Shown here in pieces: positions 1 to 64,000 of a DNA stretch of 64,000 nt. The first letter of the stretch is position 1. Each line of letters begins with the position of its first letter. This DNA comes from Macrocystis pyrifera (lineage: Eukaryota > Sar > Phaeophyceae > Laminariales > Laminariaceae). The notes under the pieces were generated by a model. That model had not been told where the DNA came from and did not search any database. It saw only the letters and a list, made by a program, of their open reading frames with translations. A program made the translations under genes and the position numbers. The stretch lies in NCBI GenBank assembly GCA_031763025.1, contig JASSKH010000006.1, positions 16,333,479 to 16,397,478 on the forward strand, given 5' to 3'.

Positions 1-112
1 TCGAACTCACGACCAACGACCCATGTTCTGCCGTCGTCGCCATTTAAGGTTTTAGTCCGTTGGGCTAAAAGCAAAAGGTTAAAACCCATCGCCTACCCAA
101 TCTAAGCCTCAC
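1..112 (-). repeat. tRNA-derived SINE-like repeat (partial, cut by window edge)
   Basis: Read on the - strand it has an A-box-like TAGCCCAACGG (complement of 57-67) and, at the window edge, the start of a B-box-like GTTCGAACTC, both spaced as in a tRNA gene. It ends in a conserved tail reading GCTTAGATTGGGTAGGCGAT. The same head-and-tail arrangement occurs at 28226-28590 (+) and 54490-54830 (-). The anticodon stem is not convincing, so a SINE rather than a working tRNA is inferred. Confidence 0.55.
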
Positions 113-1159
113 AACAGCATCCAGTCTTTGAACTCTGCAGCTTCAGATCTCGTCTTTCTCATATCCGGACTGATCTATGTATCCTGCATGAGGGCATGCA
201 AATGCATTAACAGTATCACACACAGCTTGCAAATATGAGTATCGACGGAACCCTCGATCTCACAGCTGTTGTTTCTTCATTTTACGAATATGCTTCGAAG
301 TATATATGCTGTTTACAATATCTCTCTACTGCTTGCTGTAGGCATCGCAACAATCAGAACGGACACTCCTGGGTGTGCTGCACGTCGACGAGTAGATATA
401 TCGACAAGAATATACACACACTCCAAGGCGCGTCCACAGAACGTACCGCAGGAAAGTGGGGTGTATGATGATTCAGTGTTATAAATAAGGGACTACTACT
501 GCGGTATTATTGCAGAAATTTTTCGATTCAAGTCGGAATGGAAAATATCATGTGCCTGGCATGATACAACTATTTATTGTCGGAGGTTAAAATTCATGCT
601 TATAGTAGTATACCACATCCATATATACAAAGTTTCGTGCAGATATTCGAAAAACTGGCTTGAGTAGGACAATCACCCGAAAAAATCGACCCTACACACG
701 GATTCAGCGTAGACGTAATCAATACTTATTGGCTTGTGCTATCCCGAAAGGGTTTCCATTATTTTGGACGCCGTGAAAATCAGAAACTCGCATCAAATAA
801 AAATATTCGTAGTTCATTCGGTCAATTTTGGCAATCGATCATCTAACACGTTTGCAAATTATCTATCTTACTATGTTATGAGTCTGTACCTGTCGGACAC
901 ACACGATAACCGACGAGCTAGCAGTCAGCGCTGGCTACTAATGATATCTGGTTAACTCTTCTTGTGAATATCTAACAAAGAGCTTCGAAGCCCCTTATCG
1001 TCTTTCTTGGTATTTTCACCTGTTCGATGGCTAATACGGGGAAAAATTCACGCGTGAAAGTCATGGTCGGCAAAAAACAGGCGCCATCGTCCCGTCTTTG
1101 TGAGAAAATCCAGTCCTACTAATAGCTAGAAGAGTTCTAGCCCTTTCCTTGAGGCTTTT

Positions 1160-1233
1160 AGTACCGCAGTCCCGTCTTGGGGACACATCACTGAAATTTT
1201 GAGTAGTTTGTCCGCGAAACGGAGCTGCAGTAC
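1160..1233. mobile_element. Decayed relative of the 79-bp foldback element
   Basis: Shares the inner arms GCAGTCCCGTCTTGGGGACA and TTTGAGTAGTTTGTCC with the element at 1550-1628 but the outer arms are degenerate. Lies about 320 bp from the intact copy in the same orientation; a duplicate is at about 55864-55937. Confidence 0.55.
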
Positions 1234-1549
1234 AAAAAGGGTGAACACCCATACAAAAAGAACCCCCCCCAGAATGTAGTATTGTTGCAAGTAGATGTAC
1301 GCCAAAACCGTCGAGCTACTGCTGCTGTAGCAACCAGCTACGAGGACTGCAGCCAGCCCTGCTACGAGTAGGTCAGTGATTTCGTTGTGCATCTAGATAA
1401 ACCTAGCGTGCGAGTACTGCTGCTGTAAACATCTTGGACGTACGTATGTGCGCAACATCCAAGATAACTCCACGGATAACACCTGCACCCGTGAGAAGTA
1501 TGTGGGGTCAAAGGTGCCCACTCCTACCCCAGGTTTATTACCAACCCAC

Positions 1550-1628
1550 TTAGGACTGCTGTCCCGGTTTGGGGACACCGTACGTATAATTTGAGTAGTT
1601 TGTCCCCAAAACGGGACAGCAGTCCTAA
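1550..1628. mobile_element. 79-bp foldback element (MITE-like), intact copy
   Basis: Begins TTAGGACTGCTGTCCC and ends with its inverse complement GGGACAGCAGTCCTAA; the arms extend through TTTGGGGACA/TGTCCCCAAA, leaving a loop of about 25 nt. No coding capacity. Related, more decayed copies lie at 1160-1233 and 43682-43761, and the duplicate of this copy is at 56254-56332. A non-autonomous inverted-repeat element is the simplest reading; no target duplication is clear. Confidence 0.7.
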
Positions 1629-3738
1629 ACGAGTCAAGCAAGGAGTCACTCATTTGTCAAGAACTGTTTCTTCGTTGTAAGAAGAGCTCTTTGATACTGC
1701 AAAAAACGGTCGTGCAGGGTCAACGAAGGGGATTATACTTGCTTTCTCTGAGTTCCCATTCTTTCTTAGGTCGAACAGAGGAATGCATATTCCTGGAATT
1801 GCACGGGCGTAACGGCAGGGCGACGGCCAAACATAAGCACGTACGTACATTCGGTCACTTTAATAATGAAACCTCGGAAATGTTCCTTGTTTACTGTAGG
1901 TTGGCCGCGTACGCGCTGCCTTCTGTTTTTATATCATGTGCTTACATTCGTGTGTAGCGTCTAGGGGTTGGTTGTTGTTTAGTGTTTTTTAGCAACGGAA
2001 GATTGTTGCCCGCTGAGATGAATATTTGTGGCAGAAGGCTAGAGTTGGGCCCGAAAATACATTAGACCGCAGGGCAGATGGTGGCAACTAAGGTGGAAAA
2101 AAACTACAGTTCCTGGACGCAGAGCTGACTATGGCGGCTGGGGTATTTGCGTACCTCTTGTTCACATTTCTCTACCCCCGCCAAATCAACCTGACAACCG
2201 ATTTGGTGGCTCGCTATTAGGTCGCACCTAAGAAGAAAATCAACGCCTCACATTTAACCACAGTGCCGACGTTGACCTTTCCCCAACGAAAACCGCGTCA
2301 AACGTATTTCCTCTGTCCAAGATTCGCCGTTCGATACAACGCGCAAATTCGACCGAAGCAAACAGCCCGCGACTACTGTGCACCCGAACAAAGTAAAACA
2401 ATATATTAGAAGAACACGCCAATAGCACGTGAGCAAAGTAAAACTAATCAAGAAATCACTGCTGTAAACAATGTCAAACAACCACCGATGACACAACTAT
2501 CCCTTTATAACCTTAACGCGAGAAACAGTTTGTTCAAGTCGACACCAAAACCCCAGCGGCCCTTACATGTTTGTTCAGCAATACGTGTTTTCGTGTGCGC
2601 AAGCGTAAGGACCGCTTGATCTTCCTGTTTCTATACCCGAACGGCCCTTACTATTATATAACATGCTCTAATGTGTTCGTTCGTGCCTCCGGGCGCAGAA
2701 AATTTAAATCTGCGATCTTATTTCCCGAAATGAAGCCTAGCGAACACTCTTCGACACCAACATATAGGTATCGACTGTCGCTCATCATTTTACTCACCCT
2801 CGCCAACGATCAACTCGTTTGACGACGCCGGTGTTAAGGTTTTGCTGCTCCCCTCCTTCCCCGTCAGACACACCCATACCGCTGTGGTCGCAGATTGTGT
2901 AGCCACGAACAAGGCGAGCATTTCTCGAGTCTCACCCGAAGAGGCCGTCTGTGAATACGGAAAAAGGTCGGAACACATGGGCGCGAACTGGGTGTACCCT
3001 GTCTCCCTCGGCTCCTTTCGAGTGGGCGATCTTCCCTCCCTCCATGCACCCCTCCCCCCCCCCCTACCTACCTCCGCCTTTCCTTTTGTCGCTCCCTCCC
3101 TTCTCCACCTCTTCTTCCCTCCCGCCGTCACCTTTCCTTCCCTTTCTTCATGCCCGCATTTTTTTTGTCCCTATTTTCTCTCTCATATTTCCGGTCGAGT
3201 AGAAGCGCGTTTCATGTTCTTGTCAATATGTCGAACAAGCAATCGTTAACACAAGAGGTAGAGCACCAAGGGATTCTGGAGACCTTCTGCATGCTACTCA
3301 ACATCGAACGTACCATGAGGTTAAAATCATGCTGTAGTATGAGCTCGAAACCATTGTGAACGTTGGCTTTCTTGTTTAGTTACCAGAAGAACAGACTAAC
3401 ACACACAGCATTGTATACAACTACTATTGGTACAACTACTTACTACTACTCTTGAACCTAGAGAGATACGAGCTCTGTGGTCGCGAAATACGACACGGAG
3501 ATGATTGATTGCGGCCATTCATTTGTGTCGCTGCATTGTTTGTAGATTGCGACCATCAAAGCAGGAAAACATTCGCGGAAGAGGACGGGTTTGTGAGGTA
3601 CCAGGTACATGGTTTCATCCGAAGAAATTGGTCTTTGCCCGAAGTACGTGTTTCTGCAGTGGTGTCACGTACTGTACTATGCACAGACAATGATATATAT
3701 GACACTTTAAAACATATTTCGGTGGAGTCACGTAAATG

Positions 3739-3783
3739 TAAGGACCGTTTAAGCGTTCGTGTTGAGTCTCAAAACGGTCCTTA
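3739..3783. repeat. Small foldback (TAAGGACCGTTT ... AAACGGTCCTTA)
   Basis: Near-perfect 12-bp inverted repeat around a 20-nt loop. Similar arms occur at 2607-2652 and 18318-18360, and this copy is repeated in the duplication at about 58437-58481. Looks like a second short foldback family. Confidence 0.55.
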
Positions 3784-4054
3784 TACGTCCATCCAGAGCG
3801 GTATGCTGCAGAATGCTGTTTTCTCGTGAACTGATCCTGGTGCCGATGCTGCTGGCTGCTGTGCGGCGTCGTCGCTGTTGTTGCACCGCTTACTCATTGA
3901 ACGTCTACGCTACGCCGTTTGTCAACCGCCGCAGAACACAACTTACTATCTCTAACGGACAAGCTTGGCAACAGAACAAGTCCGCGTGCAATTAAGGAAA
4001 TTTCAATATTTCATTTTTTATTCGTTCCTGAATCATTTTCCCTTTTTCATGCAG

Positions 4055-4433
4055 TCATCAGAGTCTGATTTCCGGACAGCTCTTAGCTGTCTTTCAAGGG
4101 ATTGGGAGACAAGCAGGGGGACTCTACAGCGAGGCTTGGGATCGAGGTCTGCAATACGAGATCGGCAATCTTACGAGGGAAGTGATAACCACGACAGCGT
4201 TACACTTCGTGACGGACTGCGTGACTGACCGCGCCACATATGGCGTCACAGATGGAAGTCCGAGCGGTGCGTCCGACAACGCCTCTGACTGAATCAAACG
4301 GGGGGTGGGGAGTAGAGAGTCTTGGAACTTGTGGCGCGCGTACTGCATGGGCGACGTTCCTGAAGTCGGTGCAGGGCAAACGGCTGGGGCGGGGAAAGGG
4401 GCGGAGGTTATCGGAGGAGTTGGCAGGAACGAG
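4055..4433 (+). CDS. Predicted exon(s) of the ankyrin gene 5' region, with an in-frame TGA
   Basis: After a splice-acceptor-like TTTTTCATGCAG the frame starting at 4056 reads as convincing protein (a segment with GGLYSEAWDRGLQYEIGNLT, then EVITTTALHFVTDCVTDRAT) until TGA at 4290-4292. The same frame then continues to AACGAG followed by GTGAGT at 4434, a strong donor. Two exons separated by a small intron that removes the TGA, or a mutation, are both possible. Copy B has a net 3-nt insertion in the G-rich stretch just after the stop, which keeps the frame. I do not recognise the domain. That it belongs to the ankyrin gene downstream is inferred from strand and proximity only. Confidence 0.4.
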
Positions 4434-4559
4434 GTGAGTGGTTGTGCTCTCATGAGCACGGTCTTTCGTCAAACCTAGTGCCCAAGAACGGCTTAGTGAG
4501 AAGTAAATACCGACCGATCGATCTGATCGGTTGGTCGGTTGATCACACTAACCCATCCG

Positions 4560-4830
4560 CCAATCAATCAATCACTCAATCAATCATGTCGACAGACCAG
4601 CGTGTCGATCAAAGATATCGATCGAAACATCGAACGAATCAACTAATCACTCAAGCAATCAATCAATCCGTCAGTCAGCCAATCAACCAATCCGTCAATC
4701 AATGTATCAGCCAGTCAACCATGCAATCCATATATTCTTCAACCAACGAATCAATCAATCAATCAATCAAATCAATCAATCAATCAATCAAACAACCATC
4801 AATCAATCAATCAATAAATCAATACACTTG
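4560..4830 (+). repeat. AATC tetranucleotide microsatellite, interrupted
   Basis: Long run of AATC/AATCAATC units with interruptions, longest pure tract near 4750-4790. Its length differs from the duplicate at about 59264-59530, as expected for a slippage-prone tract. Lies in a predicted intron. Confidence 0.85.
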
Positions 4831-5085
4831 ACCAGTCTATCAACAGCTATTCCCGCCGCCAACACCACCACCATAACTAAACTCACCACTGCAACTCACT
4901 CACCCCTCTCTCCCTCACGCCTCTGGTTTTCCTCTCCATAATTGTCTCTCTGCATCGGTGTCCGCCATACTCCTCCCCAAGACCTCCGCCGTAACCAGTT
5001 TCCACGAAAAAGACGGTTCAGAGAATGTCGTTTGTAAGTTTAACAAAGAAGTTTACGACGTGGACGAAGAGAAAGGATATTGCAG

Positions 5086-5277
5086 TTGCGTCATCGAAGA
5101 CGTGCTCGGAGGAGGCGGGCTACTGGAGGGCAGCGGCGGGGAAAGGGGCGGCAGCGGAGATGAAAGTGATAGTGGGGGTGGAAGCGTGCGTGGAGGCGGG
5201 TGCGGGAGTAGCACTGGCCGGGGGTGCGATAGCAGTTCGATCTCGCAACACTGCACGGACTGTACTGGCTCACGACG
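5086..5277 (+). CDS. Predicted exon, alanine/glycine-rich hydrophobic segment
   Basis: Bounded by GATATTGCAG upstream and G|GTGAGT downstream; 192 nt, entering with two bases of a split codon and leaving with one. The frame encodes about 63 residues with a hydrophobic run (AEMKVIVGVEACVEAGAGVA, then LAGGAIAVRSR) that could be a membrane or packing helix. A competing frame starting further left at 4958 is also open but is low-complexity Gly/Ser in this stretch. Copy B at 59791-59982 shows no difference. Family not recognised; assignment to the ankyrin gene is by position. Confidence 0.4.
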
Positions 5278-6581
5278 GTGAGTATAAATGGGGGAGACGG
5301 GGATAAAATCGAGTGATGTTTTACTGTTGTTTTTCATCTGTTCCCTTGTTGTCTGGCGGCGGTTCACTGGCCTTTTCTTATGTACGGTGTCATGTATTCT
5401 ACGTGTTGCGCCTTGGGGTATTTTGGCGTGTGGATTTGTGAGTTTGTTATCGTGTCATGTATCTGTGTTCAATGTTTGTTGCGTATGACATTTTGTCCTT
5501 TTTTGGCGTCTTTAGTCTTGTGCCTAAAATGGTTGGTTGATCGGCTTGGTTGTTGTGTGTCTCGATTCGCGTACGATACGGGTATTGCCCATTGTGTCTC
5601 GTATGGTGTGCCTTGTGCGTCATGTTGTTTGGTAGCGTGCTTAGTCGTGTTCCTAGCATTAAATGGCTTGGTGTAGCTAAGCACACGGGACATTCGTCGG
5701 GACCGGGTACCGATTCTTGTGGCAACGTAAAAAGTCATGTAGGCGCGAATGCGTAAGGGAGATGTGGGAATCTGCGGGTAGTTGATTTCGATAGTTTGGC
5801 CCGGAGATGGAAATATCTCGTGCTGCCATGACAGCTCCCATCACGAGTGTGTCGCCGTGCTTCGTTTGTCGTTTCCCTCCCTCGCACTACCACCGACACG
5901 TAACGTCCGCGCTAAACGTGGTCGGTATCAATTCTGTTATCTGATTGCAGGGTCTCCCTTGTGTAGCGTGGTCGTTGCCTGACTGCCCTGCCCCTTCCTC
6001 GTCGACTGTTTGAATCGATGACGAGAAGAACTGTTCCCCCGTTTTCGAAGGCGTTCATACAAAATATCTGTTGGCGGTTGAGTGTCGATATTTCCCCTTT
6101 CTCTCCCCCTAAAGCCACTCGTCCCATAGAAAATTGAAAAATTTCTCGTTCTTTCGTTTTCGTCCCAAGCGTTACGCCTGCTTTGGCTCAAATCGGTATC
6201 TCACTCGCTTGCCCCCCTACCCCAACCAACCACTATCATATCCCAACCCAACAATATACTGTCACAACCCAACCCAACCCAGCCCAACCCCGACCTTCAC
6301 TTCCAACCCTACTTTGATGTTGCATTGCTGTTTTATGTTGCAACACAGCAGTAGGTAGTAGCCTATCGATTGGCTGTCGAGAACTTGGTCATCTGATGTT
6401 TGGTGTAAATCACAGCAGTACAACGAGCTCATCTCACGAGCAGCAGTGTATTCGTGATTGCGGGATTAGGGTACGGCTTCATGTGAGGTGAGGCCCCAAC
6501 GTTTTTGTTCGAGTCTGATAGATCGATCGAGTACCTTGCGCTCCCTTTCTCTCTTGGTCTCGCCATCATCTCATTTTCGAG

Positions 6582-6676
6582 ACGGTCGATGATCGAAACA
6601 AAGCTGGCGTTTGAGCGCCTCTTACTTCACCAGGTCTGCGGAGCAGAAGCTCATGTTGCCAGTAGGATGACGCCGA
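6582..6676 (+). CDS. Predicted internal exon (charged helical segment)
   Basis: Follows a pyrimidine-rich tract ending TTTTCGAG and stops at A|GTGAGT. Only one of three frames is open and it encodes RRSMIETKLAFERLLLHQVC followed by about a dozen more residues. A substitution at 6542 just upstream changes a base in the presumed pyrimidine tract, not in the exon. No domain recognised. Confidence 0.35.
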
Positions 6677-6841
6677 GTGAGTACTTTCTTCATGTGTGCC
6701 CTGTGCGGCATGCCTTATCAGTTACATTACATACCACTTGTGTGAATCTCGCCAGTACAACAACACTATTATCAGTCTCATCCCCCCCCCCCCTTACGCC
6801 CAACTCCGACCACTCAACTTGCTACGGGAAATCGAACGAAG

Positions 6842-7123
6842 GTCGCCGAGGATTGTCGGATCGATTCGCGGCACCCTTGACTACGACACCATCACCGTCG
6901 CTGCCGTGACCCCGCTTGCGAGCGCGGTCACACCTCAAGGCGAGCAGCACGCCTCGAACGATGAAGGAGGTGGTGGTGGTGGTAGTGGTGAGGGGGGGAG
7001 GTGTAGCGGTGGTGGTGTAGCTACCGGGGCGGCGCTGTGGCAAAGGGTGGCGTCTTCGTTCCAGCGGGCGGACCGCGCGAAGTGCGACTCCGAGTGGTGC
7101 CGGAGCGGAGGGACGTCTGATAG
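6842..7123 (+). CDS. Two predicted exons (6842-6969, 7021-7123) of the 5' region
   Basis: The first piece (after CGAAG) encodes a segment including SIRGTLDYDTITVAAVTPLA and ends GGAG|GTGGTG. The second starts after GGTGGTGTAG, restores the same frame (one base plus two), reads GAALWQRVASSFQRADRAKC and ends AG|GTGCGG. The implied 51-bp intron is very short for this locus and G-rich, so the join is uncertain. Competing frames in the second piece are also open for about 30 codons. Function unknown. Confidence 0.3.
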
Positions 7124-7759
7124 GTGCGGTGCGCGTCGGGCTGGTTCGGGCCTGTGCTTGTGCTTGTGCCTTGCTTGGGGACGAGGAGGGCCGCAAGGAT
7201 GGCGTGGTGGATTAGTGAAAATAAGCTGTGGAGAAGGTTGTGTGGTGGTGGTACGGGGGGGGTGCAAGGGGAAGAGGGTATAGCGGTTAATGGCAGTTGA
7301 TGAGTTCCACGGTCACTTGGTCAGTGCTGAGGAAGGAACGGGAGTAAAGGGGTGGGAGAAGGGGGGCGGATGTTTGCGCTGGTCTCGTTGCACATCGCAC
7401 ATCTCCCGCTTGTCTATGAACAGCTTACTTGCTGTTTGTTTGTGATTTCGGTCGTCCGTATTGTGTCTACGGATGAAAGAATGAAGTTACGCCCATGTAG
7501 TCACCGTGAAGAATATTGCCGATTGTCTTTGCTGACGAGACCCGCATATCCACCCGCCGCTCTGCCCTTCGCTCCCGATCGCCGCCCCGCTTTCTTCGAA
7601 CCAAACGTCCGCCCCTCTCGTATTTACGAACTGCTCACCACGTGCCACACGCGATGGTAACGAACCTCGGGGGGCACAAAAATATATACCTGGGCCATAA
7701 TATGCACGTTCTTTGGTAAATCATCATACCTATGTAACGTGATCTGTAGCCAACCTCAG

Positions 7760-7849
7760 CACCCCACGCAAGAGCTAACGGGTGGAGCAAGTTCCCGGCG
7801 GAAGTCCTCACGGAGCAAGAAAGAGGCTTTGACCGGCACTACGGCCGCG
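7760..7849 (+). CDS. Predicted internal exon with only synonymous change between copies
   Basis: Acceptor CCAACCTCAG, donor GCG|GTTAGC, 90 nt. The frame gives WSKFPAEVLTEQERGFDRHY. Copy B (62461-62550) differs at two positions, GTC/GTT (Val) and AGA/AGG (Arg), both silent in exactly this frame. This is mild but direct support that it is coding. It precedes the ankyrin exons by about 280 bp. The phase does not join directly to the exon at 8125, so at least one small exon is missing from my model. Confidence 0.5.
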
Positions 7850-8124
7850 GTTAGCCGGTACGATTCTTCATGCACTTGCTCTCGGCTCATTCGGATCGTT
7901 CGACGGGTGTTTGTGGTGGTCGGGTTAGTTTGTTTGTTGGTTGGCTGGTTCTTGTGTTTTTGATTTCTTGCTTTGTTTTATTTTGGCCACCGCGTGCCAT
8001 TACTGCTCTCGGGGTTCGTATTCACCTACGTAGGGCGCTCGCATTTATCCACAGGGAGACCTGAATGCGTGTTCATAGGTCATAAATCGGTTATGCCCCT
8101 CCCCCCCCCCTTGGTTGTGTCGAG

Positions 8125-11100
8125 TGTGACTGCGCCGCTGAGCCACACGTACTTCTTAGGGATAAATTGGAGGTGGCAGTGAGGTGCAGGGGGGCGTCGA
8201 AACGGTCCCGCGTGACGTGTGGTACACGGTGCAACCTTTTGCTGTTCGTTGCGCTTCTGTCGTAGGTGGGAGAATCTGGTAGCCAAGTGGGTACCGCTGC
8301 AGCTCTCTAGGTCCGGCGACGTGCTCGGCGTTCGAAGGTGAGAGCCGAGTGGGCGAGGCGGTGTCGTTGTGGATGTTGGCAGTGGTGGTATTGTTATCAT
8401 CGTTGGTAGTGATCGTTTGTTTGTTGTTGTATATTGTTGTTGCCGATGTCTAGTGGCCACGCAGCTGAACAAACGCAGGATGAGGTCGTGGGAAAAGTGC
8501 GGGGAGAGGGCGAAGGAGAGGGAGGTATACCTGCGGGGGAAGTTGTACAACGACCGGCAGAGGGAGAGGGGGGGGGAAGGGATGCACGTATCAAGCTCCT
8601 ACCGCTATCCCTACCCCACCCTTACGCTTATCATACGTATACCTTTACTGTATTCCCGCCCCACTCCTACTCTTACCTCTACCCCTACCCCTACCACTAT
8701 CCCTATTCATATCTCATCCCTTCCCCTTTCTCCCCTACCCGTGTTATTGCCCCCTGCCGTTTGCCCCGTTTTCACCAGATTTCTGGAGAAAATTCCAGCT
8801 TATCCCGACAAGCCCAACTTGTTGCGAGCGGCGGTACGGTACAAGCAGTACTCCCTGGTCGAGTACTTCCTGGACGAACAGGTACTATGGCCTATTATGC
8901 ATACCTCGCCCTACAGTACCTCTCATTTGTGGCAAAAACGAGTGCCTTCACGCATATCACCTCATACACTATACAGATCGCATATATCCCACGGGGATGG
9001 CAATCGCTAAATGGCGGAAATCATGCATGCATCCCCGCAAACATGTGCTTGCGACGTATCGTGCAGATCGTATACTTCGAATAATCTATCAATTTGTATA
9101 TCACGAAGAGGGGACGTGGTGGGAACGAGGGATATTGTGGGAGCCAGCGTATACAGTCAGTACCACTCGATTGACGTAGAGTCACTAGTCTATGGTAAGG
9201 TTTGGTGGGCCGTTTTCGTTCCACTGAAAAACGGTTTCAACTCCAGTTCGAAGCACCTTGCTGACAACCCGCGGTGCAGTTGCAAGGCGAGGGGCGATGG
9301 TCAACTCTCACATATAATATTTGTTTCCGGTGGATTGCGTGTTCTGTTGTTGGATAGTTGTCTATCCCAATCGATGTGTTTACCTCGCCTACTCTATCGC
9401 TACAGTGCCTTGTCAGGGTGTTATATGTGTTCCGTCTCCATGGCCCTACGATGCTTCCTTCTTGTCTTCGGCAGAGCGGACCACGCACCATGTTTTGGGT
9501 AGGATCAGGGAAGGCTTGCCCCTATAGGAAAACAAGAGGCATTTCGTCCGCCAGTTCATTACTTGTGTTAAACAGGGCTCGACCCCAACCGGAGGATCAT
9601 GCGTTGTTATTCCACGATTCATGCTGAGCACGGCTTGACCCACACGAGAATCGAGAGTTATCCCGGTTGTTAGTGCTTAATTTGTGCCAAGCACGGCTCG
9701 TCCCAAACGGGAGGACTGTTAGTTGCAAGCCCACGATGTGTGCTATGATAGTATACCAGGTGTGTCTCCCGCTTACTGGAACTATCCCCTCCTTTCCCCC
9801 CCCCTCAATCCCATGAACAGTCTACACCGTGACCCTGACTCCCCTCCCAACCCAACCTCCCAATCCGTACTGCCCCACCCCACTCCCCGCATCTAAATTC
9901 TTCACTCCACTCTAATCCCCCCAACCCCTCCCGGACTCCTTCCCCACCCTGTTCCCGCCAGTCAGCAAATAATGCAAAATAGTCAACACCCAGACCTCTA
10001 GGCCCCAACACGTCGACGGCAACGTAGAGCACATGGCCGGCATTCCCCTGGTATTGCTGCTCCCCCCGGAGCAACTAGTAAGAACCCACTCCCTCCCCCC
10101 CCCTGTATTAAATACCTGGTATATACAGGTTGGTTTGGCGTCGGTTGGCTACGACGCTGTAAAACACGCCTCTCACTGCGTGAGCTCGACAGCCAGGGTA
10201 CCGTTTTTTTATTTTTGGCGGTCACCGCGACTGGTGTTCGAGTAAGATCATTTTTGTGCCGGGAGAACCTTTACTCCGCACAAGGGGGATGTTCGTATGA
10301 CGTTGAGTGTATATGGTGAGGAACCCACCAGGCAGTTGCATAGTAAAGCCATTGCTGTCTCTGGAAGTGACCACACCAGAAATTAAATTCATTGATGCTG
10401 TCATCCATATGCAAGAAAATCCGCCTCTAAAGCGGTTCGTAGTAGGATGCAGCTCACTATTCATGCGACTCACCCAACACCTCACGGCGCTTCGCGCTTG
10501 TTGCAAGCAATGTCTGCCTGGTCGGTGAAAACCCGACGTGCTCCGTCCCGGCATTATAGGGAAGCGAGGGTGTATGGTCATACGACTACGGCCATGAATG
10601 ATGATGAGTACACCCCCCCCCTACCCCAGCAACTTATAACCAACCCCTCCCCGCCACCGCTCCCACCCACTCCGTTCAGACACAAACGCACAACAAAACC
10701 CCAACCTAACCTGCCCCTCCAAACGCTATAAAATCCCACATCGTAACTTCAAACTGCCAGCACATGGACGTGAACCTGAAAAACGCGGCCGGCATGCCCC
10801 TGGTGTGGTTCAGTGTGGTGTCACTGGAGAAGGGGGACAGCGGTGTCATGCTGCGCTTTTTGTTGCAGAAGGGGGCGGATATCAACGCCCGGGACCTCGT
10901 GGGGCAGAACGCGCTGTTCCTCGTTGTATCCAATCACGGGAAGGAAGCCATCCCCATTCTCAAGTGAGAGAGCCTCCTTGAATCAGGGTTGGGATTAGCG
11001 CTGGGTTCGTGGTTAGAATTGAAATGATTATCGGATGTTTACATTGAGGCTGCCAGCTCTGTCTTTGGTGATGCCCGGCCGCAATATATAAGCCATCCCC

Positions 11101-13099
11101 ATGCTTACAAGAGAGACTCGTTGGGAGTTGTGAGGTTGAGAGCGGGATTTAAGAGTTTGAGTTGGGGCGGTGATGGTGAAGATTAGTAGGTTGGAGCAGG
11201 CGTTGATGTTTCTTGTGGTGTCCGGCCGCAGGAACGAAGCCGTCCCTCGTGCTGAAGTGAGAGCCATGTTGAGGTTGGGGTTTGTTCGCGTCGGGGTTAA
11301 GGCTGGGATTGGTGCTGGGGAAAAGATTGTGATTTTAGCTGGGCTTAGGTGTGAGGTTGAGCGTTTTTGCGGTTGCCATGGGATTTTGTGAGGTCGACTG
11401 TGGCCATTGACGGAGGCTTGGGCTTGGCATTGTGTTCTCGCTGTTGGACTTGGGGGCCGGAGTTGAACTGGCATGGGCTTGGGCTCACTCGCTTGCAATT
11501 ATCCTTGCTCTTGTTCCTACCCTTTGAGTTGGCCCGATTTTCCTGTTGCTGTTGCTGCGGACCTACTAATAGGTGTGACTTCGTCGAGTTCACCCCGATC
11601 CCCGCCCACGGCAGTGAGGTGGAGTCACTCTGCCGAGTATTCCCTAACGTTAAAGCAGCCATTACGCCTTGCTCGGGTTTTCGCCGCACCTACTCGGAAC
11701 TTCCAACCCTCCTCCGCCATAACCCCACCTCCCGACCTCCACTCCTTACCCCCATATTTGCCCTCCTCCCCCTCCACCCGCCATTGCACATCACACAACC
11801 ACTACCGCCGCACCTCCGTCCCGCGAATCAACCAGTCTCTCACCTCCAATCTGTACCTCTCAGCCCCCACGCCTAACCCCCACATTCCAACTCCCAACCC
11901 TCGACCCCCATCACCCCGCGATCCTTACCGCCGACCGCCGTTGCTTGCGCGCTCAGGTACTTGGTGGAGGAGTGCGGACTGTCGCTGACGGACCGCGACG
12001 ACTTCGGAACCATGCCTCTCCACGTTGCTGTCCTCTACGGGCGCATGGACATTGTACAGTGGATAAGTGTTCACTCCGATCATATCGTAGCCAGAGCGGA
12101 CTGGATGAACGCTTGCGAGAGGGTGAGGGTACGACGGGGGAGGGGGGTTGGGGGTACGCCGCCACCGAGGAGGGGCGTAATGGTAACAACTCCCATCCAA
12201 CCCCGTCATATCCCATATATCCGACAATCCCATCCCACCACACATCCATCCCATCCCACCTCATATCTTATCCCACCCCACGTAAAATCCCCTCCCGTAT
12301 ACTATCTCATCCCACCCCGCGCTACCCCCCCCCCGCTACCCTCGTCCTACAGCTGCAGAAAACGTGCCTGGTTAAGCCCGAGTTCATGGGTGCGGTGAAG
12401 TCGTGGCGCATGCGGGGACTGCAGAAGAGAGCTCGATCACTGACGCCCCTAGGAGTGGCCGTCCTCCACAACCACGAGTCCATCGCCAAGTGGCTCATGG
12501 GGTAAGCTGCAAGGGAGAGTGCGCAGCTTTCAAAATACAAAATGCAACAAGCACAAACGTAAAATCAACAACCACCGTAATAACTTAGTCGAGGCTTTCC
12601 CTGCTCTATAGCAGTAGGTCCAAGCAAACTTTTGTCCACCGAAGCATAAAGGCTACCTGGTATACATCTCTACCCTAAGTACAGGCCGGTCCATTGTCGC
12701 GCACTACACGGAGCAGTTTCCATCAGCCGTTTCGGAACCCAGATTTAGCGACCTATACAAGGACAACGGCGGTCTTGTCAACCGTATAGCAAGAGCGTGC
12801 AGCACGCACGTATCATCATGCTGCGTGTATGTCGAACAGCGTTTTCTCCTTTAGTCGCCCTTCGGACACATATCTCGAACCTTCAAATCCTGGACAGCCT
12901 ACTGTAGTGTGGACAACGCAGTAATGGTTGCTTAGGTTCCGCGCGTTTTCTCTCTGATACCCCACTGTGGAGTAAAGACGAGTAGCGTCAAATGTAAACG
13001 TAGCCATCCCTCGCTCATGCAAGCACAACATCCTTTTTAGAAACGTTGGTCACTCGCACGGACACACAAACCCTGCTAACTCGATCTCTCGACATGCCC

Positions 13100-13149
<50 letters not shown>

Positions 13150-14152
13150 CGCGTGTGTATACAGATATAGAGATGACAGCCCCTCGTGTGCCGTCTGCAA
13201 GCGGGATAACCTCTTCAACGACGGCAACAGAGACTTAGAACTCGTCGCAATGACGTGGCCCGAGCTGCTGCCAGGGGTAAGCGACTTGCTTGTGGTGGTA
13301 GTGACGATGTTGGTGGTGAGGTGATGTCGTTCGCGGCGGAGGGAGTGATGGTGTGGTGGTGGTGCGGGTATATTGCCGTGATGGTGGTGGTAGTGGTGGT
13401 AGTGGCGGTGGGTGGAGGATGCTCGTGTTGGTTGTAAATGTGCAGGTGTTGTTGTTGATAGTGGTACTGCACCAGGGGAAGAACGTGCGATGAATAGAGG
13501 GTCGGTTTGGGGGCCGGTTTGGAGGCTGTGGGCTAGGGGACCACTGAAGTTTAGTTGTGGTAGTTGTTGTCCCTGCCGGTATTGCTGTCGTTACTATTGC
13601 TGCTGCTGCGGCCGCTATGGTGTTCCCACTGTTGTTGCCAACACTACTGTAAGGCCCAAGTTAGTATCCATCCACGTCGATGTTGGTCTTGATTCTAATT
13701 GTTCATGCCCATGCGCGTAGATGCCTCGAAATAAACGCCGCGCAAACTGCAAAAGCCAAAATGGAGACCCGAGACACATCAAGGACAACCGACTGCGCGT
13801 TGTACAGTATGTATACCTGTTACAACTTACACGAGGGAGGCCGGCTGTGCTCACACTCACACACCCACACGGTTTGAACAAAGTGTCGCGGCACTGGCTG
13901 ACGTTATGATCCCCCGACTGAGTTGTTTTCCTATCTAACTTGTGAACGGCGGACTAAAGGGCGCCATTGAGCGACTGAGAGACCAACAGCAACCAACCCC
14001 AACCGCGACTGTATATGCAGGTGCTGGAGGGTCTCGAGAAGAAAGAGAGCTCAGCAACGGTATCGTGGGACACGGGTGACAGGCGTAACGTCACGTCCAC
14101 CGGTTGGTCGGAGCGCACGTACGACATCAAGCTTCTCTACGGGTTGCCCGAG
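8125..14152 (+). CDS. Ankyrin-repeat protein gene, multi-exon (core exons)
   Basis: Predicted exons: 8125-8183, 8266-8337, 8779-8881, 10761-10963, 11957-12122, 12353-12501, 12618-12796, 13165-13276, 14021-14152. Each has AG before and GT after, and phases agree at every junction except 12501/12618. Ankyrin consensus runs across introns: SRSGDVLGVR joins RFLEKIPAYPDKPNLLRAAV; KGADINARDLVGQNALF leads to ILK, which joins YLVEECGLSLTDRDDFGTMP; LHVAVLYGRMDIVQWI follows; then SLTPLGVAVLHNHESIAKWL. That makes about four to five repeats. Downstream exons (YLVYISTLSTGRSIVAHYTE; CAVCKRDNLFNDGNRDLELV; VLEGLEKKESSATVSWDTGD) carry no domain I recognise. Ankyrin repeats mediate protein binding; the partner and location are unknown. 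The first exon lies upstream of any convincing ATG, so the true start is probably at or before 4 kb. The 12501/12618 junction would be in frame with one more G at the donor. Confidence 0.7.
9294..10760. other. Large intron of the ankyrin gene with degenerate tandem repeats
   Basis: Between exons 8779-8881 and 10761-10963. Holds a degenerate repeat of about 60 bp around 9560-9725 (GGCTCGACCCCAACCGGAGGA and relatives), a C-rich tract at about 9785-9960, and 10222-10581, where both strands are open for 70-120 codons. There the + frame GFVVGCSSL-like peptide (encoded within 10307-10528) reads somewhat like protein, but I could assign it to nothing. Possibly an old retroelement scrap. Confidence 0.5.
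13101..13146 (+). repeat. (TC)23 dinucleotide microsatellite
   Basis: Pure TC run of 46 nt just upstream of the exon at 13165; it sits where the polypyrimidine tract of the splice acceptor is expected, so repeat length could affect splicing. Confidence 0.95.
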
Positions 14153-14632
14153 GTATGGCAATTGGATGCCGTTGTGTATTCGCAAAGTATACTTGTAACT
14201 ATTTGTCCGTATTGCTGAAAAGCTGTTGTTTTCTGCTGGTTTTGTGTCGGTGGTACAGTAGTGATGATGATAGTGGAGTTGTTGCGATTGTTGTCGTTGC
14301 TGCTGTTGTTCTTGTTGTCTCTGTTGTTGCTGTTGCCATCGTACGGTATCGTATGGCATCGTACTGTAGCTCATTGTACAGCGGTGCATACCTGCTTCAG
14401 AGAAGTCCGATGCTGCCTGCCATGCAATGGCGAAGGCAGCACCCAAACCAACAACGCGCACACAAAAAACAAGATCAAATGGTCTTCTCTTATGATAATG
14501 TTTGCGTCTGAGAATCAGCACCGCGAAATACTATCGGAACGTATAAAGAAACCCTCGAGAACTGTGCGATGTCGTCTTGGGTAGGGACTCATCCCATACA
14601 GGGCAGGCCCTCCCAGGGGGAGATCGAAGCAG

Positions 14633-14893
14633 GCTGGCACGGTAGTGGAAGACTCATACGAAAAGCTCCACCTCGCGTCGAGAAAAGGGCCTCGGAGCGC
14701 GGAGAGCACTCTGAATGCCAGTGCTGCGACGACACTCACCCAGGCATCCTACTTATATATGTGTAATATAGCTGTGATTATTATGGAATATGTGTCATCA
14801 GCCTCAACCACTCGTATTGCGTTACTACCATGCAGTAGTCTCCGAGCTGTAATGTTTAGCGAGTTTGAAGTTCACGACAGCGCCAATTCCTAG
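14633..14893 (+). CDS. Possible 3' exon of the ankyrin gene
   Basis: After GATCGAAGCAG a frame in phase with the exon ending at 14152 runs through EDSYEKLHLASRKGPRSAES to TAG at 14891-14893. The second half (after TLTQ) looks less protein-like, so the exon may end earlier or the gene may continue elsewhere. No polyadenylation signal was identified. Confidence 0.3.
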   Translation, partial: AGTVVEDSYEKLHLASRKGPRSAESTLNASAATTLTQASYLYMCNIAVIIMEYVSSASTTRIALLPCSSLRAVMFSEFEVHDSANS

Positions 14894-17488
14894 AGGCTCA
14901 TTTCTAGACTCGTGTGCCCGAGTCGTCATGTCCTTTCCTACGAAGGGGTCCGACGATCGCAATCTCGCGAAATACTGAGGAGCGGTCGTTTGTTTCACCA
15001 TCCTCGCCATCCCCGCCAACAACAGCAGCAGTTAGCTGCAGCAGCAGCAGTAGGTGCCGTGGGAACGGCCCGGCACAAGTTCCTCTGTTTTTCCATCGTG
15101 TGCGCTGTGTTTGGCATGGGCGCTACTCGTGTGTTTCGCTGTCCCAATCCCGGCACCAACCGAGCAAAGTGTTCGCGGATACGTCCGTCAGCATTAGGGG
15201 AACGTATCAACCAGCGGAACGATCTGCACGCTGGCCGAGACGAAAGCACGAGAGCGACGCGCACCGCAGCAGCAGTACAGCAGCATAGCGCACCAACAAT
15301 ACAACAATTCAGCCGTGCAGCAGTACTTCTGAGCAATGGGTGTTTTTGTGTACAACCTGGTGCAACGCAGGCGACGTGTCTTTTTTTGGGCTGAATATTC
15401 TGGAAAAATAGATGTGGGTACATACTTTTCAACTCAGTGCGAGTTGTTCGCGGATGTATGTGAATACCTGTTTGATACACTAACTGATATGATGGGCCAA
15501 GCCTGAGTGCGTTCAAAGAAGCCCCTCAGGGTATATATGATTTATAACACAAGACAAAGAAGAAAAGGAAGAGTCCCAGTCGAACAAGGGAATAACATTT
15601 AGTAGTAGCGGACGAAATATGTCACAACCCGTCGAATGCTCCACACAGAAACACGCATATTTCCTGTGTGGAACTCCCAAATACTGTTACAAATGAATCC
15701 CTGCACTGAGAGTAAGTGAGCACTCCGAATATCCCCTCTGCTCTCTACTTGGTGAATGGGGTAACAGAGCATCGCTCACGATAAAATACCATGGTGATGA
15801 GCCTGAATCACCAAACATCAAAATCCAAAGCGTTCTACTCAAATATACTAAGTCAAGATCATCGACGTTTCAAACCATATCAAGAACGTAAATCTGTGTC
15901 TCAAATATCATCAAGATAGAAACTTAATCATCATATTTCAAAAATAAGAGCAAGAACAGCTGCTCCAAACCTGTTAAATCGGAGAAAAATAAAAATCAAC
16001 TATTACCTATGCCAATGGCAACCTGAAGTATCAATAAAAAGTTTGAATTCCAAAGATACCCGCCAAAATTCTTGGAACACGCATCCTATGGGCACGTTCA
16101 GAAAAAAAAAAAAGTTCCCAACTTTTGGAAAATCCCGAAAAAAGCAAATCTGGGGCCGATGTTGGGCCAAGATCGGCCTGAGAAAAACTCAGGCCGATCT
16201 TTGGTTCGAAGCGGCGAGATTCCGAGTCCTCGACAGACATCGATCGACAAGACCAACGATTGCGTCATGAATTCTGAACGGAGTGCGCTCGTTAGGGGCT
16301 CCGACCGACCCTTGGGTCACCGTCTTTACACAATGGCCAGTGACGTGCGGCGGGCGCTGGCCAGGCGTACGATAAAAAAAAAATAGCCGCTGGTGTGGTG
16401 AACAAAACAGAAGTAAAAAAAAAAAAAAATCCGTCTCGAATGGCAAAAAACAGGCTTTTTTTCAGGTTTGGGAGGATACCGCAGGAAGCCGCCGGCAAGC
16501 TCTCGCCCCCTAGAGTATGTATTCACTTTCTATCTTCGATGCCGTCATCTATGCTCGTTGGCCTTGCCCGACACCAAACGGGTTGGCCTTGGGTTGAGTC
16601 TATATCGAGATCGAGCATCTATCGTCGCACGAGCTGATTTTTATCAGCGTGTTGACAAGTTGCAGCGAGAGAAAACAAATTGCGCCGCCTGCAGCCGTTG
16701 GAAAAAAAAGAAGAAATATTTTCGGCTGTTCTTTTAAAGCAATATTTCTGAAAAAAAACTTTCGGACTTCGCGTTTCCATTGGCATAGGTCTTAGTAATC
16801 AAATCTCAGCAAAAAAATAAAGCAAGCCCCCCAAGCTCAGAAAAACCAACGCAGTAACTCCTCAAACACCAGAAACTAATAAATCAACTCCTTTCAGCAT
16901 TTACGAGTACTGCAGCCCTTTTTGTGTTGAACTTCCATCTCAACCAAGCACTGATCTCATGTAGCCTCGCTACAGGGGGCACACTAAATCTAGATAAACG
17001 GCAACGGGAATCCAGACTTTCGTCCGTGAAGTAATGCCCAAGTTTAGTGCGGTCGACCTCGCGTACCACATATTTCAGTTCCGCATTACGTACGCACGTA
17101 CTTACGTACGTATCCAGTATAATACTACTCTGTTGTACCTGGTACAGCAGTAGTTCAAAATATTCCGCGAATCATTCTTTCAGCTTTCCTGCTACGACAT
17201 TCTTCCAGCGCCAAGGCAAGGGGATAAAAATCATCGCTCATGAATTACGATCGATCGACTCCTCGACTCAGGAAATCCATAAACTTGAGAATCCCAGTAC
17301 GGGTATAGTATAACACTACATGGCCCCTCTTACCCCGTACTTGGCATTGCAAACAGCAGGGAGGGGAGGGGGTACTCGATATTATGCATGGTCGCTTGTT
17401 AGGGTATCCCCCCCCCCTGTTGAATCGTTATAGTTAGTAGCAATCGTCCCCTCATCATACCTGCCAGGCGTTATCGCCTGCTTTTCAG
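14894..17488. other. No clear gene; CAG-rich, A-rich and hairpin-bearing sequence
   Basis: 14985-15330 is CAG/CTG-rich and open on both strands without convincing protein. 15540-16020 is A-rich with nothing recognised. 16031-16740 has A-runs and a perfect 12-bp hairpin GATCGGCCTGAG/CTCAGGCCGATC at 16171-16199. 16740-17480 shows only short frames. Confidence 0.5.
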
Positions 17489-17583
17489 ATGAGCACCTCG
17501 CCCCTGCATTCAGAAGACATCTGGCGGGGCAAGCAACAACTAATACGAGAGCTTATGACATCTAACATCATCAAGCACCTCGT
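17489..17583 (+). CDS. Predicted exon of an unrecognised gene
   Basis: Acceptor GCTTTTCAG immediately followed by ATG, and donor GT|GTGAGTG. The 95-nt exon encodes STSPLHSEDIWRGKQQLIRE then LMTSNIIKHL, clearly protein-like. It could be the next exon of the ankyrin gene or the start of another gene. Further coding-like pieces follow at 17710-18093. Function unknown. Confidence 0.45.
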
Positions 17584-17709
17584 GTGAGTGACCAGAGCAG
17601 AGGCAGATGCATCAACCTGTTAGCAGTAGTCGGTCCCTAGGTCTATACTGCCTTACTCAGTGCATATACGAAGTAGCATATTACGGCAGTGGTAGTCGAC
17701 ACCATCCGA

Positions 17710-18093
17710 GGAGATGAACGTCGACGGCGCACGAAACTATCCAAACTTGGCGGAAAAAGGTCAATTTCGCACTTAAATCCCATCATGTACCCGACATCCT
17801 CTTCCAAGAAGACTCGACGTGGCTGAGCAGGATTCCAACCATCAGGACACGGTGTACGGTTGATGCCCGGAGAAATGTATTCAGGTACTCACCCGAACAC
17901 CTTCTTGAGGTGTAAGGGATTCACGGAAGGCATACCTGACGTAAATAATACGAAAAATACGACGTTTAGGGCGGTGTTGCAGAGGCCAGCAAGGATGTGC
18001 AAAGAGGTCCTCTATATTTACACAAGGGCCAACAGTTCGCAAGATGTTCAATCAAAACGCAAGCAGACCGACAGGTCTCAGAATCTACGGTGA
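17710..18093 (+). CDS. Coding-like stretch, unrecognised; frames shift near 17763 and 17884
   Basis: From about 17720 to 17881 one frame gives a protein-like stretch including WRKKVNFALKSHHVPDILFQ and ends AG|GTACTC. From about 17960 another frame gives RAVLQRPARMCKEVLYIYTR and ends AG|GTCTCAG. The left end of the first piece runs into a stop with no acceptor close by. These may be exons downstream of 17489-17583 or the remnant of a retroelement. Confidence 0.35.
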
Positions 18094-18465
18094 AAAGAGC
18101 CCACAGCGGCCAGTCGAAGCTCTAAGTAAGCACAAGCACGGGCAGCGGCAGTACACAGCAGAGAATGTTGGGCACACCGTGCATCAATGTTTGCGCATTT
18201 GGTACGAGGTATGTACATACTTCCTCTATGTTGGACATGTACACCTGGCACCCGTATTATAATATGTACCGGCACCAGGTATATACCTACAACAGGACAT
18301 CACTTTGTACGTAAATGTATGGACCGTTTGGTATTGGTACTTTTAAAACAACGGTCCTTACTTTCAAGGCCAGAACGTGCGTACTGTTTACGTGCAGCAG
18401 CACGGCAGGGCTCTCCCCTTGCCTCGATACTGGTTTCCTAATAATATATAAACACACCACCCACC

Positions 18466-19035
18466 TTATCCCGCTTGCGCCGACGGCAGAGGAAAACATG
18501 CCCATCCTCCATCATAAGGAAAGCCGTTAAGATCGAGCCTAACAATGGTCCTTTTGTGATGGACGATGCATGCGTTGATCTTCTCCTTTATTTTGCCTAT
18601 CCACTCGCGTTGGGCGGGCGACATTCGCCAGCAATCTGTAGATGGCGGTGGTGCACTCGGGGCACCGGCGGATGCACCCGCACAGTTGTCTCCACCTCCC
18701 CCGTCGTCCCTTCGCCCCCCGTCGGTTCCACCGGCCCCGAGGTCTTCACCGGCCCGTGTCTCCACCGGTCCCGTCGCCTCCGCCGGGACGGTCCCTACTG
18801 TGCGTACCATCACTGCTGTGACCTCCTGTAGAGGTGTTGGCGCGGTCGTCATCCCCAGCAGTAGCAGCAGCAGGACGAGCCCACATCTGATCGAGCCCTT
18901 GGGTGTCGGCGAGGAGCCTTTGGTCCTCTCGTTTGGCCCCGGCTTCGCAGACCTTGGCCTACTCACATCGCCCGGCGGGCGCCCAAGCCTCCTGGCGATG
19001 ATCGTTTCTACGCGAGTCCCTTTGTGTTTCGTCAC
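18466..19035 (-). CDS. Hypothetical protein, 189 aa, - strand
   Basis: Open frame with ATG. Contains a hydrophobic run (CGLVLLLLLLGMTTAPT, about residues 51-67), a Gly/Asp/Ser-rich middle, and a charged C-terminal helix (WRMSPAQREWIGKIKEKINA). The opposite strand is also open for 159 codons as a Pro/Ser-rich sequence, so the strand is not certain; the C-terminal segment favours -. May be an exon. No family recognised. Confidence 0.35.
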   Translation of the reverse strand: MTKHKGTRVETIIARRLGRPPGDVSRPRSAKPGPNERTKGSSPTPKGSIRCGLVLLLLLLGMTTAPTPLQEVTAVMVRTVGTVPAEATGPVETRAGEDLGAGGTDGGRRDDGGGGDNCAGASAGAPSAPPPSTDCWRMSPAQREWIGKIKEKINACIVHHKRTIVRLDLNGFPYDGGWACFPLPSAQAG

Positions 19036-20186
19036 GAGCCGCTAGTCTCGAGGGGGAGGGTATGAGTTCGGCACGGGAGCCGGCACCGCTTCGACGACGA
19101 GAAAGACGACCGGAAAGCAATGCACAACAATCGCCGGCAAGCAAAGCTCAACCATCGGCGACGTAACCGCGGAGATATGCGGATGCTAGCTACAAGACGG
19201 CGTAGATGTATCGCATCAACAGGAGGGCGGGATCAACGCGCCAGGGCGTCTCGGGGACGTTCACACTCTGCTGTCGCTGCTGCTGCTGATGATGATGCTG
19301 CTTCTGGTGCGGCTTGCTGCCGTCGGTGCGGTCGGCTAGATAAAAATACACAAACTGCGCCGGTATAAAACCACTCTATCCTCGGTGACTCCATCCTCGG
19401 CGACAGATCGCAGGTTCCGATTAACGCCACTAGCCATAGTACAGCGCGTATATACCGCCACAGGTGCATAGTGTGCGTGCTGCAGCTGCAGGGACGATTC
19501 CCCTCTCTCCTGCGGAGCCTTTATTGACCTGTAACCTGTGACCCTGACTGTTCGCTCAGCGAGCGGTGATACTGTTGGCCAATCACGGCCATTTTGTGCA
19601 TCATACTATAAGTCGTAGCTCGGATCTGATTGTTGCTTTCTGGGGGTGGCCTGGTCTGTTTTTACGTTGTTTTGTGCTTATAAGTCACAACTTTATCCCT
19701 ATCGCTAGTACCGGCGCCTTGTATTTCTTACAACGAAAACAATACCTTTTCTGTTGGTTTTTCTGCGGTCGTGTATGTACCAATCAGTATCACACGCTAA
19801 AAAACATAATTCCAGAAATGGCGCATTCAGCTATCAACCATCAAGTCATCAGCCATTAATCTACAGGTAAATCACTCGAATGGAACCACCCGTACCGCAC
19901 TCGTATGTTACGACGATGGCTTGATGGCTTAGTATAGTGCTAATATACATCCTATTTTCGAACATCATTAAACAGGGGTCAAGCATACAACCAAAACATG
20001 AATCTCTTCGTCACCGGTGTTCTGCTCAAACCACCTACGCAAAGAAACAGCACAGCATTACGTATAACTACACTCGGCTGGGCACGGCAGCAGGCCACCG
20101 GCCTAGGTTACCTCTGACGCTCCTCGCACACTCCACCAACCTCAGATCCACTCATAGACAGCTCAACCTCAACGTGCAAGGGGAGC

Positions 20187-20214
20187 GGGGGGGGGGGGGG
20201 GGGGGGGGGGGGGG
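20187..20214 (+). repeat. G28 homopolymer
   Basis: 28 consecutive G residues; read length at this site is likely unreliable. Flanking sequence is unremarkable. Confidence 0.95.
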
Positions 20215-20575
20215 CGTAGGGGGGAGGGCAACGTACAGCAGTCATAACAAAACATATCGCTCACAAAAAGAAATATATCGCATCTCAAAATGTCGGCCTT
20301 AAACCAATAGGCATACGGGACTGCTGTCAAACCAAGTAATCGAACTAAACCGAACAAACCAAGAAAACCAAAATAGCCTGTAATTTTGCATCAAGTTCCC
20401 TGCTCCCAAGTCTCGGTCTCCTTGTCGTTCTCTTTAATTCGTGTCCGCTTCGGTGTCGTCCAACGCAGCCTGCTCTGCGACCCCCGGTCAGCCATGGGGG
20501 CTCTCACTCCATTGCTCTTCTCCCGCCTTGCTGTCCGTCTTCCTGTGGCCGTCCTGGGCTCCGGACACCCCTCCA

Positions 20576-21151
20576 TCACCGCGGGGGTCCTCGTTTTCTC
20601 CACGCTGTTTTCTGCACCGGATTGGCCAGGCGGTTCCTCCTCGGGTGCAAGCACAACGGCGATGCCATACTTGCTCCGGTGCGCATTCCTCGTGTTGTCT
20701 CACCTATTCTCGTAGGCGCCGGCTCCTGCCGGTCAAGCAGGCGCCCTTGCTCAGGCGTACCCTCTGGTGGGCGCTCTCTCTCTCTCTCTCGCGGGGAAGT
20801 CCCTCCCGCGTCGGCGATGATCGGCGAGATTTGGGGAGCATTCAGCTCAGTCTCACCGGGCAACTGCCTCTGCACCGCCGGCGTGTTGTACTCCATTACT
20901 TCCGCGCCGTGTGTACCATCTGGCACATCTTCTCTCGCGTTTGGGGAAATCTCTCCCGCCGCGATAGGCGGCCGGCTTGGAAGAGCATTCCGCTCTGTCT
21001 CACTGGGCAACTGCATCTGCATCGCCCGCGTGTTGTTGTCCAGTCTCTCACCGACCTCCTCTCTCTCTCTCCCCGCTCTCGTTTCCACATGTGTTCTCCG
21101 AAAACCCATCCGACCGACGTTCCACAAGAGGGGTATAAGAAGCAGAAACAT
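20576..21151 (-). CDS. Hypothetical protein with two internal repeats, 191 aa, - strand
   Basis: Starts with a hydrophobic MFLLLIPLLWNVGRMGF that could act as a signal anchor. Two repeats of roughly 45-50 residues follow, the first containing QLPSETERNALPSRPPIAAG and the second QLPGETELNAPQISPIIADA. The nucleotide repeats are visible at about 20805-20894 and 20949-21042. Towards the 3' end another - frame (PEEEPPGQSGAENSVEKTRT) looks like the better continuation, suggesting a frameshift near 20650. Family unknown. Confidence 0.35.
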   Translation of the reverse strand: MFLLLIPLLWNVGRMGFRRTHVETRAGREREEVGERLDNNTRAMQMQLPSETERNALPSRPPIAAGEISPNAREDVPDGTHGAEVMEYNTPAVQRQLPGETELNAPQISPIIADAGGTSPRERERERPPEGTPEQGRLLDRQEPAPTRIGETTRGMRTGASMASPLCLHPRRNRLANPVQKTAWRKRGPPR

Positions 21152-21203
21152 GCTGGCATAGAAACTGCCGGTTTGTACCTCCCTTGGTCACAGTCGCCGC
21201 AAA

Positions 21204-21236
<33 letters not shown>

Positions 21237-21332
21237 AAGTTGTCGCTGTCTCCGATCTTCTATCCTCTGCTGTGGTGGCAGGGATGCCATCTCGGCAATG
21301 GTGATGACACGACGAACTGTAATCGACGGAGG

Positions 21333-21432
21333 NNNNNNNNNNNNNNNNNNNNNNNNNNNNNNNNNNNNNNNNNNNNNNNNNNNNNNNNNNNNNNNNNNNN
21401 NNNNNNNNNNNNNNNNNNNNNNNNNNNNNNNN
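21333..21432. other. Assembly gap (100 N)
   Basis: Exactly 100 N, a conventional unknown-length gap. The sequences on the two sides are joined by scaffolding only, so order and distance here are not certain. Confidence 0.99.
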
Positions 21433-21550
21433 CCTATTTTTACTGACAATATTTGGTCCTGTTTACTATGGGCCCCCGTAATAGTAAAAATATATAGGTT
21501 TTGTGTGTACTGTACGTCCTCTTTACTATGGCCATCCGCAATAATAATTG
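21433..21550. mobile_element. Fragments of the ATTACGGGGGTCC MITE, back to back, beside the gap
   Basis: 21433-21483 carries the right half of the element (CCTATTTTTACTGACAATAT then ACTATGGGCCCCCGTAAT). 21485-21550 carries a left half in inverse orientation (ATATATAGGTTTT ... TTTACTATGGCCATCCGCAAT). Together they form an inverted pair, cut by the gap on the left. Complete copies lie at 46506-46610, 53959-54063 and 54137-54243. Confidence 0.6.
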
Positions 21551-21853
21551 TTTTATATCTATCTGCATACGGAATATGCAGTACGGCAGCCGAGTGTCTC
21601 GTACGTACGAGCTGGGCCAGCAGAAAAATGGATACACCATCCGAAGGCCTCGAAGCGCAGAGTGTGGAAGCTCGGAATTCCATAGCTGTGACGACACGTA
21701 CGTACCTGGATATACACGATATCATGGATAATTGCGTTGTACCCTGGCAATGTAGACAGAGGCTGTGTCCTCGGTGTTACCCGAGATATGACACCGGGCT
21801 AGCGATGGCCCGGGGAGTAAGATACTCCCGTGCTGTAGAGAGAAGAAGACGTG

Positions 21854-22194
21854 ATAACACGTAAACACTGGCGCTTAGATGGCCAACACACACAGATGTA
21901 CTCCACAGAGAATGCAAGAGTCCAGACGACGGCAGCTTCCGGAGATGGATAGGCAGCTAGGATACCATCACGATCCGGATAAAGGTCACATCAGAGAGTG
22001 AGATACTCGGTCCTACGAGCAGAGACGATACGGCTGCGATACTCAGTCCTACGAGCAGGGACGATACGGCTGCTATTCCTCCGCATAATATACGTTACAA
22101 GCCGAAACGGTACATAGACTATGATCTACGACACAAGAGCGGTGCTACTTGAACATTGACACAAACATGGTCATGTGCTAACATTTCCATAACA
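21854..22194 (-). repeat. copia 3' LTR
   Basis: 341 bp, matching 25933-26273 except for about four substitutions. On the - strand it begins TGTTATGGAAATG next to the polypurine tract. Inside is a duplicated 32-33-bp motif (GATACTCxGTCCTACGAGCA ... GACGATACGGCTGC). Confidence 0.9.
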
Positions 22195-22559
22195 CTCCCC
22201 CTCAATGTGAAATTCGATGATAAAACCAAGAAAAAACAATTTCAGTCAGTGATAAAATAGAAAACAGTCAAGAAACCATTTCCTGCAATATAGTAGTTCG
22301 ATGCGTTTACTAGTACAATTTTAACAATGCTTTGTGCCTTACGTGCATACATTTATGTGCTTGCAAAAGTACTGCTATCGTTCCTGCACAAACCAAATCT
22401 ACCATAACCTTCAATCCTACATGTCTCGTTCAACCAGTAATGGTTCGAGACGAATGTTGACCATTGAAATAGCAAGCTGATTTCCACAAAAAACAGGTTC
22501 ACAAAACAAACACACAAACACAAACACAGTGTTAATGACACAAACAAATAACATAAGAT

Positions 22560-24189
22560 GTTGACGACGATACTGACGTCAGAAGCTGCTGGTGATGTCC
22601 AGTAGCTGTTGGAAACGCGGCTTAGCAAAATGCTTGGTCCCGATATCGGCGGGGTTGTCCTTGTGGAGATGTAGTGAGTCGAAATCTTCCCCTCGGATAC
22701 CAGCTCGCGAATGTAGAAGTAACGGAGTGCAATGTGCTTGGTTCGAGAACTATATGAACGGTTTCCAAGCGCATGCAGAGTTTGCAGTGTTGTCGCAGTG
22801 AATCGGCACTTGAACGAACTGCTCCCCAAACCCTAGCTCCGTCAGCATGTTCATGCAGAACACGGCTTCCTTCATCGCGAGTGCCGATGCAACCAGCTCA
22901 GCTTCCATTGTGGACATGGCTGTAAGGCTCTGAAGACCAGATTTGAAACTGATTGGAGCCCTGGCCAACATCATGATGTAACACGACGTCGACTTGCCGT
23001 TGTCCGGGTTATTAGCCCAGTTTGAGTCCGAGAAGGCCGTGAGCTTAAAGCCTCCCTTCTTGTACACAATTTTGAAGTCAGTGGACCCTGTCAGGTACCG
23101 CAAAATGTGCTTGGCCGCCACCATGTGCACTTTCGACGGATTTGACATAGCACGAGAAATCTGACCCGAGCTGTACATTATGTCGTACCTGAGTACAGAA
23201 GCCAGGTACATGACCGTGCCTGCGATCGCTTGGTACCTCTGCTTCTCGTCGGCGTTCAGTAGGGTCTCCCTCCGGCTGCTTTGTGGAGAGTTCAGGTCCG
23301 TATCCGGGAGTCAGTGTTGGCTTGCAGTTGGCGAAACCGAATCGCTCCAGCGCGGACTTGGTGTAGTCCTCCTGGTCGATTGTAAGCGTCCTTTCGGCAC
23401 GGTTGCGGGTGACCTGCAGCCCAAGTACACGCGACACATCTCCCATGTCAGTCATCTTGAACCTGTCCATGAGCTGCGCCTTGATCTTCTCGATTACTTC
23501 GATGTTGCCACCAATCACGAGTAGATCGTCCACGTACAAGGTGAGGATGACGGTGACACCCCCATGCTAGTATATGTAGACACAAGTGTCGGACTTCAGC
23601 GGGATGAAACCGATGACCTTGAGGACGGGATCAATGGTATGGAACCAGTTCCCGGGGCTCTGAGCTAGCCCATAGAGGCTTTTCTCCAGCCTCATGACCA
23701 GAGGGCCTCCATCCTTGTCCTTGGTCTGGTAGCCAGGGGGCTGAGCTACAAATACTTCCTCTTGAATGTCGGCATACAGAAAAGCAGTTTTCATGTCCAG
23801 CTGAAATACCTCCAGATCCAGCTCCGCTGCAATTGCTAGCACCATTCGGATGCTTTGCAGACGGCAAACCGGAGCAAACGTACTGCCGCAGTCCAGGCCC
23901 GGAACCTGGTTCCAGCCTTGAGCCACAACCCGCGCTTTGTATGAGTTATCAGCTTTACGCTTCAGAACCCACCTGGAGTTGATGACTTTCTGTCCCGGAG
24001 GAACAGATGATCGCGGTACCAGCTTCTACACTCCTAGTTCGTTCAGGCTGGCCATTTCTTTGTCCGCGGCAGCTCCCCAAAACTTAGCGTCTGGAAGCTT
24101 CATGGCTTCAGCATATGACTTGGGGACTCCCGGCTGCATGGTCTGTACAGCATACGCGTACTCCACGAATCTAGACATGCCGTTCTTGT
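22560..24189 (-). pseudogene. pol: copia reverse transcriptase-RNase H remnant; protease and integrase absent
   Basis: Reading on the - strand: RT N-terminal part (MASLNELGV, then a stop where Trp is expected), ARVVAQGWNQVPGLDCGSTF, QLDMKTAFLYADIQEEVFVA, and the YVDDL catalytic motif at about 23540 just after a TAG stop. Next come a frameshift near 23250 and RNase H motifs (FSDSNWANNPDNGKSTSCYI; STMEAELVASALAMKEA). Another shift near 22760 is followed by the C-terminal TKHIALRYFYIRELVSEGKI. There is no DDE integrase or aspartic protease between Gag and RT. The element could move only with proteins from another copy, if at all. Confidence 0.9.
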
Positions 24190-25033
24190 GATAGCTGCAC
24201 CACTTTGGAGAGGGTCGCCGGCCTTCTTGCCCTTGTCCTTCCACCTCGACTTTCCCGACTTCGACCGGCTCTTCTTGGCTAGCTTAGGGCAATCTCGCTG
24301 GAAGTGTCCGTACTCGTTGCAGTTGTGGCACCGGTCTTTGCTGGTCGCGGCCATTGCCGCACCACGGCCGGAGACTGCGGGCCCCGACGACTTCCTCGAT
24401 TGTGCGTCGATAAAGTAATTCACAGCGGTTCGCTTTATTTCCTTAACATTTGGAAACTGTTGCCGGTAATGCATGTCCCGCATGAAGCTGTAGTCCGACG
24501 AGTGAACGAGAGCGTTTAACACTAAGTCCTCGAACGTCTCCTCCGGCGTGGTCTCACCCATATCTTCAAGCCGAAGTTTTAAGTCGTCCATGGTTGCCAG
24601 GAAGTCGATGACGTTCTGACCGTGTCGGAGCTTGGCAGAGTGGAGTTGCTCCCTGAGGGCTCGCCGGGATGATTTTGTGTTTTCCGGCGAAGCGTTCCTT
24701 CAGGGCCGCCCAAGCCGCAGCTCCATTTCCCATTTCACCCCCAGTCTTCCCTTGAAAAGGCTTCGTGGTAATGTTAGTGGATTCAACTGTAGAGAAGTAA
24801 ATGAGGGAGAACAACTGGTTGTTCCGACTTTTCCAGTTTGAAGCTGCTGTAGCAGCGTCCATCCCAGTGCCACTTGGGCACGATTCTCCGTCAAGAATCT
24901 TCAGCAGGTCCTGCGAATGAAGACCCACCGCCATTCGAAACTTTTCCGCCCATTCGCGGTAGTTCCGTTGATCTTTGCATTGACCAACGGTTTCGAGCGT
25001 CTTTTTCAACGCAGTGTAAGGTGATTCTGTCAT
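24190..25033 (-). pseudogene. gag: copia gag with CCHC zinc knuckle, frameshifted
   Basis: Starts MTESPYTALKKTLETVGQCK. After ALKERFAGK the reading frame is lost near 24685 and continues in another frame (SSRRALREQLHSAKLRHGQN, then DDLKLRLEDMGE). A CCHC knuckle CHNCNEYGHFQRDC (CX2CX4HX4C) follows at about 24300-24340, then a basic tail. A second shift near 24210 precedes the WCSYHK motif that normally leads into protease. In an intact element Gag would form virus-like particles in the cytoplasm; this one cannot be made as one chain. Confidence 0.85.
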
Positions 25034-25932
25034 CGCCTCCCGATCCTTTTCCAGGGAACGGGGCTACGCTCAAGGCGCGTAGGCTTTCCTCACACGCGTA
25101 ACGCCCCGAGTACCTGAGTATCTCGACGCGCAAGGGACGGTGCAAGATCTTGTTGCTACACGGATGTAGGCTTTTCAGGATTGCAGCCCTGGAGCTCACA
25201 ACCCTTGTCCGCCGGACACTCACCAGTATCCGCCCAGACTCCTATGCTCCGGGAGACACAGGAATAACCTACCACAGATGACTAGGCTGCGGTGTATGGC
25301 GTCGGAGGTGTCAACTCCGGCCACGTCCTGCAGTCACACGGGTCAGATGCACTGCTCAGACAGGTCGAATCCGCAACCTTACGCACGCACCAGAAACCGG
25401 TACGAGAAGGTAGTCTTGGATGTAAACCCTACCTCGCGTGACGACGCACGCGCAGGAAACGTGGAGCACGTTATATTTATTTGATGAGGCTGCCACAACG
25501 GATGCACCCAGCCAAGTCAGATCCTCACCCTTACACACGCTACTGAGTCGGCACCCAGCAGCTAGAAGGTATCTTGGACAGACTACACCTCGCGATACGA
25601 CACGCGCAGGTGATTTCGAGAAGTCAATTACACAGACCCAGAATACCTGAACGGTACTCTGCACATGCGAACCAACAACCCTGCACAACTCTATTCGCCG
25701 ACCTGAATCAACGCCTAGAAGTTGTACCCCCGAATGCTTTACACACAGCAGTAGCGTGCCGAATGTGCAGCCGATAATCCAGGTGATCAGTCCGGATCCA
25801 ACAGCAGACGGGTTGACTCAATGTAGACCTCCAGCAGAAAGCTCCCTCCAGCAGAAGAAACCTCCGCAGAGACGAGGTGTGTGTTCACTACACGCACAAC
25901 GCGAGGCTCATTAACCTACATATAAAGACGAC

Positions 25933-26273
25933 ATAACACGTAAACACTGGCGCTTAGATGGTCAACACACACAGATGTACTCCACAGAGAATGCAAGAGT
26001 CCAGACGACGGCAGCTTCCAGAGATGGATAGGCAGCTAGGATACCATCACGATCCGGATAAAGGTCACATCAGAGAGTGAGATACTCGGTCCTACGAGCA
26101 GGGACGATACGGCTGCGATACTCAGTCCTACGAGCAGGGACGATACGGCTGCTATTCCTCCGCATAATATACGTTACAAGCCGAAACGGTACATAGACTA
26201 TGATCTACGACACAAGAGCGGTGCTACTTGAACATTGACACAAACATCGTCATGTGCTAACATTTCCATAACA
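25933..26273 (-). repeat. copia 5' LTR
   Basis: Same length as the 3' LTR and almost identical. It is followed (on the - strand) by about 900 bp of untranslated leader before gag. I could not recognise a standard tRNA primer-binding site at its edge. Confidence 0.9.
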
Positions 26274-26764
26274 CACGATATATCTGTAATATGTGCATAG
26301 CCTACTTTTCCCGTTGAAAATATTGTTTACCATACATAATATGCACCGGGACTGGTGACTGGTGAACAATCTTAAATGGAAACGTTGATCTCGCGGCGAA
26401 ACCAGTCTCAGGAAGATCATATCAGCCACAAAGTGATACTACAGCAGAACATTCATCCTACCGTAATATATTCCACGTTCCAATGCTGAAGCCCCCTCTA
26501 TTTTCCTCCATCCCATTTACTATTTCCACTCTACATTTTTCTCTCCTCTTACTAATATTAATAGTCCTAACTCAGATCCAGGGCCACAAAGCAGGCTCTT
26601 TTCCCCCTTCCCCACTACTTGTTCTTGCCTTGCACTTTTATCGCGAGAAGAGTCCGGCCCTCCCTGACCTCGTCGATCGCCATCGAATTGCGCCTACTCA
26701 CGCTACTACTTCTGCTGCTGTGGGCGCTCTCAGCAGTTAGGTTGATTCCGTTTTTTATTTTGAT

Positions 26765-26870
26765 TCTGCAAACAATCTCAAAAGCTTGACCCACGTGGGA
26801 TTCGAACTCCAGCACCAAATCTTGGTAGCGTTTGAAGGTAACACTATTAAGCACTCACCGGGGCGACCGA
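26765..26870 (-). repeat. tRNA-derived repeat (B-box GTTCGAATCCC)
   Basis: On the - strand it reads like a tRNA: ...GGTGAGTGCTTAATAGTG (weak A-box) ... GGAGTTCGAATCCCACGTGGGTCA, with a perfect B-box and T-loop. Acceptor and anticodon stems do not pair convincingly by eye, so I call it a SINE or tRNA relic rather than a functional tRNA gene. Confidence 0.45.
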
Positions 26871-27257
26871 CCACCATTGGATTCTGGATTCCGTTTTGTG
26901 TTTGTATGATACAACACATAGGAGTACGCTTGGAACAAGTGCTACGTACGTAGACATTGCCTGGATGGCAAAAAAAGGGGGTACTATAAATAACCTGCTA
27001 CCCTGGTGATATTTAATAATACGAAGAATAACTTGGGAGAGTGTTCTTTAAAGCCTCACTCACCGGGGCGACCGGCCACCATTGGATTCTGGATTTCGTT
27101 TTGTGTTTGTATGGTACAACACATAGGAGTATGCTTGGAACAAGGGCTACGTACGTAGACATTGCCGGGATGGCAAAGAAAGGGAGTACTATAAATAACC
27201 TGCTACCCTGGTGATATTTATATGAATAATAGCTTGGGAGAGTGTTCTTTGAAGCCT
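26852..27257. repeat. Tandem duplication, 205-bp period, two units
   Basis: Units start CACTCACCGGGGCGACCG at 26852 and 27057 and end GAGAGTGTTCTTTxAAGCCT. They are about 90% alike. The first unit overlaps the 5' end of the tRNA-like repeat. Confidence 0.8.
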
Positions 27258-28225
27258 CCTCTGCAGAAGCCCTCATACAGGTGTTTCGACAAGATCATTC
27301 CTCTCGGAATATCCCTAGGGTTTGGATAAAACGAAGCACGATCGAGCGATCTCGGCTAAAACGTTGTCATTGCATTACAAGCGTTTCGATATGACGTTTC
27401 CTTCTGGAATATTCCTCTCAATACGTAGGGTTCCGTTGAAACGAAGGACGATGAAAAATTGGCATCCTGCCGCTTGGCACCTTGATCCCACGAAAACCTG
27501 ATTCCACCGGGACCTGATCCCAGCCCTCGCGACTGGTTCCAGAAATATATTTCATTAGCCGCCGGCAGAGTCAAAGAGATCCTGGTCCCACGGTGAAGTC
27601 AGTCACTATACCCTCGCCCCCCCACCCGTTGATTGTTGGCTCCTTCTTACGATTACCAGAAACTGCCTCATCGAAAAATCTGATTGGCTGTGGTTTGTAA
27701 TCTGACTTCATAAAAACGATGTTCATACTACGCATAGTGGAGGCAACAATAAAATGAAAGCCAACGTACCGAACCACGGAAGAAGTAGCACGACAGAAAC
27801 AAAGTGCTGAATTCATGGGTCGATGATCCACGGTTGATCCAAGGAGGACGGTTTCACAAATATTCGTTACTATTTATCCTGCTGCTGTAAATAGTTGTTT
27901 TGTTTGACAGAACTACATAAATCAAATGAGTAGTATTAATATTAATAGTAGTGAAGACAACAGGGATATATATAGGATTTCCTCGCAGTCCGAGGTTTTA
28001 CCCTTTGTCGAGACTTCAGAGAGGAAAATTGACGATAAAAAGTAGCGACTACATACAGCTACGTACGGCCACACTGCGTGTTTGGGAGACGATCCAGATT
28101 AATGCTGTATATCCTGCAGCTTCATCAGGTTGTGTCCTCCTCATATTCGGGATGCATATATATCCTGCATCGACGCCATATAACACCCGTGCGTAGAACT
28201 GAGCGATCAAACTATCACACACACC

Positions 28226-28590
28226 TTGCAGAGATTGGTTCTAAGGCTTAGATTGGGTAGGCGACTGGTCAACCTTTTACCTTTAGCTCAACGGACTATT
28301 TATAACATACGGGGTCTATCGGCAGGACATGGGTCGTTGGTAGTGAGTTCGAACCTCACGTCCACCATGAAAACGTTAAGTGAATTTCCTCATTTCAAGA
28401 ACCTGATAAAACATTCTTCCCGTGGGTCCCCAGAGATTGTTAAAAAACTGCGGACTGGGCACGTACGGCCCCATACGAAGACCAAGGACCCCGCTGTTCC
28501 GAAGCGAAGGGGGGTGAGAGTGTTGTATGACTTAGATTGGGTGTAGGCGGTTGGTTAACGTTTTACCAACAGCCCAACGGACTAAGATCC
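28226..28590 (+). repeat. tRNA-derived SINE-like repeat, + strand
   Basis: Head: CTTAGATTGGGTAGGCGACT, then an A-box-like TAGCTCAACGG near 28286 and a B-box GTTCGAACCTC near 28348, ending ACGTCCACCATGAAA. Body of about 170 nt, then a second GACTTAGATTGGGTGTAGGC and AGCCCAACGGACTA near 28530-28585. The same order is found inverted at 54490-54830. Functional tRNA folding not apparent. Confidence 0.55.
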
Positions 28591-28769
28591 GACGAAATCA
28601 AACGCCGATCTCACAGCTACCTGTTTTTTTGTTAATTGTACGTACGTAACCCACAACAACATCAACCATTTTGGAGCCAAGGAAAAAAAGAGTGATCACA
28701 GTCGATCGTACATATTTGTACCAGGGATTGCGTGTTCTTGTCGCCCCTTTACCTGTCCAGGCGCAGCGC

Positions 28770-29600
28770 ACCCAGTGTGTGTGTGTGTGTGTGTGTGTTC
28801 TTCACATTAAACCGTTCTTCTACTCGTCGACATCCAGCAAGCCCAGTGTCCGTGCTGATTCTTCACCCTAGAAAGATACGAGCTCTGTGGTCACAGACTA
28901 CGACACAGAGATAACACACACCGTGATGCATCAATAGCCTACGTAATACCATGCCTTCGCACTAGGTGCGGCCGACACAACATACATACGTACGCCAGCA
29001 ACCAAAATACACCATAAAGAAAGAGAAGCAACGAAAAAACCAAACCGAAAAAGAACAAGAAAAAGAAAAAGAAAAGGGGAAGAATCCCAAATAAATAAAT
29101 AAAATGGGAAGCCAAAGCTCAGACACATACATACTTACCCCGAGCATGAGCCAAAAGGGACGTGCAAGGGGAAAGATACGAGAAGGAAAAAGGGGACTAT
29201 GCATCCCCGTGAACACTTAACTAAGTAAAAAGAGCAATAGTGAGTGGGCCAAAATACGCTCGTCACCCACCCACTATGTAGTACTTCTTTCATAAGGATA
29301 AGAAGGGAAAAAAATCAAAATCCATACCGAACGGCCGCAGCAGTTGGCGGTACGAGTAGCAAAGAAAAGTCCAACCTATCAGTCGGCCTGGTACCTTGCT
29401 ACCCTATCTGCGGTCTCTCTGCTACTCTCTTCTACCGCGGTTTCCCTTCTACTACTCCTGTTCCCCCCCCTGCCCCCATACACTTGTACGGTGTTCCCTC
29501 TACCCCTCCTGCTGTTACCCCTCCCCCCATTCCCTCTAACACTACCTGCAGCGGATGCACGGCGCTGTCTACTCAGCTTTGCCTCAGCCTCGTGCCACCT
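28770..29600 (+). repeat. Composite dispersed repeat, copy 1
   Basis: Blocks in order: (GT)12 at 28775-28798; a core of about 100 bp (GTCGACATCCAGCAAGCCCAG ... AGATACGAGCTCTGTGGTCAC) at 28809-28913; an A-rich AAAGAAAAAGAAAAGG tract at 29030-29110; and a pyrimidine-rich block with GGTACCTTGCTACCCTATCTGC at about 29388-29560. The same blocks recur in the same order at 45136-46150 and partly at 42741-43080. Non-coding. Confidence 0.7.
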
Positions 29601-29628
29601 GCCCATGAACTGTTCAGCTGCTTCGAGG

Positions 29629-29661
29629 AGTACTGTCCGTACTGATTGTAAATACTAGCAC
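29629..29661 (+). repeat. Dispersed repeat copy 1, left part (ends in AGCAC target duplication)
   Basis: AGTACTGTCCGTACTGATTG...ACTAGCAC is identical to 39031-39063 of copy 2. The repeat resumes at 35421 after the Ty3 element. AGCAC at 29657-29661 is the left target-site duplication. Confidence 0.9.
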
Positions 29662-29892
29662 TATGGCCTCTGCCAGATGATATCAGCAAGAGGGCTTCCA
29701 GCGAGGGACTCCACCAGTCTCGCTGGCCTCGCACTCAGTAAGTCTTGTTCTTAGAGCTTGTATTATCACGGAGTGATCCTCATCGGACCACGAGCCAGGT
29801 GGCTAGGGGACATCACACAGGATCCCCGGCCACTGCTCCACTCACACATGCGATTACACTGAAACCTCCACGGCTTGGTATCTTTTGGCTAC
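29662..29892 (-). repeat. Ty3 3' LTR
   Basis: 231 bp (233 if TG...CA ends are used), identical by eye to 35190-35420. Preceded on the - strand by the purine-rich GCTTTGGGGGTGCT. Confidence 0.93.
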
Positions 29893-29971
29893 AGCACCCC
29901 CAAAGCGAGTTCACTCGACACGAACGAGCTTGACAAAACCAAAAAACCAAGACGAAATCGCATGCGGCAAA

Positions 29972-32900
29972 TCACAAATCAATGCTGAACTCTGAAGCAA
30001 TTTTAATCTTGAGCGCACGGGTCATCCGTAATTTGCGCAATTCCTTCACGACGAATTCAGGCGCAGCAGAATAAATCGACCGCAAAGACTCCCACGTGCG
30101 CTCCTCTGCTTCGAAACCATCCCAATCGACCAAGACAATCACCTCGTTGGCATCATCTTCGGCCACATGCACCAAAGCATTCATGCGGCATTCACCCTGC
30201 GCAAAGGAATGTTGGAAAACATCCTTCAGATCAGCGGTGACGTTCAACGTCGCATCCGCATAAAATCGTAAACGAGCCACGTGAGCTTGATGCACCTTCC
30301 CAGAAACGATGTTCTGAACTGAGTACACATGATCATGATCAGCTGCTACCACACGCCACGGACCAGTCCATGTGGACAACAATTTCGGTGTGGCACCCTG
30401 CCGACGAACACGAGCATACAACACGAAATCACCAACCGCAAATTTTGGCAACACCACCTGGCCCTGAGCCTGTTTACGTTTGTTGTCGCGAGACACGGCA
30501 ACAGCTGCGCGAATATCGGCGCAAAATCTCTCCTGCTCTGCAACGACTTCACGGACGTTCGCACGCAACAAGTCAGCATTCATCACGTCAACATTCCACC
30601 TGCCATCAGACTCAGAAACGAGCGCCGAGAAATCGGTACGCGGAGCACGCCCAAACATCACGCTGTACGGAGTGCTTCGGTAACGTTCACGAAACGAAGT
30701 GTTCAAGGCCCACTGAGCGGCCGGCAAAACATCAACCCACTCCGAAACCTGACGACGCTGTTCTGACAGAATGGAACGCAGAGCACGTACCACCTCTTTT
30801 ACCATGCGTTCACACGTACCGTTCGACCACGGCGTGTAAGCGACAGCAAAACGATGTTCGATGTGCAACGCGTCGCTCAACAAAGCAAGCACCCTGTTCT
30901 TGAAATGCGTGGCGGTATCACTCACCCACACACGCGGCACCCCCAAAGTCTTACACCAGGCTAGCAAATGCTTCGCTGTGACCTCGGCTGTACAAGCCTC
31001 GGCCGGTTCCAACGCCACGTAGTTGGACAAATCATCCATGATGACCAAAACATATCGGAAACCATCCTCATCAGGCAGGCCATCGCTACCTTCGGGCCCG
31101 CTGTGGCCAACATACAAAAAATCAAAGTGCACCACTTCTCCCGGAGCGGTACCATGCACCGTGTCTCCGTAGGGACGAGGAATGAGTGCACCTGCACGCG
31201 TGTCTACACAGTGCAAACACTGGCGAACGAATTCGCGAACCTGAGAATCCATGTGAGGCCAAACACAATATTCCTTCAGGCGAAACAAAGTCGGCGCCAC
31301 ACCACGGTGACCAGCCGAGCGCATGTGCGCGCACACCATCAAACGAGTTTGAAGAGCAAGATCATCCGGCGGAATCCACAAGACGTCACGCACCCCAACA
31401 CGCACACGAAACAAACCATCATCGGCCAAGGTAGCTTGACCGAAGGTTGTCGAAAATTCATGAACACCAACGCCGATACGAGCGACAGACCTTTGTTGCG
31501 AGGCACGAATCACATCCAATGCGGGAAGCGAATCGTCAGCATTACATGGGCTGTGCACGGCAACCGAACGAACAGGCACCGTAGGAACTTTGACCCAACG
31601 AGACAACAGATCCCCCCAACAGTTTCGATCGCCAGGGATGTGTTCGATTGCATAGCGGTATTGTCCTAAAACACCCTTCCAATTCTCTAGGCGTTGTGCC
31701 ATGGTCTTTGTGACCGTCGTGACACACTTCTCCGGATTGAAAATGTACTGCAAGTTTCGATGATCAGTAAAGATATGAACACCACCCCAAAGCAGGTATT
31801 CGAGCCTCCGGAACGTATTAACGATCGCAAAACCTTCTTTGTCGACAGTCGCCCAGCGCAACTGCGAACCTGTGAACGAACCACTCAGAAATCCGAGAGG
31901 CTCGTGAGACATGCTTTCCAACGCCAATCCACTGCGAAATTCGTGTTCAGGCACTTGGGTGAGAAAACTACCCCAATGGAAATCAGAAGCGTCAGGAAAC
32001 ATCAAAACAACGCACCCGGGACGAGGATGATGAAGCGGCACTGCTTGCGCCACCAAACCCCGTGCGGCATTCCACGCCCGCACCCGATCCTCCGTCCACG
32101 CGGTATCCTTGATGACACGATTGCGCGCCACTCGCTTAGTCCGACGTGTAGCCCCAACAAGGAGCTCCTCCAAAAAATCACGTAACGGTGCTACCGTTTC
32201 CGCTAAACGTGGTAACGATGTACGCAACCAGTTGACAGCCTGCAAGAATTGCATTAGTTCTCCAGCGTTTTCGGGACGACGCATTTCACTTAAACCTTGC
32301 ACTCGAGCGGGGTCATGGGACACGACACCATTGGAATACACCTTACCACACCAGACCAGTTCACGAGAGAAGAAGGTACACTTGTGGGCGGCGACAAACA
32401 GTCCAACATTCTCCAGGCGTTCAAGAATGTCATCAAGCAGCTGCAGAAGAGCTTCTTCGGTGTCTGCGAAAAAGAAAACGTCATCGACCCAAACTTTGCA
32501 ATCCAAACCACGCAACACTTCAGTCATGACACCTTGGAAATAAGAAGTCGCATTCAAAACACCTTGGGGAGCACGGGTAGGCGTGAACAAACCGTCGCTT
32601 GTCGCCATGGTGAAGACGTCTTGCGCCTCCGGAGCCAAAGGCATCTGCCAGTACCCTTGAAGTAGGTCCAGCTTGCCGAAGAAACGCGCCCCCAGCAGAT
32701 CTCCCATGTCTTCATGGTTGGGCATGACGCCCGGGGACTTCTCCACCTGTGCGTTCACCGCCGAGTAGTCGCTCACCAAACGGAAAGAGTCCTTCTTGGG
32801 CACCGCCATCGCCGGACTCGCCCACACCGCCTGGATGTTGTGGTAGACAAAGCCAAAAAACACCAAAGCAGCAATGCACTTCGAGAGCCAGTCCCTTTTC

Positions 32901-34345
32901 GTCGGTTCGTACCGACGTGGCGTTGCCTTGACAGGCTTCGCCTGTTGCTTCAGCTGCACTCGCATCGGCTCCACTTGCGCTGGCGGATCACCACACAGCG
33001 CACGGCGAAAAGCACCCACGCGACGAGCCAAAATTTCGCGCAAACGGGTTGCTCCGCCGACGCTTAATCCACTCTGCTCTGCCTGCTGCACGCTGTCCTC
33101 CAACGCCCGTTCTCGGGCCGTCCGCTCCTCCTCCGGATCCATGAACATGTCTGGCCCCCGGTCGACCAAATGTTCCACCGCCTTGTCCTCCGGAGCATCC
33201 ACCGTAGCCTCGGTCTGAAAAGCACGCACGGAAACCGTCACTCTGCGCGCCGCAAGGTAACTCGGAGTCTCCACACCGGTCGATACCGGCACTGCGCGAG
33301 GGCGAAGCTTCTCCAGAGCTTCACGGTAGACGTCGATGCCAAGAGCTTTCATGGTAGCCATGCCAAACAGAACGACGTTATCTGTACCAGGCATGACCGC
33401 GAAAGTGATGGGCTCCAATTTCACCGCTCCCCACGGCGTCCGTACACTCACGGCAATCGGCACCGTTTTGTGCGTGACCATCACTGAAACACCCGTAGCG
33501 GTTTTCGCCTGCTGCGGGCCATTTTCGAACGGAATTTGCAGATCGGCGCCGCCGAAATGCGAAGACAGCTGCTGAAGTAAGCCGACACCGATGGACGTGA
33601 GCGCCGACCCCGAATCAAGGATCACACGCGCCATCAGCGAACCAACCGACCCTGGCAAAGAGAGATCAGCGCGTAAACACTCAGCGCTGCGATCGACAGG
33701 CACTTCACCTGCCGTTGAACTCTGGTCGGTACCAAGAGTCACCTGACGCCATGGCTGCCCTCCTACAGCCGGCGCCGAAGAAATAGAATCGGCGGTCCAC
33801 CCCGACCAAGACGTCGAATATACAGACGGTTCCGGCGCTACCGCCCCTGCAGCAGCACCAGACACTGACTCCGCCCGCTCGGTGGATGGCGAAGTTCTCG
33901 CTCCAGCAGCACCCACCGATGTTCCAGCTCCTCCAACGTATACAGCTCGGCCGGCAACAGACGAACCAGATCCCGACCCAGCGGCTCCTGCCGCTGGCGC
34001 ACCAGAAGTTGAAGAAGCAACAGCAGAAGTTCCACCGCCCGCTGTCAATTGATTGCCACCACGGCCACCGCGCCCGCGTCCATGGTTGAATCTGCCCCGG
34101 CCGCCATTGCGGCCCCCGCGATACCCTGACGACCCGCGCCCACCACTGCTGGGAGCTGTGCCGCCACCGCGAGCTTTTGGGCAATCAGAAACATAATGGT
34201 TGGGATCACCACACTCGAAACAGACGCGAACAAACGACTTTTTCGCGGACTGCTGCTGTTTCGGTTTCTGCTGCTGTTGGCGTCGCGGTTCAGCTGCCCC
34301 TGCAGCATCTTTCCGACCATACGCCTCGATGAATTTCCACTGTTC
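29972..34345 (-). CDS. pol: Ty3 Gag C-terminus/Pol polyprotein (zinc knuckle, PR, RT, RNase H, IN, chromodomain)
   Basis: One uninterrupted frame from the T-run at about 34345 to the stop at 29972. Upstream of 34048 it encodes the nucleocapsid knuckle CFECGDPNHYVSDC and a Gly/Arg-rich tail. Numbering from 34048 (1358 residues): aspartic protease DSGS at 145-148; RT from about 405, with FGKLDLLQGYWQM (Asp461) and the catalytic VWVDD (519-523, where many relatives have YIDD); RNase H acidic residues Asp685, Glu737, Asp761; integrase zinc region (His907 ... CLHC 943-946) and DDE triad Asp975, Asp1043, Glu1079; chromodomain-like VDWDGFEAEERTWESL at about 1307-1322. No initiator Met is needed if expressed as Gag-Pol. 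The frame looks functional. Confidence 0.93.
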   Translation of the reverse strand, partial: EQWKFIEAYGRKDAAGAAEPRRQQQQKPKQQQSAKKSFVRVCFECGDPNHYVSDCPKARGGGTAPSSGGRGSSGYRGGRNGGRGRFNHGRGRGGRGGNQLTAGGGTSAVASSTSGAPAAGAAGSGSGSSVAGRAVYVGGAGTSVGAAGARTSPSTERAESVSGAAAGAVAPEPSVYSTSWSGWTADSISSAPAVGGQPWRQVTLGTDQSSTAGEVPVDRSAECLRADLSLPGSVGSLMARVILDSGSALTSIGVGLLQQLSSHFGGADLQIPFENGPQQAKTATGVSVMVTHKTVPIAVSVRTPWGAVKLEPITFAVMPGTDNVVLFGMATMKALGIDVYREALEKLRPRAVPVSTGVETPSYLAARRVTVSVRAFQTEATVDAPEDKAVEHLVDRGPDMFMDPEEERTARERALEDSVQQAEQSGLSVGGATRLREILARRVGAFRRALCGDPPAQVEPMRVQLKQQAKPVKATPRRYEPTKRDWLSKCIAALVFFGFVYHNIQAVWASPAMAVPKKDSFRLVSDYSAVNAQVEKSPGVMPNHEDMGDLLGARFFGKLDLLQGYWQMPLAPEAQDVFTMATSDGLFTPTRAPQGVLNATSYFQGVMTEVLRGLDCKVWVDDVFFFADTEEALLQLLDDILERLENVGLFVAAHKCTFFSRELVWCGKVYSNGVVSHDPARVQGLSEMRRPENAGELMQFLQAVNWLRTSLPRLAETVAPLRDFLEELLVGATRRTKRVARNRVIKDTAWTEDRVRAWNAARGLVAQAVPLHHPRPGCVVLMFPDASDFHWGSFLTQVPEHEFRSGLALESMSHEPLGFLSGSFTGSQLRWATVDKEGFAIVNTFRRLEYLLWGGVHIFTDHRNLQYIFNPEKCVTTVTKTMAQRLENWKGVLGQYRYAIEHIPGDRNCWGDLLSRWVKVPTVPVRSVAVHSPCNADDSLPALDVIRASQQRSVARIGVGVHEFSTTFGQATLADDGLFRVRVGVRDVLWIPPDDLALQTRLMVCAHMRSAGHRGVAPTLFRLKEYCVWPHMDSQVREFVRQCLHCVDTRAGALIPRPYGDTVHGTAPGEVVHFDFLYVGHSGPEGSDGLPDEDGFRYVLVIMDDLSNYVALEPAEACTAEVTAKHLLAWCKTLGVPRVWVSDTATHFKNRVLALLSDALHIEHRFAVAYTPWSNGTCERMVKEVVRALRSILSEQRRQVSEWVDVLPAAQWALNTSFRERYRSTPYSVMFGRAPRTDFSALVSESDGRWNVDVMNADLLRANVREVVAEQERFCADIRAAVAVSRDNKRKQAQGQVVLPKFAVGDFVLYARVRRQGATPKLLSTWTGPWRVVAADHDHVYSVQNIVSGKVHQAHVARLRFYADATLNVTADLKDVFQHSFAQGECRMNALVHVAEDDANEVIVLVDWDGFEAEERTWESLRSIYSAAPEFVVKELRKLRMTRALKIKIASEFSIDL

Positions 34346-34982
34346 TGCAGCAGAAAAAAATTTGGTCCATGACCAATGCCGGGTCCTTCTTCCACCCTGC
34401 AGCGTACGTTAGCTGACCTTTTACGTACTTTTTGAACTCGGACGGCCATAAGCCATCCACCAACGCCATGCTCACAAATTCCGCCGGTCCGGGCAACCAC
34501 GAACGGTCCTGCGCGCGGTACATGGCATGCACCGCGTGATTCTCCGCAAAATACTTTTCCATAGCGGAGTTTACCATCATCGCGCGGTCTTTGACGGATG
34601 TTTCACCGCCCTGCTTTTCATCGCGCCTCATTGAGAGAACGCGACGCAAGTCCGCTGCCGCCCGCGAGGTGTCAAATCTGTTGCTGGTGGTTGTGTAACC
34701 AGCGTGCTGCCTAACAGCGTCCAACAACTCCGAGGCGGTCATCGTAGTCTGATGCTTGTAAAATCCCTCAAAACACCGATGAATGTAATTGGGGATAAGC
34801 TGGCCCATGCTCACTTTGGAGTGCTGAACCACCCCCTGAGCGTTGGCGAGCTGCAGCCGTTCCTCATAATCGAGGTACGCTGCGTAAAAAACACGAGAGG
34901 CCTGCTCGGTCCACACCTCTCCGTATTTCGGTGGAGTCAGAGACTCCCCTACCACCAGCGGCGTGCTTGCCGTATGCGCCAT
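34290..34982 (-). CDS. gag: Ty3 Gag, N-terminal part
   Basis: ATG at 34982; 230 codons. The body is a helical retroviral-type capsid region (for example MGQLIPNYIHRCFEGFYKHQ and FAENHAVHAMYRAQDRSWLP). It reads correctly to MDQIFF at a T7 run (plus-strand A7 near 34347) and then drops into a short nonsense tail. The real continuation (SAAEQWKFIEAYGRKDAAG ... zinc knuckle) is in the frame shared with pol. So either the element uses a frameshift at the T-run to make Gag-Pol, or one T too many (or two too few) is recorded. In the cell it would assemble the particle that packages element RNA. Confidence 0.85.
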   Translation of the reverse strand: MAHTASTPLVVGESLTPPKYGEVWTEQASRVFYAAYLDYEERLQLANAQGVVQHSKVSMGQLIPNYIHRCFEGFYKHQTTMTASELLDAVRQHAGYTTTSNRFDTSRAAADLRRVLSMRRDEKQGGETSVKDRAMMVNSAMEKYFAENHAVHAMYRAQDRSWLPGPAEFVSMALVDGLWPSEFKKYVKGQLTYAAGWKKDPALVMDQIFFCCRTVEIHRGVWSERCCRGS

Positions 34983-35189
34983 AATCCACAGCAGTCCACC
35001 TGGACTCTACTGTAATAACGGAGAAACTGCCGCCTGACCTGTGCGTCCTCCAGCTCCCGGAGCGTCCTCCCCTGCTGTGCGCTTCAAGCCGTTTCGATCC
35101 GTCCAACGGGCCAACTGCCTTCCCAGCTGTGACCCAATACTCCGCAGCCGAAAACTCCTCCAACAGAAGTTCCGCGAATATCTAGATAT

Positions 35190-35420
35190 TATGGCCTCTG
35201 CCAGATGATATCAGCAAGAGGGCTTCCAGCGAGGGACTCCACCAGTCTCGCTGGCCTCGCACTCAGTAAGTCTTGTTCTTAGAGCTTGTATTATCACGGA
35301 GTGATCCTCATCGGACCACGAGCCAGGTGGCTAGGGGACATCACACAGGATCCCCGGCCACTGCTCCACTCACACATGCGATTACACTGAAACCTCCACG
35401 GCTTGGTATCTTTTGGCTAC
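35190..35420 (-). repeat. Ty3 5' LTR
   Basis: Identical to the 3' LTR. The sequence following it on the - strand (ATCTAGATATTCGCGG) does not match a primer-binding site I know. Confidence 0.93.
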
Positions 35421-36128
35421 AGCACACAGAGAGATGAGCGCTGTGGTCACAAAGCACGATAATATTGAGACTATCAATCGCAAATAAATGCAGTAGTAGT
35501 ATACTACTACTGAAGTAGTGACATTAGACAATGCACAACAACATACATATACAACATACACACGCCAGCAAACTAGGTTTAATGCAATTTGAAAGAGACA
35601 ATCCCGGAAGAAATACAGAAACTAAGATACTCTGTACTAATAGATACCAGTTCGATTTGACCACTCTGTACCTGGACATGCGAGCATGTCGAAAACTCTA
35701 CATACCATTTATATTAATGTAATATTAATACTGCAGTATTTTTGCTCAGTACGTGCAATAAAAGAGACAGGCCCGAGTAAGGTGGAGGAAACGAACCGGG
35801 TTCGAACCGGTACACGAAAACTGCTGTTATTTAAGAGAACTAAGTGTGGACAGGGGTTTCCTCTCGCTCTCCGGGGCGCCAAAAAAAAAAAAAAACGTGC
35901 AAATAAAATACTGGGGGTGCCAGGGAATGGAAGAAATCGAAATCGAGCCGTCCATGTCGGCCCGACGACGGTACGATTTGTACATCGACAAAGGCCGAGA
36001 GTTCACACCCGCAGTATTCGAATCAACCCGAAAGAATATATACAACAAGCAGGCGGTATCGCAACTTTCGATGCGAACGATACCCACGACTTTTTTTTGC
36101 AGCTGTTGTTTTCGATGGCACTTGTGCT
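35421..36128 (+). repeat. Dispersed repeat copy 1, right part
   Basis: Continues the repeat interrupted by the Ty3 element, matching 39059-39481 and 39913-40205. It contains an uninterrupted ACTAA (35837-35841) where copy 2 has a 431-bp insertion. A palindromic CCGGGTTCGAACCGG at about 35804-35818 resembles a Pol III B-box/T-loop. The similarity ends at CTTGTGCT (36128). No protein recognised although frames of up to 223 codons occur. Confidence 0.88.
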
Positions 36129-38968
36129 TTCCATAATAACATTGGTATCGCCCGGCTTGAGACCAGTTATGCCTCGTGGAATTACCTCTCACCGAACTTT
36201 CCATACTAACATTCCGAATGATTCACGTTCCGTTTGTGAATCTGGGCGAATCTTTGCGTTATGCTTCGCCTTCCTTCAGCCTAACTCTCTGGGATTACGA
36301 CGATATACTACTGTTAGTTATCCCGTTCTCGGCCTGCCTCCTAGTCATATTGGTTGACCTGGCTTGTGTTTTCTTTTTTTTTTTTTTTCGGAATAATATA
36401 GATACCTCGCACAAGTAATCCATTAATCATGCTCAACATACCCAGATAATGTCAGTATGACCTCTCGTACTCGACTCTCCTGCGACTAAACAGCCGAAAT
36501 AGACTGTACGCACGCAGTCCACCTTGGTGCGTTGTCTTGTGTAGTTATCGGTCAAAGCAAAACATGACGGCTTTCTCTTACGAGCCGTGCGTACTTTCTC
36601 GTCGATGAACACACTTATTAGTGACAACCGAGTGGTCCGTTCGTTGGACATCATATTACGTTCTGGCACTACTGTTGTACCTGGTACGTATTACCGTGGC
36701 CTGGTCTTGTGTGTAGGTTATCTCTGTGCCTATGCACTGCGATACCAACGAACGTATAATATATGAAATAAATACCCCTGGCATATGGTAGTACCTGTCA
36801 GTTACTTGATGTACGACATACGCCCGACCCATTGATCACTTGCCCGAGCAAGTGTTCGATAAATGTTGAGTCTGCACGTCCGACCAAATTCGTCACGCAC
36901 GCAACTCCTGTTGGATGCATCGTGTGCTAACAGCAGAGTATACCTTGACTTGATCCGTTTCGTCGATCTGTACACCTTAGAACAATCGGTTCTGTACGGG
37001 GTTTTGGAGACCATGCTTATCTTCTGAATATATGCCTGGCTCCCGTTTGGTCCTGCTGCGCGAGACATTCGGTGGATAGGTGCTCGTACGATAAAGCTCA
37101 AGCTCCCATACTACGGCCATAATTACAATACGGTGAGTGTATTCGTCGTTGCAACATGAGCGCCGGCCGCAACTACCATGCGCGTGAGTATGTCAACCGG
37201 ACCAGATCCCCAAGAACATCAAGGGCATCAAGTGTGGTGGAGATGGCCACCCAGGGAAGCCATCTTCCCCCCGGGTAGTGTACTAAATGTCCCTGGCCTT
37301 TATATTAATAGTACCTGTTAATTTGGTTGATATCATATATCCGCTCGATCCATCCATTTCTTGCCCACCTGTACAAGGAGTCTTCGTGTCCGACCAAATT
37401 CAGCATTAACCCAACTCCTGTTGGAGACAGACGTGATGCATTATTATTAACAATGGTGTATGTATAAAAATGACTTGGTCTGTCTAGTCGATAGATATCC
37501 AAGCCACGAAGGCCTCCTGTATACCATGCCGCCCGTCTCTTAATCTCCTTGGAGCGCAGAACTGCCGGTCATCCACCAGCGTCGATCCGGACCGGACGCG
37601 TTAGACATCCCAGGCACGAACGATACCTGCTCGGCATATCCTGCCCCTAACTACCATGCACACAAGGCGACTATGTATCTCTTGGTATGCAGAGTACTTG
37701 AGCCCCAACGACAATAAACAAGGTTTTATATTCACCGGGTACGTACCACACGTGTACACGAATTTATCAAATTGCATTGCGGACTTTTTATACCCACGTT
37801 TAACGTGAGCGCATTCGGCGGTCGTGGTGCAGCGAGCAAGACCAGCTCGTGTGTTGCTTGTCGTCACCTGGCGCGTGGTTGCATTTCACATGAAACTGTC
37901 CCTCTACTCGCGGGCGTCCAGCAAACACATTCATTACTTGTGCTCGTGCTGATTCTTCACCCGAGAGAGAAGCAAGCTCTGTGGTCGCGAAGACGCGTCG
38001 TGTGACCACACTCACCCACCGACCATTACTACCATTGACATGTCACCGAGGAATGATACGAGTACAGCATACCCCGCGTCGCCGTATAATAGTTCGTGCG
38101 TTATATCAATCATGTATGTGCACTTACACTCATTGGTTCGCTCATACAGTCAGTATCTTCCCGATACCATACAATACCAACATGAGTTAGTTCGCCGGCG
38201 GATCGTCACGTAAAAACTTGCTCCCATACTATCAAGTATATAACTTGGGTTGGTTGTATCTCGTGACTCAGTTTCTGTTGTATCATACCCAGTGCGCCTT
38301 CCCACGGGGTGAGCCTCTGTTACCTACCAGACGGCGTGAAATGCTAGAAACATTGCCATGTGTAATCCGTGACAATTGACACCATGTAAAGACACTCTCA
38401 CCGATTGATGCGGTGAATTGTCGTCCCGACCTTTTCCGAGGAGCGGGGTGCCCCCCGGAATTACCACATGCGTAATCCATGGCTATTGATACCGTGTAAG
38501 GACACTCTCACCGATTGATGCGTTGAAGAACAGAAATCACAGCGGAGACGGACGGCCCAGGAACTAGAAACTACGGAAATTCTGGTAGATTGACCTTCAA
38601 TTTTTCAGGAAGGTTTTTGCTCTGTATCACGTAGTTCACTGGTCAGCTGAGGTCGCGCGCTTCCCGTTTGAGATTGCTGTGCTTGTCGAACTGTGTGAGA
38701 ATGATTTCGTGTGCGAGCTCTCTTCTTGTTCACCAGGTATCTAAATATTGGACTTATCAATTACATCGTATTTTTCGACGTCCGCTTAAACTGCTCAAGC
38801 TTAGTTTCGTTTCGGCTAGTCCCTTACCTCAGGGATACACGTAAAGTATGCGTTGGTTTTCGCTCATCAATCATAGAATATTTCAACCTCTAAATTCGCA
38901 ATTCGCCCGTTCACAACAAAACACGGATTGTTTCTCGATCTGTTCCAGAGTCTCCTCACAAGCCTTCC
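36129..38968. other. No gene recognised; diverged duplicated segments
   Basis: Only short frames. 36790-36990 and 37295-37500 are diverged duplicates (shared CGACCAAATTC ... CAACTCCTGTTGGA). 38362-38417 and 38470-38527 share GACACTCTCACCGATTGATGC with a period of about 108 bp. A dispersed-repeat core lies at about 37908-38000 (GTGCTGATTCTTCACCC ... CTCTGTGGTCGCG). Confidence 0.5.
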
Positions 38969-40227
38969 CTTTTTTTTGCAGCTGTTGTTTTCGATGGCAC
39001 TTGTGCTGTTCGATTTGTTTTTTTTTCCGTAGTACTGTCCGTACTGATTGTAAATACTAGCACACAGAGAGATGAGCGCTGTGGTCACAAAGCACGATAA
39101 TATTGAGACTATCAATCGCAAATAAATGCAGTAGTAGTATACTACTACTGAAGTAGTGACATTAGACAATGCACAACAACATACATATACAACATACACG
39201 CGCCAGCAAACTAGGTTTAATGCAATTTGAAAGAGACAATCCCGGAAGAAATACAGAAACTAAGATACTCTGTACTAATAGATACCAGTTCGATTTGACC
39301 ACTCTGTACCTGGACATGCGAGCATGTCGAAAACTCTACATACTATTTATATTAATGTAATATTAATACTGCAGTATTTTTGCTCAGTACGTGCAATAAA
39401 AGAGACAGGCCCGAGTAAGGTGGAGGAAACGAACCGGGTTCGAACCGGTAAACGAAAACTTCTGTTATTTAAGAGAACTAACGGAAGACCCCCACGGCAT
39501 ACCATGGGACCCTAACTCTAACCCTAACCCTAACCCCAACCCTAATGCCGTGGAAGGTTTTGCCGCAGGTCGTGCCACGGCTTGCCGCAGGTCGTGCCAC
39601 GGCATGCCGCGCGAAAAAAGACAAATAATGTACATCCCTGGCCATGTACATTATTGTCATTTTTCGCGACATGCCGTGGCATGCCGTGGCACGACCTGCG
39701 GCAAAACTTCCACGGCATACCACGGAATCTTCCACGGCATACCACGGAATCTTCCACGGACCCCCACGGCATACCATGGGACCCTAACTCTAACCCTAAC
39801 CCTAACCCCAACCCTAATGCCGTGGAAGGTTTTTCCGCAGGTCGTGCCACGGCTTGCCGCAGGTCGTGCCACGTCATGCCGCGCGAAAAAAGACAAATAA
39901 TGTACATCCCTGACTAAGTGTGGACAGGGGTTTCCTCTCGCTCTCCGGGGCGCCAAAAAAAAAAACAAAAACGTGCAAATAAAATACTGGGGGTGCCAGG
40001 GAATGGAAGAAATCGAAATCGAGCCGTCCATGTCGGCCCGACGATGGTACGATTTGTACATCGAAAAAGGCCGAGAGTTCACACCCGCAGTATTCGAATC
40101 AACCCGAAATAATACATACAACAAGCAGGTGGTATCGCAACTTTCGATGCGAACGATACCCACGACTTTTTTTTGCAGCTGTTGTTTTCGATGGCACTTG
40201 TGCTGTTCGATTTGTTTTTTTTTCCGT
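38969..40227 (+). mobile_element. Dispersed repeat copy 2, bounded by identical 62-bp direct repeats
   Basis: The segment starts and ends with the same 62 nt (38969-39030, 40166-40227: C, T8, GCAGCTGTTGTTTTCGATGG ... GATTTG, T9, CCGT). Between them is the repeat also found at 29629-29661 plus 35421-36128, here interrupted at 39482-39912. No protein is recognised. Short terminal direct repeats around a non-coding body recall TRIM or SMART elements, but the ends are not TG...CA and copy 1 keeps only the first part of the right terminal repeat, so the class is open. Confidence 0.6.
39482..39912 (+). mobile_element. 431-bp insertion carrying telomere-like repeats, with 5-bp target duplication ACTAA
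   Basis: Inserted into dispersed repeat copy 2 between duplicated ACTAA (39477-39481, 39913-39917); copy 1 has the single unoccupied ACTAA at 35837-35841. Inside are two 154-bp direct repeats, 39487-39640 and 39759-39912, differing at two positions. Each contains a degenerate CCCTAA array (39509-39546, 39781-39818) followed by GCCGTGG/CCACGGC-rich palindromic sequence and a GAAAAAAGACAAATAATGTA end. The 118-bp middle (39641-39758) is an inverted, imperfect copy of the same material, so left and centre can form a long hairpin. No coding capacity. Repeat-middle-repeat with a target duplication is LTR-like; no known class fits. Confidence 0.8.
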
Positions 40228-41101
40228 TCGATTTTTCCCTCTTTCAACGCATTCTACAACGTGCATGTATGTATGTCGTGCCTGTCGTACCCAGTACGGG
40301 TGCCATGGCATTTGGATTATCTACTCTGCTTACTGCAGTAATAATACAGTAAATACATGTAGTTTTGTGATCACACATCTTGATTGTATCTGTCTAGGAC
40401 AGGATTGAAGAATCGGCGCGCACACTGGCTCGGTGTGATGCGGAGCCCGCTCTAGGGTAGTGGTAAGGGTAGTGGCAAGGGACGCAGGTTGTTCTGGCAG
40501 CTGGAAAGCAGTGCTTCGCTTCTTCTGTTTTAGATCTTCTTATTGATGGCGAGAGCTGAGGAGGTGCTCTGGTAGAGAAGTGAGAGGTAGGGGGGTGGGA
40601 CTCGACGCCCAGATACTCTCGTCCCACCCCACGCCACAAGCTCTCCTAAATTCCTCTTATCTGATGCACGCCTACAGAAATTTCCTATGGCTACCAATCG
40701 TTCTTCTGCTAATATAAGAATATCTCACTTCGTGGTCCTATCTGCGCTAAGGAACATTACTCTCGTCTAAGGGGTTTTCTGCCCTAGGGAACATTCCTAA
40801 GAGAACGTTACTCTCAACTAACGGAATATCCGCCGGGTTAATCCATTCTTTGGAATATTCTCGTATTCGTGAGACTACAAGACTGCAACGTATTATCTAT
40901 ATCTATAGCCCATGAATACTCTACTCATATCACACTCGGTGTGTTGGGTGTCGACGGGTCGAAAAAATAGGCGTATCGATATAAAAAATTACACAGACTA
41001 AGCAGTACAACCTCGGCGAATAGTGAAAACGACGCTATACCTATTTGTTGTACATGCAACGATATAAATTTATAGGAGGGTCGAGCACCTTGCACTCACA
41101 G
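40228..41101. other. No gene recognised
   Basis: Short frames only. An inverted fragment of the dispersed-repeat core (GATTGAAGAATCGGCGCGCACAC) lies at 40404-40427. A run of about 150 bp with repeated GGAATATxC/CTAAGGGAACATTxCT motifs lies around 40745-40860. Confidence 0.4.
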
Positions 41102-43380
41102 CAAGCAGCAGCAGCAGTGACCACTCTTACGTTCCCAGCTCAACCCGTGGGAGGCTATATCATCGGCGACCTTCTTTCCGGGCAACAAGTCGTCGTCGCA
41201 CGAGGAGGTGTGTATTCCCTTCCCCCCCCTGTATATATTGCTTTTCTTCGTTTTTATCGCCCAATTATTCAGCCTTCATTCCGTGCTCGTCAATTTCCAT
41301 CGAGTTGTGGGTTTGTTTGCGCTCTCTCTCGCGCTTTTGTCGACCCCCACCCCCTCCATCATGTGTGTATGACATGTGATGGAGCCTGGACGCGGCTTGT
41401 ACATGGGTGGGCGCCTGCCGAGAGAGACGGGGGGCGGGGGTGTACTCGGTAGGAGATATGTACTCGACCTCATGCATGGCCGTAGTCGTATAGGGGGGGT
41501 TGCGAGCATCGCATGTGGAGAGGAGGTCGATGTTGAGGCAGGAGAAGCAAGTAAATATCGGAGTTGGGCTACTTTACTACTAAATTAAGTAGTACTGCGT
41601 GGTACGTGAACAATGGCTTACTATGCTTTTCTCCCTTCGGTTCTCTCTGCGTTCTGGGGATTGATATTACAGTAGTAGTTGACGCTCATCATTATGCTGC
41701 TCACATGCTGAGCCCTATGCGCGACCAAAAATAAAGACACGTGCCGGGAGGGGAAAAGGGACGACACCTGTGACCACGGCTTGTCCAGAAGATCGCTGAG
41801 GGTAAAACCTTCCACAAGTTAGGCTGGAAAGTAAAAGTGATGATAAAAAAACACACACACACGCTGTCGGATGGCATACATGACACTAAATAGTGTACAT
41901 ATAGTATTGGTGAACATGATAGACGAGTAGTGATTGATGCTCGTAAATATGTTATCAGATATGCATGCTGTAGCAATATATATACATGTGTATATATGCG
42001 TATGTACCTCATAATCATTGAAATAGCGTAATTATATAGACCTGGTAAAAAAAGACGCGTTGGATTACGCATATATGGATAATCACATGGTTATTAATAC
42101 TGAAGTGGGCCAGAACAGAATCAATAACAACGAATTGTCGCGGGGGGGGGTGTCCCAGCCTCCAGCTGTACGAGATGTTCACGAGAATCCTCACCACCTT
42201 CGGCCCCACCGCCCACTCAGCTCTCATTTCGACCTTGCGCTTTTTCACTGCAGCAGTACTACGGTAAATCTAGACAGTACAGTACTGCTGCAACAGTAGT
42301 GATAGTAGGAGCACACCACACGTAAACTAAATAGTATGCTGTGTTACAGTACACGATGGCAGTTAAGATTATCTTACCTTGGCCTAAGGGCTGGCGGCTT
42401 AGTATGACCTCAACGTTGAGCACGAAACAGGCTCTTGAATAATTTTTCTATACCCTGCTAGGATTTAGATGGGCGTCCTTGCTGAGCACAAAATTTGATG
42501 TTTACGAGTAGCCAGGAGTAGCTGTAAAGTCTTGAGTTATAGCAAAACTCAGCCGCAACATCATGAACTACCAGACTTTACCACATGTCGCGTACTATAC
42601 TCATATATCACGACGTCGTACGTATCTATCATTCACTTAAAATATCTGCAGCAACACACAAAGTTCGGTACTACAGTAGTCCGATTTGTGGTTGATGTCT
42701 GGGGGGTAAAAGGTGTGCGTGTTCTACCATTGTTGTTTTTTTTACCTGTCGACATCAAGCACAACCAGTCAGTGTCCTTGCCGATTCTACAACCCTACAA
42801 TTTAGAGATGCAAGTTACGTGGTCACCAAACGAGAGTATGTTGGTATGCACTTCGAATATCGGGTGCTTGCCGGGTTTGACAGAGTAACCCATTTACCGA
42901 ACGGAGGAAGCAAAGGAGGAAAGTGCAGTAAGCAGTCTGCAGAGTAGACAGTGCAATGATGTGCCTTCGTACTTAATACGACAGGCACGAATACGACCGA
43001 AAGAGAAAACACTCGAAAGAAACAAAAGAAAAAATAAACGAAAGAAAAAAACAAGCGTCGTTCTCCCCAGTAGGAAATATGGGAAACAGCGATCTTACTC
43101 TGTATATACATGGTATCGGTATATACAGAGCGAGATCACTAGTAAGAACGGCAAGGAAAATACAGGCAAACCGAAGCACAACGGCGGGTTCGATGCTGAA
43201 GCAGTCGCGTGACGTGGTCGACGGGTGCAAGAACCCATCCATGGTGCATCCCTGCTGCATGATGCAATAGAGTTCTGGTCCTTGTGTACGCTACGTGGCG
43301 AGGACGACTGGGCAGAGCTCCACGAGCCTTTGGGTGTCATCACGCTCTCGCACGACTCTTCGGTGGAGCTGGCCCACTGA
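41102..43380 (+). CDS. Unrecognised multi-exon gene (exons at 41102-41207, 42166-42263 and a 3' exon ending 43380)
   Basis: Exon 41102-41207 (acceptor CTCACAG, donor GAG|GTGTGT) encodes AQPVGGYIIGDLLSGQQVVV. A further stretch around 41400-41545 reads RRYVLDLMHGRSRIGGVASI before a GTAAAT donor. Exon 42166-42263 (acceptor GCCTCCAG, donor CG|GTAAAT) encodes LYEMFTRILTTFGPTAHSAL. The 3' exon, entered after about 43230, reads GASLLHDAIEFWSLCTLRGE then DDWAELHEPLGVITLS and stops at TGA 43378-43380. Phases do not all join, so exons are missing from the model, and the pieces could belong to two genes. No family recognised. A dispersed repeat (42741-43080) sits in the last intron. Confidence 0.45.
42741..43080 (+). 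repeat. Composite dispersed repeat, copy 2 (partial)
   Basis: Core GTCGACATCAAGCACAACCAG ... ACGTGGTCACC at 42748-42830 and an A-rich tract with GAAAGAGAAAAC/GAAAGAAACAAAAG at 42998-43050 preceded by CGACAGGCACGA. Same block order as 28770-29600 and 45136-46150 but lacking the third block. Confidence 0.6.
43091..43137. repeat. Hairpin, 19-bp arms
   Basis: GATCTTACTCTGTATATAC (43091-43109) pairs with GTATATACAGAGCGAGATC (43119-43137) with two mismatches around a 9-nt loop. Lies in the last intron of the unrecognised gene. Confidence 0.7.
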
Positions 43381-43681
43381 AAGGAAGAGTGGTACAGATA
43401 GTGCGTACATTACGACCTGGTTCAAGCTGCGCGCGAGTGCCGACGTATAAGGTTCAAGTACTACTATTAATAGTTACAGCCCTGATTCTGTCCCCCACGA
43501 AGGTTGCCGATGATATCTGCTCAAATGTCACATACCAGTACCATACACACACCTACCTGGTGCTTGTCGTCATACTGACAACCCCCATCAACGAAAAGGT
43601 CGGCGTCCGATTTCGAAGTTGACAATGATAATACTACTGGTGCTTCTGCACTGCATGATATGGTCATAAACCTTAACTCTT

Positions 43682-43761
43682 TTACGACTGCAGTCTCGTT
43701 TTGGGGAAAAATACTTCTAAATTCGAGTGTTTTGGTGCCCCTAATTCGACTGAAGTCCTAA
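43682..43761. mobile_element. Decayed copy of the 79-bp foldback element
   Basis: Shows GACTGCAGTCTCGTTTTGGGG at the left and GACTGAAGTCCTAA at the right, matching the arms of 1550-1628; the centre has diverged. Confidence 0.5.
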
Positions 43762-44128
43762 TAGGGCTTCAAAATGTAAGTAATAAGACAGTAACAAGGC
43801 ATCGACTAGCGGGGCAACTCGTGCCGCGGGTGCGGTTGGGTGGTGTTTCCGTCGACCCTGATGTGAGGCGTAGGAGCAGGAGATAGAAACAACATGGATA
43901 TATGTATATATACCAGGTATACGATATTGTTGGCCCTGTGTTCCCAGCGTTCCTCAGCGTTTCTTAGACGTATTTGTTTTCGTTGTTCGTGCTAGCGCGA
44001 GATGAGGTTCACCTCACGGGACGAAACTGCCTCATCTTGATCCCCGATCCCGACTGTGTCGGGGGCGGCCTCGGGCGTGCTTGCGGCGTGCCCTGGCTGC
44101 CGGCTGGCCGGGTGTGAATACGTCAGCT

Positions 44129-44520
44129 GTGAGCTCGACCAGTGGAGTGGTCGATACTTGATTTATGACAGACAATCTCGTGGCCAAAGAATTTTGTTGT
44201 CGGTCTACCTTTGCCCCGTCAGGGCTACTCTTGGCCCGTCAAACGGTTCCAAAATAATGTAGTTTTTACCATTAGGATGTCCTTGACAGCTGTGGCCGGG
44301 TGTGCTGTGCTCGTTTCTTGCAGAAGATTTTATATAAAAACATCAGCCGTGAGTTGGACGAGTTGAGTGGTCGATACTCGATTTATCACAGTCTCGTGGC
44401 CAAAGATTTTGATTGACGGCCTACCTTTGCCCCGTCAGGTCTACCTTTGACCCGTCAAACGCTCTCCTGAAATATTATGGTATTTGAGCATTGTGGGATG
44501 TCCTTGACGGCAGCCTGACA
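44129..44520. repeat. Diverged tandem duplication, 220-bp period
   Basis: Units start GTGAGCTCGACCAGTGGAGT (44129) and GTGAGTTGGACGAGTTGAGT (44349); both continue GGTCGATAC ... TCTCGTGGCCAAAG ... CTACCTTTGCCCCGTCAG ... GGATGTCCTTGAC. Non-coding. Confidence 0.75.
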
Positions 44521-45075
44521 GGGGAAAATGTGCCGTCAACCGACATCTCTGCTCGCTCGTGACGGTAAACATGTTCTGTTTTCGGTGCCAGAACCCAGAT
44601 TGAACCTCTTCTCCTTCGGCGAACGGGATAGGCCGAACCCTCCGCGGCTTTCGACAACTCATGGCAGCGAGAGTGTGTGGAATATGAGCTGGGGTGGCCG
44701 GCCTCATGCTCCGCCGTTCTTTGTGCGTTGAGAGTTGGGTGTTCCAGAAACGAGTGTCGAAATTCCGATTCGGGCTATTTTAAGAGTGCAAGCACGAGTT
44801 TGGCGCCAAAATGTTGAGATTCGTAGGCTAGCATATGGTCGGGAAACGAGCGTCACGAGCCTCTTCGGCTGCTGTGTACGCCGGGCAATCAGACTCCGTG
44901 AGGCAGAGAAGACGGGGTTTTTGGTTTCGACCGAATCGGATGAGTGTACGTCGGCGGAGGAGCGGTACAGTAGTGGAGGTACAAACGGTGTCTGCGATAT
45001 TTTTCGTTTGTTCACACGCAGCAGGCAGCAGCGATGGCATGATTGCCATCAATGGGAATGATTATATATAGTCAT
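44521..45075. other. Open on both strands for about 105 codons; no gene assignable
   Basis: 44735-45061 (+) and 44704-45015 (-) are both open. The + frame has IRAILRVQARVWRQNVEIRR, the - frame YASLRISTFWRQTRACTLKI; neither has clear splice signals or a recognised family. Confidence 0.4.
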
Positions 45076-45077
45076 TA

Positions 45078-46150
45078 CAACTGTTGTTGTTGTTGTTGTT
45101 GTTGCTGTTGTTGTTGTTGTTTCCTTCATATTGAACCGTTCTTTCTACCCGTCGACATCCAGCACAACCAGTGTCCGTGCCGATTCTTCAATCCTAGAGA
45201 GATACAAGTTTTGTGGTCACAAAGCTACGCCACAAAGATACTACGTTGTCACGTATGCAATGCAATGCCATGTCATCATACTGCGTACGACAGGCACGAC
45301 ATACCCATTCCATGACCTAGAGAAACAAAAACGAAACAAAGAGAAAAAACAAAACAAAACAAAGGCAATTCGAAAGAGAAAAGAAACAAAAAAAAGAAAC
45401 AAAAATATACCTGGTATATGTATATACTTCAGTATAGCAACAAACCATCGTACCCCCCCGCAGGGGATCTGGCAGACTCTTGAAAAGAAGGAGCTAGAAA
45501 AAAAAAAAAAAAAAACAAGAAAAAAAAAGGAAAAAGAAAAAAACACCACTGGTCGTCAACAGAGTAAGACCACGAACCAAGGGAAAAAATAACTGGCAAA
45601 CCGAACAAAGCACAAGGCATGCTCCAGGTGGCGGCAGCAGTTTATGATACGAGTAGCACAGCCAGGGTCTCCCTGCTGGCCCGCCTGGTACCTTGCTACC
45701 CTGTCTGCCACCATCGTCCAGCGTTCGTCAACTATGCCCGGCCCCTCGGCGTCAGACAGTACGAAACAAGCAAAGCAGGCTCGTCATCCACCCACGCCAC
45801 ACGACACCTTCAGTAAGGCTTATCAATCGGAGAAAGGAAGAGAAATGAAAATCACATAGGGCCGCAAAGAAGAAAATAAAATGAAATAAAAATAAACAAA
45901 AAAACAACAGGAAGACAAAGGAAGACCACGTTCGAACCAGCTGCACCAGTTGGTGGTACCGAGTAGTATAGGCATGTTCTACTTCTTAGTCTGCCCGGTA
46001 CCTGGCTACCCTATCTGCCATCTCCTTCCTACTTTCGTCCACTGCAGTTTCCCTTCTACTCCTCTTCCCCCCCCTCTCCGCATTCCCTTGGACGGGTTTT
46101 CTGCTATTCCTCTTGTTGCCCCTCCTCCCCCCATTCCCTTGGACTTAGGC
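45078..46150 (+). repeat. Composite dispersed repeat, copy 3 (with doubled last block)
   Basis: TTG/TTGC microsatellite at 45078-45120; core GTCGACATCCAGCACAACCAG ... TTTTGTGGTCACAAAG at 45150-45225; A-rich tract 45320-45600; then the GAGTAG ... GGTACCxxGCTACCCTxTCTGCC block twice (about 45648-45712 and 45956-46020), the second followed by CCCCTCCTCCCCCCATTCCCT. Same order as 28770-29600. Confidence 0.7.
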
Positions 46151-46505
46151 ACCAGCAATGGCAATGACCAGTACTTGTCATTGCCATTGGGCACCGGTAC
46201 GTAGTATCATATGAGGTGTGGAGTTATCGGTTGTATTGTGAAGCGTTTTTTTTTTTTACCGTGTCACCGCCAAGCAAAAATTGAAGTCATGAACATGTAC
46301 CGGTTACGACGAGGTACGACGACGACGTCGTGCTGTCGTGTTTCTTCCTCCTCGTGCGCCACCGGGCTCTCCTGCGCCGACTGTTGTGCCAGGGGCAGCC
46401 GCGGGCGTGCATGACGTGCTGCTGCTGCTGCTGCTGCTGCCGTTGTTCATCCGCTGCCCTGGTACTACTGATATGTATGTCCTGCTGCTGTTCTGTTCTG
46501 CTGCT

Positions 46506-46610
46506 ATTACGGGCGTCCATAGTTAATAGGACCTACGGTACACACAAAAACCTATATATTTACCGATTTACTAGCAATATTTGGTCCTATTTACTATGGA
46601 CCCCCCTAAT
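46506..46610. mobile_element. MITE with ATTACGGGGGTCC terminal inverted repeats, 105 bp
   Basis: Starts ATTACGGGCGTCCATAGTTAA and ends TTACTATGGACCCCCCTAAT. The middle is ACCTATATATTTACCGATTT and AATATTTGGTCC. Arms are slightly eroded compared with 54137-54243. No coding capacity. Confidence 0.85.
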
Positions 46611-46909
46611 GGGGCTGCTGCTTTGTCTGCGATATGTGTTTGCTGCTGACCCCCTTGTAAGCATATATATTGTGCAAGTAAACTCCCCTCGGTGATGTAT
46701 CTCCGCATCTTAAAGCTGAAAGACGGATCCATCTGCCTCGGAAGCTGTGCGAGTATCGTCTCGCAATTGATATTCATACGGCGTCTCGGCGGAGGTGTCG
46801 TGCCAGCGCAATTGTCGTATGCTATGTACCTGTACGCTAGTATGCTGCTGCTGGACTTGCTGCACCAACGTAATCGCCGGCGCTTCGTACCGTCGATAAA
46901 CTTGATCAA
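46571..46909 (-). CDS. Hypothetical open frame, 112 aa, stop supplied by a MITE
   Basis: On the - strand, MIKFIDGTKRRRLRWCSKSS ... MNINCETILAQLPRQMDPSF SFKMRRYITEG reads like protein over the middle third. The last residues (GGSIVNRTKYC) come from the MITE at 46506-46610. The opposite strand is open for 77 codons. It may be an exon whose splice site lies before the MITE; no family recognised. Confidence 0.3.
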   Translation of the reverse strand: MIKFIDGTKRRRLRWCSKSSSSILAYRYIAYDNCAGTTPPPRRRMNINCETILAQLPRQMDPSFSFKMRRYITEGSLLAQYICLQGGQQQTHIADKAAAPLGGSIVNRTKYC

Positions 46910-47093
46910 CTGCTTCTCAACTTAACGTTTAGTATCTATCTGTCCGTTGTTGGGCCGGATGGCGGATGGCAATGCTTGTTTTTTTCGTGTTTGCAGTGTT
47001 TTCCTTCTATTCACTCAAAATATGTTTTTTTTAGTACACCCCTTGGCAGTACGGTAGCACTAACAGCTTCGAGTTGGACGCCGGTACGCCCTT

Positions 47094-47225
47094 AGCCAAT
47101 ACGGGCACGCGCGGAGCCGCAGGCGGGCGCCACCTCGCGGCGGCGATGCCTCCCTTGTTAGCCAATACGGGCATGCGCGGAGCCGCAGGCGGGGGTCACC
47201 TCGCGGCGGCGATGCCCCCCTTGTA
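47094..47225. repeat. Tandem duplication, 66-bp period, two units
   Basis: AGCCAATACGGGCxCGCGCG ... GCGGCGGCGATGCCxCCCTTGT repeated at 47094 and 47160 with about five differences. Much more GC-rich than its surroundings. Confidence 0.9.
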
Positions 47226-47481
47226 TACACTACAATAAAACTACTGTAGATTGGGAGGCAAGGCGCCTCCCATCGCCGTACTGTGGGGCCCATAGAAGCC
47301 ATCAACTTTTAAATTTGCATCCCATCCGGAGAGACATGACTCTCTTCGCGATCTCCGTAGATGAGTTGCAGCTACATGAATCACGCCAATCAGCCAATCA
47401 ACTACGTAATACATTGGCGCGACTGTGAGCAAAGACTATGTTCTACAACCTCCCTAGTCGCAGCATACTGTCATTGTAATA

Positions 47482-47763
47482 GTGTCTATGCGGTACCACA
47501 ATGATCTAACACATAAAATCCTAATGATACTGACACTACAAGTAGTAGTGCTATCACTCCAAATACAGAAATTTCAAAACCCAGCAAGGAATCAAACAGT
47601 TGCTTACCTGTGCTCTGAAAACGCCAAACTCACCGAAAATCCAAAAACTGAAATTGAACGCAAACTGCTAAACCTTACTGGCGTAGACTTCAACGCCGTT
47701 GTTTGGCCATCTAAAAAGTTCTACTCGTACTTCCTACGGTATACGGAAAAGGGGCACGATTGA
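47482..47763 (+). CDS. Hypothetical open frame, 93 aa
   Basis: From about 47560 the frame reads NPARNQTVAYLCSENAKLTE and LLNLTGVDFNAVVWPSKKFY, protein-like, ending TGA at 47761-47763. It may be a final exon entered after an acceptor such as GACACTACAAG. No domain recognised and no neighbour to link it to. Confidence 0.35.
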   Translation: MSMRYHNDLTHKILMILTLQVVVLSLQIQKFQNPARNQTVAYLCSENAKLTENPKTEIERKLLNLTGVDFNAVVWPSKKFYSYFLRYTEKGHD

Positions 47764-49222
47764 TGTGTGATGGGTAGGAGAGGTGGTTTCGATGTTTTGC
47801 GCGTGTCGTTTGGAGTGTTGGTTTATTCAGCTCCAGCATGGTAAGCGTCAGAAACGAGGCATAAGTGAACGTCGAGAGAGTTGTGTTTGTGATGTCTGTC
47901 ACGATACTGCCTCGAATGAGGCTGAAAGCCCGGTAATAACCTGGGTTCAAGCATTGGGATCGTATTTGTAGTACTTGGGAGGCGTATCGTAGATGGAAAA
48001 CCAGGGGTTTTCCCGAGCTCGGCCCTCAGTCTCTGCGTGTACGAAAAGGAATAAAAGCTGTTCTTCTTCTATCTTTATGCAAACAACACACGTGAGCACC
48101 AATGAAGCCCCGACTTAATAGGCAAACCTGTTCAGGGATACAAAGTTTCCAGACCTTGACCTTCACAAGTGCACGTCGACAGCACTGTATGCACACGTCG
48201 TAGTCCTAACTAACCCTGTTGAGGTCAGAAACAAGCGTGTGTGGAAAGAACGCGCTACAGCAAACCTGGTATCATGGTGTGCACTTGCCAAAGATCTCCG
48301 TGAGTTGTAGTCCCTCTACTTTCCTATGAAATAACAGATGCTAATCGTGACAGTGTTGTCGCTTTGTTTTCAGAGGTTTACCTGCTTTTTCAGCAAGAAA
48401 TTATTTTGGTTCAGACATATGTGTGTATTTACGAGTATTTTACTTTCGGCTCTGAACGAAATGGGTATGTACGTACAAGGGATGTTCATATTGAATTCTC
48501 GTGTTATTACTGAGGCAAGGGTCGTGTTATTGTTGTTTACGAGGTACTTGGTACGTCGAGATGGATATGCAAAAGGGTTTTCTGTATGATGACAGGTCAG
48601 TGTGAAAGTGTACGTATTGGTACAGCAGTACAGCTGCATCATGGTTATAATGAGGCGCGCGAAGCGCGCAAAAAGCGGGGGAGCCTTTTTTTTCTTGGAA
48701 TTTTCCAAGAAAAAAAAAGCCTCTTCATAGCGGCTCGGATACGAGCGTGGGGTGCCTTGTTTTGAGTTTTTCTGTATGTGTGTGAGTGTGTGGTGGGGTG
48801 TGTGTGTGTGTGTGTGTGATTCAACATTTTTTTGGGCAACGTTTGACCACCGCCCTCGACGCACACCGCACCACTTCCAGTCCCGGCGGGCTCTGTGGAC
48901 GCGCACACACAAAAGAGACCTCCTGGTGCTGGTGCGGTGGTAAGTCGTTCACAGCAGCTCGAGCTAGGTGTGGCAACGTGTGTAGGCATGTTGAAAAAAC
49001 ACAGAACCAACAACACATTATATTTTGAAACCCAGCTAGCTCTACGAGTACTCGTAGGTAGGCAGACTGTGCCTGTCCACAGCAACGAGCGTTCGGGCCA
49101 TGTCCCCGAGACATGCTGCAGGCCCACCCTCCTGCTGATGAGGGGACTGAGAAGCGGGAGAGTATCTGCTGTATAATAGTTGTTGTACAGCAGTAGTAGT
49201 AGTGGTGGCACTGCTAGAAGAA
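47764..49222. other. No gene recognised
   Basis: Frames on both strands without protein character. A GT-rich tract lies at 48774-48818. A long hairpin lies at 48681-48723 (GAGCC, T8, CTTGGAA / TTCCAAG, A9, GCCTC). Confidence 0.45.
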
Positions 49223-50640
49223 GCTCTGCTGGACACACGTCAGATTGTAGATTTTTCGTCTTCAAATTATGAGTTCGGGACCAGGAAACACATGTACGAA
49301 GGGTTCACACACAAGCCGAGCGTACAGCGACGCTGACCTGGCCTCGTGTGTCCTACTGCTGCTGCTGTTTTGCTGCTGGAGAAGCTCTGCTGTAGATGTC
49401 GTACATCATCTGTAGTAGCGGTGGCACCTGCTACCTGCTACGAGAAGTTCTCTCTTGGACAGAGCACCTCGAGTGCAGATTTTTCGTCTTGAAATTATTA
49501 TGCGCTCTGCTGGACACGTCAGATTGTAGATTTTTCGTCTTCAAATTATGAGTTCGGGACCAGGAAACACATGTACAAACGGTTCACACACAAGCCGAGC
49601 GTACAGCGACGCTGACCTGGCCTCGTGTGTCCTACTGCTGCTGCTGTTTTGCTGCTGGAGAAGCTCTGCTGTAAATGTCGTACATCATCAGTAGTAGCGG
49701 TGACACCTGCTACCTGCTACGAGAAGTTCTCTCTTGGACAGAGCACGTCGAGTGCAGATTTTTCGTCTTGAAATTATTATGCCGAATTTCGAGTTCAAAA
49801 CCAACCCAGGACAAAATCGACTACGTGTACAAAGGGTTCAAGGGGTGAGATTGACAAGCCGAGCGTACAGCGACGCTGACCCTGGCGTCGTGTGTCCTAC
49901 TGCTACTGCTGCTGCTGTTTTGTTGCTGGAGAAACACTTCTGCTGCTGTAGATGTGTACAAAGGGTTCAAGGGTTAGATTGACAAGCCGAGCCGCCAAGC
50001 GTACATCGACGCTGACCCTGGCCTCGTGCGTCCCACTGCTACTGCTGCTGCTGCTGTTTTTGTTGCTGGAGAAACACAGCTGCTGTATGTAGATGTCGTA
50101 CATCAGTACAAGCAAGTAGTGGTGGCACCTGCTACGAGAAAGAAGCGTCCTCTGTTGGACAAACATTTTCAGATGCAGATTTTTCGTGTTCAAATTAATT
50201 ATGCCGAATTTCAACCAGAAAACACTTGCTGTTGGAAAAACGGAAAAAGAAAAAATATATATCAGGTGTGTGTCTATTTGTCGTCTTGTTCTTTCCACCC
50301 CCACAAGTCGACAGCCAGTTCCGTGGTCACACAGCAGTAGTACATATTTTTGGCCAGCAGCACCCCTGAACGTCTTCAAATTACTATGCCGGATTTCGAG
50401 GTGGAAATACCAGGATACACACGACAAAATCCAGTACCTGGTATTTGTTACAGGTGTGTCCGTACTGCTGTGCTGTCTGTGTTTTTCAAGAGCAGGATAT
50501 GATGCCAAGAATATTTACGGTTATGAGATTCACCAACGACGGCGTATAGGTAGTAGGTACAGCAGCAGCAGCAGTAGATGTTCGTTCGTGTTGGTTCAGC
50601 ACAAATCAAATGTTGTGCATGATGCATCGCAGATATGACT
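49223..50640. repeat. 281-bp tandem duplication followed by degenerate units
   Basis: Units 49223-49503 and 49504-49782 are nearly identical (GCTCTGCTGGACAC ... TTGAAATTATTATGC). Decayed, shortened units continue to about 50640, each recognisable by GCCGAGCGTACAGCGACGCT, a CTGCTGCTGCTGTTTT run and GCAGATTTTTCGTxTTxAAAT. CTG tracts recur within the units, so replication slippage is a likely cause. Non-coding. Confidence 0.85.
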
Positions 50641-52097
50641 ACTGCAGGTATTGCTGAGGTCGCGCCTCATTACCACCAATTACTAGTAGGAGTTATTACA
50701 TGTGACGTAATTGACATTTCTACAGCAGTAGTATTTGGTACGGGATGATTTACACGGGATGATTGTGGTTCGGCTTGAAATTCAACCTGGTCCAAGTACG
50801 ATATGATTTCCAAAGATTTCGTTCATGAGGCGAGGTCCAATACCTCCTCCGTACTCTATTCTTATGGTATGTCATACTTCCTGTACGTGTTGTATGTAGG
50901 TCCTCCGATGTCTGTCATCAGCTCGGTGTTCGTGTTGTTAGTTGATGGCCGGTAGTCCCGATGTGACATGCGTATGGTGAATATCGCAAGTTGCAATGAT
51001 GACTTCTCCTGCTCTTGGTATATACCAGTACGAGACTTTCTTGTAGGTGATGTTCATGCACACACCTGAGATACGATGCAGACGGGCCACAGTAGATAGA
51101 TGGTCGTTTCTGTTTAGCAGCAGCGGTCGAGCATACCAAGCGGCGCACTTGATACAGATACCAGCTCCTTGAGTCTCCACTTCAAAGCACTACCGAGCAG
51201 TACTTATTGAACAAAGACGGTCAATTATTGTAGATTCACCGTTTTTTTGGGGGTGTTTTGTCGTGCGTTTTTTATATGCGTATTGGCCAGTAGGCAATCG
51301 CGAGGGAAATAATGGAAAACGCGTTTCACGCAGCTTCTTGAGTATCGACCGATCTGCCGATCGGTTGAACTCACAGCTGACGTGCTTTCTTAATTTCTTT
51401 AAAAAAAAAAAAACAAAAAAAACTACTAGGTATACGTCGGTATAGACGTATGTCAAATTCTAGTTTGATTTTATAAAGTCATATAAACAGTGATGAAATA
51501 TATTCTTTGTGATTGTGGTTGGTTACCGAGTGATGATTTTGTCAAGTATGTTTAAGTATTGGGTGTATGTTTAATTGCCTCTCGTATGTTCCGAGGTTTT
51601 GGGCCAAGGTTTGCTGTGTAATCTTGTATGTATCTAGTAGGAGATTTTTGGGTTTATAGTATCCTTGTGGAGGATGAAATGAGTATGTGTCCGCATTTCA
51701 TAGAAACATATAATAAGCATGTACTTCGAATTTCTATTTATGTCCCTGTGGGTGTTGTTGTGTGCGTATATAGAACATTTTAGAGGTCTTCTTTTTGAAG
51801 GACCAGCAATAGTTCAACACACAAGTTATCCTTTCATCTTTTTCGTTAACCGTGGCGACGACTGTATCTGTTTTCTGCATGGAAATAGTACATTTCCTCC
51901 TCCGTCCCCCTTCCCCTTATATGCAAATGGACTGCTAGGTATCTACGTGGGTACACTAAACTTCGAAAGTGAAGCGACTCCATGCCGTATTATCTACGTT
52001 GTACATTCTATGGTGGTCATATATTTCCACTCTCTCTGTTGCTTTACGTTTTCAGCAGGGTCAACCCTCTGCTACTCTATTCAAAAACGCAGAGCAT
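50641..52097. other. No gene recognised
   Basis: 51719-52099 is open on the + strand for 126 codons with mostly hydrophobic low-information sequence and no recognised motif. The rest holds short frames and AT-rich DNA. Confidence 0.4.
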
Positions 52098-52361
52098 AAG
52101 TCACACAACACTCAAAATAAAACATACACAACGTAAGCTGAAAACTTCAAGACACAGTAAAATAAAAAAGCGGGTTTTTTTTTTCTAAAAACCATCAAGT
52201 CAAAATCAAAAACCGAACACAAGGCATAAGTCATACAACACTCGATATAAAACATACACAACGTAAACTGCAAATTTCAGGACACAATAAAAGACGCGGG
52301 GCGGGGCGGGGCGGGGGGGGGTGGGGGGGGTTCTAAAAACCATCAAGTCAAAATCAAAAAC
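52098..52361. repeat. Tandem duplication, 130-bp period, with contrasting homopolymers
   Basis: Units start AAGTCACACAACACTC (52098) and AAGTCATACAACACTC (52228) and both end CTAAAAACCATCAAGTCAAA. Between these constants unit 1 has GCGGG plus a T-run and unit 2 has GGGGCGGGGCGGGGCGG plus G-runs. Confidence 0.8.
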
Positions 52362-52448
52362 CAAATTCGTCGTTTTCGATAAGATTCCAAGTATCGATCT
52401 CAACTATGTGCCAATACGTATCTCTCGTGGTTGCTTTGTCTACTCCTT

Positions 52449-53276
52449 CTATGGTCGTGTGATTGGTGACTTTTCGAAGAAAGAACTTTGGAAGTTGTGC
52501 AATTTATTCCTCAGTTTTTCCTTCTCGTAACCATTTCTAATCATGTCCTTCATCAGCTTTGCTGCAGCTACTTGGAAGTATTTGATCCCTGTGCATCTAA
52601 CTGCAAAGCGGCATAGTTGACTGTGAAGAGTAGCGTATAAGCAACTCCTTGACAGTCTAGTTTCTACATGGGGGAATCTACGATATTGAGCTAAAGTTGG
52701 CATGTGGTCACGTTTGTCATACATTCTAATCTGTGACACGCCAGGTGGGTTTTGGAATATTTCCATATCAAGAAAATGTACTGTTTCTCCTGATTGTTCT
52801 TTAGCAATAGATATAGGGTTAACCATTTCACTACCATCTGCGTCCTCTACACTCGTGGGATACATGCCACCATAGACATTGCCTTCTTGTTTGATGATCT
52901 GTTCGAAAGTTGGGCTATCGGGTTGTGATCCCAGCGAAACTGTATGAATATCATCTATGAATCGTTTAGTGCTAGCCCCATATTGTTCTATAAACGAATA
53001 CGGGTAAAGGGGTTCATTACCATTATTCTTGGCTTGCACGTAATTATCAATCATGACTCTCAGAAATTTAAATTCGTGCATGAAGGCGAAATCATTGGCT
53101 AGATCGGGTGCTGGTACCGTTCCCATAAATATTCCTGATGCTTGCTTATACATATTCTTTCCAAACTGTACGAATCCTTCATCTAATACGAAGTTAATCC
53201 ATTGACATAGTTTGGTTCGTCCGATGTGAAACTCGTTGGTGTCTTTGTGTACTGCCCTTGCGTCAACAGGGTTTTT
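52449..53276 (-). pseudogene. Penelope-like reverse transcriptase fragment
   Basis: On the - strand an RT core: an upstream segment (VLDEGFVQFGK), then GIFMGTVPAPDLANDFAFMH, the catalytic RFIDDIH (residues 64-70 counting from the Met at 53153), then ETVHFLDMEIFQNPPGVSQI and a C-terminal RMYDKRD ... SQLCRFAVRC ... MIRNGYEKEKL. The FLD-x-I, Y-x-K and R-x-G-Y order after the catalytic site is typical of Penelope-like RTs. The frame is interrupted by a T9-type run (A/T homopolymer at 53271-53281) upstream and shifts again near 52470, where the better continuation is TTIEGVDKATTRDTYWHIVE. No GIY-YIG endonuclease was found. Probably a decayed or 5'-truncated copy. Confidence 0.65.
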
Positions 53277-53958
53277 TTTTTACCAATGTACTTCTCGAAC
53301 TGCTGGAGCTACTCCATCCTTATTATAACCATATCTAACATACAATGATTTCCATCCGAAGTTTGTTTCTTCATATTCGTACACTAATTGCAATAACTCG
53401 TTCATAGTTCGTTTTAAACAAGTACGTAACAGGGATGTTGTTGTACATTGCTACAAAATCGATATTTATACGCAAGATGGGAAGGAAAAAAAAAAAAGCG
53501 AAATACGTAGCAAGTACCTGATACCTGGGAGGTCTTTAACCACCGAGTCGCGAGAGAAGATAGTGCTTATATTTTAAAAAAGGAAAACTGACACCTGGCG
53601 TATTGGTGGTAGTAGCGTGGTTAGGGATACTTGTTATTTGACACCAGATCTGAGCTACGATAGGGAGGAGCCATGAAATGTAGAGAGTATCAAATATGTG
53701 TGTAGTTTATCTATTACTGTAATTCACGCGTAGTATTAATTGTAGCAGTAAGTACCGCCGTAGTAGATCAGTAGCAGGATAGTAGTAGTAAAGTAAGTAG
53801 TAGTATCAATTATTATTATGCTTTTGCCTTCTGACAAAATAGCGTAGACGCCGTTCCTATATAAACCAAATATATTTCCGTAAATCAGTAGTATCCCTCA
53901 TACACTTCTCTGCCTTGTCGTTTCCAAATTCCCATTCCCCACAACATTTCATTGTAGT
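53277..53958. other. Upstream remnant of the RT element and AGT-rich DNA; no gene
   Basis: 53283-53420 still encodes RT-element sequence on the - strand (VRYGYNKDGVAPAVREVHW), out of frame with the main piece. Beyond about 53430 only short frames and (AGT)n-type repeats near 53745-53815 are seen. Confidence 0.5.
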
Positions 53959-54063
53959 ATTACGAGGGTACATAGTAAATAGGACCTATGGCACATAAAA
54001 ACCTATATATTTACCTATTTTTACTAACAATATTTGGTCCCGTTAGCTATGGACCCCCGTAAT
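53959..54063. mobile_element. MITE, ATTACGGGGGTCC family, 105 bp
   Basis: Starts ATTACGAGGGTACATAGTAA, ends TTAGCTATGGACCCCCGTAAT; middle AACCTATATATTTACCTATT shared with the copy 74 bp downstream. Left arm has two changes. Confidence 0.88.
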
Positions 54064-54136
54064 AGTATCAAAATAGTAGTAGCCGTAGTAGTAAGTACTG
54101 CTGTATGTAGTAGTATTAGTAGTAGCAAGTATTAGT

Positions 54137-54243
54137 ATTACGGGGGTCCATAGTTAATAGGACCTATGGTGTACATAAAAACCTATATATTTACCTATTT
54201 TTACTAACAAAATTTGGTACCGTTAACTATGGACCCCCGTAAT
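54137..54243. mobile_element. MITE, ATTACGGGGGTCC family, best-preserved copy, 107 bp
   Basis: Perfect 21-bp terminal inverted repeats, ATTACGGGGGTCCATAGTT at the left and its complement at the right. Flanked by AGT repeats on both sides, so the target duplication cannot be read (AGT or TA possible). A further fragment (ATATTTACCTATTTTTACTA) is at 54420-54440. Confidence 0.9.
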
Positions 54244-54254
54244 AGTAGTAGTCG

Positions 54255-54300
54255 TCGTTTGATATTAATAGTAGTAGTAGTAGTAGTAGTACTAGTAGTG
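54255..54300 (+). repeat. (AGT)n microsatellite
   Basis: AGTAGTAGT run directly beside the MITE; similar AGT tracts surround the neighbouring MITE, suggesting preference for this target or expansion after insertion. Confidence 0.8.
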
Positions 54301-54489
54301 TGGATACGACATAGACTCCAGTTTAGGGGTCGAGAAGGAGCAGAGGGGGGGGAGATGACAGACCCACACCGATGGCGTGGGGGTGGAGCTTGGATGCGGC
54401 GTAGGATTTAAGAATAGAATATATTTACCTATTTTTACTAACATCCTTTTTATTTAAAATTATTTCTCAAATTGAGACACACTGCTTTT

Positions 54490-54830
54490 AATTTTGCCTG
54501 TTGGGCTAAAAAAAGGTTAACCAATCGCCTACCCAATCTAAGCCTCATAACACTATCCCCCGCTGGAACGGACCGGATACATGGGTCGACGCGTGACACC
54601 AACACGCGGTTCCAATTTCTGGGGATCCAGAATTATGTTTTCAGATTCTTGACATGAGGGAATTCGCTCTTCTTTAAAAAGCGATTTCATGGTGGACGTG
54701 AGTTTCGAACTCACGACCAACGACCCATGTTCTGCCGTCGTCGCCATTTAAGGTTTTAGTCCGTTGGGCTAAAAGCAAAAGGTTAAAACCCATCGCCTAC
54801 CCAATCTAAGCCTCACAACAGCATCCAGTC
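54490..54830 (-). repeat. tRNA-derived SINE-like repeat, most complete - strand copy
   Basis: On the - strand: GCTTAGATTGGGTAGGCGAT, A-box-like TAGCCCAACGG (near 54770), B-box GTTCGAAACTC (near 54707), ACGTCCACCATGAAA, a body of about 120 nt, then GAGGCTTAGATTGGGTAGGC and AGCCCAACAGGC at 54500-54545. It straddles the left edge of the visible duplication (54705). Confidence 0.55.
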
Positions 54831-56253
54831 TTTGAACTCTGCAGCTTCAGATCTCGTCTTTCTCATATCCGGACTGATCTATGTATCCTGCATGAGGGCA
54901 TGCAAATGCATTAACAGTATCACACACAGCTTGCAAATATGAGTATCGACGGAACCCTCGATCTCACAGCTGTTGTTTCTTCATTTTACGAATATGCTTC
55001 GAAGTATATATGCTGTTACAATATCTCTCTACTGCTTGCTGTAGGCATCGCAACAATCAGAACGGACACTCCTGGGTGTGCTGCACGTCGACGAGTAGAT
55101 ATATCGACAAGAATATACACACACTCCAAGGCGCGTCCACAGAACGTACCGCAGGAAAGTGGGGTGTATGATGATTCAGTGTTATAAATAAGGGACTACT
55201 ACTGCGGTATTATTGCAGAAATTTTTCGATTCAAGTCGGAATGGAAAATATCATGTGCCTGGCATGATACAACTATTTATTGTCGGAGGTTAAAATTCAT
55301 GCTTATAGTAGTATACCACATCCATATATACAAAGTTTCGTGCAGATATTCGAAAAACTGGCTTGAGTAGGACAATCACCCGAAAAAATCGACCCTACAC
55401 ACGGATTCAGCGTAGACGTAATCAATACTTATTGGCTTGTGCTATCCCGAAAGGGTTTCCATTATTTTGGACGCCGTGAAAATCAGAAACTCGCATCAAA
55501 TAAAAATATTCGTAGGTTCATTCGGTCAATTTTGGCAATCGATCATCTAACACGTTTGCAAATTATCTATCTTACTATGTTATGAGTCTGTACCTGTCGG
55601 ACACACACGATAACCGACGAGCTAGCAGTCAGCGCTGGCTACTAATGATATCTGGTTAACTCTTCTTGTGAATATCTAACAAAGAGCTTCGAAGCCCCTT
55701 ATCGTCTTTCTTGGTATTTTCACCTGTTCGATGGCTAATACGGGGAAAAATTCACGCGTGAAAGTCATGGTCGGCAAAAAACAGGCGCCATCGTCCCGTC
55801 TTTGTGAGAAAATCCAGTCCTACTAATAGCTAGAAGAGTTCTAGCCCTTTCCTTGAGGCTTTTAGTACCGCAGTCCCGTCTTGGGGACACATCACTGAAA
55901 TTTTGAGTAGTTTGTCCGCGAAACGGAGCTGCAGTACAAAAAGGGTGAACACCCATACAAAAAGAACCCCCCCCAGAATGTAGTATTGTTGCAAGTAGAT
56001 GTACGCCAAAACCGTCGAGCTACTGCTGCTGTAGCAACCAGCTACGAGGACTGCAGCCAGCCCTGCTACGAGTAGGTCAGTGATTTCGTTGTGCATCTAG
56101 ATAAACCTAGCGTGCGAGTACTGCTGCTGTAAACATCTTGGACGTACGTATGTGCGCAACATCCAAGATAACTCCACGGATAACACCTGCACCCGTGAGA
56201 AGTATGTGGGGTCAAAGGTGCCCACTCCTACCCCAGGTTTATTACCAACCCAC

Positions 56254-56332
56254 TTAGGACTGCTGTCCCGGTTTGGGGACACCGTACGTATAATTTGAGT
56301 AGTTTGTCCCCAAAACGGGACAGCAGTCCTAA
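56254..56332. mobile_element. 79-bp foldback element, duplicate copy
   Basis: Identical counterpart of 1550-1628 inside the large duplication; same inverted arms starting TTAGGACTGCTGTCCC. Confidence 0.7.
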
Positions 56333-58752
56333 ACGAGTCAAGCAAGGAGTCACTCATTTGTCAAGAACTGTTTCTTCGTTGTAAGAAGAGCTCTTTGATA
56401 CTGCAAAAAACGGTCGTGCAGGGTCAACGAAGGGGATTATACTTGCTTTCTCTGAGTTCCCATTCTTTCTTAGGTCGAACAGAGGAATGCATATTCCTGG
56501 AATTGCACGGGCGTAACGGCAGGGCGACGGCCAAACATAAGCACGTACGTACATTCGGTCACTTTAATAATGAAACCTCGGAAATGTTCCTTGTTTACTG
56601 TAGGTTGGCCGCGTACGCGCTGCCTTCTGTTTTTATATCATGTGCTTACATTCGTGTGTAGCGTCTAGGGGTTGGTTGTTGTTTAGTGTTTTTTAGCAAC
56701 GGAAGATTGTTGCCCGCTGAGATGAATATTTGTGGCAGAAGGCTAGAGTTGGGCCCGAAAATACATTAGACCGCAGGGCAGATGGTGGCAACTAAGGTGG
56801 AAAAAAACTACAGTTCCTGGACGCAGAGCTGACTATGGCGGCTGGGGTATTTGCGTACCTCTTGTTCACATTTCTCTACCCCCGCCAAATCAACCTGACA
56901 ACCGATTTGGTGGCTCGCTATTAGGTCGCACCTAAGAAGAAAATCAACGCCTCACATTTAACCACAGTGCCGACGTTGACCTTTCCCCAACGAAAACCGC
57001 GTCAAACGTATTTCCTCTGTCCAAGATTCGCCGTTCGATACAACGCGCAAATTCGACCGAAGCAAACAGCCCGCGACTACTGTGCACCCGAACAAAGTAA
57101 AACAATATATTAGAAGAACACGCCAATAGCACGTGAGCAAAGTAAAACTAATCAAGAAATCACTGCTGTAAACAATGTCAAACAACCACCGATGACACAA
57201 CTATCCCTTTATAACCTTAACGCGAGAAACAGTTTGTTCAAGTCGACACCAAAACCCCAGCGGCCCTTACATGTTTGTTCAGCAATACGTGTTTTCGTGT
57301 GCGCAAGCGTAAGGACCGCTTGATCTTCCTGTTTCTATACCCGAACGGCCCTTACTATTAATATAACATGCTCTAATGTGTTCGTTCGTGCCTCCGGGCG
57401 CAGAAAATTTAAATCTGCGATCTTATTTCCCGAAATGAAGCCTAGCGAACACTCTTCGACACCAACATATAGGTATCGACTGTCGCTCATCATTTTACTC
57501 ACCCTCGCCAACGATCAACTCGTTTGACGACGCCGGTGTTAAGGTTTTGCTGCTCCCCTCCTTCCCCGTCAGACACACCCATACCGCTGTGGTCGCAGAT
57601 TGTGTAGCCACGAACAAGGCGAGCATTTCTCGAGTCTCACCCGAAGAGGCCGTCTGTGAATACGGAAAAAGGTCGGAACACATGGGCGCGAACTGGGTGT
57701 ACCCTGTCTCCCTCGGCTCCTTTCGAGTGGGCGATCTTCCCTCCCTCCATGCACCCCTCCCCCCCCTACCTCCGCCTTTCCTTTTGTCGCTCCCTCCCTT
57801 CTCCACCTCTTCTTCCCTCCCGCCGTCACCTTTCCTTCCCTTTCTTCATGCCCGCATTTTTTTTGTCCCTATTTTCTCTCTCATATTTCCGGTCGAGTAG
57901 AAGCGCGTTTCATGTTCTTGTCAATATGTCGAACAAGCAATCGTTAACACAAGAGGTAGAGCACCAAGGGGTTCTGGAGACCTTCTGCATGCTACTCAAC
58001 ATCGAACGTACCATGAGGTTAAAATCATGCTGTAGTATGAGCTCGAAACCATTGTGAACGTTGGCTTTCTTGTTTAGTTACCAGAAGAACAGACTAACAC
58101 ACACAGCATTGTATACAACTACTATTGGTACAACTACTTACTACTACTCTTGAACCTAGAGAGATACGAGCTCTGTGGTCGCGAAATACGACACGGAGAT
58201 GATTGATTGCGGCCATTCATTTGTGTCGCTGCATTGTTTGTAGATTGCGACCATCAAAGCAGGAAAACATTCGCGGAAGAGGACGGGTTTGTGAGGTACC
58301 AGGTACATGGTTTCATCCGAAGAAATTGGTCTTTGCCCGAAGTACGTGTTTCTGCAGTGGTGTCACGTACTGTACTATGCACAGACAATGATATATATGA
58401 CACTTTAAAACATATTTCGGTGGAGTCACGTAAATGTAAGGACCGTTTAAGCGTTCGTGTTGAGTCTCAAAACGGTCCTTATACGTCCATCCAGAGCGGT
58501 ATGCTGCAGAATGCTGTTTTCTCGTGAACTGATCCTGGTGCCGATGCTGCTGGCTGCTGTGCGGCGTCGTCGCTGTTGTTGCACCGCTTACTCATTGAAC
58601 GTCTACGCTACGCCGTTTGTCAACCGCCGCAGAACACAACTTACTATCTCTAACGGACAAGCTTGGCAACAGAACAAGTCCGCGTGCAATTAAGGAAATT
58701 TCAATATTTCATTTTTTATTCGTTCCTGAATCATTTTCCCTTTTTCATGCAG

Positions 58753-59134
58753 TCATCAGAGTCTGATTTCCGGACAGCTCTTAGCTGTCTTTCAAGGGAT
58801 TGGGAGACAAGCAGGGGGACTCTACAGCGAGGCTTGGGATCGAGGTCTGCAATACGAGATCGGCAATCTTACGAGGGAAGTGATAACCACGACAGCGTTA
58901 CACTTCGTGACGGACTGCGTGACTGACCGCGCCACATATGGCGTCACAGATGGAAGTCCGAGCGGTGCGTCCGACAACGCCTCTGACTGAATCAAACGGG
59001 GGGTGGGGGGAGTAGTAGAGTCTTGGAACTTGTGGCGCGCGTACTGCATGGGCGACGTTCCTGAAGTCGGTGCAGGGCAAACGGCTGGGGCGGGGAAAGG
59101 GGCGGAGGTTATCGGAGGAGTTGGCAGGAACGAG
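58753..59134 (+). CDS. Copy B of the predicted 5' exon(s) (4055-4433)
   Basis: Same acceptor, same frame, same TGA and same GTGAGT donor as copy A, with a net 3-nt length difference in the GGGGGGTGGGG tract. The preserved reading frame despite the indel is weak support for coding. Confidence 0.4.
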
Positions 59135-59450
59135 GTGAGTGGTTGTGCTCTCATGAGCACGGTCTTTCGTCAAACCTAGTGCCCAAGAACGGCTTAGTGA
59201 GAAGTAAATACCGACCGATCGATCTGATCGGTTGGTCGGTTGATCACACTAACCCATCCGCCAATCAATCAATCACTCAAATCAATCATGTCGACAGACC
59301 AGCGTGTCGATCAAAGATATCGATCGAAACATCGAACGAATCAACTAATCACTCAAGCAATCAATCAATCCGTCAGTCAGCCAATCAACCAATCCGTCAA
59401 TCAATGTATCAGCCAGTCAACCATGCAATCCATATATTCTTCAACCAACG

Positions 59451-59497
<47 letters not shown>

Positions 59498-59790
59498 CAA
59501 CCATCAATCAATCAATCAATAAATCAATACACTTGACCAGTCTATCAACAGCTATTCCCGCCGCCAACACCACCACCATAACTAAACTCACCACTGCAAC
59601 TCACTCACCCCTCCCTCCCTCACGCCTCTGGTTTTCCTCTCCATAATTGTCTCTCTGCATCGGTGTCCGCCATACTCCTCCCCAAGACCTCCGCCGTAAC
59701 CAGTTTCCACGAAAAAGACGGTTCAGAGAATGTCGTTTGTAAGTTTAACAAAGAAGTTTACGACGTGGACGAAGAGAAAGGATATTGCAG

Positions 59791-59982
59791 TTGCGTCATC
59801 GAAGACGTGCTCGGAGGAGGCGGGCTACTGGAGGGCAGCGGCGGGGAAAGGGGCGGCAGCGGAGATGAAAGTGATAGTGGGGGTGGAAGCGTGCGTGGAG
59901 GCGGGTGCGGGAGTAGCACTGGCCGGGGGTGCGATAGCAGTTCGATCTCGCAACACTGCACGGACTGTACTGGCTCACGACG
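59791..59982 (+). CDS. Copy B of the predicted Ala/Gly-rich exon (5086-5277)
   Basis: Identical length and splice signals to 5086-5277; no difference seen within the exon. Confidence 0.4.
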
Positions 59983-62460
59983 GTGAGTATAAATGGGGGA
60001 GACGGGGATAAAATCGAGTGATGTTTTACTGTTGTTTTTCATCTGTTCCCTTGTTGTCTGGCGGCGGTTCACTGGCCTTTTCTTATGTACGGTGTCATGT
60101 ATTCTACGTGTTGCGCCTTGGGGTATTTTGGCGTGTGGATTTGTGAGTTTGTTATCGTGTCATGTATCTGTGTTCAATGTTTGTTGCGTATGACATTTTG
60201 TCCTTTTTTGGCGTCTTTAGTCTTGTGCCTAAAATGGTTGGTTGATCGGCTTGGTTGTTGTGTGTCTCGATTCGCGTACGATACGGGTATTGCCCATTGT
60301 GTTTCGTATGGTGTGCCTTGTGCGTCATGTTGTTTGGTAGCGTGCTTAGTCGTGTTCCTAGCATTAAATGGCTTGGTGTAGCTAAGCACACGGGACATTC
60401 GTCGGGACCGGGTACCGATTCTTGTGGCAACGTAAAAAGTCATGTAGGCGCGAATGCGTAAGGGAGATGTGGGAATCTGCGGGTAGTTGGTTTCGATAGT
60501 TTGGCCCGGAGATGGAAATATCTCGTGCTGCCATGACAGCTCCCATCACGAGTGTGTCGCCGTGCTTCGTTTGTCGTTTCCCTCCCTCGCACTACCACCG
60601 ACACGTAACGTCCGCGCTAAACGTGGTCGGTATCAATTCTGTTATCTGATTGCAGGGTCTCCCTTGTGTAGCGTGGTCGTTGCCTGACTGCCCTGCCCCT
60701 TCCTCGTCGACTGTTTGAATCGATGACGAGAAGAACTGTTCCCCCGTTTTCGAAGGCGTTCATACAAAATATCTGTTGGCGGTTGAGTGTCGATATTTCC
60801 CCTTTCTCTCCCCCTAAAGCCACTCGTCCCATAGAAAATTGAAAAATTTCTCGTTCTTTCGTTTTCGTCCCAAGCGTTACGCCTGCTTTGGCTCAAATCG
60901 GTATCTCACTCGCTTGCCCCCCTACCCCAACCAACCACTATCATATCCCAACCCAACAATATACTGTCACAACCCAACCCAACCCAGCCCAACCCCGACC
61001 TTCACTTCCAACCCTACTTTGATGTTGCATTGCTGTTTTATGTTGCAACACAGCAGTAGGTAGTAGCCTATCGATTGGCTGTCGAGAACTTGGTCATCTG
61101 ATGTTTGGTGTAAATCACAGCAGTACAACGAGCTCATCTCACGAGCAGCAGTGTATTCGTGATTGCGGGATTAGGGTACGGCTTCATGTGAGGTGAGGCC
61201 CCAACGTTTTTGTTCGAGTCTGATAGATCGATCGAGTACCTTGCGCTCGCTTTCTCTCTTGGTCTCGCCATCATCTCATTTTCGAGACGGTCGATGATCG
61301 AAACAAAGCTGGCGTTTGAGCGCCTCTTACTTCACCAGGTCTGCGGAGCAGAAGCTCATGTTGCCAGTAGGATGACGCCGAGTGAGTACTTTCTTCATGT
61401 GTGCCCTGTGCGGCATGCCTTATCAGTTACATTACATACCACTTGTGTGAATCTCGCCAGTACAACAACACTATTATCAGTCTCATCCCCCCCCTTACGC
61501 CCAACTCCGACCACTCAACTTGCTACGGGAAATCGAACGAAGGTCGCCGAGGATTGTCGGATCGATTCGCGGCACCCTTGACTACGACACCATCACCGTC
61601 GCTGCCGTGACCCCGCTTGCGAGCGCGGTCACACCTCAAGGCGAGCAGCACGCCTCGAACGATGAAGGAGGTGGTGGTGGTGGTAGTGGTGAGGGGGGGA
61701 GGTGTAGCGGTGGTGGTGTAGCTACCGGGGCGGCGCTGTGGCAAAGGGTGGCGTCTTCGTTCCAGCGGGCGGACCGCGCGAAGTGCGACTCCGAGTGGTG
61801 CCGGAGCGGAGGGACGTCTGATAGGTGCGGTGCGCGTCGGGCTGGTTCGGGCCTGTGCTTGTGCTTGTGCCTTGCTTGGGGACGAGGAGGGCCGCAAGGA
61901 TGGCGTGGTGGATTAGTGAAAATAAGCTGTGGAGAAGGTTGTGGTGTGGTGGTAGGGGGGGGGTGCAAGGGGAAGAGGGTATAGCGGTTAATGGCAGTTG
62001 ATGAGTTCCACGGTCCCTTGGTCAGTGCTGAGGAAGGAACGGGAGTAAAGGGGTGGGAGAAGGGGGGCGGATGTTTGCGCTGGTCTCGTTGCACATCGCA
62101 CATCTCCCGCTTGTCTATGAACAGCTTACTTGCTGTTTGTTTGTGATTTCGGTCGTCCGTATTGTGTCTACGGATGAAAGAATGAAGTTACGCCCATGTA
62201 GTCACCGTGAAGAATATTGCCGATTGTCTTTGCTGACGAGACCCGCATATCCACCCGCCGCTCTGCCCTTCGCTCCCGATCGCCGCCCCGCTTTCTTCGA
62301 ACCAAACGTCCGCCCCTCTCGTATTTACGAACTGCTCACCACGTGCCACACGCGATGGTAACGAACCTCGGGGGGCACAAAAATATATACCTGGGCCATA
62401 ATATGCACGTTCTTTGGTAAATCATCATACCTATGTAACGTGATCTGTAGCCAACCTCAG

Positions 62461-62550
62461 CACCCCACGCAAGAGCTAACGGGTGGAGCAAGTTCCCGGC
62501 GGAAGTTCTCACGGAGCAAGAAAGGGGCTTTGACCGGCACTACGGCCGCG
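62461..62550 (+). CDS. Copy B of the predicted exon at 7760-7849
   Basis: Same splice signals; two substitutions relative to copy A, both synonymous in the proposed frame. Confidence 0.5.
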
Positions 62551-62825
62551 GTTAGCCGGTACGATTCTTCATGCACTTGCTCTCGGCTCATTCGGATCGT
62601 TCGACGGGTGTTTGTGGTGGTCGGGTTAGTTTGTTTGTTGGTTGGCTGGTTCTTGTGTTTTTGATTTCTTGCTTTGTTTTATTTTGGCCACCGCGTGCCA
62701 TTACTGCTCTCGGGGTTCGTATTCACCTACGTAGGGCGCTCGCATTTATCCACAGGGAGACCTGAATGCGTGTTCATAGGTCATAAATCGGTTATGCCCC
62801 TCCCCCCCCCCTTGGTTGTGTCGAG

Positions 62826-63587
62826 TGTGACTGCGCCGCTGAGCCACACGTACTTCTTAGGGATAAATTGGAGGTGGCAGTGAGGTGCAGGGGGGCGTCG
62901 AAACGGTCCCGCGTGACGTGTGGTACACGGTGCAACCTTTTGCTGTTCGTTGCGCTTCTGTCGTAGGTGGGAGAATCTGGTAGCCAAGTGGGTACCGCTG
63001 CAGCTCTCTAGGTCCGGCGACGTGCTCGGCGTTCGAAGGTGAGAGCCGAGTGGGCGAGGCGGTGTCGTTGTGGATGTTGGCAGTGGTGGTATTGTTATCA
63101 TCGTTGGTAGTGATCGTTTGTTTGTTGTTGTATATTGTTGTTGCCGATGTCTAGTGGCCACGCAGCTGAACAAACGCAGGATGAGGTCGTGGGAAAAGTG
63201 CGGGGAGAAGGCGAAGGAGAGGGAGGTATACCGCGCGGGGGAAGTTGTACAACGACCGGCAGAGGGAGAGGGGGGGGGAAGGGATGCACGTATCAAGCTC
63301 CTACCGCTATCCCTACCCCACCCTTACGCTTATCATACGTATACCTTTACTGTATTCCCGCCCCACTCCTACTCTTACCTCTACCCCTACCCCTACCACT
63401 ATCCCTATTCATATCTCATCCCTTCCCCTTTCTCCCCCTACCCCCGTGTTATTGCCCCCTGCCGTTTGCCCCGTTTTCACCAGATTTCTGGAGAAAATTT
63501 CCAGCTTATCCCGACAAGCCCAACTTGTTGCGAGCGGCGGTACGGTACAAGCAGTACTCCCTGGTCGAGTACTTCCTGGACGAACAG
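62826..63587 (+). pseudogene. Copy B of the ankyrin gene exons, one frameshifted; truncated by the window
   Basis: Exons correspond to copy A: 62826-62884, 62967-63038 and 63484-63587. The third has GAAAATTTCC where copy A has GAAAATTCC, so it is 104 nt instead of 103 and the ankyrin frame is lost after LEKI. Splice sites are intact. The rest of the gene lies beyond the window. If the insertion is real this copy is broken. If it is a homopolymer error, both copies are intact. The difference therefore bears on whether the duplication itself is real. Confidence 0.6.
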
Positions 63588-64000
63588 GTACTATGGCCTA
63601 TTATGCATACCTCGCCCTACAGTACCTCTCATTTGTGGCAAAAACGAGTGCCTTCACGCATATCACCTCATACACTATACAGATCGCATATATCCCACGG
63701 GGATGGCAATCGCTAAATGGCGGAAATCATGCATGCATCCCCGCAAACATGTGCTTGCGACGTATCGTGCAGATCGTATACTTCGAATAATCTATCAATT
63801 TGTATATCACGAAGAGGGGACGTGGTGGGAACGAGGGATATTGTGGGAGCCAGCGTATACAGTCAGTACCACTCGATTGACGTAGAGTCACTAGTCTATG
63901 GTAAGGTTTGGTGGGCCGTTTTCGTTCCACTGAAAAACGGTTTCAACTCCAGTTCGAAGCACCTTGCTGACAACCCGCGGGTGCAGTTGCAAGGCGAGGG

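Follow-up and report, generated by a model that had tools for sequence, protein, structure and literature searches.

A dispersed, putatively hAT-like family of gene-less transposons carries telomere-like repeats in Macrocystis pyrifera

A 431-bp insert at positions 39482-39912 of a 64,000-nucleotide stretch of Macrocystis pyrifera DNA (the whole stretch analysed is hereafter called the window) most probably represents a MITE of the hAT type, a palindromic DNA transposon without genes, in the form of a broken head-to-tail pair. Its 272-bp unit belongs to a dispersed family with recurrent ends, imperfect inverted repeats and 8-bp target duplications in many copies; the telomere-like array lies inside the unit and travels with it, and the site was formerly empty. 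We read it as a putatively new MITE family, hAT-like in kind, by which interstitial telomere-like repeats are dispersed. The element is of a known type, and its telomere-like cargo alone is unusual. The features of the site, in window coordinates, are as follows.

39059-40204 (39059-39481 and 39913-40204), plus strand: host repeat that received the insert; core SINE-like by eye
35421-36128, plus strand: further copy of the host repeat, lacking the insert, with its empty site (ACTAA) at 35837-35841
39477-39481, no strand: left copy of ACTAA, probably the leading 5 bp of a former 8-bp duplication ACTAAGTG, judging from the comparison of filled and empty sites and from 8-bp duplications elsewhere
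39482-39486, no strand: CGGAA, filler or remnant at the broken left end, without counterpart in the second repeat
39487-39640, plus strand: right arm (154 bp) of the truncated first copy, including a telomere-like array; 98.7% identical to 39759-39912
39510-39545, plus strand: telomere-like array 1, six CCCTAA-type units
39641-39912, plus strand: complete 272-bp palindromic unit, delimited by recurrent match boundaries and the head-to-tail junction 39640/39641
39644-39718, plus strand: left inverted-repeat arm of the complete unit, 76.9% against the reverse complement of 39817-39907
39707-39769, plus strand: tandem CCACGGCATACCACGGAATCTT repeats of 22 bp, located between arm and telomere-like array
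39782-39817, plus strand: telomere-like array 2, six units
39817-39912, plus strand: right inverted-repeat arm, with end GTACATCCCTG (reverse complement CAGGGATGTAC)
39913-39920, no strand: right target flank ACTAAGTG, whose first 5 bp also stand on the left

Direct reading and self-comparison placed ACTAA on both sides of the insert (39477-39481 and 39913-39917), whereas the empty copy of the host repeat has it once; with the insert left out, the flanks of the filled and empty copies aligned with few differences. A genome search with the host repeat (40 rows scored, 636 candidates) returned 34 rows that ran unbroken through the insertion site; of these, 5 were almost complete in length and 29 covered the core at 86-91% identity. 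The remaining 6 were the halves of three filled sites, namely the window and two segmental duplicates. The insert is therefore the derived state, an insertion and not a loss from the other copy, and the 431-bp insertion noted in a preliminary description of this DNA was borne out. In the empty copy the host-repeat core occupies 35763-35895; it showed, by eye, a B-box-like GGTTCGAACC and an A-rich tail, and had no match in Rfam. A Ty3/Gypsy-like retrotransposon (29662-35425; 236-bp repeats 100% identical, and a long open frame with reverse transcriptase, RNase H and integrase domains) sits in that other copy of the host repeat, where AGCAC flanks it at either end, and is probably a recent insertion.

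Within the insert, the 154-bp direct repeats (39487-39640 and 39759-39912; BLAST E 1.4e-74) differed by two mismatches, G against T at 39562 and again at 39602, and each carried a CCCTAA array, as first described. The middle (39641-39758) is related, in inverted orientation, to the right part of the direct repeat. The order of direct repeat, inverted middle and direct repeat was thus correctly seen, except that CGGAA lies outside both repeats and that the natural unit is the middle plus the second repeat, 272 bp that begin and end with related inverted sequences. Alignment showed these unit ends to be inverted, the left reading GCCATGTACATTATTGTC... and the reverse complement of the right end CAGGGATGTACATTATTTGTC..., so that terminal inverted repeats, which the preliminary description had missed, are present on the 272-bp unit in imperfect form. 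The array stands 95 bp from the right end of the unit and 141 bp from the left. The first repeat then corresponds to the right arm of a further copy, attached head-to-tail at CCCTG/GCC (the slash marks the joint), and, among the contexts listed, the CGGAA junction was the same only in the segmental duplicates L009 and L010. Open frames cross the insert and matched no named protein, in agreement with its having been called non-coding. Rfam returned nothing for the whole window at the gathering threshold; at an E-value threshold it returned mir-9261 (38.2 bits, cut-off 86) and mir-6579 (19.1 bits, cut-off 47), both below cut-off, and we put these microRNA hairpin matches down to the strong hairpin of the insert. 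A retrozyme or hammerhead reading was dropped, no ribozyme model having matched.

We searched the species' own genome (a 537-Mb assembly in 223 contigs) with the whole insert and obtained 1192 candidate places, of which 40 were scored, so that the counts are lower bounds. Four of the 40 spanned nearly the whole insert: the window, L009, L010 and C140 (L011); L009 and L010 lie on the contig of the window with the same flanks and are segmental duplicates. Among the other 36 large matches, 14 covered exactly query positions 159-431 and none began left of position 152. Of the two ends that had been proposed as constant, the right one, ACATCCCTG, recurred; the left one, GACCCCCACGG, is an internal break of the left copy of the pair, because no other large match starts left of query position 152. 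With the unit alone as query, at least 22 rows (segmental duplicates included) covered positions 1 to 272, and a 32-base subterminal motif of the left end occurred at 141 exact places genome-wide (control, 0). The family has left ends GAGGTATGTACATTATTGTC and right ends CAGGGATGTACATTATTTGTC or CAGGGTTCTACACTATTTGA. These motif places, together with target duplications and dispersed copies, uphold the proposal of a non-autonomous mobile family over that of a one-off. A reading as an LTR element or TRIM was dropped: single units were seen, 4 of the 40 scored large matches span the direct-repeat form, extra arms occurred in two further loci only (L023 and L038), and copies showed 8-bp duplications, whereas such elements have terminal direct repeats in each member and duplications of 4-6 bp.

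The family occurs in two forms. The palindromic form measured 235-280 bp in the 20 two-ended copies found among 36 loci (L012-L047), whose pairwise identity had a median of 98.0% and a minimum of 90.6% (gaps ignored), and it looks young; 18 of 24 two-ended palindromic copies (L012-L043) began with GGGCC. The longer form, of about 345-445 bp, has the left-end motif in common with the palindromic form, starts with GAGGT in 6 of 20 loci (L112-L131) and in L111, and ends mostly in GTGTAGAACCCTG; its telomere-like array is more degenerate, and it carries a long GCCGTGG/CCATGG array. A scrap of the telomere-like array was left in L109 and L110, which are duplicates of each other. In L120, a copy of the longer form, CACCCGTTAGGGTTAGGGTT directly precedes the element, placing telomere-like repeats just outside the left-end motif.

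All 40 of the palindromic copies that we inspected, which were chosen by similarity to the whole unit, contained the telomere-like array, and its length was 36 bp in 36 of them, the others having 48 bp (L039 and L042), 30 bp (L025) and 18 bp (L026). Such constancy is as expected for copies of one master, and it bears on the earlier suggestion that a retroelement or telomerase had driven the insertion of telomeric DNA. Telomere-like repeats are indeed present, and in vertebrates telomeric repeats flanked by pieces of telomerase RNA have been described as inserted at breaks (PMC8537989). However, the array here is internal and not at a junction, its length is nearly fixed, and recurrent ends with 8-bp duplications were found in many copies; nothing points to such mobilisation, and we regard it as very improbable.

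The position of the copies was likewise at odds with a subtelomeric location. Forty-six fetched copies on contigs of at least 8.8 Mb, with segmental duplicates and small contigs left out by hand, showed an even distribution from contig end to middle (KS p = 0.74), and 4 of the 46 lay within 500 kb of a contig end versus 3.2 expected. The subtelomeres of Ectocarpus do carry a 98-bp satellite with TTAGGG motifs, alongside TTAGGG telomeres (PMC11541908), which would favour a fragment of a subtelomeric satellite; this even spread, and unrelated flanks with target duplications, make that reading, or an assembly artefact, extremely improbable, and the family is neither single-copy nor confined to subtelomeres, as had been considered. 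Upstream of the insert of the window, the filled-site copies stand at distances of 54.7 kb and about 201 kb, and window positions 1-9293 and 54705-64000 form a 9.3-kb direct duplication at 99.6% identity, which suggests a large tandem segmental duplication on this contig.

Searches of other collections added relatives. The translation of the insert, used only to find relatives, gave 4 matches at E <= 10 in a protein database, and a profile search gave 21 at E <= 1 (the 4 earlier ones and 17 at E <= 2.3e-10; 7990 candidates scored). The family-like translations were unnamed ENA proteins, encoded, by eye, on other contigs beside unrelated sequence. Three exact patterns had 0 matches each among viral contigs and one exact pattern had 0 among prokaryote contigs, in collections that may omit the species' own genome.

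Target duplications were surveyed at 64 loci (the window, L009-L047 and L108-L131), of which 48 were two-ended and 16 were dropped for want of two recognisable ends. In a fixed frame (the 8 bases before the 5-base start and the 8 bases after CCCTG), flanks were identical at 8 of 8 positions in 14 of the 48 two-ended copies and at 7 of 8 in 2 more. The 14 of 48 is not a family-wide rate, as the loci were best or exact-motif matches, count among them the window with its two segmental duplicates, and take in four (L044-L047) that share one flank. Mismatched flank pairs (2000 draws) reached 8 of 8 in 0 cases and 7 of 8 in 1. The remaining 32 of 48 failed this strict test through age, shift, truncation or unknown reasons; identical 8-mers in a shifted frame were found at L019, L022, L037, L044-L047 and L116, and the other copies had no duplication. 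The preliminary description had taken a 5-bp duplication as characteristic; the members show 8 bp, and it is the insert of the window that has 5 bp. Because of these 8-bp duplications in the family, the ACTAA of the window is probably the remnant of a trimmed 8-bp duplication, ACTAAGTG.

Head-to-tail pairs were few. A search for the junction found 5 exact places, representing three independent events: the window with its two segmental duplicates, C140 (L011) and C190 (L038). Their junctions differ (CCCTG/GCC, CCCTGC/GCC and CCCTG/GGGCC), and no target duplication was seen around the C190 pair. L023 is a fourth, rearranged pair with the 8-mer CCTAGTTC on both sides. In both the window and C140 the left copy is truncated, the breakpoint lying at unit position 119 in the former and 124 in the latter, and C140 has a 4-bp duplication (TACC). 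As a warning, two such like breakpoints are a coincidence under random deletion, and this counts against our explanation. It could instead be that the arm-middle-arm arrangement (1.57 units) is a distinct transposition product, made with the true right end and an internal pseudo-end at about 119-124 and leaving 4-5-bp duplications, as two independent cases of the same architecture, with left breakpoints 5 bases apart and 5- and 4-bp duplications, would suggest. However, there are two cases only, their left ends are not identical (one has the extra CGGAA), their right-flank 8-mers, ACTAAGTG and TACCGTGG, are compatible with trimmed 8-bp duplications, and both breakpoints fall near the palindrome centre, a usual place for hairpin-linked deletions. 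We therefore consider a distinct product quite unlikely; in our preferred account, an 8-bp duplication was trimmed and the left arm was lost up to a point close to the palindrome centre.

The class of the family was approached through the hAT dimerisation domain, for which at least 150 genome matches were listed (317 candidates). One locus, L105 (752-2238), holds a 1487-bp element with a PF05699 hAT domain (51.5 bits), an 8-bp duplication GCAGCAGG and inverted ends TAGGGATGTACATC/TAGGGATGTACGTA, of which 12 terminal bases, AGGGATGTACAT, are common to L105 and the right end of the palindromic subfamily. This single element is internally deleted and could not accommodate a full transposase. Random loci of similar composition yielded 0 comparable end pairs in 40 rounds of 30 loci; by our own estimate the three-mismatch match of L105, taken alone, would be little better than chance, and what gives it weight is that it coincides exactly with the end of a hAT element. 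The other 29 of 30 short hAT loci and two longer ones had no end pair at 12 of 14. As to longer relatives with coding capacity, proposed at the outset, no autonomous partner with the full ends of the family appeared in 30 hAT loci (about 3.2 kb) and two more (7.5 kb) of the 150 listed; L105 shares only the 12 terminal bases. Because of the end shared with L105, the 8-bp duplication and the lack of comparable random pairs, we filed the family as hAT-like with moderate confidence.

The ends themselves give a mixed picture. hAT elements have the consensus YARNG at both ends, and Ac-like hAT elements have a CAGGG right end; the right end CAGGG of the family fits this consensus and the left GGGCC or GAGGT departs from it. 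In the longer form, the right end (CAGGGTTCTACA...) matches L105 less well than it does in the palindromic form. This deviation of the left ends would suit a transposase from another superfamily with 8-bp duplications, such as KDZ/Zisupton or P: Zisupton makes 8-bp duplications (PMC12730594), those of P and hAT are about 8 bp (PMC3706591), and KDZ is the more abundant in Ectocarpus, with 8 families and 6403 copies versus 4 and 128 for hAT (PMC12477816). Against it stand the 12 terminal right-end bases held in common with a hAT-domain element of the same genome, and we rate such a source as fairly unlikely.

On the hAT-like reading, a transposase encoded elsewhere would recognise the ends, excise the unit and reinsert it with an 8-bp staggered cut. 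The head-to-tail pair, which has no duplication between its members at CCCTG/GCC, may have come from a circular or repair intermediate or from slippage, and would have been inserted at ACTAAGTG or formed there. A later deletion, with one end inside the left duplication and the other close to the middle of the first palindrome, would have removed the left arm and produced ACTAA, CGGAA and the right arm in succession. An ancestor may have captured the telomere-like array, which would have spread by transposition and not by telomerase. It is improbable that the array helps the element (e.g., through telomere or telo-box proteins that would bind it and influence chromatin or synapsis) and that the arm-middle-arm form is, in addition, a separate pseudo-end transposition product.

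The family resembles hAT-type MITEs in being short and gene-less, in its inverted terminal repeats, in the 8-bp duplications of many copies, in its CAGGG right end and in the presence of hAT-domain elements in its own genome, and differs from them in left ends that are often GGGCC or GAGGT, in internal telomere-like and CCACGG/CCATGG arrays and in a few head-to-tail pairs. DNA transposons with telomere-type repeats are reportedly known from ciliates, where Oxytricha TBE1 is said to bear them at its very ends, and here the array is internal. Short hAT MITEs are a known class, named among the MITE superfamilies in an account of Acropora corals, whose CMITEs are likewise able to form tandem arrays (PMC2872659). 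The CMITEs differ in their TTAA duplications, their relation to piggyBac and arrays put down to replication slippage, and the string 'telomer' is absent from the main text of that source (PMC2872659). Interstitial telomeric sequences share the internal TTAGGG-type arrays, and a review gives transposition of mobile elements as one possible origin of the large heterochromatic ones (PMC6410037); the arrays here differ in being short, in having an identified carrier and in lying within insertions with target duplications. Transposons of Ectocarpus include hAT, KDZ and many unclassified families (PMC12477816). We recognised in the literature no MITE with telomere-like repeats in brown algae, which is weak evidence, as most subscription journals were outside the search. 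The family supplies short interstitial telomere-like repeats with an actual vehicle, namely a cut-and-paste MITE for which both an empty site and target duplications are seen. Where telomere motifs turn up within assemblies of such algae, they are not necessarily signs of chromosome ends that have fused or healed. Should the array influence chromatin or transposition, this family would lend itself well to testing such effects.

Other features of the window were noted in passing. An assembly gap of 100 N occupies 21333-21432, and Copia-like gag/pol pieces in several open frames were recognised by eye at 22750-25063 on the minus strand. A further frame on the minus strand (52449-53279) is reverse-transcriptase-like from a motif seen by eye, and is without a Pfam match; among its 49 relatives are two with names, which come from the brown algae Laminaria digitata and Ascophyllum nodosum, and we would guess that it is possibly Penelope-like.
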